A stretch of DNA of 64,000 bases from Sanguinoderma infundibulare (taxonomy: Eukaryota; Basidiomycota; Agaricomycetes; Polyporales; Polyporaceae): positions 1,984,001 to 2,048,000 of the forward strand of contig JAVLRN010000004.1 in assembly GCA_032821775.1 (NCBI GenBank), read 5' to 3'. The notes below the pieces were generated by a model. That model was not told where the DNA came from. It saw only the letters and a list, made by a program, of their open reading frames with translations, and did not search any database. Positions 1 through 64,000 of the stretch are shown here, in pieces (the stretch's first letter is position 1; every line of letters starts with the position of its first letter). Position numbers and translations under genes: made by a program.

Positions 1-109
1 GGAGCAAGAGGAGCTGCATTAGGCAGTGGACGGTGGACAGTGGCTGACATTGGCAGGGTGTGTGGGCAGCAGGTGGGTGGCGGTCAATGTGCAGCAGTCA
101 ATGAGCGGC

Positions 110-215
110 GGGCGATGGGTGATGGGCAATGGGCAGTGGGCAGGGGGTGATGGGCAATGGGCAGTGGGTGATGGGCAATGGGCAGCATGCAATGGGTGGC
201 AGGTGGGGGGCGACA
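110..215. repeat. G-rich minisatellite
   Basis: Imperfect tandem copies of a unit of about 21 bases built from TGATGGGCAATGGGCAGTGG. The ORFs that cross it on both strands are repeat-driven and are not taken as genes. Confidence 0.75.
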
Positions 216-265
216 TTGGTAGGCTGCATGGGTGGGAGAATGGAGAAGACCGCAAGTAATAACTC

Positions 266-287
266 GTGGGGATGGTGGTGGTGGTGG

Positions 288-324
<37 letters not shown>

Positions 325-325
325 C
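266..325. repeat. Compound microsatellite (GGT)n(TTG)n
   Basis: A short GGT run passes directly into about a dozen TTG triplets. On the minus strand this reads as poly-Gln/poly-Thr/poly-Pro depending on frame, which explains the long antisense ORFs here. No gene is supported. Confidence 0.85.
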
Positions 326-718
326 TTTGGGTCCAAGGTGAAGTCAATGGGGGCCAGCCTGTATGTGGAGATAACCGCACACAGGCTCCAGAGAGGATGG
401 AGAATGGTTGAAAGAGGCAGGTTATCGATTGCAGCCAGTGCCCAAAGTGCAGGATAATGATCACATGATGATTGTGTCCTTGTGATTGAGCTCCCCAATG
501 CATTGCATCATTCCCCTTTTGGATGCGTTCTTGCTTTCCCAAAAGATGGTCCACCATCTAAAACTTCGCCAAGGGCCCTCTTTCCTTCCTACCATCATCA
601 TCCCCTCTTCACCCACAAGACTCTCTTCACCAGCAATCTCAGAGCAAGTTATACTATGGTGGGCCCAGACAAAAGGGGACCCCGCACAAAGTAAGTCTCG
701 TAAACAGGTTGACTACAG

Positions 719-1536
719 GTGCATATATGCACCTGTATGTATGCGCATATATTCACCCCTCTTTGCAGGTACTTAGAGACTCATTCTCGCAGTCCTCACC
801 CTTCAAACAGATGGAGGTCGAAGTCCTGTGACCGCAACCAGGATCGTCGCCGGCACCACAACAAGTCTTCCAATCATGACCAGGATCATTGCGGAGACCA
901 CAATAGGTCTCAGGAACGTCACCATAATGCATTGTGCGACCGCCCCTTCTGAGACCATGACAATTCTCATGGACGTGACAGGGATCATCATCCCGATGTG
1001 CTCCAGAGATGTGACCACCCCTCTGGCCGGGCCAAGCAGGATCAAGCTCTCAGTCCACCTCACAAAGACCACGATCCACCTCGGAGCTGCAATCACAATC
1101 ATCAATCCCAGCGAGCTGATGATCATGAACCTCTGGCTGACTATACTTAGAATGGAAAGAAGTCACTGCCAGGGCAAGGTGAGTACCAGTACCAGTCCTC
1201 GCCACCATCCACTCTTGGAACACGATCCTCGATGTCCCCTGCTGCAGTACACTGTATCCCCGCTTCGTCATATTTGCTCGACTTGCAATGAAAGGCTAAC
1301 ACTATGCCTACAGATGTCCCACCACCCATCAATTCGACTGATGCCAGATGATGCGATGGCAAAGGTGAAGAAACAGGCCTCGACCCCCAGGTGAATAGCT
1401 TGCCACCCTCAGAGTCCCAGGATTGCTTCCAATTGTGCAGGCATGTGTCGAGCGATGACACACAATCTCGATGTGCTCATTCTCATAATCGCTCAACATC
1501 TCCACATCGACGTCGCGCATCTTCACGCCATCAAGG
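719..1536 (+). pseudogene. 5' low-complexity part of a DUF6698-like gene
   Basis: A plus-strand reading frame very rich in Asp, His, Arg and Ser (SRSPHPS, RRRHHNKSS, DHDNSHGRDRDHH) runs from about 776 to 1150. It is interrupted by one TGA near 951 that fits a CGA-to-TGA change. A further Ser/Arg/His-rich piece (RSTSPHRRRASSRHQG) ends at 1536, where a solo LTR starts. Removing the LTR and one duplicated AAGG joins this frame directly to the RGRHRSSPS repeats at 2632. Charged, disordered N-terminal regions are common in basidiomycete DUF6698 proteins, and the domain itself follows downstream. Exon limits are not certain. It is treated as the front of the same decayed gene. Confidence 0.4.
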
Positions 1537-2627
1537 TGAGATATGCACAAACTACCTAATAGAAAGTACTACTAGATAAGATGCACCTGAAGTAATCAGA
1601 CCAGACTTTAGGTCAGATATTCCTCCAGGTGTTCGTGATAGTGATCAGAGGTATGGGGGATGATAGGTAAGGATGAGATATGGAAGGGGATAATAGAGAG
1701 CAAGCCTGTCAGAGGCTTTCTAACTCTCAGGGGGGAAGGCTATTGTGCACAGTTGCACCAGAAACACCTGTCAGAGGTGGGACACAGTTCTGGGGAAAAA
1801 CTGGATTGTTATTTTTGGGGGACCCAGCTGAGGTCCTTATATACTAGTAGCTATCTAGAACCAAATATAAATAAACAGGCTATTGTGCTATTGTGCTAAG
1901 TCTGGACAATAGGCTATAGACACAATACTGTATCTAAAAATAGCACAATACTGTTAAAGTGCTTATTGTCCTTGGACAATGAGTATATACAGGCTGTGAG
2001 AAATAATCCTATGGACAATAAAGGAATAAACAATAGTCCACCAATCAGCATGGGAATAACATATCCATACCATGAAATATGCACAATCACTGTGCTATAT
2101 ACCTGAGAATATTCTCAAGTACAATGGACCAGGATAAAAGTTATCCTCAAACAATTAAGTATGAGGAATAATAGGTTAAAGTTTGTAGTGTGGGAATGCT
2201 CAAAGGATAAAAGGATAGAGTATAATAGTCATTCCCAAATGACAATAGAGTTCTATCATACAAAAAGGAAAAACCTGCGCTGACTGAGCATGTGTACAGT
2301 AATGTGTATCAGTCATCATGCTTGAACCTTAGTCAGCCTTTTCAGGTCATGTGTCAAGAATCCAATCATCTGTGCAGTATAGTGAATGAATAGAGAGTAC
2401 ATGTAGAGTCCACACTAGATCGTGTTGTGCCTGGCACACATCTCCTGCCTTGAGCTCTTGCCTTCCTCCCCAGGTCCTTCCTGGACTGACTCCCTATCCT
2501 CCCTTTGCCCCGGCAGCTCTCTGAACCTAAAGATAGGCTCTTCAGAGCCAAGGCAGTTCTGGTGCTGAACTGGGGCTCCTGCCAGCCTGTACCTGTCCAA
2601 CAGATCAGTCATACACCGTGCATGACA
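1537..2627 (-). mobile_element. Solo LTR of gypsy family GypC
   Basis: This 1091-bp block is a close copy of the LTR at 58981-60076. Read on the minus strand it starts TGTCATGCA and ends CTCA (TG...CA). It is flanked by the direct repeat AAGG (1533-1536 and 2628-2631), a 4-bp target duplication. No internal element sequence and no primer-binding site adjoin it, so it is a solo LTR left by LTR-LTR recombination. It interrupts a Ser/Arg/His-rich reading frame that is continuous once the LTR and one AAGG are removed. Confidence 0.88.
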
Positions 2628-2631
2628 AAGG

Positions 2632-4363
2632 CTCGCGTGGTCGCCATCGCTCATCCCCCTCACGTGGTTGCTGTTGCTCATCCCCCTCACATAGTCACCA
2701 TCGCTCATCCCCCTCACACGGTCGCCATCGCTCATCCCCCTCGTGCTCACTGTCCACTCACTCTCGTTCCTCCCCAAGGTCATCTCAATGCTGCTATCGC
2801 TGAACACACAGATGGTCTCAGAGCTCACCGTCATCCAGCAGGGACTCTGACAGATGTTGCAGGCACGATGAACGATGCAAGCATAATGAGGCCTATCAAG
2901 GCTGCTCTCCTTCAACAGATTGTGACGGACCCCTCACAGTGTGCAAGTTTGAGTGGGACATGAAACAAATTCATGTGTCTGTATATATCCCATACGTTGT
3001 GTTTGCGGTTTGGGTTAATGAATGTGAGACTACTGATACTATTGCATTACAGTAACCGAAAGGATAAGTCCCACCTCGCAAAGCTACACGATGCTGCTCG
3101 CTTCTTGCCCCATGACTACTCACCATTCATAGACTTCAGCTCTATGTTTGTCATCGGTTTCAGCATTTAGCAGCTCAGCTGGCTGATAAGTGATGACAAG
3201 TGCAAGCAATGCATCAAGGCTGTCAGAAAAATGTATGTACTGATGATCATATTCGCTTTGGGGGATGGAGATCTACTGATCGTGGTTCCCACATACCCAG
3301 GACTTCTGTCATCGCAAACTACTACCTCAATATCTTTGTCAACTTTATCAATTTCAACCAGAACTTCCACACATACTGTGTGCATCTTGAAGGGTGATCT
3401 GAGGATATTGCGTGGATCAGATACTTTGTATGTCCCACAGCACATGTCGTCTTTATTACAGACACTGATGGCACAGCTTGATCACCATGCCCGAGCGGCT
3501 CAATCTTCTGATACCTCCATGCTCAAAAAGGAGCTTTCTGCATTTCTAGAGACTGTCACTCTGCCCAACAACCAACAGATCCTCGCACTTACTTCAGCAC
3601 AGTACACTCGGAAAGAGTGCAATTGCAGCTTTAATTCCAACTGCACAGCCCGGCTACTCATCAACATCAATGAACGTGACCAATTCGATCTTGATCCCAC
3701 CTCATAAGTCATTTGAATCTACGATGTATTGCACTGACATGAGAATCAACAGTTTCCATGAGCAATGGCTCAATAAAACCTCAGAGGCCACAAGCAGGCA
3801 CCTCCGCCACAATCCTGACATGGACACCGCCAGAAGCTTTCCCACCTTCCTCTTTCCAACGCACCTCATATTCAAGTCAGAAGACCCTTTCCGAGGTATA
3901 TTTCACAGCGAACTCGTCCGGAAGGTGATTATTGGACAGTTCCTTCATGGTGTTTACCTGCTAACACCTGGATACCAAAAGTGTACACGTATACTCTTCC
4001 AGGGTGCCAGTTCAGCTGATCATGCAGAGGGTCTTGGTGGTGCCAGTCGGAACTCCCTAGTGCAGAAGCATCAAGTTTACACTATGACGCCAACGTACCT
4101 CGCATATGTTGCGACTTTGGTATGTTGGCAGGAACACATATACACTGTACTAATTCCTTTGATCTAGGTCAACTTTCTTGTAAGCAACATGCCCGAATGG
4201 GATGGCGATGATGGTGTGTGCTTCAAGTCGGAGCTGCACTCCGATCTGATCTCTTTGCTCAACATTGAGTGCGATGTGCTCAAAGATGCTGTGGACGACC
4301 CTCCTCCTCCCCCTCAGACAGATGAAAAGAGGTTGAAGGAGAATGTTCTCGGATCCTACAACC
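2632..4363 (+). pseudogene. DUF6698-like protein gene, decayed
   Basis: Several plus-strand pieces line up in order with the basidiomycete DUF6698 family as I know it. Near 3450-3560 is a helical stretch with ARAAQSSDTSMLKKELSAFL. Near 3630-3700 is NCTARLLININERDQFDLDP, like the family motif NHPATARLLCP. At 3830-3960 is SFPTFLFPTH followed by FRGIFHSELVRKV. At 4000-4110 is RILFQGASSADHA plus YTMTPTYLAYVATLV, like the TGPSS and VTPxTIAYV blocks. A final exon at about 4168-4363 (MPEWDGDDGVCFKSELHSDL) ends at a clean GTGAGT donor. Frames change between blocks and stops occur, so it is probably not functional, although some changes may be introns. The biochemical role of DUF6698 is unknown. Confidence 0.6.
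2637..2744 (+). repeat. 27-bp coding minisatellite, four units
   Basis: Four 27-bp units sharing the core TCGCTCATCCCCCTCAC. The unit length is a multiple of three, so length changes would keep the frame (nine residues per unit, such as GRHRSSPSR). It lies in the frame that the solo LTR splits. Confidence 0.8.
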
Positions 4364-4407
4364 GGTGAGTGCTTTAGGCCCTGTTGAACATGCAGGTGAT
4401 GGTTGCA

Positions 4408-4459
4408 GGGTGTCCCAGGCACAGTTCAGATATGTGCTCGAACTGTGCCTGGGACACCC
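4408..4459. repeat. Perfect 20-bp inverted repeat (hairpin)
   Basis: GGGTGTCCCAGGCACAGTTC at 4408-4427 is followed by a 12-nt loop and then its exact reverse complement at 4440-4459. It lies just downstream of the last recognisable DUF6698 exon. Confidence 0.95.
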
Positions 4460-4491
4460 GCCCCGCCCAGAGGTCCTCCCTCACAGTCTGT

Positions 4492-4785
4492 TCATCCTCT
4501 CAGTGCATCCCTCAGCTTGTGCTCGATGCACTGCAGCTCCTCTCTCAGCCCGACCACATCTGCATTCTCTGACTTGGCCTGCGCCCGCACATCCTTGAGT
4601 TGGTGCTCCATGTGCTTGAGTGCTGCACGCAGCTTCGAAAACTGGTGCTCAAGCACAGCACGGTCCCCATCCACTTCTGCAATGTGGTGATGCAACAGCT
4701 GGTCATGCTCCGATGCTTGTGCTGTGCTTTCCAGACCATACTGATCATGACCTGACTGCCTCTGCAGCTTGATCTTTGGCCACAC
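4492..4785 (-). pseudogene. Coiled-coil protein fragment
   Basis: A 97-codon minus-strand ORF with heptad-like spacing of hydrophobic residues (VLEHQFSKLRAALKHMEHQL, then REELQCIEHKLRDAL). It resembles the coiled-coil ends of basidiomycete hypothetical proteins often found among repeats. It has no clear start or partner exon. A separate plus-strand piece at 4769-5026 rich in Asp/Glu may be another remnant. Function unknown. Confidence 0.3.
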
Positions 4786-5026
4786 TTATGGCGACATCAA
4801 AGTTCGACAAACCCAGGCTTCCCTGTATGATGATGACCCCGATAACACCGCACCGACCCTTCAGGAGAAGATGCTTGCAGCATGCAAGGCCAAGCTTCGT
4901 GATATGGCTTTCAAGCGTGTTATGAAGGAGGTGGAGCATGACAATGATGAGGATCTCTATTACAATGGCCTGGACGCAGTGGACACAGGCGATGGCAATG
5001 ACATTGACAGGGCGGGTGATGCATAG

Positions 5027-5446
5027 GTGACGGGGCTCATGAGGCATGGGTGTTGTGGGCATGGGCATCGCAGGTGTGGGCGCAGGCATTGTGGGTGAGC
5101 AATGATAGTGCAGCACATTGTTACTTTTTTGTGGCATTCAAATGGTGATGGTAATGCATCTTTCTTGATACATTTCATGTTTGAGCGTGCCTGGATACTG
5201 CGACAGCAACCTGAATACCTGATTATTTCCACTAATTTCGAATATTTTCCCCCTCATATGCAGGCATGCACATATGCATGCAATTGACCCAACTGAATAG
5301 CTATCTACCAATGGCCTGGCACCCTTCCATTCAGGTGGGTCGCTTGGATATAAACCCAATGCATACATTCATATACAACTGATCAGATTAATTCTATGTA
5401 CAGGATCTCTCAGACGATGCAGGTGCATACAGGCATGTACCCATTC
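5027..5446. other. No gene recognised
   Basis: This stretch has short G-rich repeats (GTGTGGGC/GCATGGGC units at 5040-5100) and an ATGCATGC-rich patch near 5260-5280. It may include more of the element whose end lies at 5679, but no reading frame is convincing. Confidence 0.4.
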
Positions 5447-5679
5447 GAACACAATTGACCCAAGTGCTCCCAATCACCCCATTCCATTGCATCAATTAGC
5501 TTCAATTGGCTTGAACGGACCCACGCCACTTCAAGCGTGCTTTGGGGACCTAAATTGGGCTCAGTCGGGCTCAGTCGGAAGTTGAGTAAACTCGGTGACT
5601 TTGTAGCCGAAAATTGGCCCAATTGACAGGATTGCACTTAAGTGCGTTCGAGCCCATACATTCTGTGCTTTTGCTGATG
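5447..5679. mobile_element. End fragment of the TIR element found in laccase intron 6
   Basis: This piece matches the last 238 bp of the element at 12114-13342. Shared blocks in order are TGCTCCCAATCAC, the AATTGGCTTGAA region, GAGTAAACTC, CCGAAAATTGG, ACTTAAGTG and the terminus TTTTGCTGATG. No matching left terminus was found upstream, so it is a truncated copy. It has no coding capacity. Confidence 0.65.
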
Positions 5680-6164
5680 GTGGGGGAGGTTTGGAGGAGG
5701 ATGGTATTGAGTTGGACAGCTGCATGATATGTGAGCTTGAACATGACTATTGTTTTGAGCCTAGTAAGGAGGAGGTCTAAAGGTCAATGTTGGGGTCTGC
5801 AGGCAGATCCTGTTAGCTTTGATATTTGGAACATGAAGGTGGATGGGTATGACGACATATGGAGGGAGGGTCAGTGCACTAAAGAGTACTGCTCTGGTGA
5901 AGCCTATTGGTGCGAGCGCATAGGGGTAGGCAGGACGAGACAGATAGACAGTGGTGGACGGTGTAGATGGCAGGTAGTGGGACAAGCGAGAAAGATGGTG
6001 GGGCAAGGGCTGCGAGAGCACCTAGGGGGATAGGCGGATGGGAGGCGCGCATTTGAAGGGGACTGATGGGATGGTGGCGGGAGACTTGCAAGTACACGGG
6101 ACAGATTCGGCCAGGCACTGGCGCGAAAGGTATATGAGTCTAAAACAACATCCAAAGTCAAAGC
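5680..6164. other. No gene recognised
   Basis: The ORFs on either strand are short, overlap each other and show no family motif. A TATG/GACAGATAGACAG-rich patch near 5930-5960 is the only compositional feature noted. Confidence 0.4.
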
Positions 6165-6240
6165 CCATTTAGCTTACTTGTTAAAGCACCTGGCTCATTT
6201 GTTGGGCACGGGGTTCGAACCCGGCTCGCTTTTAGTTTTA
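6165..6240 (+). other. tRNA-like sequence (pol III A and B boxes), probably a SINE head or pseudo-tRNA
   Basis: TAGCTTACTTG at about 6171 fits an A box with a possible 4-bp D stem (GCTT/AAGC). GGTTCGAACCC at about 6210 is a near-perfect B box. A loop reading CTCATTT would give a CAT anticodon. The anticodon and T stems contain mismatches and the acceptor strands do not pair, so a working tRNA is unlikely. The run TTTTAGTTTT follows and could act as a pol III stop. Confidence 0.4.
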
Positions 6241-6242
6241 CG

Positions 6243-6926
6243 GTGATTTTCTGGGCGCCACTCGTGAGAAGGTGGCTGTGTTTTCTGGCACTTATGCCCG
6301 GCACTTGCAAGTGGGAGATGCCTAATAGGCGTCGAAATGTATACGGCTCATCTACCTCGCGCCCGACGTCGCGCCCGCCCTCCATCGCCAGCACGCTGCT
6401 CCTGAGGAAAGGCATCGGATCACTACCGTCGCCAGATCCATTCCAAAGGCCGTTCGACGCGCTGATAAACTTCTTGCCCAAAGACGTCTCGGACAAAGCC
6501 CTGCTCAAGAACTCCATCCTTGTCTCGACCATCTCTCGCCCATTCCTTCAGTCCACCTACGGCGCAGCGCCCACCATCCGTTCGCGCACGACATCATCGT
6601 CCTCTTCGGTCCCCGCGCTTCATCCGACCGCGCTTGATTTTCAGCCTTCTCTCGGTCTTCGAACTCCGTCTCCGTTTACCTCCTGCCGACCCCACCAAAC
6701 CACTCTGGAGTTGCTCTACCTGTCATTTTGCTCGCTTCCCGCCCGGCCAGAAAGAGCGCGTCTCGTGCACCTCCTTCCCTCCGCGCGTTCGAACGAGCCC
6801 CCGGGTGTGTGGAGACGACCGGTCGACAGCATGGAGTCTTTCCTGCTCGCGTTCTCGTTCCAGTCGGCTCCGGGCATGCAGCCCAAATCGCGGACGTACT
6901 CGGCGGGGACAGCGCCATCTGACTAA
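6243..6926 (+). CDS. Hypothetical protein ORF, doubtful
   Basis: A 227-codon ORF. Its first third (SLPSPDPFQRPFDALINFLP, then SDKALLKNSILVSTISRPFL) has the composition of a folded domain. The rest is Pro/Ser/Arg-rich, and other frames are open over the same GC-rich region, so the true exon structure could differ, perhaps with introns. No recognised domain. It follows directly on the tRNA-like sequence and lies tail to tail with the HET gene. The start codon is the first ATG of the frame and is not otherwise supported. Confidence 0.3.
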   Translation: MIFWAPLVRRWLCFLALMPGTCKWEMPNRRRNVYGSSTSRPTSRPPSIASTLLLRKGIGSLPSPDPFQRPFDALINFLPKDVSDKALLKNSILVSTISRPFLQSTYGAAPTIRSRTTSSSSSVPALHPTALDFQPSLGLRTPSPFTSCRPHQTTLELLYLSFCSLPARPERARLVHLLPSARSNEPPGVWRRPVDSMESFLLAFSFQSAPGMQPKSRTYSAGTAPSD

Positions 6927-7546
6927 GGAAGCCAGCAAGAGGCCCGGACGGCGCAACGATTATTCTTCGGAACGCGATTCCTTGGAGCGATTCGGACGGG
7001 AAGCAGAACAGTAAACACAACGGAGGGATGCGGCCGACTCGGACATTGACCCTCGCCATGGCCGTGGCTGCCTTGCGAGGCGCTGGCGCGGTTGGAGGAC
7101 CTGTGTGCAAAGTGCGGTCAGGAGCGACAGAGATCAGCAAGGAAGGTGGGGGGGGTGTGAGGCGTATCTGAGGTGCGTTGCTCTCTTGCTTGTGCGGAGC
7201 GTGTTCAGCGACTTGTCTTTGGTGTGATACATAGGTTGACAATGGATTTGCTTGGGGAACAGCGAAGCGGAATGGATGGAACGGACACGCGGGAGAGATC
7301 GCTCGGGCTGTTTGAGAAATAGATTATGAATGAGGGCTGACAGGTACTCTGTGTTGAGAGAGGCCTCTGGTTCCTGGTGAAGAGTGCGTTATTTCTATTT
7401 CTGTATGATCGGGAGAAGCGGATGTACGAAGGCATATGTGAGAGCTGCCAGTACTGATGACTAGACATAGTAAAATGTAAGGAGACATTGTCCAACTTCC
7501 CTCTGTCGAAGTCTGTCTTCTCCCCGCCCCCCGACCTCCCCATTCC
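6927..7546. other. Intergenic, no gene recognised
   Basis: This is the 3' flank shared by the doubtful ORF and the HET gene. No RNA gene, terminal repeat or coding domain was recognised. Short ORFs here do not resemble known proteins. Confidence 0.45.
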
Positions 7547-10500
7547 CTACATACCAAACAGGCGGCGGATCGCCCGCGATGGTGTCAAGTTAGGGAAGGT
7601 CTTCGTCAGCCGTGTCTCTGCAACGCGCGTCGTCGTCGTGGGTGGAACGGCCTCCACGAAGAGGCAATACTCGGAGTACCACATGAGGTCGAACCCGAGA
7701 CACAGGATGATCTCTCCCCCCGTTGATGGTACGAGTGCGACTTGTTGTCTTCGGAGCTCCCAAACCCATCCACTGTCGAAGCGCCCCTCCTCCCAAGTGT
7801 CTTCGGTATCCCATCGCAGCCGGTGAGTATGGGAAGAAGAGTCAGGAGCTCTAAGTTCATTGGAAGAGATGGGATGGGACTCGAGCTTGACATCGGCCCA
7901 CAATGTCAGTTGAGATTCCTCGCGATCGAGGACATGCGAGTAGTCGATGGCGATAACGAAGTCGGAGGTAGAGAGCGTGAGGGAATGATGTGCGTTGCCG
8001 AGGTTTTGGAGCTGGACGGTGTAACCGTGAGCTTCGAGGGCACGCCTGGTGTGTCCCGGTAGCGTGAAAACAATTTCGCTGTGTGGCCGTTTGAGTTTCG
8101 GCCACCCGTAGTCGTTGAATGCATGATCCAGGCGACGGGACGAATGCCTCTCGGAGACCACGTCTACGTGGATGTAGAACTCCGACTGCCACGCGAGGTC
8201 GAAGCCGAGGTGTACTGCTAGGGTGTCTCCGGAGGGGCTAGTAAGAGCGACCAGTCTCCTGTCCCGGAGAGCGTGCCACCGCAGAATGTACGGTCCGTCC
8301 TGGTACACCTCCAGAGCCTCGCCAGGCAAGACTGACTCCAAGCTGACAAGGACGACCAAGGGTAGACTCGTCACGTAATGTCCAATTGGGAGCTCGTGAA
8401 CGTACTTGATGACTATGGATCCGACTCCCGGTTTGGATAGTGTCAACGTATGCGTACCGCAACTGTCTTGACTCTGGCCCGGCTCGAAGGAAACGACATA
8501 GCCTTCCTTCTCCAATTCCAGCCTGACGCTCCCGAGCAGCATCAACTTGAGCGCTCTGTGGTACGTCCATACCCGCTCCTCTTTCCCCGCCTCCTCTTTC
8601 CCCGCCTCCAGCCAGGGCCACGTAGGATTGGACGCCAGGATGGTCGCAACGTGGATGTTGCAAAGGGATCGTGTCATGAGTTCAAAACCCAGTTGCAGCG
8701 GTACTGCACCTCCTGATGGCGAAATGAGCGTGATAGTACTCGATGCGAAGGGGGTAGATTCTCCGATAAGCCAGATGGTAGCGGTATAAGGCGCAGCAGA
8801 GACTGCCGGTGTTTCGGGGTCGCTCGGGGACAAGAGCCAGATGCGGGCGGCCATGAGACGGCTTGAACGACTTAACGGCCTATGCAAGTACGTGATGTGG
8901 ATGGTCATAGCATCGTTGGTGAGGGAAAAGGACTCGGATGTGAAGGGATTATAGTGAGGGACGGTATCATGTTCCTGGCGAACGAGGTCTGAAACAATCC
9001 AGCCATGCTTCATGAGCGCAGCACGACTGGGTTCTGGAAGCTGCAGGTGAAAGGTACCAGGACCAAAGTCGTACGCATCGTCAGGTCCGGAAGTCGTGGC
9101 TCGTTCCGGGAAGTTCGAAAGATGGACTGTCAGTGTCTTGACAGGCGAGCGTTGCTTGATATCGTCCAAGGAAAAAGAAAGGAGATGGTAGCCGTCATCA
9201 GATGGGGGACCGATGTTTATCGGGAGGAGGTCGACCCGAGATTTTAAGGTATATGCGCGGCAGAGCTTACCGAGAAGCAATCCGTCCTTTGTGGAACATC
9301 CAAGGATGGCGAGATACCATTCGAGATATCTCCGGTTACGAAATGAATCCGTAGCTTCGAAGGGTAAAAGGGATAATCGCGTGCGTAGTCCATGGGGAGT
9401 CGGAGTGTATTCAAGGGGAGGGAGGTGGAAATCACCGACGGTCTGGCTTTGTACGCCGATGATGTTTCTGCTACCTGCAAACTGCTCGGGCGATAACGGG
9501 AAGAACGATCCATGCCTGGCCTGCCAGGCGTCCCCAATGGAAGGCTCGAATCTCCCTCGGACCTCCGGCAGCTTGTATATGTTTCCCCAAGCGAATAAGC
9601 TCTGCTCAGGGATCTTCCTCAGGATCTCCTCCTGTAGACGCCTAAAGGCGTGCGTGCCCTCACCGTACAGCGTAGGCATGTTGATCCTGAAGATACCCAG
9701 CAGGGAGTATGCCCGGTCCTCGACCCGCGTGGTCTTACGCTCGGCTGCCCACGACATGCGCTGCGCAACGCTTGCGTCGTCCAGCGGGCGGTCGTGAACC
9801 AGAACGCGGTGGTCAATACCGGTGATGTCACAGACGAGCTCCGCCAGAGTGCGCTTCCATCCTATAAACACCCATTCCTTCGAGAGAAAGGAAAGGAACC
9901 GAGGCGCGATGAGCTCCTGGAGTGTCCACCCTCGCCTGAACCACCGGCTCTTGCGAAACCGCGAATCCCTTGCACGCACGTCGTCGTCGAATGGCACGTC
10001 CGACAGGAAGGCATAGCAGATGTGTGCACGACGGTACCACTGGTACATCGAGTTGATGGCCTCCGAGAGCTCCGAGCTGCTCGTCTTGTCGATGCAGCAA
10101 GAGTCGATCCAGATGTAGCGGTATCCATCGCGGCGCGCGACTTCGCATGCCTTCCGGATCTTCTCCGAGAGACCCCAGGAGGGATCCCAGATGCCAGATA
10201 GGGCAGGCATGTCTCCAGGGACACGGGAAGGGGTGTCGGACGAGACGAGGGGGTGAGAGGTGTCTTCGAGGGAGGGGTCTTCAAGGGAGGAGTCTTCGAG
10301 GGAGGGGTCTGGATAGCCTGATTGGAAGGTAAGCCTTTCAAGTCCATACAGGTATGGAGTTGGTCGCACCGTTCGTGGCTGGGAGGGGAGAAAGCTGCGT
10401 CGCATTGGCACGCCTGTATGCCTCCTGTATCCTCCGCACATCTTGGTGTATCTGCTCTCCGGACGTATCCCAGGTGTGAGATAAAATGGCATACTGGGGG

Positions 10501-10559
10501 GGAGGCGAGGTGTTGAAGAAATCCTCGAATTCCCCGGTGTAAGTGTTGAGCAGCCGCAT
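7547..10559 (-). CDS. HET-domain (heterokaryon incompatibility-like) protein
   Basis: Two exons: 10559-10370 and 10317-7547, giving 986 residues. The 52-nt intron has a GTGCGA donor, a GCTTACC branch-like site and a CAATCAG acceptor, and joins the frames in phase 1. The N-terminus MRLLNTYTGEFEDF then YAILSHTWD is the typical start of basidiomycete HET proteins. The next HET blocks follow: YRYIWIDSCCIDK, SEAINSMYQWYRRAHICYAF, SRWFRRGWTLQELIAP, and RVEDRAYSLLGIFRINMPTL leading to YGEGTHAFRRLQEEIL. HET proteins can trigger cell death on non-self recognition in fungi; that this one does so is inferred from the family only. The long C-terminal part holds about three related blocks, each with a (G)GExxxxLGFDLMWxSEYxxxV core. 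An acidic SLEDSSLEDPSLED repeat sits near the intron. It looks intact. Confidence 0.88.
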
Positions 10560-11064
10560 CGCTAGTGGAGCCTGAAGTCATGAGCTCTATCAATATCCAG
10601 AGAATGGTAGGACGAAAACAGCAAGCACCGTTGAACGATGAAACAGTCGAAGGGATGAGGCCTGGATAGGGGGGAGAGTGAGATCGCGACTTGGCAAGGT
10701 TGCTTGAATCCCGGGGAGCTTTGGAAGGGAGACGCGTGACGGAAGAAGACCACGTTGACCTGTGGGGCGGCAGCCCAGCCCGCACAATCCACGCACCACT
10801 GTCACCGGCAGTGTCACATAAACGAGCATGACTCGAACGCATGTCCACGCCAATCTGTCAAACAAAACGCCTTCAGAGAACAGTCACGAAGAACGCTGAC
10901 GAGCCACCAGAATGCCTCAAACACTGTCCCCACCCTGTGCGGCGGCCGCAATCAAGTGCCCCAGTCGACTCTGTCCTGTATCACGGCACCGCACGGGTGC
11001 AGGACGTGACAGCTGTTTTCAAAAAGATAGGCCCTCTCGAAAAACGTACGCTCAGGTCGGCTAG
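10560..11064. other. Intergenic: HET upstream region and laccase 3' flank
   Basis: Upstream of the HET start no clear TATA box is visible. The part next to the laccase holds an 18-bp perfect palindrome GTCGGCTAGCTAGCCGAC (11056-11073) and, at 11009-11060, a block repeated at 14129-14182. Confidence 0.6.
11009..11060 (+). repeat. Direct repeat unit 1 near the laccase 3' break
   Basis: The core TGTTTTCAAAAAGATA followed by GCCCTCTCGA recurs in the same orientation at 14129-14182, inside laccase intron 3. One copy flanks the place where laccase coding is lost and the other flanks the displaced C-terminal piece, so the repeat may mark the rearrangement. Confidence 0.75.
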
Positions 11065-12113
11065 CTAGCCGACCACTGCCGACGTCGACCGAGGCCAAAT
11101 GTAGCAGTCAGACCCCCCAATGCACCACTTGGGGGTCGCCTTGGCAGTGGAGGAACCACGGCCCAGGGTTGTCCGTCTGGAAGCGGATCGTGACGTTGTC
11201 GCCCGCGGCGGCGAGCCCAATCGAGACGACGTCGCGCCAGACGGGGTTCTCGTAGTTGTACGCGGAGGAGCCGGCGCTGCGCACGACGGCGAAGGCGTGC
11301 TGTTAAGGTTGTGCGAGCATGAGCACGCGAGAGCAAGCGAGCAAGCGAAAATGAGACAGGATCGAACTTACACCGTGGACGTGCATGGGGTGCGGGGAGC
11401 CAGGCAAGGTGGCGTTGGCCGTGGCCGGGAAGGAGATCTCGATGGACGAGTTCATGGGGAGCTCGTAGAGACTGCCGGCTGGCACGAGGCTCTGGGCGAC
11501 CTTGCCGTTCATGATCTGGAGGAGTACGGGGGTCGCGTTGTTCATGAAGAAGTTGGTCCCGTTGAACGTAAAGACCATGTTGATGGCCTTGTCGACACCT
11601 CCCCGCGTAGGCCGGCCGGGCTGGACGAAGGACTCTTGGCGTTAATACGAATAGACACCCGCACTCAGAGGGGACGATCACGTACCGTCTTTCTCGGGAC
11701 AAGGGGGTGCAGATCGACCTCGTTCAGGAGGTTTACTGTCGTCTGTTGCGCGGTCACAGGCTCGATCGGGTCCGCCCCGTCGTAGCGCAGGATGGCAGAG
11801 TTGATCCCGTTGGTAAGCCCGAAAGTCCGACCGAAGACCGGGAGTGCCCGAATCCAGTAGTTGTCAACGGGTTGGTTTGCGGTAAGCTGGTGTTGGATAT
11901 TTGCCTAAGCCTCAGCTTCGACGACGATGCGGAAGACTGCTTACAACGAACGAATAACGCTGACGGGAGAAAATCTGGATCGTGTTGACAGTGACCGGCT
12001 GTGTCTCGATAGCGTCGGCCTCGATGACGGTCAGGTCGTGGTCGTCGATACTGAAAGTGTAGTATGTGTCGCATGACAGCGACACGAGACGGAAGCGATA
12101 GCTGTTTGGCAAT

Positions 12114-13342
12114 CATCAGCAAAAGTGCAAAATGCTCGGCTCAGATTGAGCCAATCGGGTCTGGGGCCCCAAATTGGGCAACTTGCGCTCACACACAATT
12201 GGAGCCGATTGATCGTTGTATGGCCGATTGAGCTCGATTTGCCGGAGAGGTTGGGTCAGACAGAATTGCTCGGGACAAATCCTACTCTTATGGGTGTGAA
12301 GGTGCTCAATTTGAGTATCTATGTACTTTCTGAGGCTCACTAACAAGCTGTACTTGATAGAAATAAGGTCGTTCAAATGTCTGCACTGTTATTACTTGTG
12401 GGCCAAGACCGACGCTCGCGGGGGCGTCCACGACGCGGAGGCAGCCGCCCGATGTCCGAGGCTCCTCCCGATTTGGCCGAGGTGCCTCCCGATTTGGCTC
12501 GGCACCCTGATGTATGACGTACCTTTGTCCTGCCCCATAAAACTGGTCGCCCGTCCCCAAACTTGCATCGTTGCACCTTCGACCTCAACCCCCACCTCTC
12601 TCTCCTCTCCTCTCGACCCCTCGGACTCTAGCATTGCTCTCGGGGTACAGTAAGGTGCGTAGTTTCTTCGAGTCCATCTAATCCTGGCCGCACTACTGGT
12701 AGGTCTGAGCGCCGGCGCTGCTTATATGTGTGTCGTAAGTATCTTTTTCACGCGTCCAAGGCAAGGTGAGTTTCCTACCGCTTTTTGTTGTATCAGGTAT
12801 GTCCATTTCCTTCCGTGAGGACGCCCTGTAGACAACCGAGGTATGTCAGTGCACGCTCATCATTCTTCTGGGATGCATTCTGAGCCCGGTGAGTGCCCTC
12901 TTCCCAAGTGGTGCCATGCCGCCCCCTTGTCATACTTCCTGTATTTGTGCCATCCTATATGCATGTATGCGTAGTAGAGCTGCAATATAATTTAATTTGA
13001 TGTTCACTATTGCGATTGCATGCCGCATATATACATCTGAATATACCAGCTAATTTATTGTATTGTAGATTTGTCCGATTTGTATGTGTGCCCCCGCTGG
13101 CACGCAATCTGCCCAATTGCTCCCAATCACGCCGTTCAATCGCGTCAATTGGCTTGAATTGGCTCAAACAGGCCCACGCAGCTTGAAATGTGCTTCCGGC
13201 ACCTCAAACGGGCTCAGGCGGGTTTTAGCGAGATTCGAGTAAACTCCTTAGGTTTGTGGCCGAAAATTGGGTCGATTCCAAGGAGCGTACTTAAGTGGGT
13301 TCACGCCTGTTGAAGCCCGCGTGTTCTGCACTTTTGCTGATG
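12114..13342. mobile_element. Small TIR element inside laccase intron 6
   Basis: The 1229-bp element has perfect 16-bp terminal inverted repeats, CATCAGCAAAAGTGCA at 12114 and its complement ending at 13342. Subterminal regions are rich in AATTGG/CCAATT motifs. It sits in an intron that would otherwise be about 63 nt and still keeps the GTACGC donor, a CTTAAC branch-like site and the CAG acceptor. No transposase ORF was recognised, so it is probably non-autonomous. Target duplication is at most AT; the superfamily is not assigned. A partial relative lies at 5447-5679. Confidence 0.78.
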
Positions 13343-13814
13343 ATGGTGTTAAGCATTCTGTCCGCGCCTTTCGAACGTTGCAAACGCGCGTACCGTTTTC
13401 CCTGGGCGACGCTGATCACAGAGAGGACAGCCTTGGGTGAACCAATGCTACGACCCAGACCATTGATGAGCGTTGAGTTGGATCCATTTCTGCATACCAT
13501 ATAAAGTGAGTATTGGTGCGAAGAAGGCAGGATAAAAGCGTGATTTAACTTACGGCAAGGCCGCGCGCGGAATAAGTCTTGCCGCAACATGGTACCAGTC
13601 GGCGAGAGTGATGATAGTCGAGTCTGTGTTATTTAAATGTCAGATGGAGTGATAATTGGAATGATAGTGCACGCAGGAAGCAAAACTCACCGTCGTCGAC
13701 GTCGTACAGGTGGGCAGGATTATCTTCGGGATCGTAAACCACGAAAGGACCCCTCAGACCGTCGCAATACTGCGTGCTGAGATGGCTATGATACCAGAAC
13801 GTGCCTGTCGGGAC

Positions 13815-13952
13815 CTCGACTTTCACCTCTATGCGGGTTTCGCCATCGTCCTCGCCGAGGACACTCCCGACGCCGCCATCGCGAACCCCGTGCCCCAGGC
13901 GTGGGCGGACCTCTGCCCGACGTACGACGCGCTCGCACCGGACAATCAGTAG
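13815..13952 (+). pseudogene. Displaced laccase C-terminal exon on the opposite strand
   Basis: Plus-strand codons read [20 protein letters not shown], then [12 protein letters not shown], then [10 protein letters not shown] and a TAG. This is the standard end of a fungal laccase, beginning just after the His-Cys-His motif. It lies entirely inside intron 3 of the minus-strand laccase, between the GTGAGG donor (14222) and the CGACAG acceptor (13805). It supplies almost exactly the part missing at 11142, where the main gene breaks within His-Cys-His. It may be the relocated original or a piece of a paralogue. Confidence 0.88.
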
Positions 13953-14128
13953 GCATAGGCTCGTGGGATGCGGCGCCGTGACTACCGCTATGCATTCGCG
14001 CCTTGCACCTCCGCGAAGGCCTTGTGCAAGGTGCTGTGTATCCATTTTGACGCGGTTATGTGCCGTACTTGAGCTAGCCTTTCAGGTAGAGGTGGTGTTG
14101 GGTAATCTCGTGGCCTCCAAGTGTATTC

Positions 14129-14182
14129 CAGTTGTTTTCAAAAAGATACTATGCCCTCTCGAGAAAAACACGTCAAGGTCGA
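14129..14182 (+). repeat. Direct repeat unit 2 within laccase intron 3
   Basis: Second copy of the block at 11009-11060, with TGTTTTCAAAAAGATA and GCCCTCTCGAG. It lies 177 nt beyond the stop codon of the displaced laccase C-terminus. Confidence 0.75.
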
Positions 14183-14770
14183 CATCAGGATTGTCCATCG
14201 CCCCACAAAGAAAGCGCCTCACCGGCCTGATCACGAACTTGAAAATCGTACAAAAATGAATTTCCAGAAGAAATCGGGCACTGATTGACGAAGGCTCCAC
14301 CGTCTTCCCAGTTCGTGCTCTTCTGGAAGAAGCTGTGCCAGTGCTGGAGAGATGGTGAGCTCGATCTTTATGCTAGATGAAGGGAACCTACAATACTGGT
14401 GGACTTCCACATCGTATGGTTGTCCATCTGGTCGATGACGTTTAGTTGAAAGTGGTCTCCCTGGCATCGAGCATGTCAGCACGTTGATGAATACCTCGGG
14501 ATGCTGGAATGCACAGGAGGTTGACCTTGTTACCGGTGATGAGGGGACCGGGGGAGACACCATTGACCACGACGGCAGCAGGAGTGAAGCCATCGGTCGC
14601 GATGTCTGCGTCGGTAATGATCAAGTCGGTACCGGGGCCGATACCTGCGTACGCCAAGGTAGCGAAAAGCAGAGTAATGCAGGAGAGCCAATATTCGAAC
14701 GTCAACATAGCGGTTGTGGGTGAAGGGGGTGGGACTTAGGTCGGGTTGGGATGAACTCTGCAACGCATCC

Positions 14771-14776
14771 TTTATA
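14771..14776 (-). promoter_or_regulatory. Candidate laccase TATA box
   Basis: TATAAA on the minus strand, about 63 nt upstream of the laccase ATG, within CGGTATAAAGG. Position and sequence suit a fungal core promoter; it is not otherwise tested. Confidence 0.5.
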
Positions 14777-15419
14777 CCGAACCGATGAAGCCGGCGGTGT
14801 CAACCACAGGTCACATCCCTCCACTCCATGACCCGAGTAAAAGGGAACACCCTGGAATTGACCCTGATACTTCCTGATTTCCAGAGCGCCGTGACAAAAA
14901 GTGACAGCGAATGTAGACCCGACTAGCCAACTACGTGCAGAGCCACTAGCTCTGTGGCACACAAGGTCCGACTTCCCAGCCCTCACTATCCTCGATCCTG
15001 GGCCATTGGCGTTATATGGGAAATAGAGCTGCCCTGCCGAAAATCTATAGCTAGTACATACCCATACCAAGCACTGGATCACAGAACGGGGGACTGCGGT
15101 GGGGCGTAGAGGTGGAAATGAGAATCAGTATGACAATGAAGAACCCTCGACAGGGTAGAGTCTACACACTCACTTGCAAGTGGGCGGTATATTATACCGA
15201 GCCCACTTGCAAGTGCGCGGAGACGCCCACCCCACTTGCAAGTGCGCAGACACGCCCAGCCCCTCCGCCGCATGACCCCTCCCTCCCCCGCCCGCGTTCG
15301 CCCCCCTTCCCCGATTACCTACCTCCGAACCTCCGTAGATAGGTTTTTGGACACCACGTATGCTTGTACAGCTGTGTAAAGTAGTATAGAGAAATTGTTA
15401 AAAATATACACATCAATCG

Positions 15420-15490
15420 TGATCGAACTGAAGGACTCCCGGAAGTTTCACCAAGACAACTGTCAGTACGGTTGAGCCATACAAGCTTGC
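15420..15490 (-). other. tRNA-like sequence in left arm of the foldback element
   Basis: On the minus strand TGGCTCAACCG fits an A box and CAGTTCGATCA a B box, with about 40 nt between. It is the inverted counterpart of the sequence at 16099-16171. Confidence 0.45.
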
Positions 15491-16098
15491 TAATGGGAGG
15501 GGGAGGAAGCAATAAATTCAGTAAGACGCGTAAGCAATCCCCGCGCGCCCGCGCTGATGCAAGTGTCCCCGCGGCGCCCGCCCTGATGCAAGTGTCCTCG
15601 CGCACGTTGACCTTCCGGTGGTCGAGATGAGCTGCGAGGAGGAGGATGAGCATGTGGAGCAGGCGGAACGAGAAGTTGAGTGGGACCTGCATGATCCGGT
15701 ACGGCACGTCCGCGTGGCGGCGGAAGTTCCGGCCACGCGTTTGGGGGACGTCAGCAGTCGAGACGAGCTGCATGCGGAGCACGATGTGCTTGCCGAAGGA
15801 GGCCGATGTCGACCAGCAATGAGAAGTCGGCTGTGGACAGGGGGACAAAAATACATAGAAAATAGTTGATAAATAGGCGGACGGGTGGAATGAATGCACG
15901 AGGACATAAAAGAGGGTGCATACGGACTTTCACGCGCGAGGACACTTGCATCAGCGTGGGCGCTGGGGGGACACTTGCATCAGGGCGGGCGCCGCGGGGA
16001 CACTTGCATCAGTGCGGGTCACTTGCATCAGCGCGGGCGCGAAGGGGTCACTTACACGTTTAACTATATATGTTAACTTCTCCCCCTGCTATTAACAA

Positions 16099-16171
16099 GG
16101 TCGGATAGCTGAACGGTAACAACAGTTATCTAAAACCACATGTGAGTCCCTTGGTTCGAGTATGGGCCGTG
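16099..16171 (+). other. tRNA-like sequence in right arm of the foldback element
   Basis: TAGCTGAACGG (16106) fits an A box and GGTTCGAGTAT (16153) a B box. A run of seven T follows at about 16178, a possible pol III terminator. A complete cloverleaf could not be drawn, so a working tRNA is not claimed. Confidence 0.45.
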
Positions 16172-16444
16172 CATGTTTTTTTGACAATTTCTCTATTCCA
16201 TTTCACACAGCTGTACAAGCATACTACGCAATAGCGCTGTGTCAAAAACCTACCTATGGAGGTCCGGAGGGAGGTAATAGGGGGAAGGAGGCGAATGCGG
16301 GCAGGGGAGGGAGGGGTCATGTGGCGGAGGGGCTGGGCGTGTCTGCGCACTTGCAAGTGGGGTGGGCGTCTCCGCGCACTTGCAAGTGGGCACAGTATAA
16401 TATACCGTGCACTTGCAAGTGAGTGTGTAGACGGCTCCGACAGG

Positions 16445-17440
16445 CATGAGCTCATCGAAACCCAGCACTGAGCGCAGCGTTGAAAAGACTGAGCGGAGGT
16501 GAACAATACTAAAAATCATGCCACCCCCGAGCCACAGAGCGTCTTACTTATCTTTCGAGATAAGGCTCACTTTGCTGCTGGCTGTCTACCTGCGTGAGCA
16601 CTCTGGGTGTCCACGATAGGTGAGTAAGTAACTCGTGAGTTGTGCTGAAACCCACCAATTTTGGGCCATTGCACATTCAAACTAGCCATGGAACGGCCAG
16701 CAGATCTGGATCAAAATTCAAGGACAGTTTGTCAGGTATTGGCATCTTGTGGGATGCAGAAACTCGTTGAGAGTGAACAGATGTGAGCAGATGAGAGTCA
16801 GCGATGGTGACCAGACGGTGCGAGTGCAGAGTGCAGTACTAGATAGTCTAGATCATAGCATGGCATATTCCGGTGTGATGGGGACTGCCAGTGCATCCCT
16901 TGCGACTCTCTTACCTCATGCTTGCTCGTCGTCTCACCCTCCACTGTTTGTTAACTGTCCTTGTCTCAGTCTTGGTTGGTTGGTGCTGTCTTTCACAGCA
17001 TGTTCTGCCTGCATTCTCATCTCTCTCAACTCTCCCCCTGGCACTGTCTAGCTTGCGCACATTACGACCCCGTCAAGACCTCAATTTCCACATCAATGCG
17101 CTCCCACATGCCCATGTGCTCGAGGGCATGAGCTGATGGAGCCTCAAGGAAACCGTCACAAGGCTCTGGGGTGATGGACGTGGACGCAGGCAAGCCTTTC
17201 ATTATTGATTCCATCCCCCGCCTTGTCCTTCCCATATATCTTATGCACCAGCCCCCATCCCATTTACACTCCTCACATACATAGTATGTCCAATCAAATG
17301 AACTGTTATTCCGCTCTCCCCATCATTCATTTGTCCACCCAGCTGTTCTCAGTGACTCTGTCGTGATGCATTTGGCTTCTGTCTAGACATCCATCATCCT
17401 ACGTTGCACTGACATTTATGTATCTCTCCACAGGTTTCAT
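16445..17440. other. No gene recognised
   Basis: Short ORFs only. The segment 16890-17050 has open frames on the plus strand but no known domain. No terminal repeats were found. Confidence 0.4.
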
Positions 17441-17752
17441 GCAACTTCAATCCAGCCCTCATGGCTACTAGAAAGTAAGTGCTGACCTGAGAGCTTCCCA
17501 GAACTGTTCGGGAATTGGGCACGGGTGGGGAAGGGATGGTGAGATAGGAAGATATGCAGAGCATGAGGACGATATGGGAGTCATCGAGCATATTCACGGC
17601 AGAGCTGCTGCACCCCAGGCCCAAACCCGGACACAGGTGCAGGTGCAGACAAGGAACTAGAGAAGGTGAAGCCAAAGGACTGGGCACGCAGGAAAGGCAG
17701 GGCTTACAAGGATGACTCAGGCTCAGACGCTGACCTGTACATATACAGTAAG
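17441..17752 (+). pseudogene. Coding-like fragment, unknown
   Basis: A frame beginning MATRK next to a GTAAGT donor is followed near 17640-17750 by a charged stretch (KPKDWARRKGRAYKDDSGSD) ending at a GTAAGTAG donor-like site. This resembles exons of a gene, but no family was recognised and the rest is absent. Confidence 0.25.
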
Positions 17753-18184
17753 TAGCACACATTGACGTGGCAACATCAATCAACGTGGCGATGCAACGCA
17801 AATATACCTTGATGTCAACCAGTTCAAGTTCACCACAACCTCTCCGGCTAGCATGTGTGATGTGTGAAGCCAGGCAGTCCACTGTCTTTGTGGTTGTGCA
17901 GCATCAACTCAGTAATCGCAGCCGTGGCAGCGAGTTGTGACCATTCACTGCAGCTGGCCTGGCAATGATGTTCCCCTCCCTAGTTTCCATCAGTTGTCAC
18001 CGATCGACGTTGTTTGAACATTGTCAAATATATGTCTTGCGCATGCCACTCAGGGCTGAACATCTCTGGTCACAGGGAGCCCATGATGTCCTGTGTTGCG
18101 CCGAGCACATGAAACAGTGCATCGTCGCTCGCGGTCCCACCTGGCCACGCACCCGCTGCCACGCCACATCAGTAAAGCCAGATT

Positions 18185-18468
18185 TTGCTTAACGGCTTAA
18201 TGGCTTAACAGAAAATGGCCGTCCTCCCCCCCAGATTTTGGTGGATATCCTGGGCAAACTTCTACCTCAAACGTGTTGAGAAGACATCTCTTTGTCCCCC
18301 GCCATGTGCCAGTCAGAGCACGGGGGAGCGGTGCTGGTGGAAGGGAGGTCGTCAGTGGCGGCACTTACAGGTGCTTCGAGACCTGCTTACGGCTTATTGG
18401 CTTATCATGCTTAACGGCTGCTTAACATGCTTAATGGTGCTTAATGGCCCCATTAAGCACCATTAAGC
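18185..18468. repeat. GCTTAAYGG repeat cluster with a 40-bp palindrome
   Basis: GCTTAACGG/GCTTAATGG motifs cluster at 18187-18210 and 18390-18468. The second cluster ends in a perfect inverted repeat: 19 bp at 18429-18447, a CC spacer, and the complement at 18450-18468. It may be a small inverted-repeat element; no target duplication was identified. Confidence 0.65.
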
Positions 18469-18694
18469 AATTTCCAGAAGTACTGATGCAGGCCATCGCA
18501 CTGCATCCGTGTGCAACTCTGTTCTGGAGCATGTGGGCTTGTGAAACTGGGTCCGCTGTAGAAGCAGCATCAGATAAATACGGACGCGTGAGGCTTCGTA
18601 TGATGGCATCTTCTTCTTCTTCCCTCTTCTTCCACAAACCCTTCATATTGCTTCTTCGCTCAAGTTTTTCACTTTTGACTTTGCCCTTTTTCCC

Positions 18695-19338
18695 ATGTTT
18701 GGCGCTTTCAGTGGGCTCATTTACATGTCCCTTCTCTCCGCTGCTGCATCTGCCCAGGATTTAGGCATACTGCTCAGCTGGTGGGTGAGTGTTCCATTGT
18801 CACGGTTTGACTAGGACATGTTGACCCCAGACACGTACACACAGGAATTCTCAAACAACCACTCTGTCTCAGAGCTCATTTCCATCTCAGAGAATGCCAT
18901 CGCACAGATTCTCCCCCAGCTGAACACAGCAACAGGTGAGTTCGCTGGGATTGGGTACTGGCAGTCCGGCAATGTCTGGTGAGCTGAGTTTCATCATCAC
19001 GGTTTTGTAGGGCTTGCCATGTGATTGCTGATTGACTTTTGCAGGTCTGTGATGGCCAACGAGGACTTCCACGTGGGAATGACCAAGTACCAGATGCAGG
19101 TCATCAACCAGCTCAACAATGTCTTTGGCCTGTGGCAGCACTATGACCAGTTTGGTTTTAACGATGATGCGATGTGAGTGCACTGTTACTTCAGAGTTGG
19201 AGTTGACTAATGATGCCTGGATAATTGCACAGGTGGTGGGCGACGGCTGCATACTACAGTTTCCACGCATACAATAACCAGGACCTCCTGTCGCATGCAG
19301 ACAACATTTGGGAGCATGTGAATGGATTGTATGCATCC
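18695..19338 (+). pseudogene. GH76 family glycosidase (alpha-1,6-mannanase-like), 5' half only
   Basis: Four exons joined in frame: 18695-18784, 18845-18978, 19045-19173, 19233-19338, encoding 153 residues. MFGAFSGLIYMSLLSAAASA is a good signal peptide. The mature part has GYWQSGNVWSVMANED, FGLWQHYDQFGFNDDAMWWA and YYSFHAYNNQDLLSHADNIW, matching the N-terminal helices of fungal GH76 enzymes. These act on alpha-1,6-mannan of cell walls or in glycan remodelling at the surface. The catalytic DD pair of the family lies further downstream and is not present here. After exon 4 recognisable coding stops, and 170 nt later the copia nest begins. The right side of the nest (53777 on) shows no GH76 sequence. 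The gene is a truncated remnant. Confidence 0.75.
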
Positions 19339-19513
19339 GTGTCATGTTTTAGAGAGCATCACTTACAGGGATTGCATGTAAGGTATACGGTCCCCTCATA
19401 CCTTACTCGAACATCTTCTCAGCTTATGTACACATAGTATATATTCTCTCTCACCTGATATTGTGACCCTTAGTCTCTTACCTCACAATATCAGGTACAT
19501 AGCACATTCATCC

Positions 19514-19872
19514 TGTTGAGCACAGTGGGGATGCCACTATGGGGTGCAGCTACACACAGCAGTCACACATACTTACCTGGCTAGAGAGGAGAGAGGCTGT
19601 AGAGATGAGTGAGGAGAAGAGCAGGGAGAGCTGTTGCTATTAGGGCCAATGGGGGCCATATATATACTACATGGGGAACTGTATTAGTAAGAACTATACA
19701 GTACCAGACTGCACTGCCAGTACACAGGTATGTAGGCAGTGCATCACATGAAACAATCATGTGGAAGGCAGCTATACAGCGCCTGTGCTAATAGATAAGA
19801 TATCGAGCTGTGCTGATATCTGTGTACACAGCTATGCCATGCATTGCTATGCAAGGCTATATGCATTCAACA
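19514..19872 (-). repeat. CopA 3' LTR
   Basis: Starts TGTTGAG and ends TTCAACA, a terminal inverted repeat. CATCC duplication at 19509-19513. A purine tract (AGTGAGGGAGAG on the minus strand, 19873-19884) adjoins it, marking it as the 3' LTR. Confidence 0.93.
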
Positions 19873-19922
19873 CTCTCCCTCACTAAGTACACACTCACAA
19901 GTACACAAGCAGATATGGCACT

Positions 19923-21836
19923 TTAAGCTGCCTTAGGGAAATGCAAGCCAAGATGGGGACAGAAGTGGTGAAACTTCACAGTGCCCAAATTCTTGGTAAA
20001 AATATCAGCAGGATTGTTAGTCCCTTCAACATAAAATATGTTGGTGATGCCTCGATCGTACACTTCACAGATGTAATGGTAACAGATGTCAATATGCTTC
20101 GACCGTGCTTCCGTGACAGCATTTTGTCCAATGTGTATGGAGCCTTGATTATCTCCAGATAGTGGTACACAACTGAGGTTGTAGCCAAGTTCAGCAAGCA
20201 AGTTGTGAACTCAAACTACTTGGCAACTACAGTCGCTCATTGCCATATACTCAGCCTCGGTGGAGGACAGAGCAATGGTCTTCTGTGCATGTGAAATTCA
20301 TGAGAATGCACAGTTCGCTAACTTCAGCATGAAGCTGGTTTGCGATCATCGAGTGTATGGGTCTGAAGCCCAATCACTATCAGTCCCAGCAATTAAGTCA
20401 AGTTGAGAATCGCCATTGTAAACCAAGGCATAGTTCTTGGTACCAACGAGGTAGTGGCAAATGTGGAGTGCCTTGCTGAGATGATCCTTGGTCGGATTTG
20501 CAGTGTACTGTGCCAACTTGGTCACAGCAAAAGCTATATCTGGCCTCATATCCAACATGAGGTAGAGTAGAGAACCTGTAACTTTCTGATATCTGGAGCG
20601 AAGCTCCAGTGTAGCTTGTCCTGTGTTGGGTGCAGGTATGTAACCTGCTGGAAGTGGAGTTGAGGATGGTTGCGCATTTGTCATGCTGCAGCAGTCCAAT
20701 ACTTTCTCCAAGTATGCATGCTGATCTAGAAAGATCTTTTGACCTATCCGAGTAATGCACATGCGTAAAAACTCTTTGGCATCACCAAGATCATGGCATT
20801 CTCATTTCTTCATGAAGCAAGCTTTGAGTAATGCTACAAGCTTCTTGTTACATCCACAGAAGAGCGCATCATCAATGTAGATGATTACAACTACCATTGC
20901 ACCATCAGAGTGATGTTTGTAGATGTATAAACCTGCATCGTTGGTGAGCCGTTTGTAGCCCATCAACTTTATGGATTCAGACAAGGTGTGCCACCACACT
21001 AATCCTGCCTGCTTAAGTCCATATAGAGCACACTTCAGTCTGAAGACTTTGTGCTTGGAGCCAGGGATGTGAAATCCTTCTGGCTGCTCCAGATAGATCT
21101 CTTCGTCCAGCTTGCCATACAAGTAAGCACTGCGAACATCAAGTCCTGAGATGTGCCAGTCCTCGAGTGCTGCAAGTGCCATGATGAGACGGACTGTCTC
21201 AAAGCGGACAACTGGAGAGAATATCTTATTGAAGTCTTCGCCTTCAACCTGGGAGAAGCCTTTCGTTACAAGTCTGGCTTTCTTACGACCATCAGTTTTG
21301 ACATCGAATACCCAGCGGTTTTTCACAACCTTACATCCTTTTGGACAGTTGACCAAGTCATAAACATTGTGCCTGTGAAGGGCCTCTAGTTCTTTGCAGC
21401 AAGCGGTAAACCACTCCTTTTGCTCAGCCTTTGGTAGACTGGCAATATCACGGTAAGTCCACTCGTGCACATTGGGCAGTGAGACTTTCTCCCCCTCATT
21501 TGGTGAAATTGCCTTTGCAATTAGGAATTGGATGAGACTAGCTCCCCCTTCCCGGCATAGTTGTGCTGCATCAGTTTTAGCTGCATGCAAGACACCTTCA
21601 ACTTCTTCTGACGAGTGACCTGATGATTCTTCTGATTCATATTCATCATTGTCTTCTTCCTCGTCATTATCATCATCATCATCATTGTCAGGGTCTGAGC
21701 AATCTGGACTAGGAGCGACTGGCTCAGGTTGAGAAGGGACAAATGCAGGTATTTGGTCTTCATCCAAATCCTCCTCTTCCTTGTCATTGCTACTACTAGA
21801 CAAGACTATGGGAGTTGATTTCTGATACATGCGCAT
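19923..21836 (-). pseudogene. CopA reverse transcriptase and RNase H
   Basis: Copia RT blocks read WVFDVKTDGRKKARLVTKGF, then FSPVVRFETVRLIMALAA, then DVRSAYLYGKLDEEIYLEQP and YGLKQAGLVWW, with catalytic YIDD in VVIIYIDDALFCG. RNase H has SSTEAEYMAMSDC and SKHIDICYHYI. The frame is broken at about 20802 (KK-stop-ECHDLGDAKEFL, consistent with TGG to TGA), 20346 (CGA to TGA), near 20300 (FS-stop-ISHAQK, TGG to TGA) and near 20202 (VV-stop-VHNLL, TGG to TGA). It converts element RNA to DNA in intact relatives; here it is inactive. It lies directly upstream of the 3' LTR purine tract. Confidence 0.9.
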
Positions 21837-22229
21837 TGAAGGTGGAAGTGGAACGGGTGGATTGCATTCAGCAGATCTCTGTCATGATTGTGGAAGTGAT
21901 CAGGCATGGCTAGGTCTGGGAACCTGCTCATCCCTTGAGGCTGGTGGGGTCCGAGAGTGACTTGGTTGCTCACCAACCAACTTCTTCCATGATCCCTGTT
22001 TCTCAACATCCTTGAAAATGTCTGTAGGGTGTCATGATTCACCATAGACATTACCTTTATGAACTGGTACATTCTGCTCCCTCCCAGACCGTCGTGGTGT
22101 GACTGGCTGTTCAACCGGAGGAGGTTGCAGTGGCATAGGGTGTTGCACTTCTGATACATCTCCTCCATGCTGTGCATGAGGTTGAGGAGGTACAGAGGGT
22201 ACAGCCAGAGCCGGTGCATGTGCTTGGCC

Positions 22230-23777
22230 TTATGCATTTCCCTTGCCCTTTTTGAAAGGTTTTGTGGGAGGATCGTGTTGCTCATCATTGTCATCAGGGA
22301 GTAAAGGAGTAGTTGCCTGGTCCGCAGGTTCAACTGGTTTGGGCGCACTCTGCTGCCCTTGTCGCTTCTTATCATGTGAGCATTTTGGAAACAAACTTTC
22401 GTCAAATAACACTTGTGCAGCAGTAAAAATAATGTTGTTTGGTAAGCACATAAACTTATGATTATGGTTACCAGCACTGACACCAAGGTAAATCATCAGC
22501 TCTGACTTGAGCGATAATTTGTTCTTGCGAACTTCAGGTGGCAAAAAGATGTATGCACCACAACTGAAGATGTGTAGGTGACTGATGTCTGGCTTGGTAT
22601 CATTCAAAAGTTTATAAGGTGTCTGCCATTCAAGGCAATGCATGGGGGTCCTGTTGTACAGGTGTGCTGCATGTTCGAAGGAGAATTCCCACCAAGATTG
22701 AGGGATGCAGGCATCATGCCACATTGCCTCAGACTTGTCCATGAGTGTACGAATGATTCGCTCTATGCGGCCGTTCTGTTGATGAATGTGAGGCGCACTT
22801 GGAATGATTTCGATGCCTCTGTCTTTGAGCATGTTGTTGAAGGCATGCAATTTGAGTTCACCTCCAGAATCTGATTTCCACTTGATTACTTTCACATTGT
22901 ACTGTGTCTCGACATATGAGAACCATTGTCGTGTAGACTGCAGTGCATTGTCTTTAGTGCGAAGGCAAATTGCCCACACATGTGACGAGTAGTCATCATA
23001 GAGTAGGATCGCATGCTGGTACTTGTGGTACGATGGCATGGGGAAAGACTTCAGATCAACATGGATCAGCTCAAAAGGTCGGGATGCACACTGATTGTCA
23101 ATCGGGTGTGATTGTGATGGCATTTTGCCTTTAGCACATCCATGGCAAATCGAGTCCTTTTTGGGAGTCTCGACAGTCAGACACTTCTCAGTGTGTTTCT
23201 GAAGATGTCTCAACACATCGTCTGAAGGATGACCTAAGCAATGGTGGAGAGTTTCATGATCAATGCTTTTTAGTGCAACCATGTTTCGTGCCTTTATAGG
23301 CTGTGTATAAATCACATAGATTGTATCACCAACATTGCATGGTTCAAAGGAAATGATGCACTCATTGTTGCGGTAGAACAAAATCCTGGTGGTGATAGCA
23401 TGCACCGACATCCTGTCTTGCAGAAGAGCACCTATAGATATGAGTTTGTTGGTGAGACTTGAAACTAAGGCGACATTCTTCAGCCTTAAAGTTCTGCCTG
23501 TTTCCAATAGTAGAAAGACAGTGCCTTCACCAGTCATATAAGTTACGCCATCAGCAGTGTTGAGTGGCAGTTTGGTTTTGTAGTAGTGGAAATCAGCAAA
23601 ATCACCCATGGAATAGGTGAAGTGCATTGATGCTCCTGAGTCGAGCATCCAGATACTTTCATCATGGTTGACGATTAATTTCGCTTTTCCCTTACACTTC
23701 ATGCACGCTGCATACGTAGAGCGGTGAACACATTTATTATCATCTGTAGCTACTGATAATAAAGGTGTAGCTACAGG
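22230..23777 (-). pseudogene. CopA protease and integrase
   Basis: WMLDSGASMHFT is the copia aspartic protease site. Integrase follows with the zinc-binding H-H-C-C (HHCLGHPSDDVL then CHGCAKGKMPSQSH) and the D-D-E core (HVDLKSF, DSGGE, QQNGRIERIIRTLMDK). Continuous from 23702 to 22230, ending in a KKGKGNA tail. Upstream codons run on without a stop through MKCKGK to the ACAGG duplication at 23773-23777. Across the GypB insertion they rejoin the gag frame at 49492 in the same phase. The linker to RT (21837-22229) has several stops. Confidence 0.9.
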
Positions 23778-24024
23778 TGATACGGCCAGTGGCAGACTAG
23801 CAATAAGCCTTAGACTGGGAGGGTGAATACCAACTCGAAGCTGAGGATCCCCAGCTCCAGAGTGGCTGTTTATATAGACCTGTAGTACTCGGCTGACTAA
23901 CCTACATGTGATACATGAGTAATCCTAAGGAAGGTGCTAGAATGCCATGGAATGTCTGACCGGCATATGCTGAGTAAGGACTGACTAAGGATGAGTAATT
24001 GTAAGTAAGCGTGATTTCATAACA
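23778..24024 (-). repeat. GypB 3' LTR
   Basis: 247 bp, TGTTATG...GTATCA on the minus strand. The purine tract AAAGAGGGGGG (24027-24037, minus strand) adjoins it. Confidence 0.93.
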
Positions 24025-24366
24025 TTACCCCCCTCTTTAGCATCAAGTCCTCTGGATGCTTGTAGAGTGAAAGGTAAAAGTCATAGTCATTACTACCTAA
24101 GATTTCCTAGCGATTCTGGTCATCGGATAATTAAGGTGAGCTAAAAAGTCCTTCTAAGAAATTAAATGAGTGGATCGAAGGGCGTAATACCATTACTGCT
24201 AAGGGTTTGTTTTGAGGAATGCCATTCCCCTAAGGTGGTATAATATAGGGATCTCCGTGCAGGATCTCCTCACATCTGCGATGACTATTAAAGGAAATTA
24301 GTATAGTAATGGATTAGTCCAGAGCTTGCGTTTGAATATATCGTAACATGTGACTCTTCTGTTCGT
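24025..24366. other. GypB 3' untranslated region
   Basis: Between the chromodomain end and the 3' LTR. No ORF. It contains the polypurine tract next to the LTR. Confidence 0.7.
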
Positions 24367-26289
24367 TCATGGTGTTAAGGTTCTTAGATTTTCAAGTATC
24401 GTAAAGTTCAGTCCAATAGTTTCAAGAGTCTGTATCGTAAAGATATCATTTATCATCCTTGTCAGTAGCAGAGAGTATAAAGCGAGTGTGTATGTGTGGA
24501 GCAAACTTGTTGGCAGTGTGGAAAGCGGTGATAAGCTTCTTGGCTTTGTCCGTACGAAGTTCATCTGCATCTGATGGAACCCATTCGTGATCGGCACATG
24601 TACGTCCACACCATTGAACGAGGTAATGAACTTTACGAGCACGATCGGACCCTTGTACAATGTTTGATTCCAAGATTGCTTCAACTTCCCATTCAGGTTC
24701 TAGAAGAGTGGGTACTTCTTGACTAGCTTTGGCTTGATTTGGAAATTCAGGGTCTCATGCAGGGGTTAACAACACTTTGTTAAACACGGGGTGTTTGAGT
24801 TTCCACTTGGGTGGTAATTCTAGACAATATGCACTAGCTCCGATCTTCTCAGCTATCTGAAAAGGGCCATAGTGCTTATCCTCTAGCTTCTTGTTGGGAC
24901 GATCAGTGGGAAAGTCTCGTGCGTCTATGTATACTTTATCACCTATCTTGTATTCCCGTGCGGGATGTCGATGCTTATCATAGTGTCGCTTCATAGCGCC
25001 CTGTGCTATCTCCAGCGCTTGCTCGGCCTGCTTCCCAATGCATTGCATTTGCTCAGCAAACTGCTTGGCAGACTCGTTAACGCCATCCTGTAATGTCTCG
25101 ACTCCAGTGTTGGGGTGATGACTATGAGTCATGAAGAAAGGGGACATCCCTGTGGATGCTTGTACATGACATCGGTAAGCGAACTCAGCTAATGGTAGCC
25201 ATTCGACCCAATCATCCTGCCTGTAATTGATGAAGATCCACAGATATGTCTGGATCTCCTGATTCATGCACTCAGTCTGGCCATCAGTTTGGGGATGGTA
25301 GGTGGTGCTAGGATTGCCTTCTATCCCTAACTGACAATAGACCTTTTTGGTAAAGGATGACACAAGTGTGGGACCTCAGTCTGACCATATGCGCTTAGGC
25401 AAGCTGTGGAGAATGACCACATGTTTGATAAAGAGTCGAGCTTGTCCTTCCGAGTCTAGCGTCTTTGAGCAGGGAATAGCAATGTAGTCCTTTGACTTCA
25501 TATCGACGAAGACTAAGATGGCATCATGTCCATTGCAGTTGGGGAGTCCAGTCATATAGTCCATGGTAACGAATTGCCAGTTCTGATCGGGAATGGGATT
25601 GGGATTGAGTGGTGCGGCACATGGTTGTCGATCGATTTTAACACACTGACATGTGTGGCATCCAGTGACATACTTGATTACATCTTTCCGAATGGAAGGC
25701 CACCAATAAGATCTTGAGATTAGATCTTGTGTCTTGACTGCACCTGGATGTCCAGCTGCGATCAAATCATAGTGTGATGCAATGACATGTCCATGGAGTT
25801 CTGAGTGATTTGGAATGACCATCCTCCCTCTCCTGTAGATTAAGCCATCCTTGGCTAATTCCCAATCATTGTCCTTTCCTATTTTCTCAACAACAGATCA
25901 GTCATAAAGTTTAACGTGTGTCAAACACATTTCCTTTATATTATGTGCGCCGTCTATTGTATGAGAAGCTGCAAACCAGTGTTCTTTGAGCATAGTGAAG
26001 TCATTGAACATGGGACCTGTCTCATGGTCCACACATCTAGACAGTGCATCTACTTTACCCATAGTATGACCTGGTTTATGAATTAACTTGAAATGGTAAT
26101 TCAAGAGAATAGTTGACCATCATGCTTAACGAGCATTTAGTTGTTGCGGTTTATGGAAATATTCAAGATTCTTGTGGTCATTATGAATCTCAAATTCACA
26201 TGCATTCTGGAGGAAATGATGCCACTCCTGAATTGCGGTGATAACTGACAACATCTCTCTATCCCAAATCTCATAATTGCATTGTGCGG
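24367..26289 (-). pseudogene. GypB RNase H end, integrase and chromodomain
   Basis: In minus-strand order: RNase H tail (NYEIWDREMLSVITAIQEWH, then LLNYHFKLIHKPGHTMGKVD and ALSRCVDHE). Integrase zinc finger (HPGAVKTQDLISRSYWWPSI with TCQCVKIDRQPC). DDE core (VTMDYMTGLP and, after a TGA, the GPTLVSSF and TDGQTECMNQEIQTYLW blocks). Last, a chromodomain (ESNIVQGSDRARKVHYLVQW, then EWVPSDADE). Chromodomain integrases belong to chromoviruses and can direct insertion to marked chromatin. Stops at 26127-26129 (TAA), 26121-26123, 25898, 25376 and 24755 (TGA) fit CAA, TGG or CGA codons changed by transitions. GypA cuts the frame at GCGG (26286-26289). Confidence 0.9.
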
Positions 26290-27279
26290 TGATACACTAT
26301 CCCAGGGCCTGTGTACAGTCAGGACGACCGAGGGCTAAGGGAGGCGAGGTCGGAGCGACGTCGCCGGTGCGGAGGGCGAGTACGGTCTCGAGTTCCCTTT
26401 GGTCGCGATCGTAACCAGTGCCGAGGAGAAGAGAGGGGAAAGAGCGTGTGGTGTCGAAGGTCGAAAGTCGCGGTAAAAGTCGCGCGACGAGTCGCTGTCG
26501 CTGTCGCAAATCGGTCGATCGGTGGTCGCTGTCGCAAGTCGCAATCGCAGTCGCTAGCTACACCCGACAGAGGACGATGTCGAGTCGCACTTGCTCATCG
26601 GAGAAATGAGAGGTAAAGGATGGGGGTCCAAGATTGTCTGCCCAAACGGCAACGAGTGGGGTTAAGTACATCGGTAACCGGTAGCTACACGCGACGCCCA
26701 TAGCCTAGCCTGCCTCGCGGTGGCGAGCGATCACAAAACCAGCGTCGGAAACCCTCCGGAACTCCAGCGATCGGCGCGCGACCGCGACCGGATTGGGCGA
26801 CCACCGTCGGCTTGTCTTGGCGGATCGCGATCGCTGTCGCGCAGTCGCGCGACTCGTCGGTTTCCGGTTGTCGCGACCCGTACCTGCTGCATAAGTAACC
26901 TTTTGTGAGGGACGATCTGCGACCAGTCGCGCGACGCGACGGAGAGAGCAACTGTGTGACTTAACTTGTGGCCCGCCGCCGTGCGACCGTAGGGACGGTC
27001 GGGGACAGGCCGAGTCGCGACACCGATCGTGGCCGAATACTTTTGGTACCCTTCGACGGCCTAGTCTTGGTGCGGCGGCATCGCACGTGCCCGGCTTCTT
27101 CGGCTCTCGTCGGTACCGGACCCGGTTAACAGGCCGGGCCGCCACCACGTGTGTCCGAATCGCGCAGCCCAGAGACGCCAACGAGCCGGCAGCCGCCGAG
27201 ACGTCGGTCGAGTCACCTCGGTCGTCCGAATGGAGCAATTGCGTCGGGCTCCGCGGTCGGAAGCGTCGGGTGCGCATCA
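26290..27279 (-). repeat. GypA 3' LTR (outer)
   Basis: 990 bp, TGATGCGC...GTATCA on the minus strand. The purine tract AGGGGGAGG (27280-27288, minus strand) adjoins it. Confidence 0.94.
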
Positions 27280-27538
27280 CCTCCCCCTCACTGGGATCTC
27301 GACCGTCCTCGGTCGCCGCGAGGAAGCTGCGTGGTACTGGTGCCGTCGCCGCGCGATCTTCTCTTCTCGGCCACTTGACAGACGGCGATCCTCGCTAGAC
27401 GCGCTTCTCGCGCTTCTCGACGAAAACGGTAACCCTTCGACCCGTCGCGCGACAAAAGACCGCCCCGAACTGGTGATCCCGCGGCTCCAGGCGTGCGATG
27501 GGGGTAGGCCCAGGATGCTGGCGCCGCCATCGCGCGTC

Positions 27539-27546
27539 ACATAAGA
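27539..27546 (+). promoter_or_regulatory. TATA-like site before the unit 2 antisense gene
   Basis: ACATAAGA about 92 nt before the ATG at 27631. The surrounding block GCGCCGCCATCGCGCGTCAC is nearly identical before the other copy. Function is inferred from position and conservation. Confidence 0.35.
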
Positions 27547-27630
27547 GCCGTCGCCTGGTGGGTCTTCGTCCGTGCTCCCCTCCAACCTCGCCCCTCGGTT
27601 CTTCTTCCTCTCCTCGTCTCACCATCTCCC

Positions 27631-29869
27631 ATGTCCGACCCCAAAGGCAAGTCCCGCGCCACCGGCGACGACACCTCCCAGGTCGCGCGCGACGGCGCCA
27701 AAGCCAACCTCGACATCCTCCTCGACTACTTGGACGGGAACCCCCCAGAGACCGACGACGACCGCGAGGCGGGACTCCAAAACGCGTCGGACAACCTGGT
27801 ATGTCGTCTGTCGCTGTGTCCCTCCATGTTCAGGCTGACTTCGTTTTCTCGTCGCAGGACGCTTGGCTCGGTGCAGGAGCGGACGCCGACGCGGTCGCTG
27901 CCGTCGCCGACCGCGTTGTCTTGTCGTTCGCGGACTGGTTCAGCTCGGTCGCACACGCGTGGCCGTCCTGGCTCAGCCCCATCCTCCGGGAGGGATACCT
28001 GCGCCTGGCCGCCCGTCAGATCGCCGATGCCCAACGCGTCGCCCGGAAGGCCGACGTGATGGCCAAGGCGCGCGAGCGCGCCGCCAAAAAGGCCGCCCGC
28101 CAGGCCGCTCTTCCTCCCATGCCCGACGTCCTCGCCGGCGTCGCCGCCCCTCCTCCTCCTCCGTCCTCTGCTGCCAAGTCGCAGCACCCTTCCGCCGCCG
28201 TCGCCGTCACCACGTCCTCCCAGCACTCCTCCGCTGCCGTTGCCGCGACTCCTGCCCCGGTGTCGTCCGCGTCGCGCTCGGGCGCTGTCGCTGCCGACGC
28301 CGTCGCCGGCCAGGCTCCTGAGTCGCCGTCCGCCGAGTCGCCGCCGCCCCGCGTTCGCCCTCGCGTTTGCCGCAAGCGCGGCCTGGTGGATCGCAGCTCC
28401 GTGGAGTCGGCCGAAGTCGCCGGGGAGAAGGCCGCGCCGCCCAAGAAGACGCGCCGCGATCCAGAGGTCGCTGGTGCCGTCGTCGCACCGCCCGCGCTGG
28501 CGCGCCCCGCCCCCATCGAGCTCGGTTCCTCCGAAGACGAACCCCGTCGGCCCGAGATCCCCAAAGTCGAGCTGGGGAAGCAGAAGTCGGCAGCCGACAC
28601 TCAACCGCGGCCCGCGTCGCCTCCTCGCCCAGACCCCGCGCTGTCGGCGGTAAGTGACTTGTCGCCGCTCTTTCCCCCTTTGTCGCTGCTGATCGCTGTC
28701 GCAGTGCGACCGCTGCTCCGGCTACGCCCGGATCGAGTGCGTCCTCCGGCGTGGGGAGGTTCGGTGCGAAAAATGTCGCAAGGACAAGAAGGGCTGCGAG
28801 TACGACTCGCAGCGGTACAGCGAGTGGTTTGACGACTCCAAGCTCAAGCGCGGTAAGTCGCCCAGCCCCTCCTATCGCCGCGACCGCTGACCTTGTTCCA
28901 GGTCGCATGGCCGTCTGCCCGTCGCTCCACCAAGTCGAGCGGGGCAACGCAAAGGGGTGGGAGCTCGCCGCTGATGGCTCCATCGTCGCGGTCGCTCCTC
29001 CGGACATCGAGGGCCCGGCCGTCGCCGACCCTCCCCCCAAGGCTCCAAAGCCCCGCAAGGCCAAGAAGCCGGCGCCCGCTGTCGCCGGCCCTCCTCCTGC
29101 CGCGGGTCCTTCCACGCGTCGCGCCGCGGCGGTCCCTGGGCCTGTTGCTGGTGCTGCGACCCGTCGCGCCGGCGACGCTCTCCCTCCCGTCATCAGCCCC
29201 GAGACGCGTCGCATCCTCGACGCTCATGTGCCTGTCGCGGTCCCTTCCTCGCGTGTCGCCCACGCTCCTCCCCCCGCCGCTGGTCCTTCGTCTCGCCCTG
29301 CCGCGCCGATCCCTGCCCATCCTCCTCGGCCGGCCTACGCCACGGGCTTCCGCATCCCCACGCCGACTATGCGCCTCCGTCGCCAACTCGCCGGGGAGGG
29401 CTTCCCTCTCCTCGCGTCCTCTGCCAACCGGCACGTCGCTGGCCTCGGCGGCGCGACCGCTGGACTGGGCGCCGACGACCTCGCCGGTGCTGGTCTGTCG
29501 GAGGACCAGCAGACGTACATCCGTGCCCTCCGAGCGGAGAACGCCTTCATCGCGGGTCGCATTGAGGTCCTGCTGGAGCTCCAGCAGTACCTGCATGAGC
29601 TAGAGCTCATCGCGACTGGGAAGGAGTGGGGCGCCGACGACTACGAGGCCGACAACTACGACGAGCACGAGCGCGAGCCCACTAGTCGGGGGGGCGATGA
29701 CGACGACGACGATGACGCGTCATACGTCCCGTTGGAGGACGAGCGGGAGCCGGTCGTCCAGGCGCCTGTCGCGCAGGGGCCCGTCGCAGAGGCGCCAGTC
29801 GCAGAGGAGCCTGTCGCTGAGCCGTCGGAAGGCCAGGAGGACGCGTTGAATGGCGAAGGGGACGAGTAG
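27631..29869 (+). CDS. Antisense Zn2Cys6-like protein of GypA, unit 2 copy
   Basis: Four exons 27631-27798, 27858-28649, 28705-28852, 28902-29869, 691 residues. Introns of 59, 55 and 49 nt have GT(A/T)AGT- or GTATGT-type donors and CAG acceptors. Exon 1 starts MSDPKGKSRATGDD, acidic and short. Exon 2 has a conserved block (DAWLGAGADADAVAA, WFSSVAHAWP), then Ala/Pro/Ser-rich sequence and a basic RPRVCRKRG patch. Exon 3 has cysteines 321, 324, 332, 341, 344, 351: C-X2-C-X7-C-X8-C-X2-C-X6-C, close to the fungal binuclear zinc cluster. Exon 4 has a conserved block (TGFRIPTPTMRLRRQLAGEG) and a helical EVLLELQQYLHELE before an acidic tail. It lies between pol and the 3' LTR, convergent with pol. 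DNA binding or control of the element is inferred only. It looks intact. Confidence 0.82.
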
Positions 29870-30403
29870 GTGGAGTCCAGTCGCGCCGTGGTCACACCAC
29901 GTCGGACACTGATTTTCTTCCCAGTTTTCTTTCTTGAACTTGCATGTGTATGTAGGCGCGCTCTCTTCCCGTCTCGTCGCTAGTTTTCTTGCTGTATGTC
30001 GTATGTCGCCGTCGCTATCTCGGTCGCAGTATCGCAGTCGCTATCGCAGTGTCGCAGTCGTTATCGCAGTGTCGCAATCGCTGGTCGCAGTCGTCTTCGC
30101 TATCTTGTCGCCTGTAGCTTATATCCGTCAATAATAATATCTCTCCTTTGGTTCTAGACGCGTGAATGACAAAAGTATTTCCCCGAGGGAAAGGCTCAGC
30201 GTGGAATCCTTCATCGCCAGAAAACCCTCGCCATCGCGACAAAGCCACGATGGAAAATCGGTCGCAAAGGTGCGTCCGAGGTCGCAAAGAATATAAACGA
30301 AAGACTATGAAGTGGCGATTGGGGGGGGTATGCGAAAGATGAAAAGAGCGCAATATGGAAGATATGGAAGCGGATCACAAATGAAAACCGATACTCAGCT
30401 CGA

Positions 30404-32623
30404 CTAGTCCGTGTCGCCCACCCCGTCGCTGCCGTTCAGCGATATCGCATCGCCAGTCGGACGATCGTCCTCGACACCCGCGTCGTCGGCGTTCTTCATG
30501 TCCTCGAACCGCTTTTGCGAGATGTCGAGGAGCTCGTCGGCGATGCCGATTGATTGTCGCGCGAGGTAGGGGAGGAGTCGGAAGGCCGCGACCGGTTGGT
30601 GAAAGACCGTTCCATCGAGTTCGCAGATGATGTACGCTCCCCCGCGGTTGCGGGTGAGGACGACAAGCGGCCCGAGGTATCGTGGTCGCATCTTGCGGTT
30701 GAGGGCCTTCTCGATCTGCGTGTGTCGGAGGAGGACAAGGTCGCCGCGTTTGAAGTCGAAGTCGCGGATGGTTGTCGCGTGGTCGCGCTCGAACTTGTAC
30801 GCTGCTCGAAGTCGCGCTCGGTAGACGTCGGACTGGAGGTCGGCGATCTGGTCTTGCCGCTTCTGGAGCGCAGTCGCGCGCTGCGTGATGAGATCGGTCG
30901 TTGACAGGATCGAGTCGGGCGGTGGGAGCAGATAGGTCGCTTCGCCGATGTCGAATGGCAGGATCGGATGACAACCTGTAGCCGCGAAGTATGGTGAGCA
31001 GCCCATGCGACGTCGCGTAGTTACCCTTTCTGCCCAGAAGGCGAAATGAGCGACTTGCGACCACTTCGTCTCGTCGCCGTCGGCGGCCTTGAACAGAACC
31101 TGTCGCACGTCGAAGTGGGGTCGCTCGACGATACCGTTCGCCCGCGAGTTGTAACCGCTGATTCGGATATGTCGGAGGTGATACTTGCGTGCGAGGTAGC
31201 CAGCCGCTTTGACGAAAGCCGCGCCGTTGTCGGTGACGATCTCTGCGAGGCCACCCCAGCGACAGATGACGTCTTGGAACAGCCAGTCGCCGAGGGTCTT
31301 CTCGGTCTCGACGCGGAGCATGCGCCACTCCGGGTAGTGCGAGATCGCGCAGCGCGCTTGGACGATGTACTTGAAGCCGCCGGAGGTGGGCATGTGCATG
31401 GTGTCGATGTGGACTCGCGCGAACAACGGTGCGGGTGTCGCGACCGTCGGCGGGATAAGGACCTGTCGCGTCTGTCTCGTCTGGCAGAGATGGCAAGTGC
31501 GAACGTACCAAGTGACGTCTTCACGGAGGGACGGCCACCAGAATCGCTCCGCGATGAACTGCAACGTCGCATAATTGCCGCGATGACCTATGTCGTCGTG
31601 CGCCTGTCGGAGGATCGCGAGTCGCTGGCCGAGGCCGACTACGAGCTTGTGTGCGCCGTGCGAGTCCTTTCGCCACAGTCGGTCGCCGTCGACGAAGTGC
31701 TGCTGGCAGTACTTGATAAACTGCGGGTACGCCTTGTCGGAGATGTCGCTTGGTTGTCGGAGGTCGCGGAGCCACCTCTTGACCTTGTCGAGTCGCTCGT
31801 TCGCTCGCCGAGTGAAGTCGGAAGTCGGAATGTCGCTCGACGTGGTCGCAGTGTCGCTTGTCGGTTCCTGGTCGGTCGGTCCCTCCCCCTCACTGAGATC
31901 CCGACCGTCCCCGGTCGGAGATGCGATCGTGAAAAGTTGCAGGGGAGAGGCGCGTTGTCGCGGTCGTGTCGGCAGCATCTGGTGCAGGAAGCCGTGGACT
32001 TTGTCGATCCAGTCCTCGAAGCCGTCGTCGTCGTCGCGCGGCTCGTCGCCCGGTTGTGATGGTCGCCGCGACAACCCGTCGGGCCCGTGCGACGTTCCAG
32101 GGACGTGCACTAGAGTGAAGTGGAACGTTAGTATCGCGACGATCCAACGGTTAATGCTAGCGCTCGGAGACATGTCAGGGTTCTGGAGCATGCCCTGAAT
32201 GTATCGCGCGTCGACCTCGACGACGAGGTTTCGGACACCGATCAGGTAGACCTTGAGGTTCCGCAGGGCGCGATAGAGGCCGTAGATCTCGAGCTTCGGT
32301 TGCGAGAATCGCGCCTCCCTGTCGTTGAGCGTTATTGATCCGAAGCGACTGTAGTACCGCTTGCGCGGGTCGTCGATGTCGCACTGGCAGAGGTGGAAGC
32401 CGACCGCGATGTAGGAGGTATCGACGGCGAGGATGACGGCCGCGCCCGACTCGTAGTCGATCGCGCGGAGCGCCGGCGACTCGATGACCGCCTTCTTGAG
32501 GTCCTCCTGCGCACGGAGTTGCTCGTCGCCGAACTCGAAGGGGACGTCCTTCCGTGTGAGCTTCACGAGTGGCCAGGCGCGCTTCGCGAAGTTTCGAATG
32601 AAAAGTCGCAGGACGCCGACCGT
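30404..32623 (-). pseudogene. GypA unit 2 pol, 5'-truncated
   Basis: Pol from the middle of the RT connection region (TVGVLRLFIRNFAKRAWPLV) through RNase H (AVDTSYIAVGFHLCQCD), integrase and C-terminus, nearly identical to 36823-39042 of unit 1. The reading frame runs on into the middle LTR and opens at an LTR-derived ATG (32878), so the 824-codon ORF has an artificial N-terminus. It lacks the RT catalytic YIDD, protease and gag. The junction is at 32623/32624 after GACCGT. Confidence 0.92.
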
Positions 32624-33609
32624 TGATACACTATCCCAGGGCCTGTGTACAGTCGGGACGACCGAGGGCTGAGGGAGGCGAGGTCGGAGCGACGTCGCCG
32701 GTGCGGAGGGCGAGTACGGTCTCGAGTTCCCTTTGGTCGCGATCGTAACCAGTGCCGAGGAGAAGAGAGGGGAAAGAGCGTGTGGTGTCGAAGGTCGAAA
32801 GTCGCGGTAAAAGTCGCGCGACGAGTCGCTGTCACTGTCGCAAATCGGTCGATCGGTGGTCGCTGTCGCAAGTCGCAATCGCAGTCGCTAGCTACACCCG
32901 ACAGAGGACGATGTCGAGTCGCACTTGCTCGTCGGAGAAATGAGAGGTAAAGGGTGGGGGTCCAAGATTGTCTGCCCGAACGGCAGTGACAGGGGTTAAG
33001 TACACTGGTAACAGTAGCTACGCCCGACAGCGACGGACTAGACTGCCTCGTGTCGACTAGCGATCATAAAACCAACGTCGGAAACCCTCCGGAACTCCAG
33101 CGATCGGTACGCGACCGCGACCGGATTGGGCGACCACAGTCGGCTTGTCTTGGCGGGTCGTGATCGCTGTCGCGCAGTCGCGCGACTCATCGGCTCCCGG
33201 TCGTCGCGACCCGCACCTGTCGCATAAGTAATCTTTCGTGAGGGACGGTCCGCGACCCATCGCGCTGCGCGACGGAGAAGGCAACTGAGTGACTTAACTT
33301 GTGGCCCGTCACTGTGCGACCGTGTGGTCAGTCGGGGACGGGCCAAGTTGCGACGCCAGCAGTGGCCGAGTACGTTCGGTATCTTCGACGGTCTAGGCTT
33401 GGTGCGGCGTCATCGCACGTGTCCGGCTTCTTCGGCTCGCTTCCGTACCGCACCTAGCCGGCCGACCGGACCGCACCACGTGTGCCCAGGTATTGTAACC
33501 AAAGGCGCCAGCGCGCCGGCAACGGCCGGAAAGTCGGTCGAGTCACCTCGGTTATCCGAATGGGGCCATCGCGTCGGTTTCCGCGGTCGGAAGCGTCGGG
33601 CGCGCATCA
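32624..33609 (-). repeat. GypA middle LTR (diverged subfamily)
   Basis: 986 bp with the same ends. The first 375 bp on the plus strand (U5 side) are almost identical to the outer LTRs, while the remaining U3 side is clearly diverged. A purine tract (AAGGGGGAGG, minus strand, from 33610) adjoins, so it is the 3' LTR of unit 1. Confidence 0.93.
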
Positions 33610-33870
33610 CCTCCCCCTTACTGGAATCTAGACCGTCCTCGGTCGCCGCGAAAGGACCATCGTGCCAGAGGTGCCGTCGCCGCGCGATCTTCTCTTCTCG
33701 ACCGTTTGACAGGCGGCGACCTGCCCTGGACGTGCTTTTCGCGCTTCCCGACGAAAACGGTAATCCTCTGACCTGCCGCGCGACAAAAGGGCGTCCCGAA
33801 CTGGTGATCCCGCGACTCCAGGCATGCGATGAGGGTAAGGCCCGGGATGCTGGCGCCGCCGTCGCGCGTC

Positions 33871-33878
33871 ACATAAAG
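33871..33878 (+). promoter_or_regulatory. TATA-like site before the unit 1 antisense gene
   Basis: ACATAAAG lies 85 nt before the ATG at 33956, in the block GTCGCGCGTCACATAA, which is conserved with the unit 2 copy although neighbouring sequence has diverged. Confidence 0.4.
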
Positions 33879-33955
33879 GCCGTCGCTCGGTGGGTCTTCG
33901 TCTGTGCCTTCCTCGCCTCTCTTTCCTTCCTCCTCGCTTCGCCCCATCGCCTCCC

Positions 33956-36274
33956 ATGTCCGATGCTAAAGGCAAGTCCCGCGCCACCGGCGACGACACT
34001 ACCCGGGTCGCGCGCGACGGCGCTAAGGCCAACCTCGATATCCTCCTCGACTACCTGGACGGGAGCCCCCCGGAGACCGACGACGACCGCGAGGCCGGTC
34101 TTCAAAATGCGTCGGATAACCTGGTACGTCGCCTGTCGCCGCGACCCTCTTGTTCAGGCTGAACCCGTTTCCTTGTCGCAGGACGCCTGGCTCGGTGCGG
34201 GGGCGGACGCCGACGCGGTCGCGGCCATCGCCGACCGCGTCGTTCTGTCGTTCGCCGACTGGTTCAGTTCGGTCGCGCATGCGTGGCCGGCCTGGCTCAG
34301 CCCGATCCTCCGAGAGGGGTATCTGCGCTTGGCCGCCCGGCAAGTCGCCGACGCCCAGCGCGTCGCCAGGAAGGCCGACGTGATGGCTAAGGCGCGCGAA
34401 CGCGCCGCCAAAAAGGCCGCCCGCCAGGCCGCACTCCCTCCCATGCCCGACGTCCTCGCCGGCGCCGCCGCTCCCCCTCCCTCGCTCCCGCACTCCCCCG
34501 TCGCGATGTCGCGACCGACGTCGCAACGCTCCGCCGCCGTCGCCGCCCCTATCGCCGTCCTCCCGTCCTCCCAACCGTCCTCCGCTGCCGTCTCCGCCGC
34601 CCTCGCCGCTCCGCCGGACGCCCCTGGCGCGATCGCGACCGGTTCGTCTGCGTCGCGTGCCGCTGTCGCCGCCGCCGCCCCGCCTCCCGGGTTGCCCACG
34701 ACCGGGGTGCCGTCCATCAGACCCCGCCCTCGCCCCCGTCGCAAGAGGGCGGTCACCGATCGTAGCTCGGTGGAGTCGGGTGAGGTCGCCGGCGAGAAGG
34801 CCACGCCTCCCAAGAAGGCGCGACCTGACCCCATCGTGGTCGGGTCGTCGGAGGAGGAGCCGCGTCGCCCGGAGACCCCGAAGGTCGAGCTGGGGAAGAG
34901 GAAGTCGGCGGCCGACACCCAGCCCCGACCGTTGCCGCCCCCTCGCCCTGACCTGAGTCTGCCGGCGGTAAGTACTTCCTTGTCGCCTCCCACCTTCGTA
35001 GCGACTGATCGCTGTCGCAGTGCGATCGCTGCTCGGGTTATGCGCTGATCGAGTGCTTCCTCCCTCGGGGGTCGGGGCGCTGCGAGAAGTGCAAAAACGA
35101 CAAGAAGGGGTGTTACTTCGGTGACCAGTCCTACGGCGACTGGTTCGATGATTCCGGCCGCCCGCGTGGTAAGTCACCTAGTCGCTCTCCCCGTGTCGCC
35201 GTCGCTGATCTTATCCCAGGTGGTATCGCTGTCCGCCCCTCTGCCCACATCGTCGAGCAGGGCCTGTCCAAGGGGTGGGAGATCGATCGCGACGGCACCA
35301 TCGTCGCAGTCGCGCCCCCTGGGTCCGGTGGCCCCCGGGTCGCCGAGGCCCCTCAAGCCGCTCCGGTCGCCGAGGTCGCCGACGCCCCCAAGGCTCCCAA
35401 GGCTCCCAAGCCGCGGAGGGCCAAGAAGCCCGTCGCCGCCGTCGCTGGCCCTCCTCCCGCCACTCCCGCGGTTCCTTCCCCTCGCCGCGCTGCTGTCGCC
35501 GCCGTTCCTCCGCCCGTCGCCAGTTCCTCGTCGCGTCGCATCGCCGAGTCTCCCCTTCCCGTCGCCGGTCCCGCCACTCTGCGCCTCCTCGGCATCCCTT
35601 CGCCCGCCGCGGGTCCTTCATCGCGCCCCGCGGCGCCGATCCCCGCGCACCCCTACCGGCCGCCCTACTCCACGGGCTTCCGCATCCCGTCGCCGACTAT
35701 GCGCCTTCGCGAGCGGCTGGCTGGCGAAGGGTTCCCGATGCTCGCCGTTACCGCCAACCGGCGCATCCCTGGCCTGGGTGGCGCGACCGCGGGCTTGGGT
35801 GTCGACGACCTCGCTGGGGCCGGTTTTTCCGAGGACCGGCAGACGTACATCCGCGCGCTCCGCGCGGAGTCCGCCTTCGTCGCTGGTCGCATCGAGGTGC
35901 TGTTGGAGCTCCAGCAGCATTTACACGAGCTGGAGATGGTCGCGACCGGGACGGACTGGGGCTCGGAGGACCACGAGCACACAGGCGACGATCGCGAGCC
36001 CGGCGGGCGGGGAAGCGACGATGACGGTGATGACTCGTCGTATGTCCCGTCGGGTGACGAGCGGGCGCGGGTCGCGGTAGCGCCAGTCGCGCAGAAACCC
36101 GTCGCGCCAGAGCCGGTCGCGCAGGAGCCCGCCGCGCAGGAGCCCGCCGCGCAGGAGCCCGTCGCGCAGGAGCCCGTCGCGGATGGGCCCGTGGCTGAGC
36201 CTGTCGCACCGGCGCCGATCGCTGAGCCGTCGGAGGGCCAGGAGGACGAGTTGGATGGCGAAGGGGATGAGTAG
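33956..36274 (+). CDS. Antisense Zn2Cys6-like protein of GypA, unit 1 copy
   Basis: Four exons 33956-34123, 34182-34967, 35021-35168, 35220-36274, 718 residues; introns 58, 53 and 51 nt in the same places and phases as the unit 2 copy. Start MSDAKGKSRATGDD. Basic patch RPRPRPRRKRA in exon 2 could be a nuclear signal. Exon 3 cysteines 319, 322, 330, 339, 342, 349 keep the C-X2-C-X7-C-X8-C-X2-C-X6-C spacing though the residues between differ (CDRCSGYALIEC versus CDRCSGYARIEC). Exon 4 has the TGFRIPSPTMRLRERLAGEG block, the EVLLELQQHLHELE helix and a tail with VAQEP/AAQEP repeats and DELDGEGDE. Introns lie on the strand opposite to the genomic RNA, so reverse transcription would not remove them. 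Function unknown; a transcription factor-like role is a guess from the cysteines. Confidence 0.83.
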
Positions 36275-36822
36275 GTTGAGTCGGGTCGCGCCTTGGTCGC
36301 ATTCTTTTCTTGGTACTGATTTTCTTGCAGCGTTCTATCCTGGACTTGTACGTGTATGTAGTAATGCCTGTCGCTTGGTCGCCTCGTCGCTGCCGTGTTT
36401 TCTTGTCGCTCTCGTCCTTTTCTTGTCGCTCTCGTCGCCGTCGCCGTAGTCCCAGTGTCGCCGTCGCAGTATCGCAGTATAGTCGTCGCTGTATCGCAGT
36501 CGCAGTCGCAGTCGCTGTTCGCTGTCTCCTATAGTGTACAATGTCATCAATAATACCAACTTGTCCCACCATAACCCGAGCGATTAACAAGAAAATATTT
36601 CCCGAGGGAAAGGCTCAGCGTGAAATCCTTCATCGCCAGAAAACCCTCGCCATCGCGACAAAGTCGCGATGGGAAATCGGTCGCAAAGGTGCGTCCGAGG
36701 TCGCAAAGAAAATAAACGAGAGACTATGCAGTGGCGATTGGGGGGGGTATGCAAAAGATGAAAGGGGCGCAATATGGAAGATATGGAGGCGGGTCACAAA
36801 TGAAAACAGATACTCAGCTCGA
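36275..36822. other. Convergent 3' region between antisense gene and pol
   Basis: No ORF is supported. It has GTCGCAGT/TCGCTGTCGC low-complexity runs (36420-36530) and a block near 36620-36730 that is almost identical in unit 2. Both transcripts, sense and antisense, should end or overlap here. Confidence 0.6.
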
Positions 36823-39800
36823 CTAGTCCGTGTCGCCCATCCCGTCGCTGCCGTTCAGCGATATCGGCCCGCTAGTCGGGCGATCGTCCTCGACACCCGC
36901 GTCATCGGCGTTCTTCATGTCCTCGAACCGCTTTTGCGAGATGTCGAGGAGCTCGTCGGCGATGTCGATCGATTGTCGCGCGAGGTAGGGGAGGAGTCGG
37001 AAGGCCGCGACCGGTCGGTGAAAGACCGTCCCGTCAAGTTCGCAGATGACGTACGCTCCCCCGCGGTTGCGGGTGAGAACGACAAGCGGCCCGAGGTATC
37101 GCGGTCGCATCTTGCGGTTGAGTGCCTTCTCAATCTGCGTGTGTCGGAGGAGGACAAGGTCGCCGCGTTTGAAGTCGAAGTCGCGTATGGTCGTTGCGTG
37201 GTCGCGCTCGAACTTGTACGCTGCTCGAAGTCGCGCTCGGTAGACGTCGGACTGGAGGTCGGCGATCTGGTCTTGCCGCTTCTGGAGCGCAGTCGCGCGC
37301 TGCGTGATGAGATCGGTCGTTGACAGGATCGAGTCGGGCGGTGGGAGCAGATAGGTCGCTTCGCCGATGTCGAATGGCAGGATCGGATGACAACCTGTAG
37401 CCGCGAAGTATGGTGAGCAGCCCATGCGACGTCGCGTAGTTACCCTTTCTGCCCAGAAGGCGAAATGAGCGACTTGCGACCACTTCGTCTCGTCGCCGTC
37501 GGCGGCCTTGAACAGAACCTGTCGCACGTCGAAGTGGGGTCGCTCGACGATACCGTTCGCCCGCGAGTTGTAACCGCTGATTCGGATATGTCGGAGGTGA
37601 TACTTGCGTGCGAGGTAGCCAGCCGCTTTGACGAAAGCCGCGCCGTTGTCGGTGACGATCTCTGCGAGGCCACCCCAGCGACAGATGACGTCTTGGAACA
37701 GCCAGTCGCCGAGGGTCTTCTCGGTCTCGACGCGGAGCATGCGCCACTCCGGGTAGTGCGAGATCGCGCAGCGCGCTTGGACGATGTACTTGAAGCCGCC
37801 GGAGGTGGGCATGTGCATGGTGTCGATGTGGACTCGCGCGAACAACGGTGCGGGTGTCGCGACCGTCGGCGGGATAAGGACCTGTCGCGTCTGTCTCGTC
37901 TGGCAGAGATGGCAAGTGCGAACGTACCAAGTGACGTCCTCACGGAGGGACGGCCACCAGAATCGCTCCGCGATGAACTGCAACGTCGCATAATTGCCGC
38001 GATGACCTATGTCGTCGTGCGCCTGTCGGAGGATCGCGAGTCGCTGGCCGAGGCCGACTACGAGCTTGTGTGCGCCGTGCGAGTCCTTTCGCCACAGTCG
38101 GTCGCCGTCGACGAAGTGCTGCTGGCAGTACTTGATAAACTGCGGGTACGCCTTGTCGGAGATGTCGCTCGGTTGTCGGAGGTCGCGGAGCCACCTCTTG
38201 ACCTTGTCGAGTCGCTCGTTTGCTCGCCGAGTGAAGTCGGAAGTCGGAATGTCGCTCGACGTGGTCGCAGTGTCGCTTGTCGGTTCCTGGTTGGTCGGTC
38301 CCTCCCCCTCACTGAAATCCCGACCGTCCCCGGTCGGAGATGCGATCGTGAAAAGTTGCAGGGGAGAGGCGCGTTGTCGCGGTCGCGTCGGCAGCATCTG
38401 GTGCAGGAAGCCGTGGACTTTGTCGATCCAGTCCTCGAAGCCGTCGTCATCGTCGCGCGGCTCGTCGCCTGGTTGTAATGGTCGCCGCGACAATCCGTCA
38501 GGTCCGTGCGACGTTCCAGGGACGTGCACTAGAGTGAAGTGGAACGTTAGTATCGCGACGATCCAACGGTTAATGCTAGCGCTCGGAGAAATGTCAGGGT
38601 TCTGGAGCATGCCCTGAATGTATCGCGCGTCGACCTCGACGACGAGGTTTCGGACACCGATCAGGTAGACCTTGAGGTTCCGCAGGGCGCGATAGAGGCC
38701 GTAGATCTCGAGCTTCGGTTGCGAGAATCGCGCCTCCCTGTCGTTGAGCGTTATTGATCCGAAGCGACTGTAGTACCGCTTGCGCGGGTCGTCGATGTCG
38801 CACTGGCAGAGGTGGAAGCCGACCGCGATGTAGGAGGTATCGACGGCGAGGATGACGGCCGCGCCCGACTCGTAGTCGATCGCGCGGAGCGCCGGCGACT
38901 CGATGACCGCCTTCTTGAGGTCCTCCTGCGCACGGAGTTGCTCGTCGCCGAACTCGAAGGGAACGTCCTTCCGCGTGAGCTTCACGAGTGGCCAGGCGCG
39001 CTTCGCGAAGTTTCGAATGAAAAGTCGCAGGACGCCGACCGTGCCTATGAACGCGCGGATCTCCGATATGTTCCCGCACGGTCCCCAGTTGACGATGAGG
39101 GCGACGCGCGACTGTTCGGGTTGTCGCCCGATCGGGGTGCATCGCTGGCCGATGACGATGTTCTCGATGTCGATGGGCATCGACTTCGGCCCGGAGTAGG
39201 TGCCGCCGGCGTGGCTCATGCGTGTGACGATGCGATTCTGGTTGTCGAAGTGCTCCTTGACGAAGCGACGAACGCCGGGGTTGCGCGGGATGGTCTCGTA
39301 CTTGCCGTCGCGGTCGCGATAGTCGGACTTCGGTCCCTTGCCGGGGACGTCGTCGATATACGGTACTGTCCACTCCGGGATCTCGGGCTGCAAGATGTAA
39401 GTGACGTCGTCGTGAAAGATAGGTACCGAGTTGCACCACCCCATCGGGAGGGTGCAGTGTCGCAACGCGCCGAACGGCGTCTGGAAGGTCGTGAGGTCGC
39501 GCGACGACTTGGCGATCAGTCGCTCGTCGTAGCCGACGTAGAGGTCGTACATCGAGCCGCACGGTCGCCCGCCGAACTGCTCGGCGAGATAGTCGGGCGT
39601 CGGGGTTACGCCCGAGTGCGCGATCGTGACCTTGTTGAGCGGCTCGAGGCTGTGGACGATGCGCGGCTTCCCGTCCTTTTTCGCGACGCAGAACCAGCGA
39701 CCGCGATACGACGAATTCGACGGCTCGTACACGCCGGCGGCGATCTTGCGCTTGATGATGTCGCAGACCTCCTTGTAGAGACCCGGCGGGATTGGGATGT

Positions 39801-40641
39801 TCTTCTGGACCCACGGCGTGTGCGGTACGACCGGAAAATCGACCGGTGGGAAGAACTCGGGTTTGAAGCAGCCGCGCTCCTCGTCGGTCCATGCGAACGC
39901 CTCGTTGTGGACGCACATGAAGTAGTGGAGTAGCTTGCGCTCCTCGGGCCAGAGAAAGTCGGGTCGCAGCTTCTTATCGAGAGCCTCCATACGTTCGCGG
40001 GTGTAGCGACCGGTCGGGACGAAGTCAGGGGGATGATCGGGGAGGATCGGCATGTTCGCGAGCGGGTCGCCGGTGATGTTGCGCACGACGCGAAACTGTT
40101 CGGGGCACGAGCCTAGGACAGGTCGCACCTTGCGCGCGACCGGTTTGTACTTCTTCTTGGTGACGAGGCCTTTCGTAACGGGGTCGCGCGTGGTGAGGAA
40201 AACGTTCGCGGGGGTATCTTGCGATCGCGGCGCGAAGTAGCCGCGACCGTTTTTGGTCGGAAAAGAGAATACGAAAGAAGGTGAGGAAGAACAGGGGCGC
40301 ATAAAGGAGAGAGAGAGAGCGATGTCGAGAGAGGGAGACGGAGGAGGAACTGGGGACGCGAGGAGAGAGAAAGAGTCCGAGGTCGCAGTGGTCGCCGGTG
40401 TCGCCGCGCTTGTCGCACGACATTTTTCGCTAGTAGTTGTGAGATTAGTTGAGAAATAGACGGCCGCGCGATCGTGTAGTTGGTCGCAGGCCGATAAATA
40501 GAGAGCTGGGATAGGAATAGAGTCGTCAGCGATGCGGGTATATGCAGAGATAATGGGGCCCCCTGGTGTGTCATCAATGACGAGGGCGTAGTCGCCGTCG
40601 GGCGACCCGTCCTCAAACGGATTCGGAGCGCTTGCTGTCAA
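36823..40641 (-). CDS. GypA pol: reverse transcriptase, RNase H, integrase
   Basis: Intact 1272-codon ORF. RT blocks: FVPTGRYTRERMEALDKKL, NSSYRGRWFCVAKKDGKPRI, VHSLEPLNKVTI, TTFQTPFGALRHCTLPMGWC, and catalytic YIDD in VPYIDDVPGKGP. RNase H: VILAVDTSYIAVGFHL and the TSHGPDGLSRRP linker. Integrase: H-H-C-C (HDDIGHRGNYATLQF, CHLCQ), D-D-E (HIDTMHM, VTDNGAAF, RANGIVERPH), then a GPY/F-like end (RPRYLGPLVVLTRNRGGAYV). No chromodomain. It overlaps the gag ORF by 29 nt in the +1 frame relative to gag, so expression by frameshift or reinitiation is likely. By the self-insertion model its 3' part may derive from the second subfamily. Confidence 0.93.
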   Translation of the reverse strand: MTASAPNPFEDGSPDGDYALVIDDTPGGPIISAYTRIADDSIPIPALYLSACDQLHDRAAVYFSTNLTTTSEKCRATSAATPATTATSDSFSLLASPVPPPSPSLDIALSLSFMRPCSSSPSFVFSFPTKNGRGYFAPRSQDTPANVFLTTRDPVTKGLVTKKKYKPVARKVRPVLGSCPEQFRVVRNITGDPLANMPILPDHPPDFVPTGRYTRERMEALDKKLRPDFLWPEERKLLHYFMCVHNEAFAWTDEERGCFKPEFFPPVDFPVVPHTPWVQKNIPIPPGLYKEVCDIIKRKIAAGVYEPSNSSYRGRWFCVAKKDGKPRIVHSLEPLNKVTIAHSGVTPTPDYLAEQFGGRPCGSMYDLYVGYDERLIAKSSRDLTTFQTPFGALRHCTLPMGWCNSVPIFHDDVTYILQPEIPEWTVPYIDDVPGKGPKSDYRDRDGKYETIPRNPGVRRFVKEHFDNQNRIVTRMSHAGGTYSGPKSMPIDIENIVIGQRCTPIGRQPEQSRVALIVNWGPCGNISEIRAFIGTVGVLRLFIRNFAKRAWPLVKLTRKDVPFEFGDEQLRAQEDLKKAVIESPALRAIDYESGAAVILAVDTSYIAVGFHLCQCDIDDPRKRYYSRFGSITLNDREARFSQPKLEIYGLYRALRNLKVYLIGVRNLVVEVDARYIQGMLQNPDISPSASINRWIVAILTFHFTLVHVPGTSHGPDGLSRRPLQPGDEPRDDDDGFEDWIDKVHGFLHQMLPTRPRQRASPLQLFTIASPTGDGRDFSEGEGPTNQEPTSDTATTSSDIPTSDFTRRANERLDKVKRWLRDLRQPSDISDKAYPQFIKYCQQHFVDGDRLWRKDSHGAHKLVVGLGQRLAILRQAHDDIGHRGNYATLQFIAERFWWPSLREDVTWYVRTCHLCQTRQTRQVLIPPTVATPAPLFARVHIDTMHMPTSGGFKYIVQARCAISHYPEWRMLRVETEKTLGDWLFQDVICRWGGLAEIVTDNGAAFVKAAGYLARKYHLRHIRISGYNSRANGIVERPHFDVRQVLFKAADGDETKWSQVAHFAFWAERVTTRRRMGCSPYFAATGCHPILPFDIGEATYLLPPPDSILSTTDLITQRATALQKRQDQIADLQSDVYRARLRAAYKFERDHATTIRDFDFKRGDLVLLRHTQIEKALNRKMRPRYLGPLVVLTRNRGGAYVICELDGTVFHRPVAAFRLLPYLARQSIDIADELLDISQKRFEDMKNADDAGVEDDRPTSGPISLNGSDGMGDTD

Positions 40642-42847
40642 TGCGAAATCGAAAGGTCGGCTGTCCTCGCGGTCGCGTCGGGATGGTCATGACTTGTCGC
40701 GTGTTCGGGCATTCGAGTGTGATCGTCTGGTCTTCATTGTTGAAGTTCTTGATGACGCTCCGCGTCAGGACGTCGAAGGGGCGACCGAGGAGCAAGTCGT
40801 AGGGCGCATTGCGAATGACGTGAACCTGGAGGTACAGCGTAATACCGCCGACGAGGAAGGGCACATTGCGAACAATACCTAGCGACGGGTCGACCGCGCC
40901 GTTCGCCGACTGCATATACAGCTGTACCGTCGGGTCGTAGGAGAGCGCCGCGTGGTGGCAGAGGCCCTCGGAGATCGAGACGATTTGCGCACCGCCATCC
41001 AAGGTTCCCTCGACGTCGATCTTACCATCGAGACAACCGACGATCGAGCGAAGCGCATACGACTCCTTTGCGACCACGAGCGGCTGCGGCTCTTGGCCGG
41101 GGCCGAGTCGCGAGAGGTAGACGTCGTACGGGTCGGGGACTACCAGCGCACCCGGCTCCAGAGGTTCGCCGCGACAGGACCGCGCAGTCGCGAGTTCGTC
41201 GTCGCTGGTCGCATCGGCGAAGGTGACTGTGCGCGGCTCGGTCGGTACGCGCTTTGGGGTGATTGCCTCGCGGAACTTGGCGCGCACGTCGGGAGCGATG
41301 CAGAGGAGCTCCTCGACAGAGAGCGTGATCGCCGGTGTCTTCATCGCGCGCGAGTAGACCTCATCGATCAACTTGGGCTGGTAGACCGGGACTGTGTTGC
41401 GATACGCTGGATCGCGCTCTTTACCGCTCGCTGGTCGCAGTGTTGCGCCGACATTGGTCGTCCGTGGCGGCGCATAAGTCGCGTCGCGGGCTCCCGCGAA
41501 CGGGTGCTCTGGCGCCGCTCCTTGTCGCGTGGCCGGGGTCGGTGGTCGCAGGATGGTGACCGGCCGTGCTGGCGCGGCCGCCACGGTTGCCTTGGTCGCG
41601 GCTGGGACCGACGCCCTCATTCCGGAACCGCTGGCGGTCGCTATCGTGGGGCTCCCGTCGGGAACCTCCTCGACTCTCGCTGCAGGTCGCGGTCGCCGGG
41701 GAGTGGTCGTGATCTCGACTCCGTCGAACTTCTCTCTTGCTTGGCGGAGGGTGAAGATTTCCTGCTCGAGTTGGGCGATGCGGTCGCTGGTCGCGTCAGT
41801 CGTCGGGGCCGCCGGTGCGACCTGGAAGAGGAGCTGGCCTACGGGCGCCGTCGCGTTGCGCCGGTGCCACTCGTAGGCGCCGTCGCGCATGGTCAGGCCC
41901 GGTAGGCTGCGCGGTACGAATTGCCCATTAGGCAAGACAACCTTCCCGTCGTTGTTCCGCGCAATGCGACCCGCATTGATGTCCTCGTCGACGAACCGGC
42001 AGGTGCGAACCTGGCAGCCCGCGTCACCGCAGTAGTGGCAGAAGCCCATCGGCGGCGGTCGCCCGTAATCGGCACGCTGTGGTGGTCCCGCCCCGGCACC
42101 ATTGTCGCGTATTGCCTGCGCCATCATTCGGAAGAAAGGCTCGACATCTTCCAGCTTGATACCTGTCGCTGTCGGAGTCGCCGTCGCCGTCGCAACCGCT
42201 GGTGCTACCGGCGTCGCCGTCGCTGTCGTCGACGTCCCGTGAAGCACGAATCGTGCCGCCTCGAGGACGTCTCGGAGGGCGTAGGGGTCGTCGGGGTGGT
42301 GGTCGACGAACTTGATCTGAAGTCGCTGAGCCACCTGATCCCATAGGGGCGGTCGAATGCCACGCGCGAAGAGTCGCGACTGTTCCAGTACCGACAATCG
42401 CTGGTGCTGTATCAAATAGGTAGTCATAACGAGGAAGTCCCGATGAAAACTGGAGAGTTCACCGAGCGTCGTGATCGGTGTCGCCGCGCAACCTGCGACC
42501 AGATTATCCACGTCGGCGACCGAGTACTTGCGAGCCTCATCCGCGCCGGGGTATAGCTCGGCCACGCTCGTCTTCCACTGTTCGAACGTGTACGCGTCCT
42601 CGTACGAGGGGAGCGACTCCCACAAATCGGCGACCTCGACCTCGAGATAACGAATCGCCCATCGTTTGCGTGGTCGGCCAGCGGCGACCTGGCACCTGTC
42701 GAAGAGCGCGTCGAGGTCTTGCCAAAAGCCACGCAAGGTTCTTGGTCGCTCGGGGTCGAATACCGGCGCAGTCGCGTGGTTGCGCGCGGGCATCGCGGGT
42801 GGCGGGTGCGCTGCTGGCTGCGGCGCTTGAAGATCGGGGGGATCCAT
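40613..42847 (-). CDS. GypA gag with zinc knuckle and protease-like domain
   Basis: 744 codons. The start region contains PPAMPARNHATAPVFDPERP and RTLRGFWQDLDALFDRC, typical of basidiomycete gypsy gag. The capsid part follows (AIRYLEVEVADLWESLPSYE, LGELSSFHRDF). A CCHC-like knuckle CHYCGDAGCQVRTC lies near residue 270. The region around residue 625 (VEGTLDGGAQIVSISEGLCH) aligns with retroviral-type aspartic proteases, but the triad reads D-G-G instead of D-T/S-G; the later LLLGRPF motif is present. Its C-terminus overlaps pol. The ATG at 42847 is the first of the frame; a GC-rich leader of about 500 nt precedes it. Confidence 0.9.
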   Translation of the reverse strand: MDPPDLQAPQPAAHPPPAMPARNHATAPVFDPERPRTLRGFWQDLDALFDRCQVAAGRPRKRWAIRYLEVEVADLWESLPSYEDAYTFEQWKTSVAELYPGADEARKYSVADVDNLVAGCAATPITTLGELSSFHRDFLVMTTYLIQHQRLSVLEQSRLFARGIRPPLWDQVAQRLQIKFVDHHPDDPYALRDVLEAARFVLHGTSTTATATPVAPAVATATATPTATGIKLEDVEPFFRMMAQAIRDNGAGAGPPQRADYGRPPPMGFCHYCGDAGCQVRTCRFVDEDINAGRIARNNDGKVVLPNGQFVPRSLPGLTMRDGAYEWHRRNATAPVGQLLFQVAPAAPTTDATSDRIAQLEQEIFTLRQAREKFDGVEITTTPRRPRPAARVEEVPDGSPTIATASGSGMRASVPAATKATVAAAPARPVTILRPPTPATRQGAAPEHPFAGARDATYAPPRTTNVGATLRPASGKERDPAYRNTVPVYQPKLIDEVYSRAMKTPAITLSVEELLCIAPDVRAKFREAITPKRVPTEPRTVTFADATSDDELATARSCRGEPLEPGALVVPDPYDVYLSRLGPGQEPQPLVVAKESYALRSIVGCLDGKIDVEGTLDGGAQIVSISEGLCHHAALSYDPTVQLYMQSANGAVDPSLGIVRNVPFLVGGITLYLQVHVIRNAPYDLLLGRPFDVLTRSVIKNFNNEDQTITLECPNTRQVMTIPTRPRGQPTFRFRIDSKRSESV

Positions 42848-43340
42848 CGCGAGCGACGAGAGTTCGCTGAGTGGTGTGAACGGGGAAACTTGTAGTGACG
42901 CTGTCGAGGGTGTCGCAGCGATATCCGGCGACGGCGGGAGGGGAACGTCTGTCCAGTAATCGGGCGAAGGAGGGAGTGGAACGTCTTCCCAGGGTTCTGG
43001 CGACGGTGGCAGGGGAAATTCGCCGGGAATCGCGCTCGGCGTCGCGCGTCTCGCTCTAGACCTAACCGTCGTGGAAGATGTCGCGGACGAAGAGTCGGAA
43101 GAAGAGGGTCTGTTATCGAGTGCGTCGATACCGCGATCGAGGGCACGAGAGAGGGAATAGAGTATGCGACTGTATCGGGCCTCCTCGCCGAGCTGAAGTC
43201 CAAGGTCGGTGACTCTATGCGCGCGAGCGACAAGTAGCTCGTGTGCGAGCGACGAACGCGAAGGAGTGGAAGGTGTCAGCGTGGCACTGTATGAGAGTTA
43301 CGGGATCGCACCAAAGGCGGAGGCGAGATCTATACTCCCC

Positions 43341-43356
43341 CTCGCGGTGGGCTCCA
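43341..43356 (-). promoter_or_regulatory. GypA primer-binding site
   Basis: TGGAGCCCACCGCGAG on the minus strand, 3 nt after the 5' LTR. It would pair with a tRNA ending GGTGGGCTCCA, which implies a U discriminator and a GCCCACC acceptor strand, so not initiator Met. tRNA-Cys is one candidate. The same site serves GypC at 58959-58977. Confidence 0.8.
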
Positions 43357-43359
43357 AAA

Positions 43360-44349
43360 TGATACACTATCCCAGGGCCTGTGTACAGTCAGGACGACCG
43401 AGGGCTGAGGGAGGCGAGGTCAGAGCGACGTCGCCGGTGCGGAGGGCGAGTACGGTCTCGAGTTCCCTTTGGTCGCGATCGTAACCAGTGCCGAGGAGAA
43501 GAGAGGGGAAAGAGCGTGTGGTGTCGAAGGTCGAAAGTCGCGGTAAAAGTCGCGCGACGAGTCGCTGTCGCTGTCGCAAATCGGTCGATCGGTGGTCGCT
43601 GTCGCAAGTCGCAATCGCAGTCGCTAGCTACACCCGACAGAGGACGATGTCGAGTCGCACTTGCTCATCGGAGAAATGAGAGGTAAAGGGTGGGGGTCCA
43701 AGATTGTCTGCCCAAACGGCAACGAGTGGGGTTAAGTACATCGGTAACCGGTAGCTACACGCGACGCCCATAGCCTAGCCTGCCTCGCGGTGGCGAGCGA
43801 TCACAAAACCAGCGTCGGAAACCCTCCGGAACTCCAGCGATCGGCGCGCGACCGCGACCGGATTGGGCGACCACCGTCGGCTTGTCTTGGCGGATCGCGA
43901 TCGCTGTCGCGCAGTCGCGCGACTCGTCGGTTTCCGGTTGTCGCGACCCGTACCTGCTGCATAAGTAACCTTTTGTGAGGGACGATCTGCGACCAGTCGC
44001 GCGACGCGACGGAGAGAGCAACTGTGTGACTTAACTTGTGGCCCGCCGCCGTGCGACCGTAGGGACGGTCGGGGACAGGCCGAGTCGCGACACCGATCGT
44101 GGCCGAATACTTTTGGTACCCTTCGACGGCCTAGTCTTGGTGCGGCGGCATCGCACGTGCCCGGCTTCTTCGGCTCTCGTCGGTACCGGACCCGGTTAAC
44201 AGGCCGGGCCGCCACCACGTGTGTCCGAATCGCGCAGCCCAGAGACGCCAACGAGCTGGCAGCCGCCGAGATGTCGGTCGAGTCACCTCGGTCGTCCGAA
44301 TGGAGCAATTGCGTCGGGCTCCGCGGTCGGAAGCGTCGGGTGCGCATCA
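43360..44349 (-). repeat. GypA 5' LTR (outer)
   Basis: 990 bp. It pairs with 26290-27279 by near-identity and by the GCGG duplication. Confidence 0.94.
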
Positions 44350-46331
44350 GCGGGTTGTAAAGAATATGATAGGAAAGCAATAGGTTTCCAAAGTCCATCC
44401 TGCTTCTGCGAGAGCTCAGCTCCAATCGCGAAGTTTGAGGCATCACATTCTACTTTGAAGGGATCCGTGTCATTTGATATAGCGAGCACGGGGGCGTGGG
44501 TGATCGCACACTTGATTCCCTCGAAAGCGAGCTGATGCTTAAGAGTCCAGGACCATTCATTAAGACCCGTGAGACAATTCAACGGTCCAGCAATCTTCGA
44601 GAAGTCCTTGATAAACTGTCTATAGAAATTTGCAAATCTGAGGAAACCTTGTACATCACATTTGCACATGGGAACTGGCCAATCAGTAATGCCTTTGATC
44701 TTGCCCGGGTCCATATGGATTAATCCGGGGGCGATGATATGACCTAAGTACTCAGTTTCTTGAGTTTTAAATTCACATTTCTGGGGTTTACATGTAAAGT
44801 GATTGTCTCGAAGGATCTGAAGGACTTGTCGAATGATGCATCTATGCTCTATTAAATCAGCTGTGCAGATGATGATATCGTCCAAATATACAATGACTTT
44901 TCCACGAAGAATCAGATCTTGAAAGATTGTGTTCATCATCATTTGGAAAGTAGCAGGGGAATTTGTTAAGCCGAAGAACATGACAAGAGGTTTATACAAG
45001 CCGCAGTTTGTGATAAACACTGCTTTTTCCTCATTGCCATCAACTAATTGAATGTTGTTGTATCCCCAGTGTATGTCAAGCTTGATATAGTACTTGGCAC
45101 CTTTCAGCCGATCTAAGATTTCTTGCATCAGAGGAAGAGGGTACATGTTTTTCTTAGTCATGGTGTTCAGCTGCTGATAGTCCTGAACAGGATGCAGCTT
45201 CCCATCTTTTTTCTTGACAAAGAAGAATGGTGCTCCCCATGGAGATTTCAATGGACGAATTCGACCCGTGGCAAAGTTTTCCTCTAAGAAGACATCTAAA
45301 GCATCTTGTTCGCTTTGGGTCATGGGGTATAGTTTACTGCAATAAAGTTTAGCACCTTCGACTAGCTCAATTGTGTGATCATAAGGCTGTTGTTTGGGGA
45401 GAGTAGAGAATGTCACTTCATCAAAGATGTCATGAAAATCTCGATACTGTTCTGGAACCATTTCCTCGAATGTAGATTCTTTCTTGACCTCATTCTGTTT
45501 GATTGCGATTTCCATAGCTATGGAGGTCTTGGCGCGAACCTGAATTGATCGGCCTTCAAGCCACGATCATACATTAAGGGAGAATATTCGTTCACCAGCG
45601 CTGACAATATGTTGGTAAGTACTCAGACATCGGTTAAACTCAACTGTCTTGTTCTTCCAATATATCAATGGATTGTGGTGCTCAATCCAGTCATGTCCGA
45701 GATAAATGTCCATCTTGCCTAAATCAGTAATTAAGAGCAGAATACGCTCAGCATAGTTTCCGACTATGAGTTCTACATCAACGTAATGCGTGATTCAGCC
45801 ACCCGTGTTGGGAGATCCATTGACGTTGAACACGTCAATAGGATGTGGGAATGGCTTAGGCATCAAGCCTGCATGCTGAACGAAGTTTCTATTGATACAA
45901 GAACCGGTGCATCTGGTGTCCGTGAGAGCCTTGGTGTCATAGACCTGAAGAGTTTCCAGGTTTTTGATCATGACAGGCATGTCTAGTTGCTTGGTACCAG
46001 TGCCTCATACTACCTTGAAGTACGTGGGACCATAAGACATTACCCGAATGGCATTACTGGGTTTAGGTTTTGGCTCTGTCGCACATGCAGATTTTGCACA
46101 TGTTTTTGTATTTTTAGAAGAGAAATTAAGCACGGATTTCCATCCACCGCACTGATCATTACCTGTATGTTGGCTCCAACGATCAGTCGTCTCTTTGGTG
46201 AGTATACTATTACATAGCTGGGTAGGATGGGGAATTGAGTCCAGTGAATAAGTAGGCATATCGAAGGTATCCGAGTCCAAAACAGAAAAACGATTATTGT
46301 ACAGTGTCGAGCAAGGTGTGTGTGTGCTCAC
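44350..46331 (-). pseudogene. GypB protease and reverse transcriptase
   Basis: The protease region (46331-45600) carries TKALTDTRCTGSCINRNFVQ, where families usually have D-S/T-G; the Asp-Thr is followed by Arg. Stops lie at 46005 and 45795. RT (45515-44350) is open: YPMTQSEQDALDVFLEENFA, SPWGAPFFFVKKKDGKLHPV, DYQQLNTMTKKNMYPLP, then KLDIHWGYNN (Arg is usual where His stands), FGLTNSPATFQMMMN and catalytic YLDD in VIVYLDDIIIC. RNase H starts with FKVECDASNFAIGAELSQK and is interrupted at QPA by the GypA insertion. The frame resumes at 26289 with CNYEIWDRE when the insert and one GCGG are removed. Confidence 0.9.
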
Positions 46332-49192
46332 GTCTGCTCATAAGGAAAAAGCGATTCATCAATCTCATCTGCAAACTGGGATCTAACATCTGCATATCCA
46401 TCTTTGTATGGCTCCTGCTCCGGTTGGTCATGATATTCAGGTAACTCCAGCCCAGACATCTGCACGATGAAGTCCTCGAGGTCCTCGGCTGCGAACTGCC
46501 GGAGTTCCACTAGAAACGGTTCTCGATTGTCCTGTTCTTCCCATCAATGCTTCTGAATTGCCACTGCTTCTGAACGATTGGGAATGTGCCACATGTCTCC
46601 ACATGAACCCTTCTCGCTCTGCTTCGCACCACACTTCTGGCATGGTCGTGCCCTAAGCCGATCGATGTCCATCGGCTGTCCTCTACCTCCATAGGTAATT
46701 CCAGTGCCCGTGCACGTATCTCCTGACATCATAGGAGGCGGTGGTCGCTGCATGTAGAGTTGGGGTGGAGGTTGCCGAGGGGCAGCATAGGGTTGTGCGT
46801 ATCGTGGCTGAGGTGATGGATACTGTGGAGGTGGGTACCATTGCAGTGGGAAACAGGGAGGTGCTCATGGGATGAATTGCTGCAGAGGTGGTCGATGTGG
46901 AGCTTCGTAGGTTTGATGGAAGACACGTTGGTCATTATCCATTTTGATGACGAGAGCCTTTCACGCATTATAGTCAGCGGGTGGGTTGGGCGTCGAGCTG
47001 ATCTGGACATGGATGTGCCAGGGAAGTGCATTCTTCAATCTGTACATGTTGATTGCAGAGTTGCGGTTGGCAATCATCTGTCCGGACCGATCCATCAGAT
47101 CTTCCCAATGATCGAAGAAGTTCTCTGCCTGCTGTCTACCCATCTTCACTTGGCTAAGCTCAATGATAGCATCATTCTGATAGTTGACCGGTTTAAACTT
47201 GATCGTGAGAACGGTCCAGAATGCTGCTATATCATTGTAGTTTCATGTATTACTATTCGCGACAAACTTCTCCTTAATCAGATTCCTTTTCCACTTGTCC
47301 ACATTCACTCCCTTGATCTGCGATAAGATCATAGATATCGCTGAATCTTTTCCCAAGCCGGCCACGTAGACCTGCATTGTAGACTTCCATTCTTCGAAGT
47401 CTGGGGTGACTCCATCGAAGGTGTCTGGTTCGGTGGGTTTGGAGGCAGTGGCGCGGATCTGGGTAGGTTGGCCTGTGATGCTGGCTGTGAGCGCCGCAAA
47501 CTGAGCCTCAAAAAATTGTCACATGTCCTGGTTGAATGCCAGTGTTTGTGCCATTGTTCTATGATGGCTGGGTGGTTGGCTGACCGTGGGGGTCTGGGTG
47601 GGAGGCTGGACAGTGCTTTGGATAGTGGGAACAGGTCGTGAGGTTTCTGTGGGAGCAGGATCGCTGATGTGGAGCTCTGCAAGGGCTGCGGTGAGAGCAG
47701 TTGAGTCAGATCGATGATGATTCGAGGCTTCTGGCTCGTGGAGGGGGAGATGTGCTGCTTCTTCGGCAAGTTTTCGGGGTTTGACTTGGCTGCTTCTGGT
47801 GACTGGAGATGCTTGGGGACTCTCGTGGGAAGTGGTCCCAGAGAGTGGTCGTACTTGCACTGAAGCTGCTGATGATGTTCCAGCTCCTTGGACAACGATG
47901 GGGATGTGGGCTGTGACAGGGGAAGGGGTGCGGACATGTTCGGTCCATTTGTATGGCTTGGATTGAGGTGGACACTGCTGACATGTTCGTTTACGAGATG
48001 GTCCAGGTACCGAAGCTTCTGACCCAGTTGCTTTTGGTACCAGTGGTGAGTGTGGGATGACCCGGTATTGTGGGTCACCAAATTGTTCGAGGTTTTTGAG
48101 GTCGTGACGATGGGGGCAGGGCTGTTATGTGCAATAGTCGGTGTCCTCCTTCCCTTCTCTAATGAAGAACATGGAGTCTCGCCACTGGTTGCCATTGTAG
48201 TACTGGTAATGTGACTCTCCTCGGCAAGCCATTGTGACTGCTGTTGTCACACGTGGATCACACAAACACTAGGTGGGGGAGATGGGGATGGAGATGGATA
48301 TTTTTGAGGTGTGGCGTAGGTGGCAAGAAGTTGATCCCAGAGGTCCATATGACTAAGAAAAAAGAAGATGTATGTAAGCGCACAGTAACACTATGTGAAA
48401 ATACTCAAAACTATATAGCAGTTTTACCGCGGTATGGCTAACTGGGGTCTCCTGCACGTGATTGTCACACTGGGTGACTGACTATCATGTTTGTGCCAAA
48501 AAGAGTATGTAGTATGTAACGAAGAATGGGGTAGTTTCTACAGTAAGGTCAAAGCCTCGGTAGTTTGGGAATAGGAATATAATGTTGTGGGGAAGGGTGT
48601 GATAAAGAAGTTGTGACATGTACGTGAGGGTTACGTGCTTGTGGCGGTCGTTGAGGATGCGTGTGAAAGTGGCGTGAGATGCAGGGATGCAAAGCATGTC
48701 TGAGGGTGTGTAGTTGGAGTTTGAGTTATAGTTGGAGTCATGTGCTGGGTACAGAGGTACTAGGTCTTTGTCAGGGTTTGTGCTTGAATGCATCGAGTCT
48801 TCTATCTTGGCAACAATGTTCAAGTCATTAGGGGAATGAGATCAGATCAAGTCGGCATTTTCCTCGGCCGCTGCAAGATAGTCTGGAGAGGAGAGCTGAG
48901 AATGAAGGAACAATGGGCCAGGAGTTAGAACACGAGAAGGTGGAATCGGAAGAGGCAGTGTCGATGTACTGGATGCGGTAGTTGACCTGGGAAAAAGGTA
49001 ATGATATGATCCATCGGCAAAGCACATGGCAAAGTCTCGGGGAGATGGAGGTGGAGGTGACAGGGTTGCTGGCAAAGGGTGGAAGGTGATGGTCCCATCG
49101 GTGTGTCGGATGGTGAACTCAGAGGCAGAGGTGAGGTGAACGACCTCTGAGGAGGGAGACGATGGAGGGGATGAGATCACCATGGTTGGCAA
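46332..49192 (-). pseudogene. GypB gag region
   Basis: Starts at the first ATG after the 5' LTR (49192). Pieces in order: Pro/Ser-rich leader (to 48842), its in-frame continuation after a TGA (to 48485), a long Ser/Pro/Gln-rich block (48195-47329), the capsid-like part (KFKPVNYQNDA, MGRQQAENFFDHWEDLMDRS, NPPADYNA), a Pro/Gln/Tyr-rich stretch, and a cysteine motif CQKCGAKQSEKGSC at about 46560-46640 that looks like an altered zinc knuckle. Stops at 48842, 47329 and near 46970 and 46868 mostly fit CGA to TGA. Gag would form the particle; here it is broken. Confidence 0.75.
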
Positions 49193-49225
49193 TGGATACA
49201 GTGTGCCATAGATCGAGGGGAAGGG

Positions 49226-49237
49226 GTAGCTTCGAGT
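49226..49237 (-). promoter_or_regulatory. GypB self-priming primer-binding site
   Basis: TAACTCGAAGCT on the minus strand directly abuts the 5' LTR, with no TGG and so no normal tRNA primer site. It is the exact complement of AGCTTCGAGTTA inside the same LTR (49304-49293), placed where the transcript should start. The 3' LTR copy has one change but keeps 11 of 12 pairs. Self-priming by the 5' end of the mRNA is known for Tf1-type chromoviruses. Confidence 0.75.
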
Positions 49238-49486
49238 TATGATACGGCCAGTGGCAGACTAGCAATAAGCCTTAGACTGGGAGGGTGAATACTAACTCGA
49301 AGCTGAGGATCCCCAGCTCCAGAGTGGCTGTTTATATAGACCTGTAGTACTCGGCTGACTAACCTACATGTGATACATGAGTAATCCTAAGGAAGGTGCT
49401 AGAATGCCATGGAATGTCTGACCAGCATATGCTGAGTAAGGACTGACTAAGGATGAGTAATTGTAAGTAAGCATGATTTCATAACA
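49238..49486 (-). repeat. GypB 5' LTR
   Basis: About 247-249 bp, near-identical to 23778-24024, with ACAGG at 49487-49491. It contains a TATA box and the predicted transcript start. Confidence 0.93.
49331..49338 (-). promoter_or_regulatory. GypB TATA box
   Basis: TATATAAA on the minus strand, 34 nt upstream of AGCTTCGAGTTA (49304), the sequence complementary to the primer site. The spacing suits a transcript starting exactly there. The same box is at 23869-23876 in the other LTR. Confidence 0.7.
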
Positions 49487-49491
49487 ACAGG

Positions 49492-51090
49492 TATGCGCGA
49501 TGTATCTACACGATGAGAGGGACTTGTGACACTAGTCACTGCCAGTTGAGGCATGTAGTCAGCATACAACTTATGGTGTAGTGGGGAATGGACTGACCAT
49601 TGATGGTCGAAGAACTTCTCGATGTTATCGTCCTGCTCATCTTTACTGCTGAGCCCAAGGGACATGGTGTCCTCCATGTCCACATCTCCAATGACCATGC
49701 CTATGTGCTCCCTGAGGTGTGGCCTGATGTGCTTCTTGAGGGTGTGCCGGTGGCACTTGGGCTCATGGTCCTCGTGGTCCAAGTCCTCGCTGCTGTCCAC
49801 CTCGATGATCCATGTGCTGCTGGGGCCCATGAGGGGTGTTGGGCTGCATGACACGTCCGGGCTGGTGGTGCGGGAGTCCACGCTGGGCATTGTGGAGGAT
49901 GCTTGCGATGAGCACATTGAGTGCGGCTCTGTTGTTGGCATTGGGATGGGGTCCTTGAGTGTGTCCTCATTGGCTGGGCTGGTTTGGCCACTGGTCACAA
50001 CAAGCATCTCGAGCATTTTGATGCACTTGATGGCTGGCTCCACGCCTAGTTGCGTCACGAGGGCGAATGCACACGTGAGCACAGGATACTGGTGGTTGGG
50101 ACTGGTTTCCACGTGGACGGGCTTGTGCAGAAGCACATGTGGGTCCTTCAAGTGTGGCAGCGTGCCCTTCATGATGTTGGAAAGTACATCAGTGACATGG
50201 GCGATGTGGGCGTGCTGGTGCGCACCTTGATGCTGCTGGAAATGGCCGCGTCCTCCACACCTGCCATGATGGCCTTGGCCTTGCTGCTGCTGCCTCTGAG
50301 GGCACTGCTGCTGGTGCTGCTGCCCATAAGGGCACTGCTGATGCTGCTGCTGCCCTTGCGGGCACTGCTGCTGCTGGTGGAAAGTGGGGTCTTGCAGCTT
50401 GCACTTGACCGCACTGATCTTGTTTGTGCTGTCATGCAGCTTCTGCTGATGGTGCCCTTGGCGCTGCTCCCAGAACATGATGACATGGTTTCACACTTTG
50501 TCAAAGGTGACTTGCTGGACGGCGGGGGTAGTGACCGTGCCAACCATCATCACCTTGAGACTGGAGGTGTAGATCTGAATGATCGGGTCCATGGCTGATG
50601 GGAGCTTTGAGAGGAGAATCATCCCCTTGATGTGCTCAGCGACGGTGAACTGGTTGGTCTCGAGGGTCTGGAAGTGAGTATGGAGCTTGTCCATGACAGG
50701 AATGGGGTTGGACTCGCTAGGGATGGTGATGCCCATGGTGGTGCAGAAGTTCTGGTAGATGATCAGGATGCCGGGCTTCCTGTAGGTGTCCTTGAAGTAA
50801 TCCCAGACCTGCTTCGCAGTGGTCTTGGACTTGATCGCAGTGCTGATGGCATCATCGACATAGAGGCAGATGGTGCCTTGAGCGGAGGTATCGTCCTCCT
50901 CCCAGTCGTCGATCTTGGACTGATTGTTCCCGTCTGTGGTGGTGGTGAGGGTCAGCTTAGTCTTGGTCAACAGCAAACCCCAGTAGCCTTGAGACTGGAG
51001 CCATGTCTGCATCTTCGGCGCCCACACAAGGTAGTTGGGGCTGGTGAGAAGAGGAACAATGCCCATGACGGAGTTTGACATAGTGATCAA
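49492..51090 (-). pseudogene. CopA second gag copy (internal unit)
   Basis: The N-terminal part 51090-50491 has the copia gag layout (LLTSPNYLVWAPKMQTWLQS, then AKQVWDYFKDTY, then FTVAEHIKGMILLSKLPSAM). A TGA at 50491 is followed in frame by the rest to 49492, with a long Gln-rich stretch (HQQQQCPQGQQQHQQCPYGQ) and an acidic-basic tail. The C-terminal codons stop at the ACAGG target site and continue in phase into the protease at 23777. It starts 338 nt inside the inner LTR (51428-51788). Confidence 0.85.
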
Positions 51091-51412
51091 TGAGTAATTG
51101 AAGTCTGGACAGAAGAGACTAGTCAGTCATCGTTCTGAATGACATTGTGAAAAGATAAATGCCGGCAGCATATACCGGCATAGGTTCCCCCTCTGTGGCA
51201 TGGCAGGCAGTGATCAAGCTCATCGCACCACATCCAAGCCACCATCATGAGTGGCTGGCAGCGTATGATCGTGCCAGATCCAACACATGGAGAGTCTGCC
51301 ATAATGGTAACAAGGGATAGATGATAAACATTTTAAAATGAGGGTTTGCCAGGTAAGCTGGTGAGGAGTGGAACACAGCCAGCGATGAGTGGCGCAGTAT
51401 CCACAATGTCGA

Positions 51413-51427
51413 CCAGGGCTCATAACC
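51413..51427 (-). promoter_or_regulatory. Primer-binding site next to the inner CopA LTR
   Basis: GGTTATGAGCCCTGG on the minus strand directly abuts the LTR. It complements the anticodon arm of initiator tRNA-Met, as at 53398-53412. Confidence 0.8.
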
Positions 51428-51788
51428 TGTTGAGCATAGTGGGGATACCACTATGGGGGACAACTACATGCAGTAGTCACACATACTTACCTGGCTAGAG
51501 AGGGAGAGAGGCTTGTAGGGACGAGTGAGGAGAAGAGCAGGGAGAGCTGTTGCTATTAGGGTCAATGGGGGCCATATATATACTACATAGAGAACTGTAT
51601 TAGTAAGAACTATACAGTACCAGACTGCACTGCCGGTACACAGGTATGTGGGCAGTGCATCACATGAAACAATCATGTGGAAGGCAGCTATACAGCGCCT
51701 GTGCTGATAGATGAGATATCGGGCTGTGCCAATATCTATGTACGCAGCTATGCTATGCAATGCTGTGCATGGTTATGTGCATTCAACA
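51428..51788 (-). repeat. Inner CopA-family LTR
   Basis: Same ends as the outer LTRs (TGTTGA...TTCAACA) but visibly more divergent from both of them. It cuts the first gag copy at codon CIRL; the gag stop TGA comes from the LTR terminus TGTTGA. It is best read as the 5' LTR of a related element that inserted into CopA gag. Confidence 0.9.
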
Positions 51789-53072
51789 CAGCCTGATGCA
51801 CTCCTTGAAAGTGCACCAGCGGCACTTGGGCTCACAGTCCTCGCAGTCCAAGTCCTCACTGCTGTCCACCTCGATGATCCGCACACTGCTGGGGCCCATG
51901 AGGGGTGTTGGGCTGTGCAACATGGCTGGGCTGGTGGTGCAGGAGTCCATGCTGGGCATCGTGGAGGATGCCCACAATGAGCGCATTGAGTGCGGCTCTG
52001 TCATCAGCATTGGGACGGGGTCCTTGAGCATGTCCTCATTGGCTGGGCTGGTTTGGCCGCTGACCATGATGAGCATCTCAAGTGTTTTGATGCACTCGAT
52101 GGTTGGCTTCACACCTAGTTGTCTCACGAGGGCGAATGCATGCATGAGCGCAGGGTACTGGTGGTTGAGGCCAGTTTCTGTGCAGATGGGCTTGCGCAGA
52201 AGCACGTGAGGGTCCTCCAAGTGTGGTAGTGTGCCCTTGGTGATGACAGAAAGTACATCAGCGATGTGGGTAATGTGGGCATGCTGGTGCACACCTTGAT
52301 GCTGCTGGAAATGGCCGCATCCTCCACACCTGCCACGATGGCCTTGCTGCTGCTGCTGCCCCTGAGGGCACTGCTGCTGCTGGTGGAAAGTGGGGTCTTG
52401 CAGCTTGCGCTTGACCGCACTGATCTTGTTTGCACTGTTGTGTGGCTTCTGCTGGTGGTGCCCCTGGTGCTGCTCCCAGTATATGATTACGCGGTTGTGC
52501 ACCTCATCGAAAGTGACCTGGCAGATGGCAGGGTTTGTTGCTGTGCCAGTGATGCCAGAGGTGTAGACCTGGATGATCGGGTCCATCACCTGTGGGAGCT
52601 TTGAGAGGAGGATCATCCCCTTGATGTGCTCAGCAATGGTGAACTAGTTGGTCTCGAGGGTCTGAAAGTGAGCGCGGAGCTTGTCCATTGCAGGAATGGG
52701 GTTGGACTCGCTAGGGATGGTGATTCCCATAGCAGCACAGAAGTCCTGGTAGATGACCAGGATGCTGGGCTTCCCATAGGTGTCTCTAAGGTAGTCCCAG
52801 ACCTCCTTGGCAGTGGCCTTGGAGGTGATTGCGGTGCCAATGGCATCGTCGACATAGAGGCATATGTTGCCTTGGGCAGAGGAGTCATTCTCATCCCAGC
52901 AGTCGATGTGATCCTGATCAACGCCGGCACCAGCAGGCTTAGTCTTGGTCATCAGTTTAACCCAACAACCCTTTGACTGAAGGTAAGCCTGCATCTTCAG
53001 CACCCACACAAGGTAGTTGAGGCCGGTGAGAAGAGGAACAGCATTGATGAGATCCTTCAACATGGTAATCAA
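51789..53072 (-). pseudogene. CopA first gag copy, truncated by the inner LTR
   Basis: Starts MITMLKDLINAVPLL with LNYLVWVLKMQAYLQSKGCW and EVWDYLRDTYGKPSILVIYQ. A TAG at 52644-52646 replaces the CAG found in the other copy (TNQFTV). The frame then goes on through KGMILLSKLPQVMDPIIQVY and a shorter Gln-rich repeat than the second copy. It ends abruptly at 51789 where the LTR begins. The protein would form the particle core in an intact element. Confidence 0.88.
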
Positions 53073-53397
53073 TAAGATGATTGAAGTCTGAACAGAAGAG
53101 ACTAGTCAGTCATCATTCTGAATGACATTGAGAAGAGAGAAATGCCGGCAGCATATACTGGCATAGGTTCCCCCTATGTGGTATGGCAGGCAGCGATCAA
53201 GCTGATCACACCACATCCAAGCCACCATCATGAGTGATCAGCAGTGTATGATCGTGCCAGATCCAACACATGGAAAGTCTGCCATAATGGTGACAAAGGG
53301 ATAGATGATAAACATTTTTAAAATGAGGGTTTGCTAGGTAAGCTGGTGAGGAGTGAAACGCAACCAGCAGTGAGTGGCGCAGTATCCACAATGTTGA

Positions 53398-53412
53398 CCA
53401 GGGCTCATAACC
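53398..53412 (-). promoter_or_regulatory. CopA primer-binding site (half-tRNA iMet type)
   Basis: The 15 nt directly after the 5' LTR, GGTTATGAGCCCTGG, complement the anticodon stem-loop of eukaryotic initiator tRNA-Met (CAGGGCUCAUAACC). Drosophila copia and several fungal copia elements prime with a cleaved half of this tRNA. There is no gap between LTR and site. Confidence 0.82.
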
Positions 53413-53771
53413 TGTTGAGCACAGTGGGGATGCCACTATGGGGTGCAGCTACACACAGCAGTCACACATACTTACCTGGCTAGAGAGGAGAGAGGCTGTA
53501 GAGATAAGTGAGGAGAAGAGCAGGGAGAGCTGTTGCTATTAGGGTCAATGGAGGCCATATATATACTACATGGAGAACTGTATTAGTAAGAACTATACAG
53601 TACCAGACTGCACTGCCGGTACACAGGTATGTAGGCAGTGCATCACATGAAATGATCATGTGGAAGGTGGCTATACAGCACCTGTGCTGATAGATGAGAT
53701 ATCGAGCTGTGCTGATATCTGTGTATGCAGCTATGCCATACATTGCTATGCAAGGCTATGTGTGTTCAACA
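53413..53771 (-). repeat. CopA 5' LTR
   Basis: 359 bp, the same length as the 3' LTR at 19514-19872. CATCC at 53772-53776 matches 19509-19513, which pairs these two LTRs. Confidence 0.93.
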
Positions 53772-53776
53772 CATCC

Positions 53777-54315
53777 ATGTACTTAGTCTCTTACCTCACG
53801 ATATCAGACCTTGTTCCAGTTCTGTCCTCGAGTGTCGGAGATACACACTCCTTCCATTTTTTTTTGAACTGCAAACAGGTCTGCATTGCTGTCACAGTTT
53901 TTCACATCATGTTTGGCAATGTTCCATTTCTGAAGGTCGGCACAGCCTGGGCAGCGTTTATCATCATCTTTCATCCTATCTTATCTGGGGGTGTGACCCC
54001 AGATGCTGTTTATCATATCTTATCTCTCAAGGCCAGCCCAGAAGGAGCCCAGTTCTGGTCCATCATTGGTCATTGTTATGTAAATAGGTTCCCTTATTGT
54101 TCTCTAACCTCATGGCGGCCTCATGGCAGCCTCATGGTAGCCTCATTGTTCCCTCATGTATGTGCCAAACACGGCCACACAGGACATGGTCTGTGCACCC
54201 TTCTGTAATAGTATATAAGGACTGTGAGGTGGGCTCAGAGACCTTAGATTCTGTCTCTTGTTCTCTTCCCCCTCCACTGTAGGCAGCTTAACAGCCCCTG
54301 CCACCACTTGTCTCC
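53777..54315. other. Right flank of the copia nest, no gene recognised
   Basis: It contains CTTAGTCTCTTACCTCACGA, a near copy of 19471-19496 on the other side of the nest, so a short local duplication pre-dated CopA. ATCTGGGG...CCCCAGAT forms an 8-bp hairpin near 53985-54006. A stretch from about 54074 (TGTTATGTAAATAG) with TATATAAG near 54212 resembles a plus-oriented LTR, but no matching end or target duplication was found. Confidence 0.4.
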
Positions 54316-55642
54316 TCACCTAGACAATCCATCCTCTTTGCCTCTGCCCACTCTACTGTGTGTCAGCCCACACCAGTAAGCTCTGTTTTTATTTTGTTTG
54401 TGGTGCAGTCGCTCGGCTGTGACATTAGACAGAATCTCACATCCAGGCCCCTGGTCCAGGATGCTGAGTGATGCATGGAGATGGGCAAGGGCGATGTCGA
54501 GGCAGTCGAGAGGGCACGGATGCAGGGAAGGAGCGAGCAGGCAGTTGAGGAGGAGGCTCAGTTCTGGCATGTAAGGTGGTGTCGTGGGGGAGGAGTTGTC
54601 ATTGTCGCTGTCGAGGTCGGGGCCAGTCCTGGGGGCATCGAGGAGGAGGAAGGGTATGGCAAAGTGGGGATCCTGCCCACTGGCGTCTGTGTTGTTGATC
54701 CCTGGGGTGAGGCCAGTCATCTGCCCGCTCGTGGACTGTGGGGGCTGGTTGATGTGTCGGAGGTAAAAAGGGAGCATATGCCATGGTGCATCCATGAGTG
54801 CAGTGAAGTGGAGGGGAATGGGGGGCTCGGGCGATGCAGGGGCCATCGCAGCACCCTTGTTTGGGTGCTTCAGGGGGTAGTTTTCCCCCTGGACACCAGC
54901 AAAAATCGTGGTCATGGGCAGAGCTGTTGAGGCTTGGAGCATCATGGCGATGGGCTCCTGACCTTCCATCTGAGGCTGCATGAGCCTTGGGTCTCGAGTG
55001 GGGAAAAGGGAGGGGAAAAAGGATGGGGTCGAGGCCATGCTAAATATATCCTCACCCTGGGGAATGTACGGTGGGCTGAAAAAAAGCGGGATGTACATTT
55101 TTGTGGTCGTTTACCACCTTTTCCTCCTCCCTTGCGTTCTCCTCGTCCTCCCCGTCCACTTCCATACCCATTTCTCCCTCCTCCAGCTCCTCCTTTGGGG
55201 TTTGGTCAATCTTGCTCATCTTCGGCTCGGCATCGTTGCTGTTGTCATCATCATCTTCACCTTTGGACCCAGTCATAGTGAGGAAGGAAGGGGTGAGGTG
55301 AGTAGGATGAGGAGAGTGGATGGGAGACGAAGCGGGAGTGGTGTCGGGAGAGAGAGAGATGAGGGAGGGGAGAGAGTCTAGGGAGAGATGGCGGTTGAAA
55401 TCCAAGGATGCAGGCACTTCAACCTGAAGGCGCTGTGGGTCTTGTATCTTGAGTGCATGTGACGGACGTGAATTGAGGTGTTCAGTAGGATAAAAACATA
55501 CATATACTTGTCTGTGACGCATAATTGAGTGCTTAGGGGAGTCATTGAAGCCATCGGAGACCATGCTGGAGAAGGTGGTCGCGGGAATATACCAATCTTC
55601 GAAGTAGCAGCCTTGGTAATGGCCGAAATAGCCAGAGAACAT
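54316..55642 (-). pseudogene. GypC linker region downstream of protease
   Basis: In the same frame as the protease ORF beyond its TAG stop: MFSGYFGHYQGCYFEDWYIP, then Ser/Pro-rich sequence (SLDSLPSLISLSPDTTPASS) and an acidic stretch (EELEEGEMGMEVDGEDEENA) ending at 55052. A run of seven T on the minus strand near 55079-55085 precedes a one-base frame change into the ORF 55098-54316 (FSPPYIPQGEDIFSMAST onward), which is Pro-rich with no domain. In related gypsy elements a Ser/Pro-rich linker joins protease and RT; the RT is absent here. Confidence 0.4.
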
Positions 55643-55672
55643 TGTTTGCTCAAGAATACCACCTATGTAGTG

Positions 55673-56152
55673 CTATTTGGGGGCCGCCAGGGCCATCGAA
55701 TCATTGTCACGAATGTAGTAGGAGGACATGTCGGGGGTTTTGAGGGTGTCAGAAGTGTCAGAGGGGTCAGGGTTGTCAGCAGCAATGTGATAGGAGGTGC
55801 AGGACTGGTGTGCTGGTTGGGCAAGGAGTTCCAGCACTCTGAGGTCTGTATTTATAGGATTTTTGAACAATAAAAATGTCCCTTCCTCCCTTTCATCAAT
55901 AGAAATATAATTGTCCCTCTGCCAAGACCTGCCCAACAATAATCCAAAAGGTGCATTTTCAGAAACACACAGGGTAGCCTCAGTCTGGGCCTCTCCACAG
56001 GACAATACAACTCCTCTGATAATTTCCATGAGGGTGGTCATGGAATTGTTCACAGATAACATTCTTGGCTTTATTGTTGTGTTCAAGGGTAATTGGATTA
56101 CCCTTTTCCACAAATCACTGCTGACTATGTTCATTTCTGAACCGGTGTACAC
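55673..56152 (-). pseudogene. GypC aspartic protease, catalytic Asp lost
   Basis: The frame reads YTGSEMNIVSSDLWKRVIQL, where the family has D-T-G-S-E-MNIVS. The Asp codon is cut by the copia fragment that ends at 56153, so TAC replaces the expected GAC and two bases (AC) are shared at the joint. The second conserved block FGLLLGRSWQRDNYISIDER is present. Gag and the VTMSVGEVIGTSRDVSQ block lie on the far side of the fragment. Confidence 0.85.
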
Positions 56153-56826
56153 GTTGATGACATGTACGTGCTCGCCGACACCTCAGATCAAATGGAAGCC
56201 TTTGCAATCGGTCTTGGCAGATGCGTCAAGATCACCGATTTGGGCTCCCCACGTCTCCTTCTTGGTCTTGAGATCACTCGGGATCACGCCGCCCATACTC
56301 TTACCATTTCCCAATCCCAGTACATTCTCTGCATACTTGAACATTTCAGAATGGCTGACGCAAACACTGCTGTCACCCCGCTCGATTCGAATGTCAAACT
56401 CATCAAACCAGCTGAAGATGCAGACCTGTCATCAATGTGCGACGTGCCATACCAAGCGGCCATCAGTTCTCTGATGTACACTGCCCTCGGCACACAGCTG
56501 GATATTGCTTACACGGTCCAGGCCCTCTCGCAATACAACTCGTGCCCAGGACTGGAACATTGGACCGCTGTCAAACGTGTTTTTCGGTACCTCAAAGGGA
56601 CACATGACTACGGGATCACCTACTCGGGAAAGGGGGAGTCGTGCACTCGTGCATACTACAGGAACTTCCGATTGGAAGGATACTCGGATGCCGACTGGGG
56701 ATCCAATCCGGATGACCACCGCTCCATTTCCAGATATGCGTTTCTGGTCGGAAACGCCGTCATCGCCTGGAGCGCGAAGAAGCAGACAACGGTCATGCTT
56801 TCCTCCATGGAAGCCGAGTGCAGGAT
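56153..56826 (+). mobile_element. CopB: copia RT-RNase H fragment inside GypC
   Basis: Opposite in orientation to GypC and open throughout. It begins exactly at VDDMYVLADTSDQMEAF (the YVDD motif, with His at the Tyr position) and goes through KITDLGSPRLLLGLEITRD, ISSLMYTALGTQLDIAYTVQ, VFRYLKGTHDYGITYSG and RNase H GYSDADWGSNPDDHRSISRY to SSMEAEC. It lacks LTRs, gag and integrase. It is a different, less decayed family from CopA. How a piece this size arrived is unclear. Confidence 0.88.
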
Positions 56827-58879
56827 TTAATGAAGGTTAAAAGGCCTAACTCAAGTCAAGAGGTAAAGGAAACCCCACCAATTCTGACTTTACTGGCTTA
56901 TTTGAGATACATCCCGGGAGGTGCCAATAACCTCTCCTACAGACATAGTAACTGGAGTTTTAAGAATCCTGTCAAGGATTTTGCTCGGATAGGCTTGCTT
57001 TGCAATTTGTGACTGGACTGGGGGTTTCTGGGCATTTCCCTCCACCTTAGACTCATCAGCTTTCTGTTTTCTGGGGGTTCTGTATGTAGCATCCTTCATA
57101 ACTATGTCTTCATCATTTAGTGGATTAAATGTGGGTTTGTGAGTCTCAACTGGTTTGGGCTGGAGGACTTAAGGTGTTATATCAGCCGGACGGATCCCTG
57201 GAGGTTTGGATTTCTCTGGGGCAGTGCACTTTGCCCAATTTCAACATGGTGGTGGAAATACTCCCTCGAAGCGCTCTTTGTGCACTTCTCTTGCCATTTT
57301 GGGAGCATGTTCCACAGGAAATACATATTGGTAATCGTCCTCTGCATCTGATCCTTCCCAATGATCTATGGGTGCTTGAGCTGCTAAAGCTACAAAGTTT
57401 GAGCTACCATGAGCTCTCGGAAGGCAGTGAACTGCACGGGTGAGTGGTTCATCACCATTGTGCATGATCCTTGCACCATCTCCCATCACATACCTTCCAT
57501 TTCCATCTTGCTTGACAATTCCACTGGTTGTGAGATCCTTCAGTGTGACACAGTCATTCAGCCCATGCCCTTGTGCACCACAGCCATAGCATCTCATCTC
57601 CTCTCGGCTGTTTATGCTATTGGGCCTTGCTAAAGGCACAGAGGACTTAGGTGATGAGTGAGGTGAGGCACCTTTGGGCGACTTGAGACTAAATGCAATA
57701 TCCTTGTCCAGCTTGAATGCTCGGTAGAAAAGTGATGCATATTTTGGATCATCAATAGACATGCTTTGAAGCCTAATAATGAGATCCTCAACATCATCCT
57801 GGGTACCAGACTCATATGTGCACCATGTGGTCTTAGGGATAGTCTTGGGTAAAGTGTCAAACTTTACTTAGCATGCCTTTCTCTGCTTTTACACTAACTT
57901 GAGGGTTTTCCACAGCTTGTCCTTGTGCTTAGGCTCATAATCAGACTCATTATCTGATTCATCGCTGTCTTCTGTATCTGAATCAGAATCAGATTCCAAG
58001 CTGTCCAAACCAATGTCTCCATCTTCATCATCCCAGTCTGATAAGTCTGCATCAAACCGGTCTCAACCATACATTCTTTCCACTATCTCAACTAACTTGC
58101 TCACCTCAAATGGTTGCTTGTAATCATGTGAGCTGACTTCCTGGTGATAGGCTGCCTCAAGCCGGACTTGAAGCATCTTGGGAATGCCTTTCCAAAAGCA
58201 TTTCTAATATTCTTCATCTGAGATTTGACCTTTTGACTTGAGCCATCCTGCAATCTTCTAAAAATCCCTATAATAATTTCTGAACTTGCTGAGTAAACTC
58301 ATTGGCCTAGCTCTTGCCTTCTTTATAAAGCTTTGAAAGGTCTTTCTTTCTGTAATGCTTTTCATATCGGTCAGCATCAAACAACTTCAAAATCTGTCCC
58401 TTTATAATTGTCCAGTCAGTATTATTCAAAGTCTCCAGTATTTTGCACACATCTCTGCTGCAATACCAGTGAATATATGTGCACCGCTTGGCTTTGTCCT
58501 TGACATTGTTATGGTCTAAAAGGTCTTTATAATCCTGAATAAAATCCTTGACCTTGCGAGGTTTTCCTTTAAAGGTTTTGGGGGCCTTGTTAGAACCATG
58601 CTGTGACATATCCGCTCCTGAGCGTGTACTTATAATGGTAGTCTGTGATGGAGGTGGTATCTGTGAAATGGATATACTAGATATTGAGGATGGTAACACT
58701 GTCACTGGTATAAGTGATGGGTTAGTGCTTGCACTAGCCTGCTGTTGACTAATGCTTGACTGCCTTGATATAGCCAGAGAACTGGACAGGGATAATTGGT
58801 CGGAGGATATATGGGATATAGAGGGTGTAGAGGAGGTTGAGTTCAGATCTGACTCAGCAAAGGGTAAATTGCTGAGCAA
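56827..58879 (-). pseudogene. GypC gag region, decayed
   Basis: The N-terminus (58879-58307) is Ser-rich and then capsid-like: KAPKTFKGKPRKVKDFIQDY, KAKRCTYIHWYCSRDVCKIL, DRYEKHYRKKDLSKLYKEGK, with a TAG at 58307. Frame-shifted pieces follow (ANEFTQQVQK; YHQEVSSHDYKQPFEVSKLV). From 57762 the frame is open with DDPKYASLFYRAFKLDKDIA and a CCHC knuckle CYGCGAQGHGLNDC; it ends FPPPC-stop-NWAKCTAPEK, where two CpG-to-TpG changes would explain CGT-CGA becoming TGT-TGA. Last comes AYPSKILDRILKTPVTMSVG with GEVIGTSRDVSQ, the block before the protease. Confidence 0.8.
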
Positions 58880-58958
58880 TTCACCTAATGGTCTTGATAG
58901 TATGGTGAAATATGAAAGGGATTGGAGTAGTAGACAAGTGATATGTCTTGATCACAAT

Positions 58959-58977
58959 CCCCTTGCGGTGGGCTCCA
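58959..58977 (-). promoter_or_regulatory. GypC primer-binding site
   Basis: TGGAGCCCACCGCAAGGGG on the minus strand, 3 nt after the LTR. The first 13 nt equal the GypA site and the spacing is the same, though the LTRs are unrelated in sequence. Confidence 0.8.
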
Positions 58978-58980
58978 ATT

Positions 58981-60076
58981 TGAGATAGGCACAAGTTATC
59001 TAATAGAAAGTACTACTAGATAATATACACCTGAAGTAATCGGGCCAGACTTTAGGTCAGATATTCCTCCAGGTGTTCGTGATAGTGATCAGAGGTATGG
59101 GAGATGATAAGTAAGGGTGAGGTATGGAAGTAGGGAAGGGGATAATAGAGAGCAAGCCTGTCAGAGGCTTTCTAACTCTCAGGGGGGAAGGCTATTGTGC
59201 ACAGTTGCACCAGGAACACCTGTCAGAGGTGGGACACAGTTCTGGGGAAAACTAAGTTGTCATTCTTGGGGGACTCAGCTGAGGTCCTTATATACTAGTA
59301 GCTATCTAGAACTAAATACAAATAAACAGGCTATTGTGCTATTGTGCTAAGTCTGGACAATAGGCTATAGACACAATACTGTATCTAAAAATAGCACAAT
59401 ACTGTTAAAGTGCTTATTGTCCTTGGACAATGAGTATATACAGGCTGTGAGAAATAATCCTATGGACAATAAAGGAATAAACAATAGTCCCCCAATCAGT
59501 ATGGGAATAACATATCCATACCATGATATATGCACAATCATTGTGCTATATATCTGAGAATATTCTCAGGTACAATAGGTCAGAATAAAAGTTATCCTCA
59601 AACAATTAAGTATGAGAAATAATAGGTTAAAGTCTGTAGTGTGGGAATGCTCAAAGGATAAAAGGATAGAGTATAATAGTCATTTCCAAATGACAATAAA
59701 GTCCTATCATACAAAGAAAAAACCTGCGCTGACTGAGCATGTGTACAGCAATGTGTATCAGTTATCATGCTTGAACCTTAGTCAGCCTTTTCAGGTCATG
59801 TGCCAAGAATCCAATCATCTGTGCAGTATAGTAAATGAATAGGGAGTACATGTAGAGTCTGCACTAGATCGTGTTGCGCCTGGCACGCATCCTGCACCTG
59901 GAGCTCTTGCCTTCCTCCCCAGGTCCTTCCTGGACTGACTCCCTATCCTCTCTTCGCCCTGGCAGCTCTCTGAACCAAAAGATAGGCTCCTCAGAGCCAA
60001 GGCAGTTCTGGTGCTGAACTGGGGCTCCTGCCAGCCTGTACCTGTCCAACAGATCAGTCATACACCATGCATAACA
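58981..60076 (-). mobile_element. GypC 5' LTR
   Basis: 1096 bp, TGTTATGCATGG...CTCA on the minus strand, a close copy of the solo LTR 1537-2627. Gag begins about 100 nt beyond it. No 3' LTR for this copy is in the window, so its target duplication cannot be tested. Confidence 0.9.
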
Positions 60077-60429
60077 TTAGCTGTATTCATTATCAGCTTT
60101 CTATACCTATTTCTATGTGGTGTGCACAAGTCCTGGACAGCCCTGCAGAAATCTAAGGTACTGGACCTGTAGTCCTGCATTAGGAACAATTAGGAAGGAT
60201 TAGGGGTAAATTAGCACTACTGTAGGGAAGGATTAGGGATAAAGTAGTACTACTGTAGCCACTTTATCCCTAACAAAAAAGGGGACCTCCCTAATCTTAG
60301 GGAGCAGTTAGGCTAATGTTCTCTAACTCACTATTGCTTCTTATTTAGAATTAATTTCTACTTTTTAGTTGTATTTCCACCAAATTAGCCTGGGAAGGTT
60401 TTTCCAGAGTAGTCCTCCAGCATCTAGCT
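60077..60429. other. No gene recognised
   Basis: It contains short tandem GGAAGGATTAGGG units (60190-60250) and a hairpin with arms GGGATAAAGT/ACTTTATCCC near 60236-60273. AT-rich otherwise. Confidence 0.5.
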
Positions 60430-61088
60430 TCTAGCCCATCTAGCCCATCTAGCTCTAGTGATCCCTCTAGTTGAGCTTCGAGTGCCACTTGACTCTACTC
60501 TCCCTCACCTATTCCTGTCTATGACTCGCTTCAGACCCCTCCGACCATTGTTGATTCAGTCCAACCCTCTTCTATCCAGGTCTGAGCCACTGTGTCAGAC
60601 CACCTTCACACCTTCCCCTTTTCATTTGGAGGCCCTCCACTTTGGTTAGTTGGCCATTCAGAGGACATGAGACCTGAGACTTCCTCACTCCCTTCACCCA
60701 TGGCACCCTACCTTCTCCAGAGTACATTCTACATGCTCAGGCCCCACTTTGGATCATTATTTTGGAGCCCACCATGAGGGAGTTTCATTCAGCTTTCATT
60801 GTGTCTCTACAACTGCTAGCTGAAGACAGAAGGTTTCGGGATGACCTATGAAACCTTCAGGAGGCCATTGAACAGGCAAATCATCTCGTGACCTTATCTA
60901 ACATGCCACCGGAGCTGTCAGGCTATCCCGATCAAGAAGACTCCCCATCGTGACCCCCTCTTTTACCACCACAATCTACAGAACCACCCAGTTCCTATCC
61001 AGGCAGTTCTTTATTGGACAATGACATAGGAGACAAATCAGGTCAAGGACGTCACGCTAGAGGGGTCAGGCATGCAATATCTGGCTGA
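60430..61088 (+). pseudogene. Ser/Pro-rich coding remnant, unknown
   Basis: One plus-strand frame can be followed through SPSPIPVYDSLQTPPTIVDS, SDHLHTFPFSFGGPPLWLVG, MREFHSAFIVSLQLLAEDRR and NLQEAIEQANHLVTLSNMPP to PGSSLLDNDIGDKSGQGRHA. TGA stops break it at several places, most of which fit CGA to TGA. It may be a gag leader or a host gene; no domain was recognised. Confidence 0.35.
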
Positions 61089-61645
61089 AGGAGTTCTCCA
61101 GCATCACCAGTTCATCTCTGAATGCTCTGATGTGAGCTCCATGATTTGCATCTGTCAAGTGCATCGGTTGCATCAGGCAGCCATATTCCATTCCATCCAC
61201 TCACACTGGATTGTGCACATGTGGAGGAGGACATTGGAGGTCAAGATGATACCTTCAGATTGGCTCTAATGCCCCAATCCATCTGGTCGAATGTAGATGA
61301 CCCAGAGCTTTCACAACTCTGTGTCACATGAGATTCACTCCATACTGGAGGCATTTGAGGAGTTGGACGGGGCAAGGGGAGCAACAGTACTTGCCCTGGT
61401 CTGGACTGGGTGTGCAGTCGAACCCTCACTGGAAGCATTGGTCACACTGGAGACAACAGTTAGCTGAAAGTGGGGGATAGACATTGCGTGACACATACCT
61501 TGGGAATGTTTTTCCACTGCACGAGGATGTTCTTCACCTCGAAGGTGTCAACCTGGACCTTCAACTTTAGGGACTCGTGAGCAGGATTGACAGGGGTAGT
61601 TATCACCACAATAGCCTTGCACTTAAGAGTCTTCTTGCCTTGCAG

Positions 61646-62384
61646 TCATGGCTTCGATTTTGAAGGGGCCGGAGAGGGATTGACGTCGTTAATAAGGACA
61701 GCAATAGTAGGGACAGCCTCAGGCGGAGGGAGCAATGGGAGGTTCTTTGGCTTGGAGGTCACCAGCAGGTGAATGATGAGCCTCAGATGGGAATCCATAT
61801 GGGGTGGACAACTCACTGGAACCTCTGGGAGAGTGTACTTGTCGTCGAAACGACCATGGGCCTTGGCATATTTGACTATAAAAAGTCAGCAGTGATGAAG
61901 ACAGTAATAGAACATGCAACTCACAAAGGGTCTCCCTGAACCCCACCGTCAATGCAGCTTTCTGCACATCTATGCTCACGTGCTCCTGAGACTGGCAGGT
62001 GGTGAGCAAAACAATGCCATCCAAAGACTTGGCATCCTGAAGTGTGGCATTGGCAGCAGCAAGAGTGTCTTGAGCAGCAATGAGCTCAGCTTTATGAGCC
62101 CTGACTTTGCACTCATGGAACATGACTGAGTATTGCTGGATGAAGTTGAGTGCCTTGTCACAGGAAAAGAGCTTCTGGTCGATGAACAACTTAAGAATGT
62201 CAAAGACACTATCAAAAGGAGCATCACTGTGGAGGAGACCGGAAGATGGATCGGCCTCCACACTGTTGATGTACTCTTGAAGGAGAGACACTAGGTGGGG
62301 TCCATGAGCACGCTTGATAGGAAGTTGGTGAAGACTCTGGACCACATCGAGGAAAGGTGACTTGGCAGATGGAGTGGCGGACAT
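61646..62384 (-). CDS. Hypothetical protein, two exons, apparently intact
   Basis: Exons 62384-61925 and 61875-61646 encode 229 residues; the 49-nt intron has a GTGAGT donor and TATAG acceptor and keeps frame. Start MSATPSAKSPFLDVVQSLHQ is preferred to an ATG 66 nt upstream because the upstream part looks non-coding. The body is mostly helical (VFDILKLFIDQKLFSCDKAL, NFIQQYSVMFHECKVRAHKA, then ELIAAQDTLAAANATLQDAK). A Pro-rich tail follows (KNLPLLPPPEAVPTIAVL, ending PSKSKP). No family was recognised. It may be the 3' part of the decayed gene upstream, since both read the same way. Confidence 0.5.
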
Positions 62385-62553
62385 GATGGTAGGAGACAGA
62401 GGGACATGTGAGTGGCAAGGTAAATGCAGATGGTGATACATATCAAACAAAACAATGACTATGGCATCAAAATTTGACAGGATCCTCGACTTCTTCTGCT
62501 GCAGCAGCTACCTTAGTGGTCATATGGATCCGCACCTTCCACAAACAGAGTAA

Positions 62554-63300
62554 TCAATCAATCCACCACAGACTTCCCCAACTGTTCAGCCACAGAAGAC
62601 AACCTTCCAGAACTGCGACCCCCCCTTCAGGAAACGATGACATGAACATAAAGTAGGAAGTGAACCTCTTCTTCCAAGCACGAGTGGTCTGAAGGACCAG
62701 GCATGTGAGCTGGACATCGATGTGAGCATGCTCACTATCCAGGGCCACTGCAGCATCTCGAAGATGAAGGGCTGATAGATGCTCCTCATAGGCTCAGTCC
62801 TGCTCTGCATGCAGGCTTCACTTAAGATTGAACACACCAACATGGCAGATGAGCTCCTTCACAGTCTCCACAAGGTGCGAAGTATCCAGGATGGTGTGGA
62901 CCTCATTATAAAGCACATCAAATTATGGCTCGGTGCTGTTGATGGTGCTGCGCATGTGGCATAGTGTCTCCTAGTGAAGTGCAGAGAACTCTTCAGTGCC
63001 AAATAGAACTGAATTGGACGGAGAACCTAAAATGACATACAATGTGATAGAAGATGGCCCCAAGCTTTTCATGAAGCTTGTCCTCATCAAAGTTGCCACT
63101 TTTAATGGATGTGGCAAGACCTCTGATGCCAGCAGAAATAAGAGCACACATCTGTGAGTCAAGGAGAGAGGATACCTATGTCCATTCATCAATGAGGGAC
63201 TTGGAAGAGAGAGGATCAAAGAAATCAATGTTGGTCAGAAGCTTGTCATTCAAAGATGTTAGCATACTGGGCATGGCTGGGCGGATGCAATTGATGGAGT
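62554..63300 (-). pseudogene. Unknown protein gene with transition-type stops
   Basis: Frames in order: MPSMLTSLNDKLLTNIDFFD with PLSSKSLIDEW, then CALISAGIRGLATSIKSGNF with DEDKLHEKLGAIFYH, then VLFGTEEFSALH. After that come four stops within one frame (TAG, TAA, TGA, TGA) that read as Gln, Gln, Arg, Arg if each is a C-to-T change, giving ETLCHMRSTINSTEP, FDVLYNEVHTILDTSHLVET and RDAAVALDSEHAHIDVQL. The last part, TTRAWKKRFTSYFMFMSSFP, is open. No domain recognised. Confidence 0.4.
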
Positions 63301-63749
63301 GCTCATTTAAGAACCTCAGAAGAAGAAGACAAGGGTGACATCAGCCCTCAATTACACACTGGGGCACCGATGAAACAGGGACCTTATAAATTGTCACCCG
63401 TGCCTTAGGGCCTCGGAGCACTGATTATAGTCTGCAACAAGTGAACAGTGGCTACCGTCTGCTAATAAGTGGAGTCCTGTTCATGACTATGAGCGATTTG
63501 GGGTCCAAACACGAGTGGCACAGCATCATCACACCCTATCACACAACATACAACATGCACATGTGATCATGTATACGCACCATGGGCACTATACTGGTGG
63601 AACAAGTCACAAACACATGGGATCGGACACCAATCAGACAACTGTTACATTGCTCTCAGTGTTCAAATGAGATAGCACATCGCTACAGGACTTCAAGAGA
63701 TGGTCCAGGTCTGATACATCATATGTCGACACTTGGCTATTGAGCCTAA
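63301..63749. other. No gene recognised
   Basis: CA-rich stretches (63520-63600) and no supported frame on either strand. Confidence 0.4.
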
Positions 63750-63956
63750 TCATGCCTCCAACTCATCGACTGCTCCACTTCCTAGCTCAAGAACTGTATC
63801 CGACGTTCTGACCACCGCTCCTGCCTGAGACTGGATGAATGTGCATAATGCGTGAATGGGAACCGATAACTTGGGGTCCTCAACCTCCAAGAACACCAGC
63901 TGCTCAACCAGCCTCTGTGATTCCAGGATGAGACCTACATCCTCACCAGCAGACAC
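63750..63956 (-). CDS. Possible exon of an unknown gene
   Basis: A 68-codon frame (GLILESQRLVEQLVFLEVED, SVPIHALCTFIQSQAGAVV) with normal protein-like composition, open toward the window end. Without the flanking sequence neither start nor family can be judged. Confidence 0.25.
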   Translation of the reverse strand: MSAGEDVGLILESQRLVEQLVFLEVEDPKLSVPIHALCTFIQSQAGAVVRTSDTVLELGSGAVDELEA

Positions 63957-64000
63957 TCAGCACTGGTTGGATTGCATAAGGACAACTGCCTCATGAGATG

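Follow-up and report, generated by a model that had tools for sequence, protein, structure and literature searches.

In plants and fungi alike, retrotransposons repeatedly carry, on the strand opposite to gag-pol and between pol and the 3' LTR, a gene without known function. The locus studied here raises the question of whether one such gene, predicted to be spliced and to encode a Zn2Cys6-like protein, belongs to the gypsy element that carries it, what its product might do, and how two neighbouring copies came to differ. The window, meaning the whole 64,000-nucleotide stretch of DNA analysed (G000:C4:1984001-2048000), comes from a genome of 48.9 Mb in 87 contigs.

Direct reading of the sequence confirmed both four-exon genes of the original prediction, together with their shared intron phases and exon lengths. 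Antisense gene copy 1 (W1, type I; 33956..36274, plus strand) has 718 codons plus stop in exons at 33956-34123, 34182-34967, 35021-35168 and 35220-36274 (168, 786, 148 and 1055 nt). Copy 2 (W2, type II; 27631..29869, plus strand) has 691 codons plus stop in exons at 27631-27798, 27858-28649, 28705-28852 and 28902-29869 (168, 792, 148 and 968 nt). The GT..AG introns measure 58, 53 and 51 nt in copy 1 and 59, 55 and 49 nt in copy 2, with phases 0, 0 and 1 in both, and exons 1 and 3 are of equal length between the copies. A search of donor and acceptor sites, with intron phases and the exon 3 start set in advance and the length of that exon left free, returned exactly one model per window copy. 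Over 23 loci (L054 lying outside the search) it yielded 16 models, 14 of full length and two shorter, and none at seven loci; exon 3 measured 148 nt in the best model at all 16, which cover three types. In copy 1 this exon (35021..35168, plus strand) encodes the cysteine array C-X2-C-X7-C-X8-C-X2-C-X6-C, and the same spacing is found in copy 2, as had been claimed. TATA-like elements on the plus strand precede both genes, CATAAAG at 33872..33878, 84 nt upstream of the copy 1 ATG, and CATAAGA at 27540..27546, 91 nt upstream of the copy 2 ATG. CATAA(A/G) was present in all seven of the cassettes (gene plus adjoining LTR half) inspected, representing four types. The gene would be transcribed from a putative promoter of its own beside the 3' LTR, antisense to gag-pol, and then spliced; since the genomic RNA would contain the introns reverse-complemented and thus without splice sites, they could persist through retrotransposition.

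A reading of the window copies as two tidy tandem elements was ruled out by the finding of a single composite with three LTRs (26290-44349), flanked at both outer ends by the same 4-bp direct repeat, GCGG. The outer LTRs, both type II and on the minus strand, form the 3' end (26290..27279, GCGG at 26286-26289) and the 5' end (43360..44349, GCGG at 44350-44353) of the composite and are 99.5% identical over 990 columns, the inner LTR (32624..33609, minus strand), which is of type I and serves as the 3' LTR of the copy-1 element, being 88% identical. A primer-binding-site-like TGGAGCCCACC lies just internal to the LTR at 43360..44349. Also on the minus strand are a gag-protease ORF (40613..42847), with a weak gag-asp_proteas match of 26.5 bits, under the Pfam cut-off of 28.2, and the pol of the copy-1 element (36823..40641, 1272 codons; Pfam matches to RNase H and integrase zinc-binding domains). 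A spacer (36275..36822, plus strand) extends from the antisense gene to the pol stop. The pol of the copy-2 element (30404..32623, minus strand) is truncated, ending exactly at the inner LTR, and is 98.4% identical to 36823-39042.

On our reading of the sequence, the host of the composite would be another gypsy-like sequence. In the simplest reading a type I element would have inserted into a type II pol, and a deletion via matching pol-gag stretches would have followed. The interval 41800-43359 is 98-99% identical to young type II elements and 96% to young type I elements. The copy-1 pol tail differs by 0.3-0.4% from young type I and by 2.9-3.3% from young type II elements; the copy-2 pol tail stands about 2% from young copies of both types alike, so local homogenisation between the two window pol tails is likely.

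Elsewhere in the window, direct repeats at 1532-2563 and 58976-60012 (91-96% identical, about 57.4 kb apart) are possibly the LTRs of a large nested element, and a Ty1/copia-type element with Pfam RVT_2, integrase core and GAG-pre-integrase domains occupies 20802-23702 on the minus strand. Two head-to-tail repeats of about 2 kb (82-91% identical) lie at 49722-53710, with a related stretch at 19512-19811; a long inverted repeat at 15160-16432 has 190-nt arms that are 92% complementary and further paired stretches inside; and an ORF of 981 codons at 7547-10492 encodes a HET (heterokaryon incompatibility) domain, which together with the shortness of the introns points to a fungal source.

With pol as the query against the genome contigs, the antisense gene was found at 29 of the 29 family loci that keep the pol 3' end, its C-terminal block lying immediately downstream of pol on the opposite strand. 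This count is a lower bound, 36 of 234 pol-query candidates having been scored, and at one of these loci, C4:3509799, the position of the pol end was taken from the pol and gene search of a second family. Two more matches to the C-terminal block (C12, C6) had no family pol alongside. No relative lacking the gene at this place appeared among the 29 pol 3' ends, and the proposal that the gene belongs to the element is upheld. In its place between pol and the 3' LTR, its orientation antisense to gag-pol and its occurrence in most copies, the gene family has the features of an aORF-3R. One apparently free-standing gene, at C13:568540 (L025), proved to be a decayed copy interrupted by an LTR.

A second gypsy family (locus L058), whose pol is 53-58% identical to the window pol, carries a related antisense cysteine-cluster gene near 12 of 12 pol tails (at least 66% identity), about 1 kb downstream and on the opposite strand; at one of these the C-terminal piece alone occupies the expected place and the remainder lies about 13 kb beyond. 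When the C-terminal blocks of both families were compared as profiles, the probability was 1.5%; the case for homology of their genes accordingly comes from place, architecture and the cysteine array, and not from the block. In a third, more distant gypsy (L059) no such antisense gene was found.

These surveys also bear on whether the gene might be a recently captured host gene without a role in the element, a reading that we disfavour as very improbable. Relatives of the second family's gene do occur apart from recognised gypsy pols: the L058 antisense-gene probe gave ten further matches with no matching gypsy pol nearby, clustered on C14, C8 and C2, and the one that was read (C14:26800-29300; L062 1-2501) is a cysteine-cluster gene with the canonical array C-X2-C-X6-C-X10-C-X2-C-X6-C and a duplicated C-terminal block. 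Against capture stands the gene's presence in all 29 copies and in the second gypsy family, at the same place and in the same orientation. In addition, 54 of the 55 matches to a type III cysteine-region probe fell within gene copies that the N- or the C-terminal probe also matched; the remaining one (C4:714525) had an E value of 0.11, and for the window's own gene type no relative in the host came to light.

The original prediction regarded the window genes as diverged copies of one gene; they are instead distinct gene types. Among the 24 of 29 cassettes that were read, at least four gene types occur on closely related pol backbones, with amino-acid identity down to 32%. The cassette tree, in which the cassette limits for types III and IV are approximate, contains six rows of type I, 11 of type II, four plus one subtype row of type III and two of type IV, with support of 100/100 for types I, II and IV and 100/97 for type III. 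At the amino-acid level, types I and II share 0.59-0.75 of their residues and type III shares 0.32-0.38 with each of the two; across these comparisons the C-terminal 504 nt of pol are 87.5-96% identical. All cassettes read except L054 (23 of 24) match the six-cysteine search pattern, and nine exon-3 rows picked from these 23 to span the types share, besides the six cysteines, L14, G17, K23, K29, G30, Y38, W41 and F42.

Synonymous divergence separates gene from pol in the same manner. Between types I and II the median gene dS is 0.685 (0.68 for W1-W2), set against pol-tail values of 0.047 for W1-W2 (the same over 739 codons, and possibly lowered by local homogenisation), 0.099 for W1-L040 and 0.091 for L039-L040, a 7- to 14-fold contrast. 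Between types I and III (W1-L047) gene dS is 1.06 and pol dS 0.155; within type I (W1-L050) the values are 0.087 and 0.109.

The change from similar to dissimilar sequence occurs at defined places. Compared with W2, L047 and L054, W1 is 89-100% identical across pol, save for one window of 77% near the L054 pol end, and 44-91% identical across the gene and U3, and the sequences become closely similar once more over the first 120-360 bp of the LTR. The right edge of the dissimilar block coincides with a small inverted repeat, TTTCCCGAGGGAAA, at 36598..36611: in W1 against L040, W2, L047 and L054 (types II, III and IV) there are 8-17 mismatches per 30 bp before it and 1 per 30 bp after it. The W2-L047 comparison changes at 36598-36611 too, and between types III and IV the right edge lies nearer the gene end. 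The left edge between types I and II falls within the inner LTR at 32984..33014: up to about LTR position 360 each 30 bp holds 0-3 mismatches, and each of the three following bins 6-9. Relative to types III and IV this edge lies about 120 bp into the LTR, and L054 has a second near-identical LTR patch at 240-330. The same-type control W1-L050 is 92-98% identical all along, and W1-L061 68-87% across gene, LTR and pol with one window of 59%; L047-L060 is less even (LTR and 5' side 74-87%, gene 87-98%, beyond the gene 86-94%). These abrupt drops in identity, one 3' of pol and the other within the LTR, point to an exchange, by recombination between elements with closely related gag-pol, of the antisense gene together with the upstream half of the LTR. 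In the pol tree (24 rows, two of them partial) type I needs at least three label changes and forms one clade in 0 of 200 bootstraps; when the monophyly of type I in pol was put to an AU test, p was 0.041 for the full set of six rows and 0.103 once the old row L061 had been left out, and taken alone the pol tree is moderate evidence for exchange.

As to how the block moved, recombination during reverse transcription of two co-packaged RNAs is the likely route. Strong-stop DNA would transfer to the partner RNA within R, which may be what the left edge records; U3 and the antisense gene would then be copied, and synthesis would switch back near the pol end. The gene and the adjoining U3 side of the LTR would in this way behave as one cassette moving among related gag-pol elements, and their linkage may reflect mere adjacency.

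Selection on the protein was assessed with pairwise dN/dS and with a shuffle that redistributes the substitutions at random and preserves base and CpG context. Between W1 and W2 dN/dS is 0.245, not near 1 (NG86; dS 0.681, dN 0.167, 654 codons), and 169 residues have changed where 285.3 +/- 7.7 would be expected; none of 2000 shuffles was as low, and 4 of 2000 were free of stops. For W1-L047 and W2-L047, too, no shuffle out of 2000 reached so low a count. The median dN/dS values within types, 0.42-0.49 (16 models), do not amount to strong selection, and once CpG context is kept in the shuffle the majority of young pairs lie close to neutrality, the shuffles as low numbering, out of 2000 each, 293 for W1-L050, 74 for W2-L056, 25 for L047-L060, 102 for W1-L038, 1638 for W2-L045 and 802 for W2-L040. 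Purifying selection is strong between types and weak or absent among young copies. The claim that both copies stayed under protein-level selection thus holds over the long term and between types, and among young copies such selection is weak. This pattern fits selection on a still-transposing lineage combined with neutral decay of single insertions. The greater intactness of the gene relative to pol was rejected as a sign of selection. Internal stops in the family's pol copies are mostly TGA, as CpG deamination of CGA codons in GCGAC words predicts, and would represent such decay.

Divergence of this kind might also arise if the gene were simply fast-evolving, with diversifying selection separating gene and U3 while pol stayed as it was. 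The types do differ most in low-complexity linkers, where windowed dN/dS between W1 and W2 reaches 0.86 (codons 180-240). However, synonymous sites and introns are equally diverged (gene dS 0.68 and introns 69-81% identical, against pol dS of 0.05-0.10), gene dS within a type does not exceed pol dS (W1-L050, 0.087 against 0.109), and the edges are abrupt and fall at the same site for W1 against three types. We accordingly disfavour this account as highly improbable and retain exchange of a cassette as the preferred one.

The original prediction described the product as Zn2Cys6-like, and membership in the canonical sense was not supported. Like the PF00172 regulators, the protein has six cysteines in two C-X2-C pairs and basic residues in the second half of the array; unlike them, it has few basic residues in the first interval, which is X7 rather than X6 in all 23 pattern-matching cassettes of the family, the remaining spacing fitting Zn2Cys6. 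PF00172 gave no match at E up to 10 with two exon-3 peptides and the L047 protein, and none at E up to 1 with copy 1; the 32 matches that the genome has at E up to 0.001 all lie outside these elements. AlphaFold modelled the cysteine exon poorly (mean pLDDT 55.4). By spacing and by Pfam, then, the predicted product is not a canonical Zn2Cys6 protein.

The antisense proteins showed no credible Pfam domain and no Pfam match to Transposase_28 (TRP28). For the N-terminal domain encoded by exon 2 the predicted structure (pLDDT 78.7) is helical and includes a long basic helix; it had no significant match in the PDB (best E 2.6), and no solved-structure relative was found (best E 0.61). Searches of a public protein set, possibly poor in fungal proteins, returned no relative of copy 1 (7990 candidates sharing most words were scored), of L047 region 310-560 or of L058 antisense ORF region 340-500, and a search of pol against viral contigs found nothing. 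The suggestion in the original prediction that many basidiomycete hypothetical Cys-cluster proteins may come from such elements gained no support from the three protein searches. The product would have a helical N-terminal region that includes a long basic helix, a six-cysteine array whose second half is basic, and a C-terminal block that is conserved. The cysteine array, the basic stretches and the linkage to U3 point to a DNA-binding role, and the protein is most likely a nuclear regulator that would bind the element's own LTR or DNA.

A candidate target for such a protein is suggested by the pentamer GTCGC, which occurs 295 times on the plus strand of the 18-kb composite and 116 times on the other, the flanks of the composite having 0.3-0.9 per kb. 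Set against dinucleotide shuffles, its frequency in copy 1 is raised 3- to 4-fold in the LTR, the gene, pol and gag; the spacer is the densest part, with an excess of about 11-fold (18 in 548 bp, shuffles 1.7). By reading frame the counts are 9/24/19 in pol and 28/4/5 in the gene. Types I, III and IV are similarly enriched, and the decayed L061 less so, though at 8 against 1.1 still above shuffles; in the type II gene region the strand counts, taken without shuffles, are 56 against 10. Because the word keeps its strand where the coding strand flips, the force behind it may act on DNA or RNA rather than on protein. Being common to all gene types, GTCGC does not track the cassettes.

One reading of this pattern is that the protein acts in anti-silencing in the manner of VANC, binding scattered GTCGC words and stripping silencing from the element, new types spreading once old ones are silenced. 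The excess over shuffles in coding and non-coding parts (L061 aside) and the strand that persists across pol and gene would suit it, as would the parallel, in the accessible parts of PMC5735166, with VANC21 motifs that are dense and in one orientation and with related VANCs that target different elements. The same word is present in all gene types, however, so that specificity does not co-vary with the protein; the second family has an antisense cysteine gene and yet no clear GTCGC enrichment (16 against 16.5 over 5.2 kb of L058, and 11 against 7.2 in its antisense region); and packaging, transcription or codon context are other possible causes of the word. We regard anti-silencing of this type as doubtful. 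A related proposal, likened to the swapping of recognition modules by other mobile elements, treats the gene and the U3 half as a specificity cassette, whose protein would recognise its own LTR together with GTCGC and either counter silencing or set LTR activity as gag-pol is kept; this we consider unlikely.

The joint movement of gene and U3 would also be expected if the gene were a self-limiting repressor, or gave rise to an antisense RNA, controlling its own LTR or that of a same-type rival, with cassette exchange as an escape from that control. The accessible parts of PMC7264820 consider regulatory roles for antisense transcripts and for antisense genes of the HTLV type. A role in RNA alone leaves the conservation of the protein between types unexplained, and control of this kind, by repressor or RNA, seems to us rather unlikely.

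We therefore consider it likely that the gene is a spliced antisense accessory gene owned by the element, that it probably encodes a nuclear DNA-binding regulator, and that it has moved together with U3 as a recombining cassette. One genome here offers at least four gene types on related gag-pol, clean breakpoints, a same-type control and protein-level selection, which makes it testable whether each protein acts on the U3 that accompanies it. The findings suggest that accessory genes of retrotransposons may evolve as exchangeable modules, in which case family trees based on pol would miss their history.

In the open-access papers searched, we found no report of a spliced antisense gene or a Zn2Cys6 gene in a fungal gypsy element, or of such modular exchange. 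What appears to be new is the presence of a cysteine array and of conserved introns, and the joint exchange of gene and U3 as one block. The comparison with VANC of Arabidopsis VANDAL elements is one of features, not of sequence homology. VANDALs are DNA transposons.

Antisense genes between pol and the 3' LTR are already known from Grande, Retand and Boty, according to the accessible parts of PMC11963269, PMC7264820 and PMC8365987. In the first two of these sources Retand TRP28 is predicted to bind DNA and Grande gene23 is described as nuclear and as having its own promoter. The window gene resembles the Grande and Retand genes in its place between pol and the 3' LTR, its antisense orientation and its presence in most or all copies (PMC11963269, PMC7264820, accessible parts); unlike them, it shows no Pfam match to TRP28/Transposase_28 and has three conserved introns, a six-cysteine array and exchange of gene with U3. 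In the accessible text of PMC11963269 'intron' occurs 0 times and 'recombin' twice, neither time concerning exchange between elements of one family. The gene brtn of Boty-like gypsy elements in Botrytis cinerea (Zhao et al. 2011, as mentioned in the accessible parts of PMC7264820 and PMC8365987) is likewise an extra antisense gene in a fungal gypsy element, a likeness drawn from these mentions and not from sequence. The present system resembles VANC, as described in the accessible parts of PMC5735166, in that the gene is borne by the element, a short word recurs densely along it in a single orientation, and the proteins are related but have different targets; it differs in that VANC21 motifs are mainly non-coding and family-specific, whereas GTCGC also lies in coding sequence and is common to all gene types.
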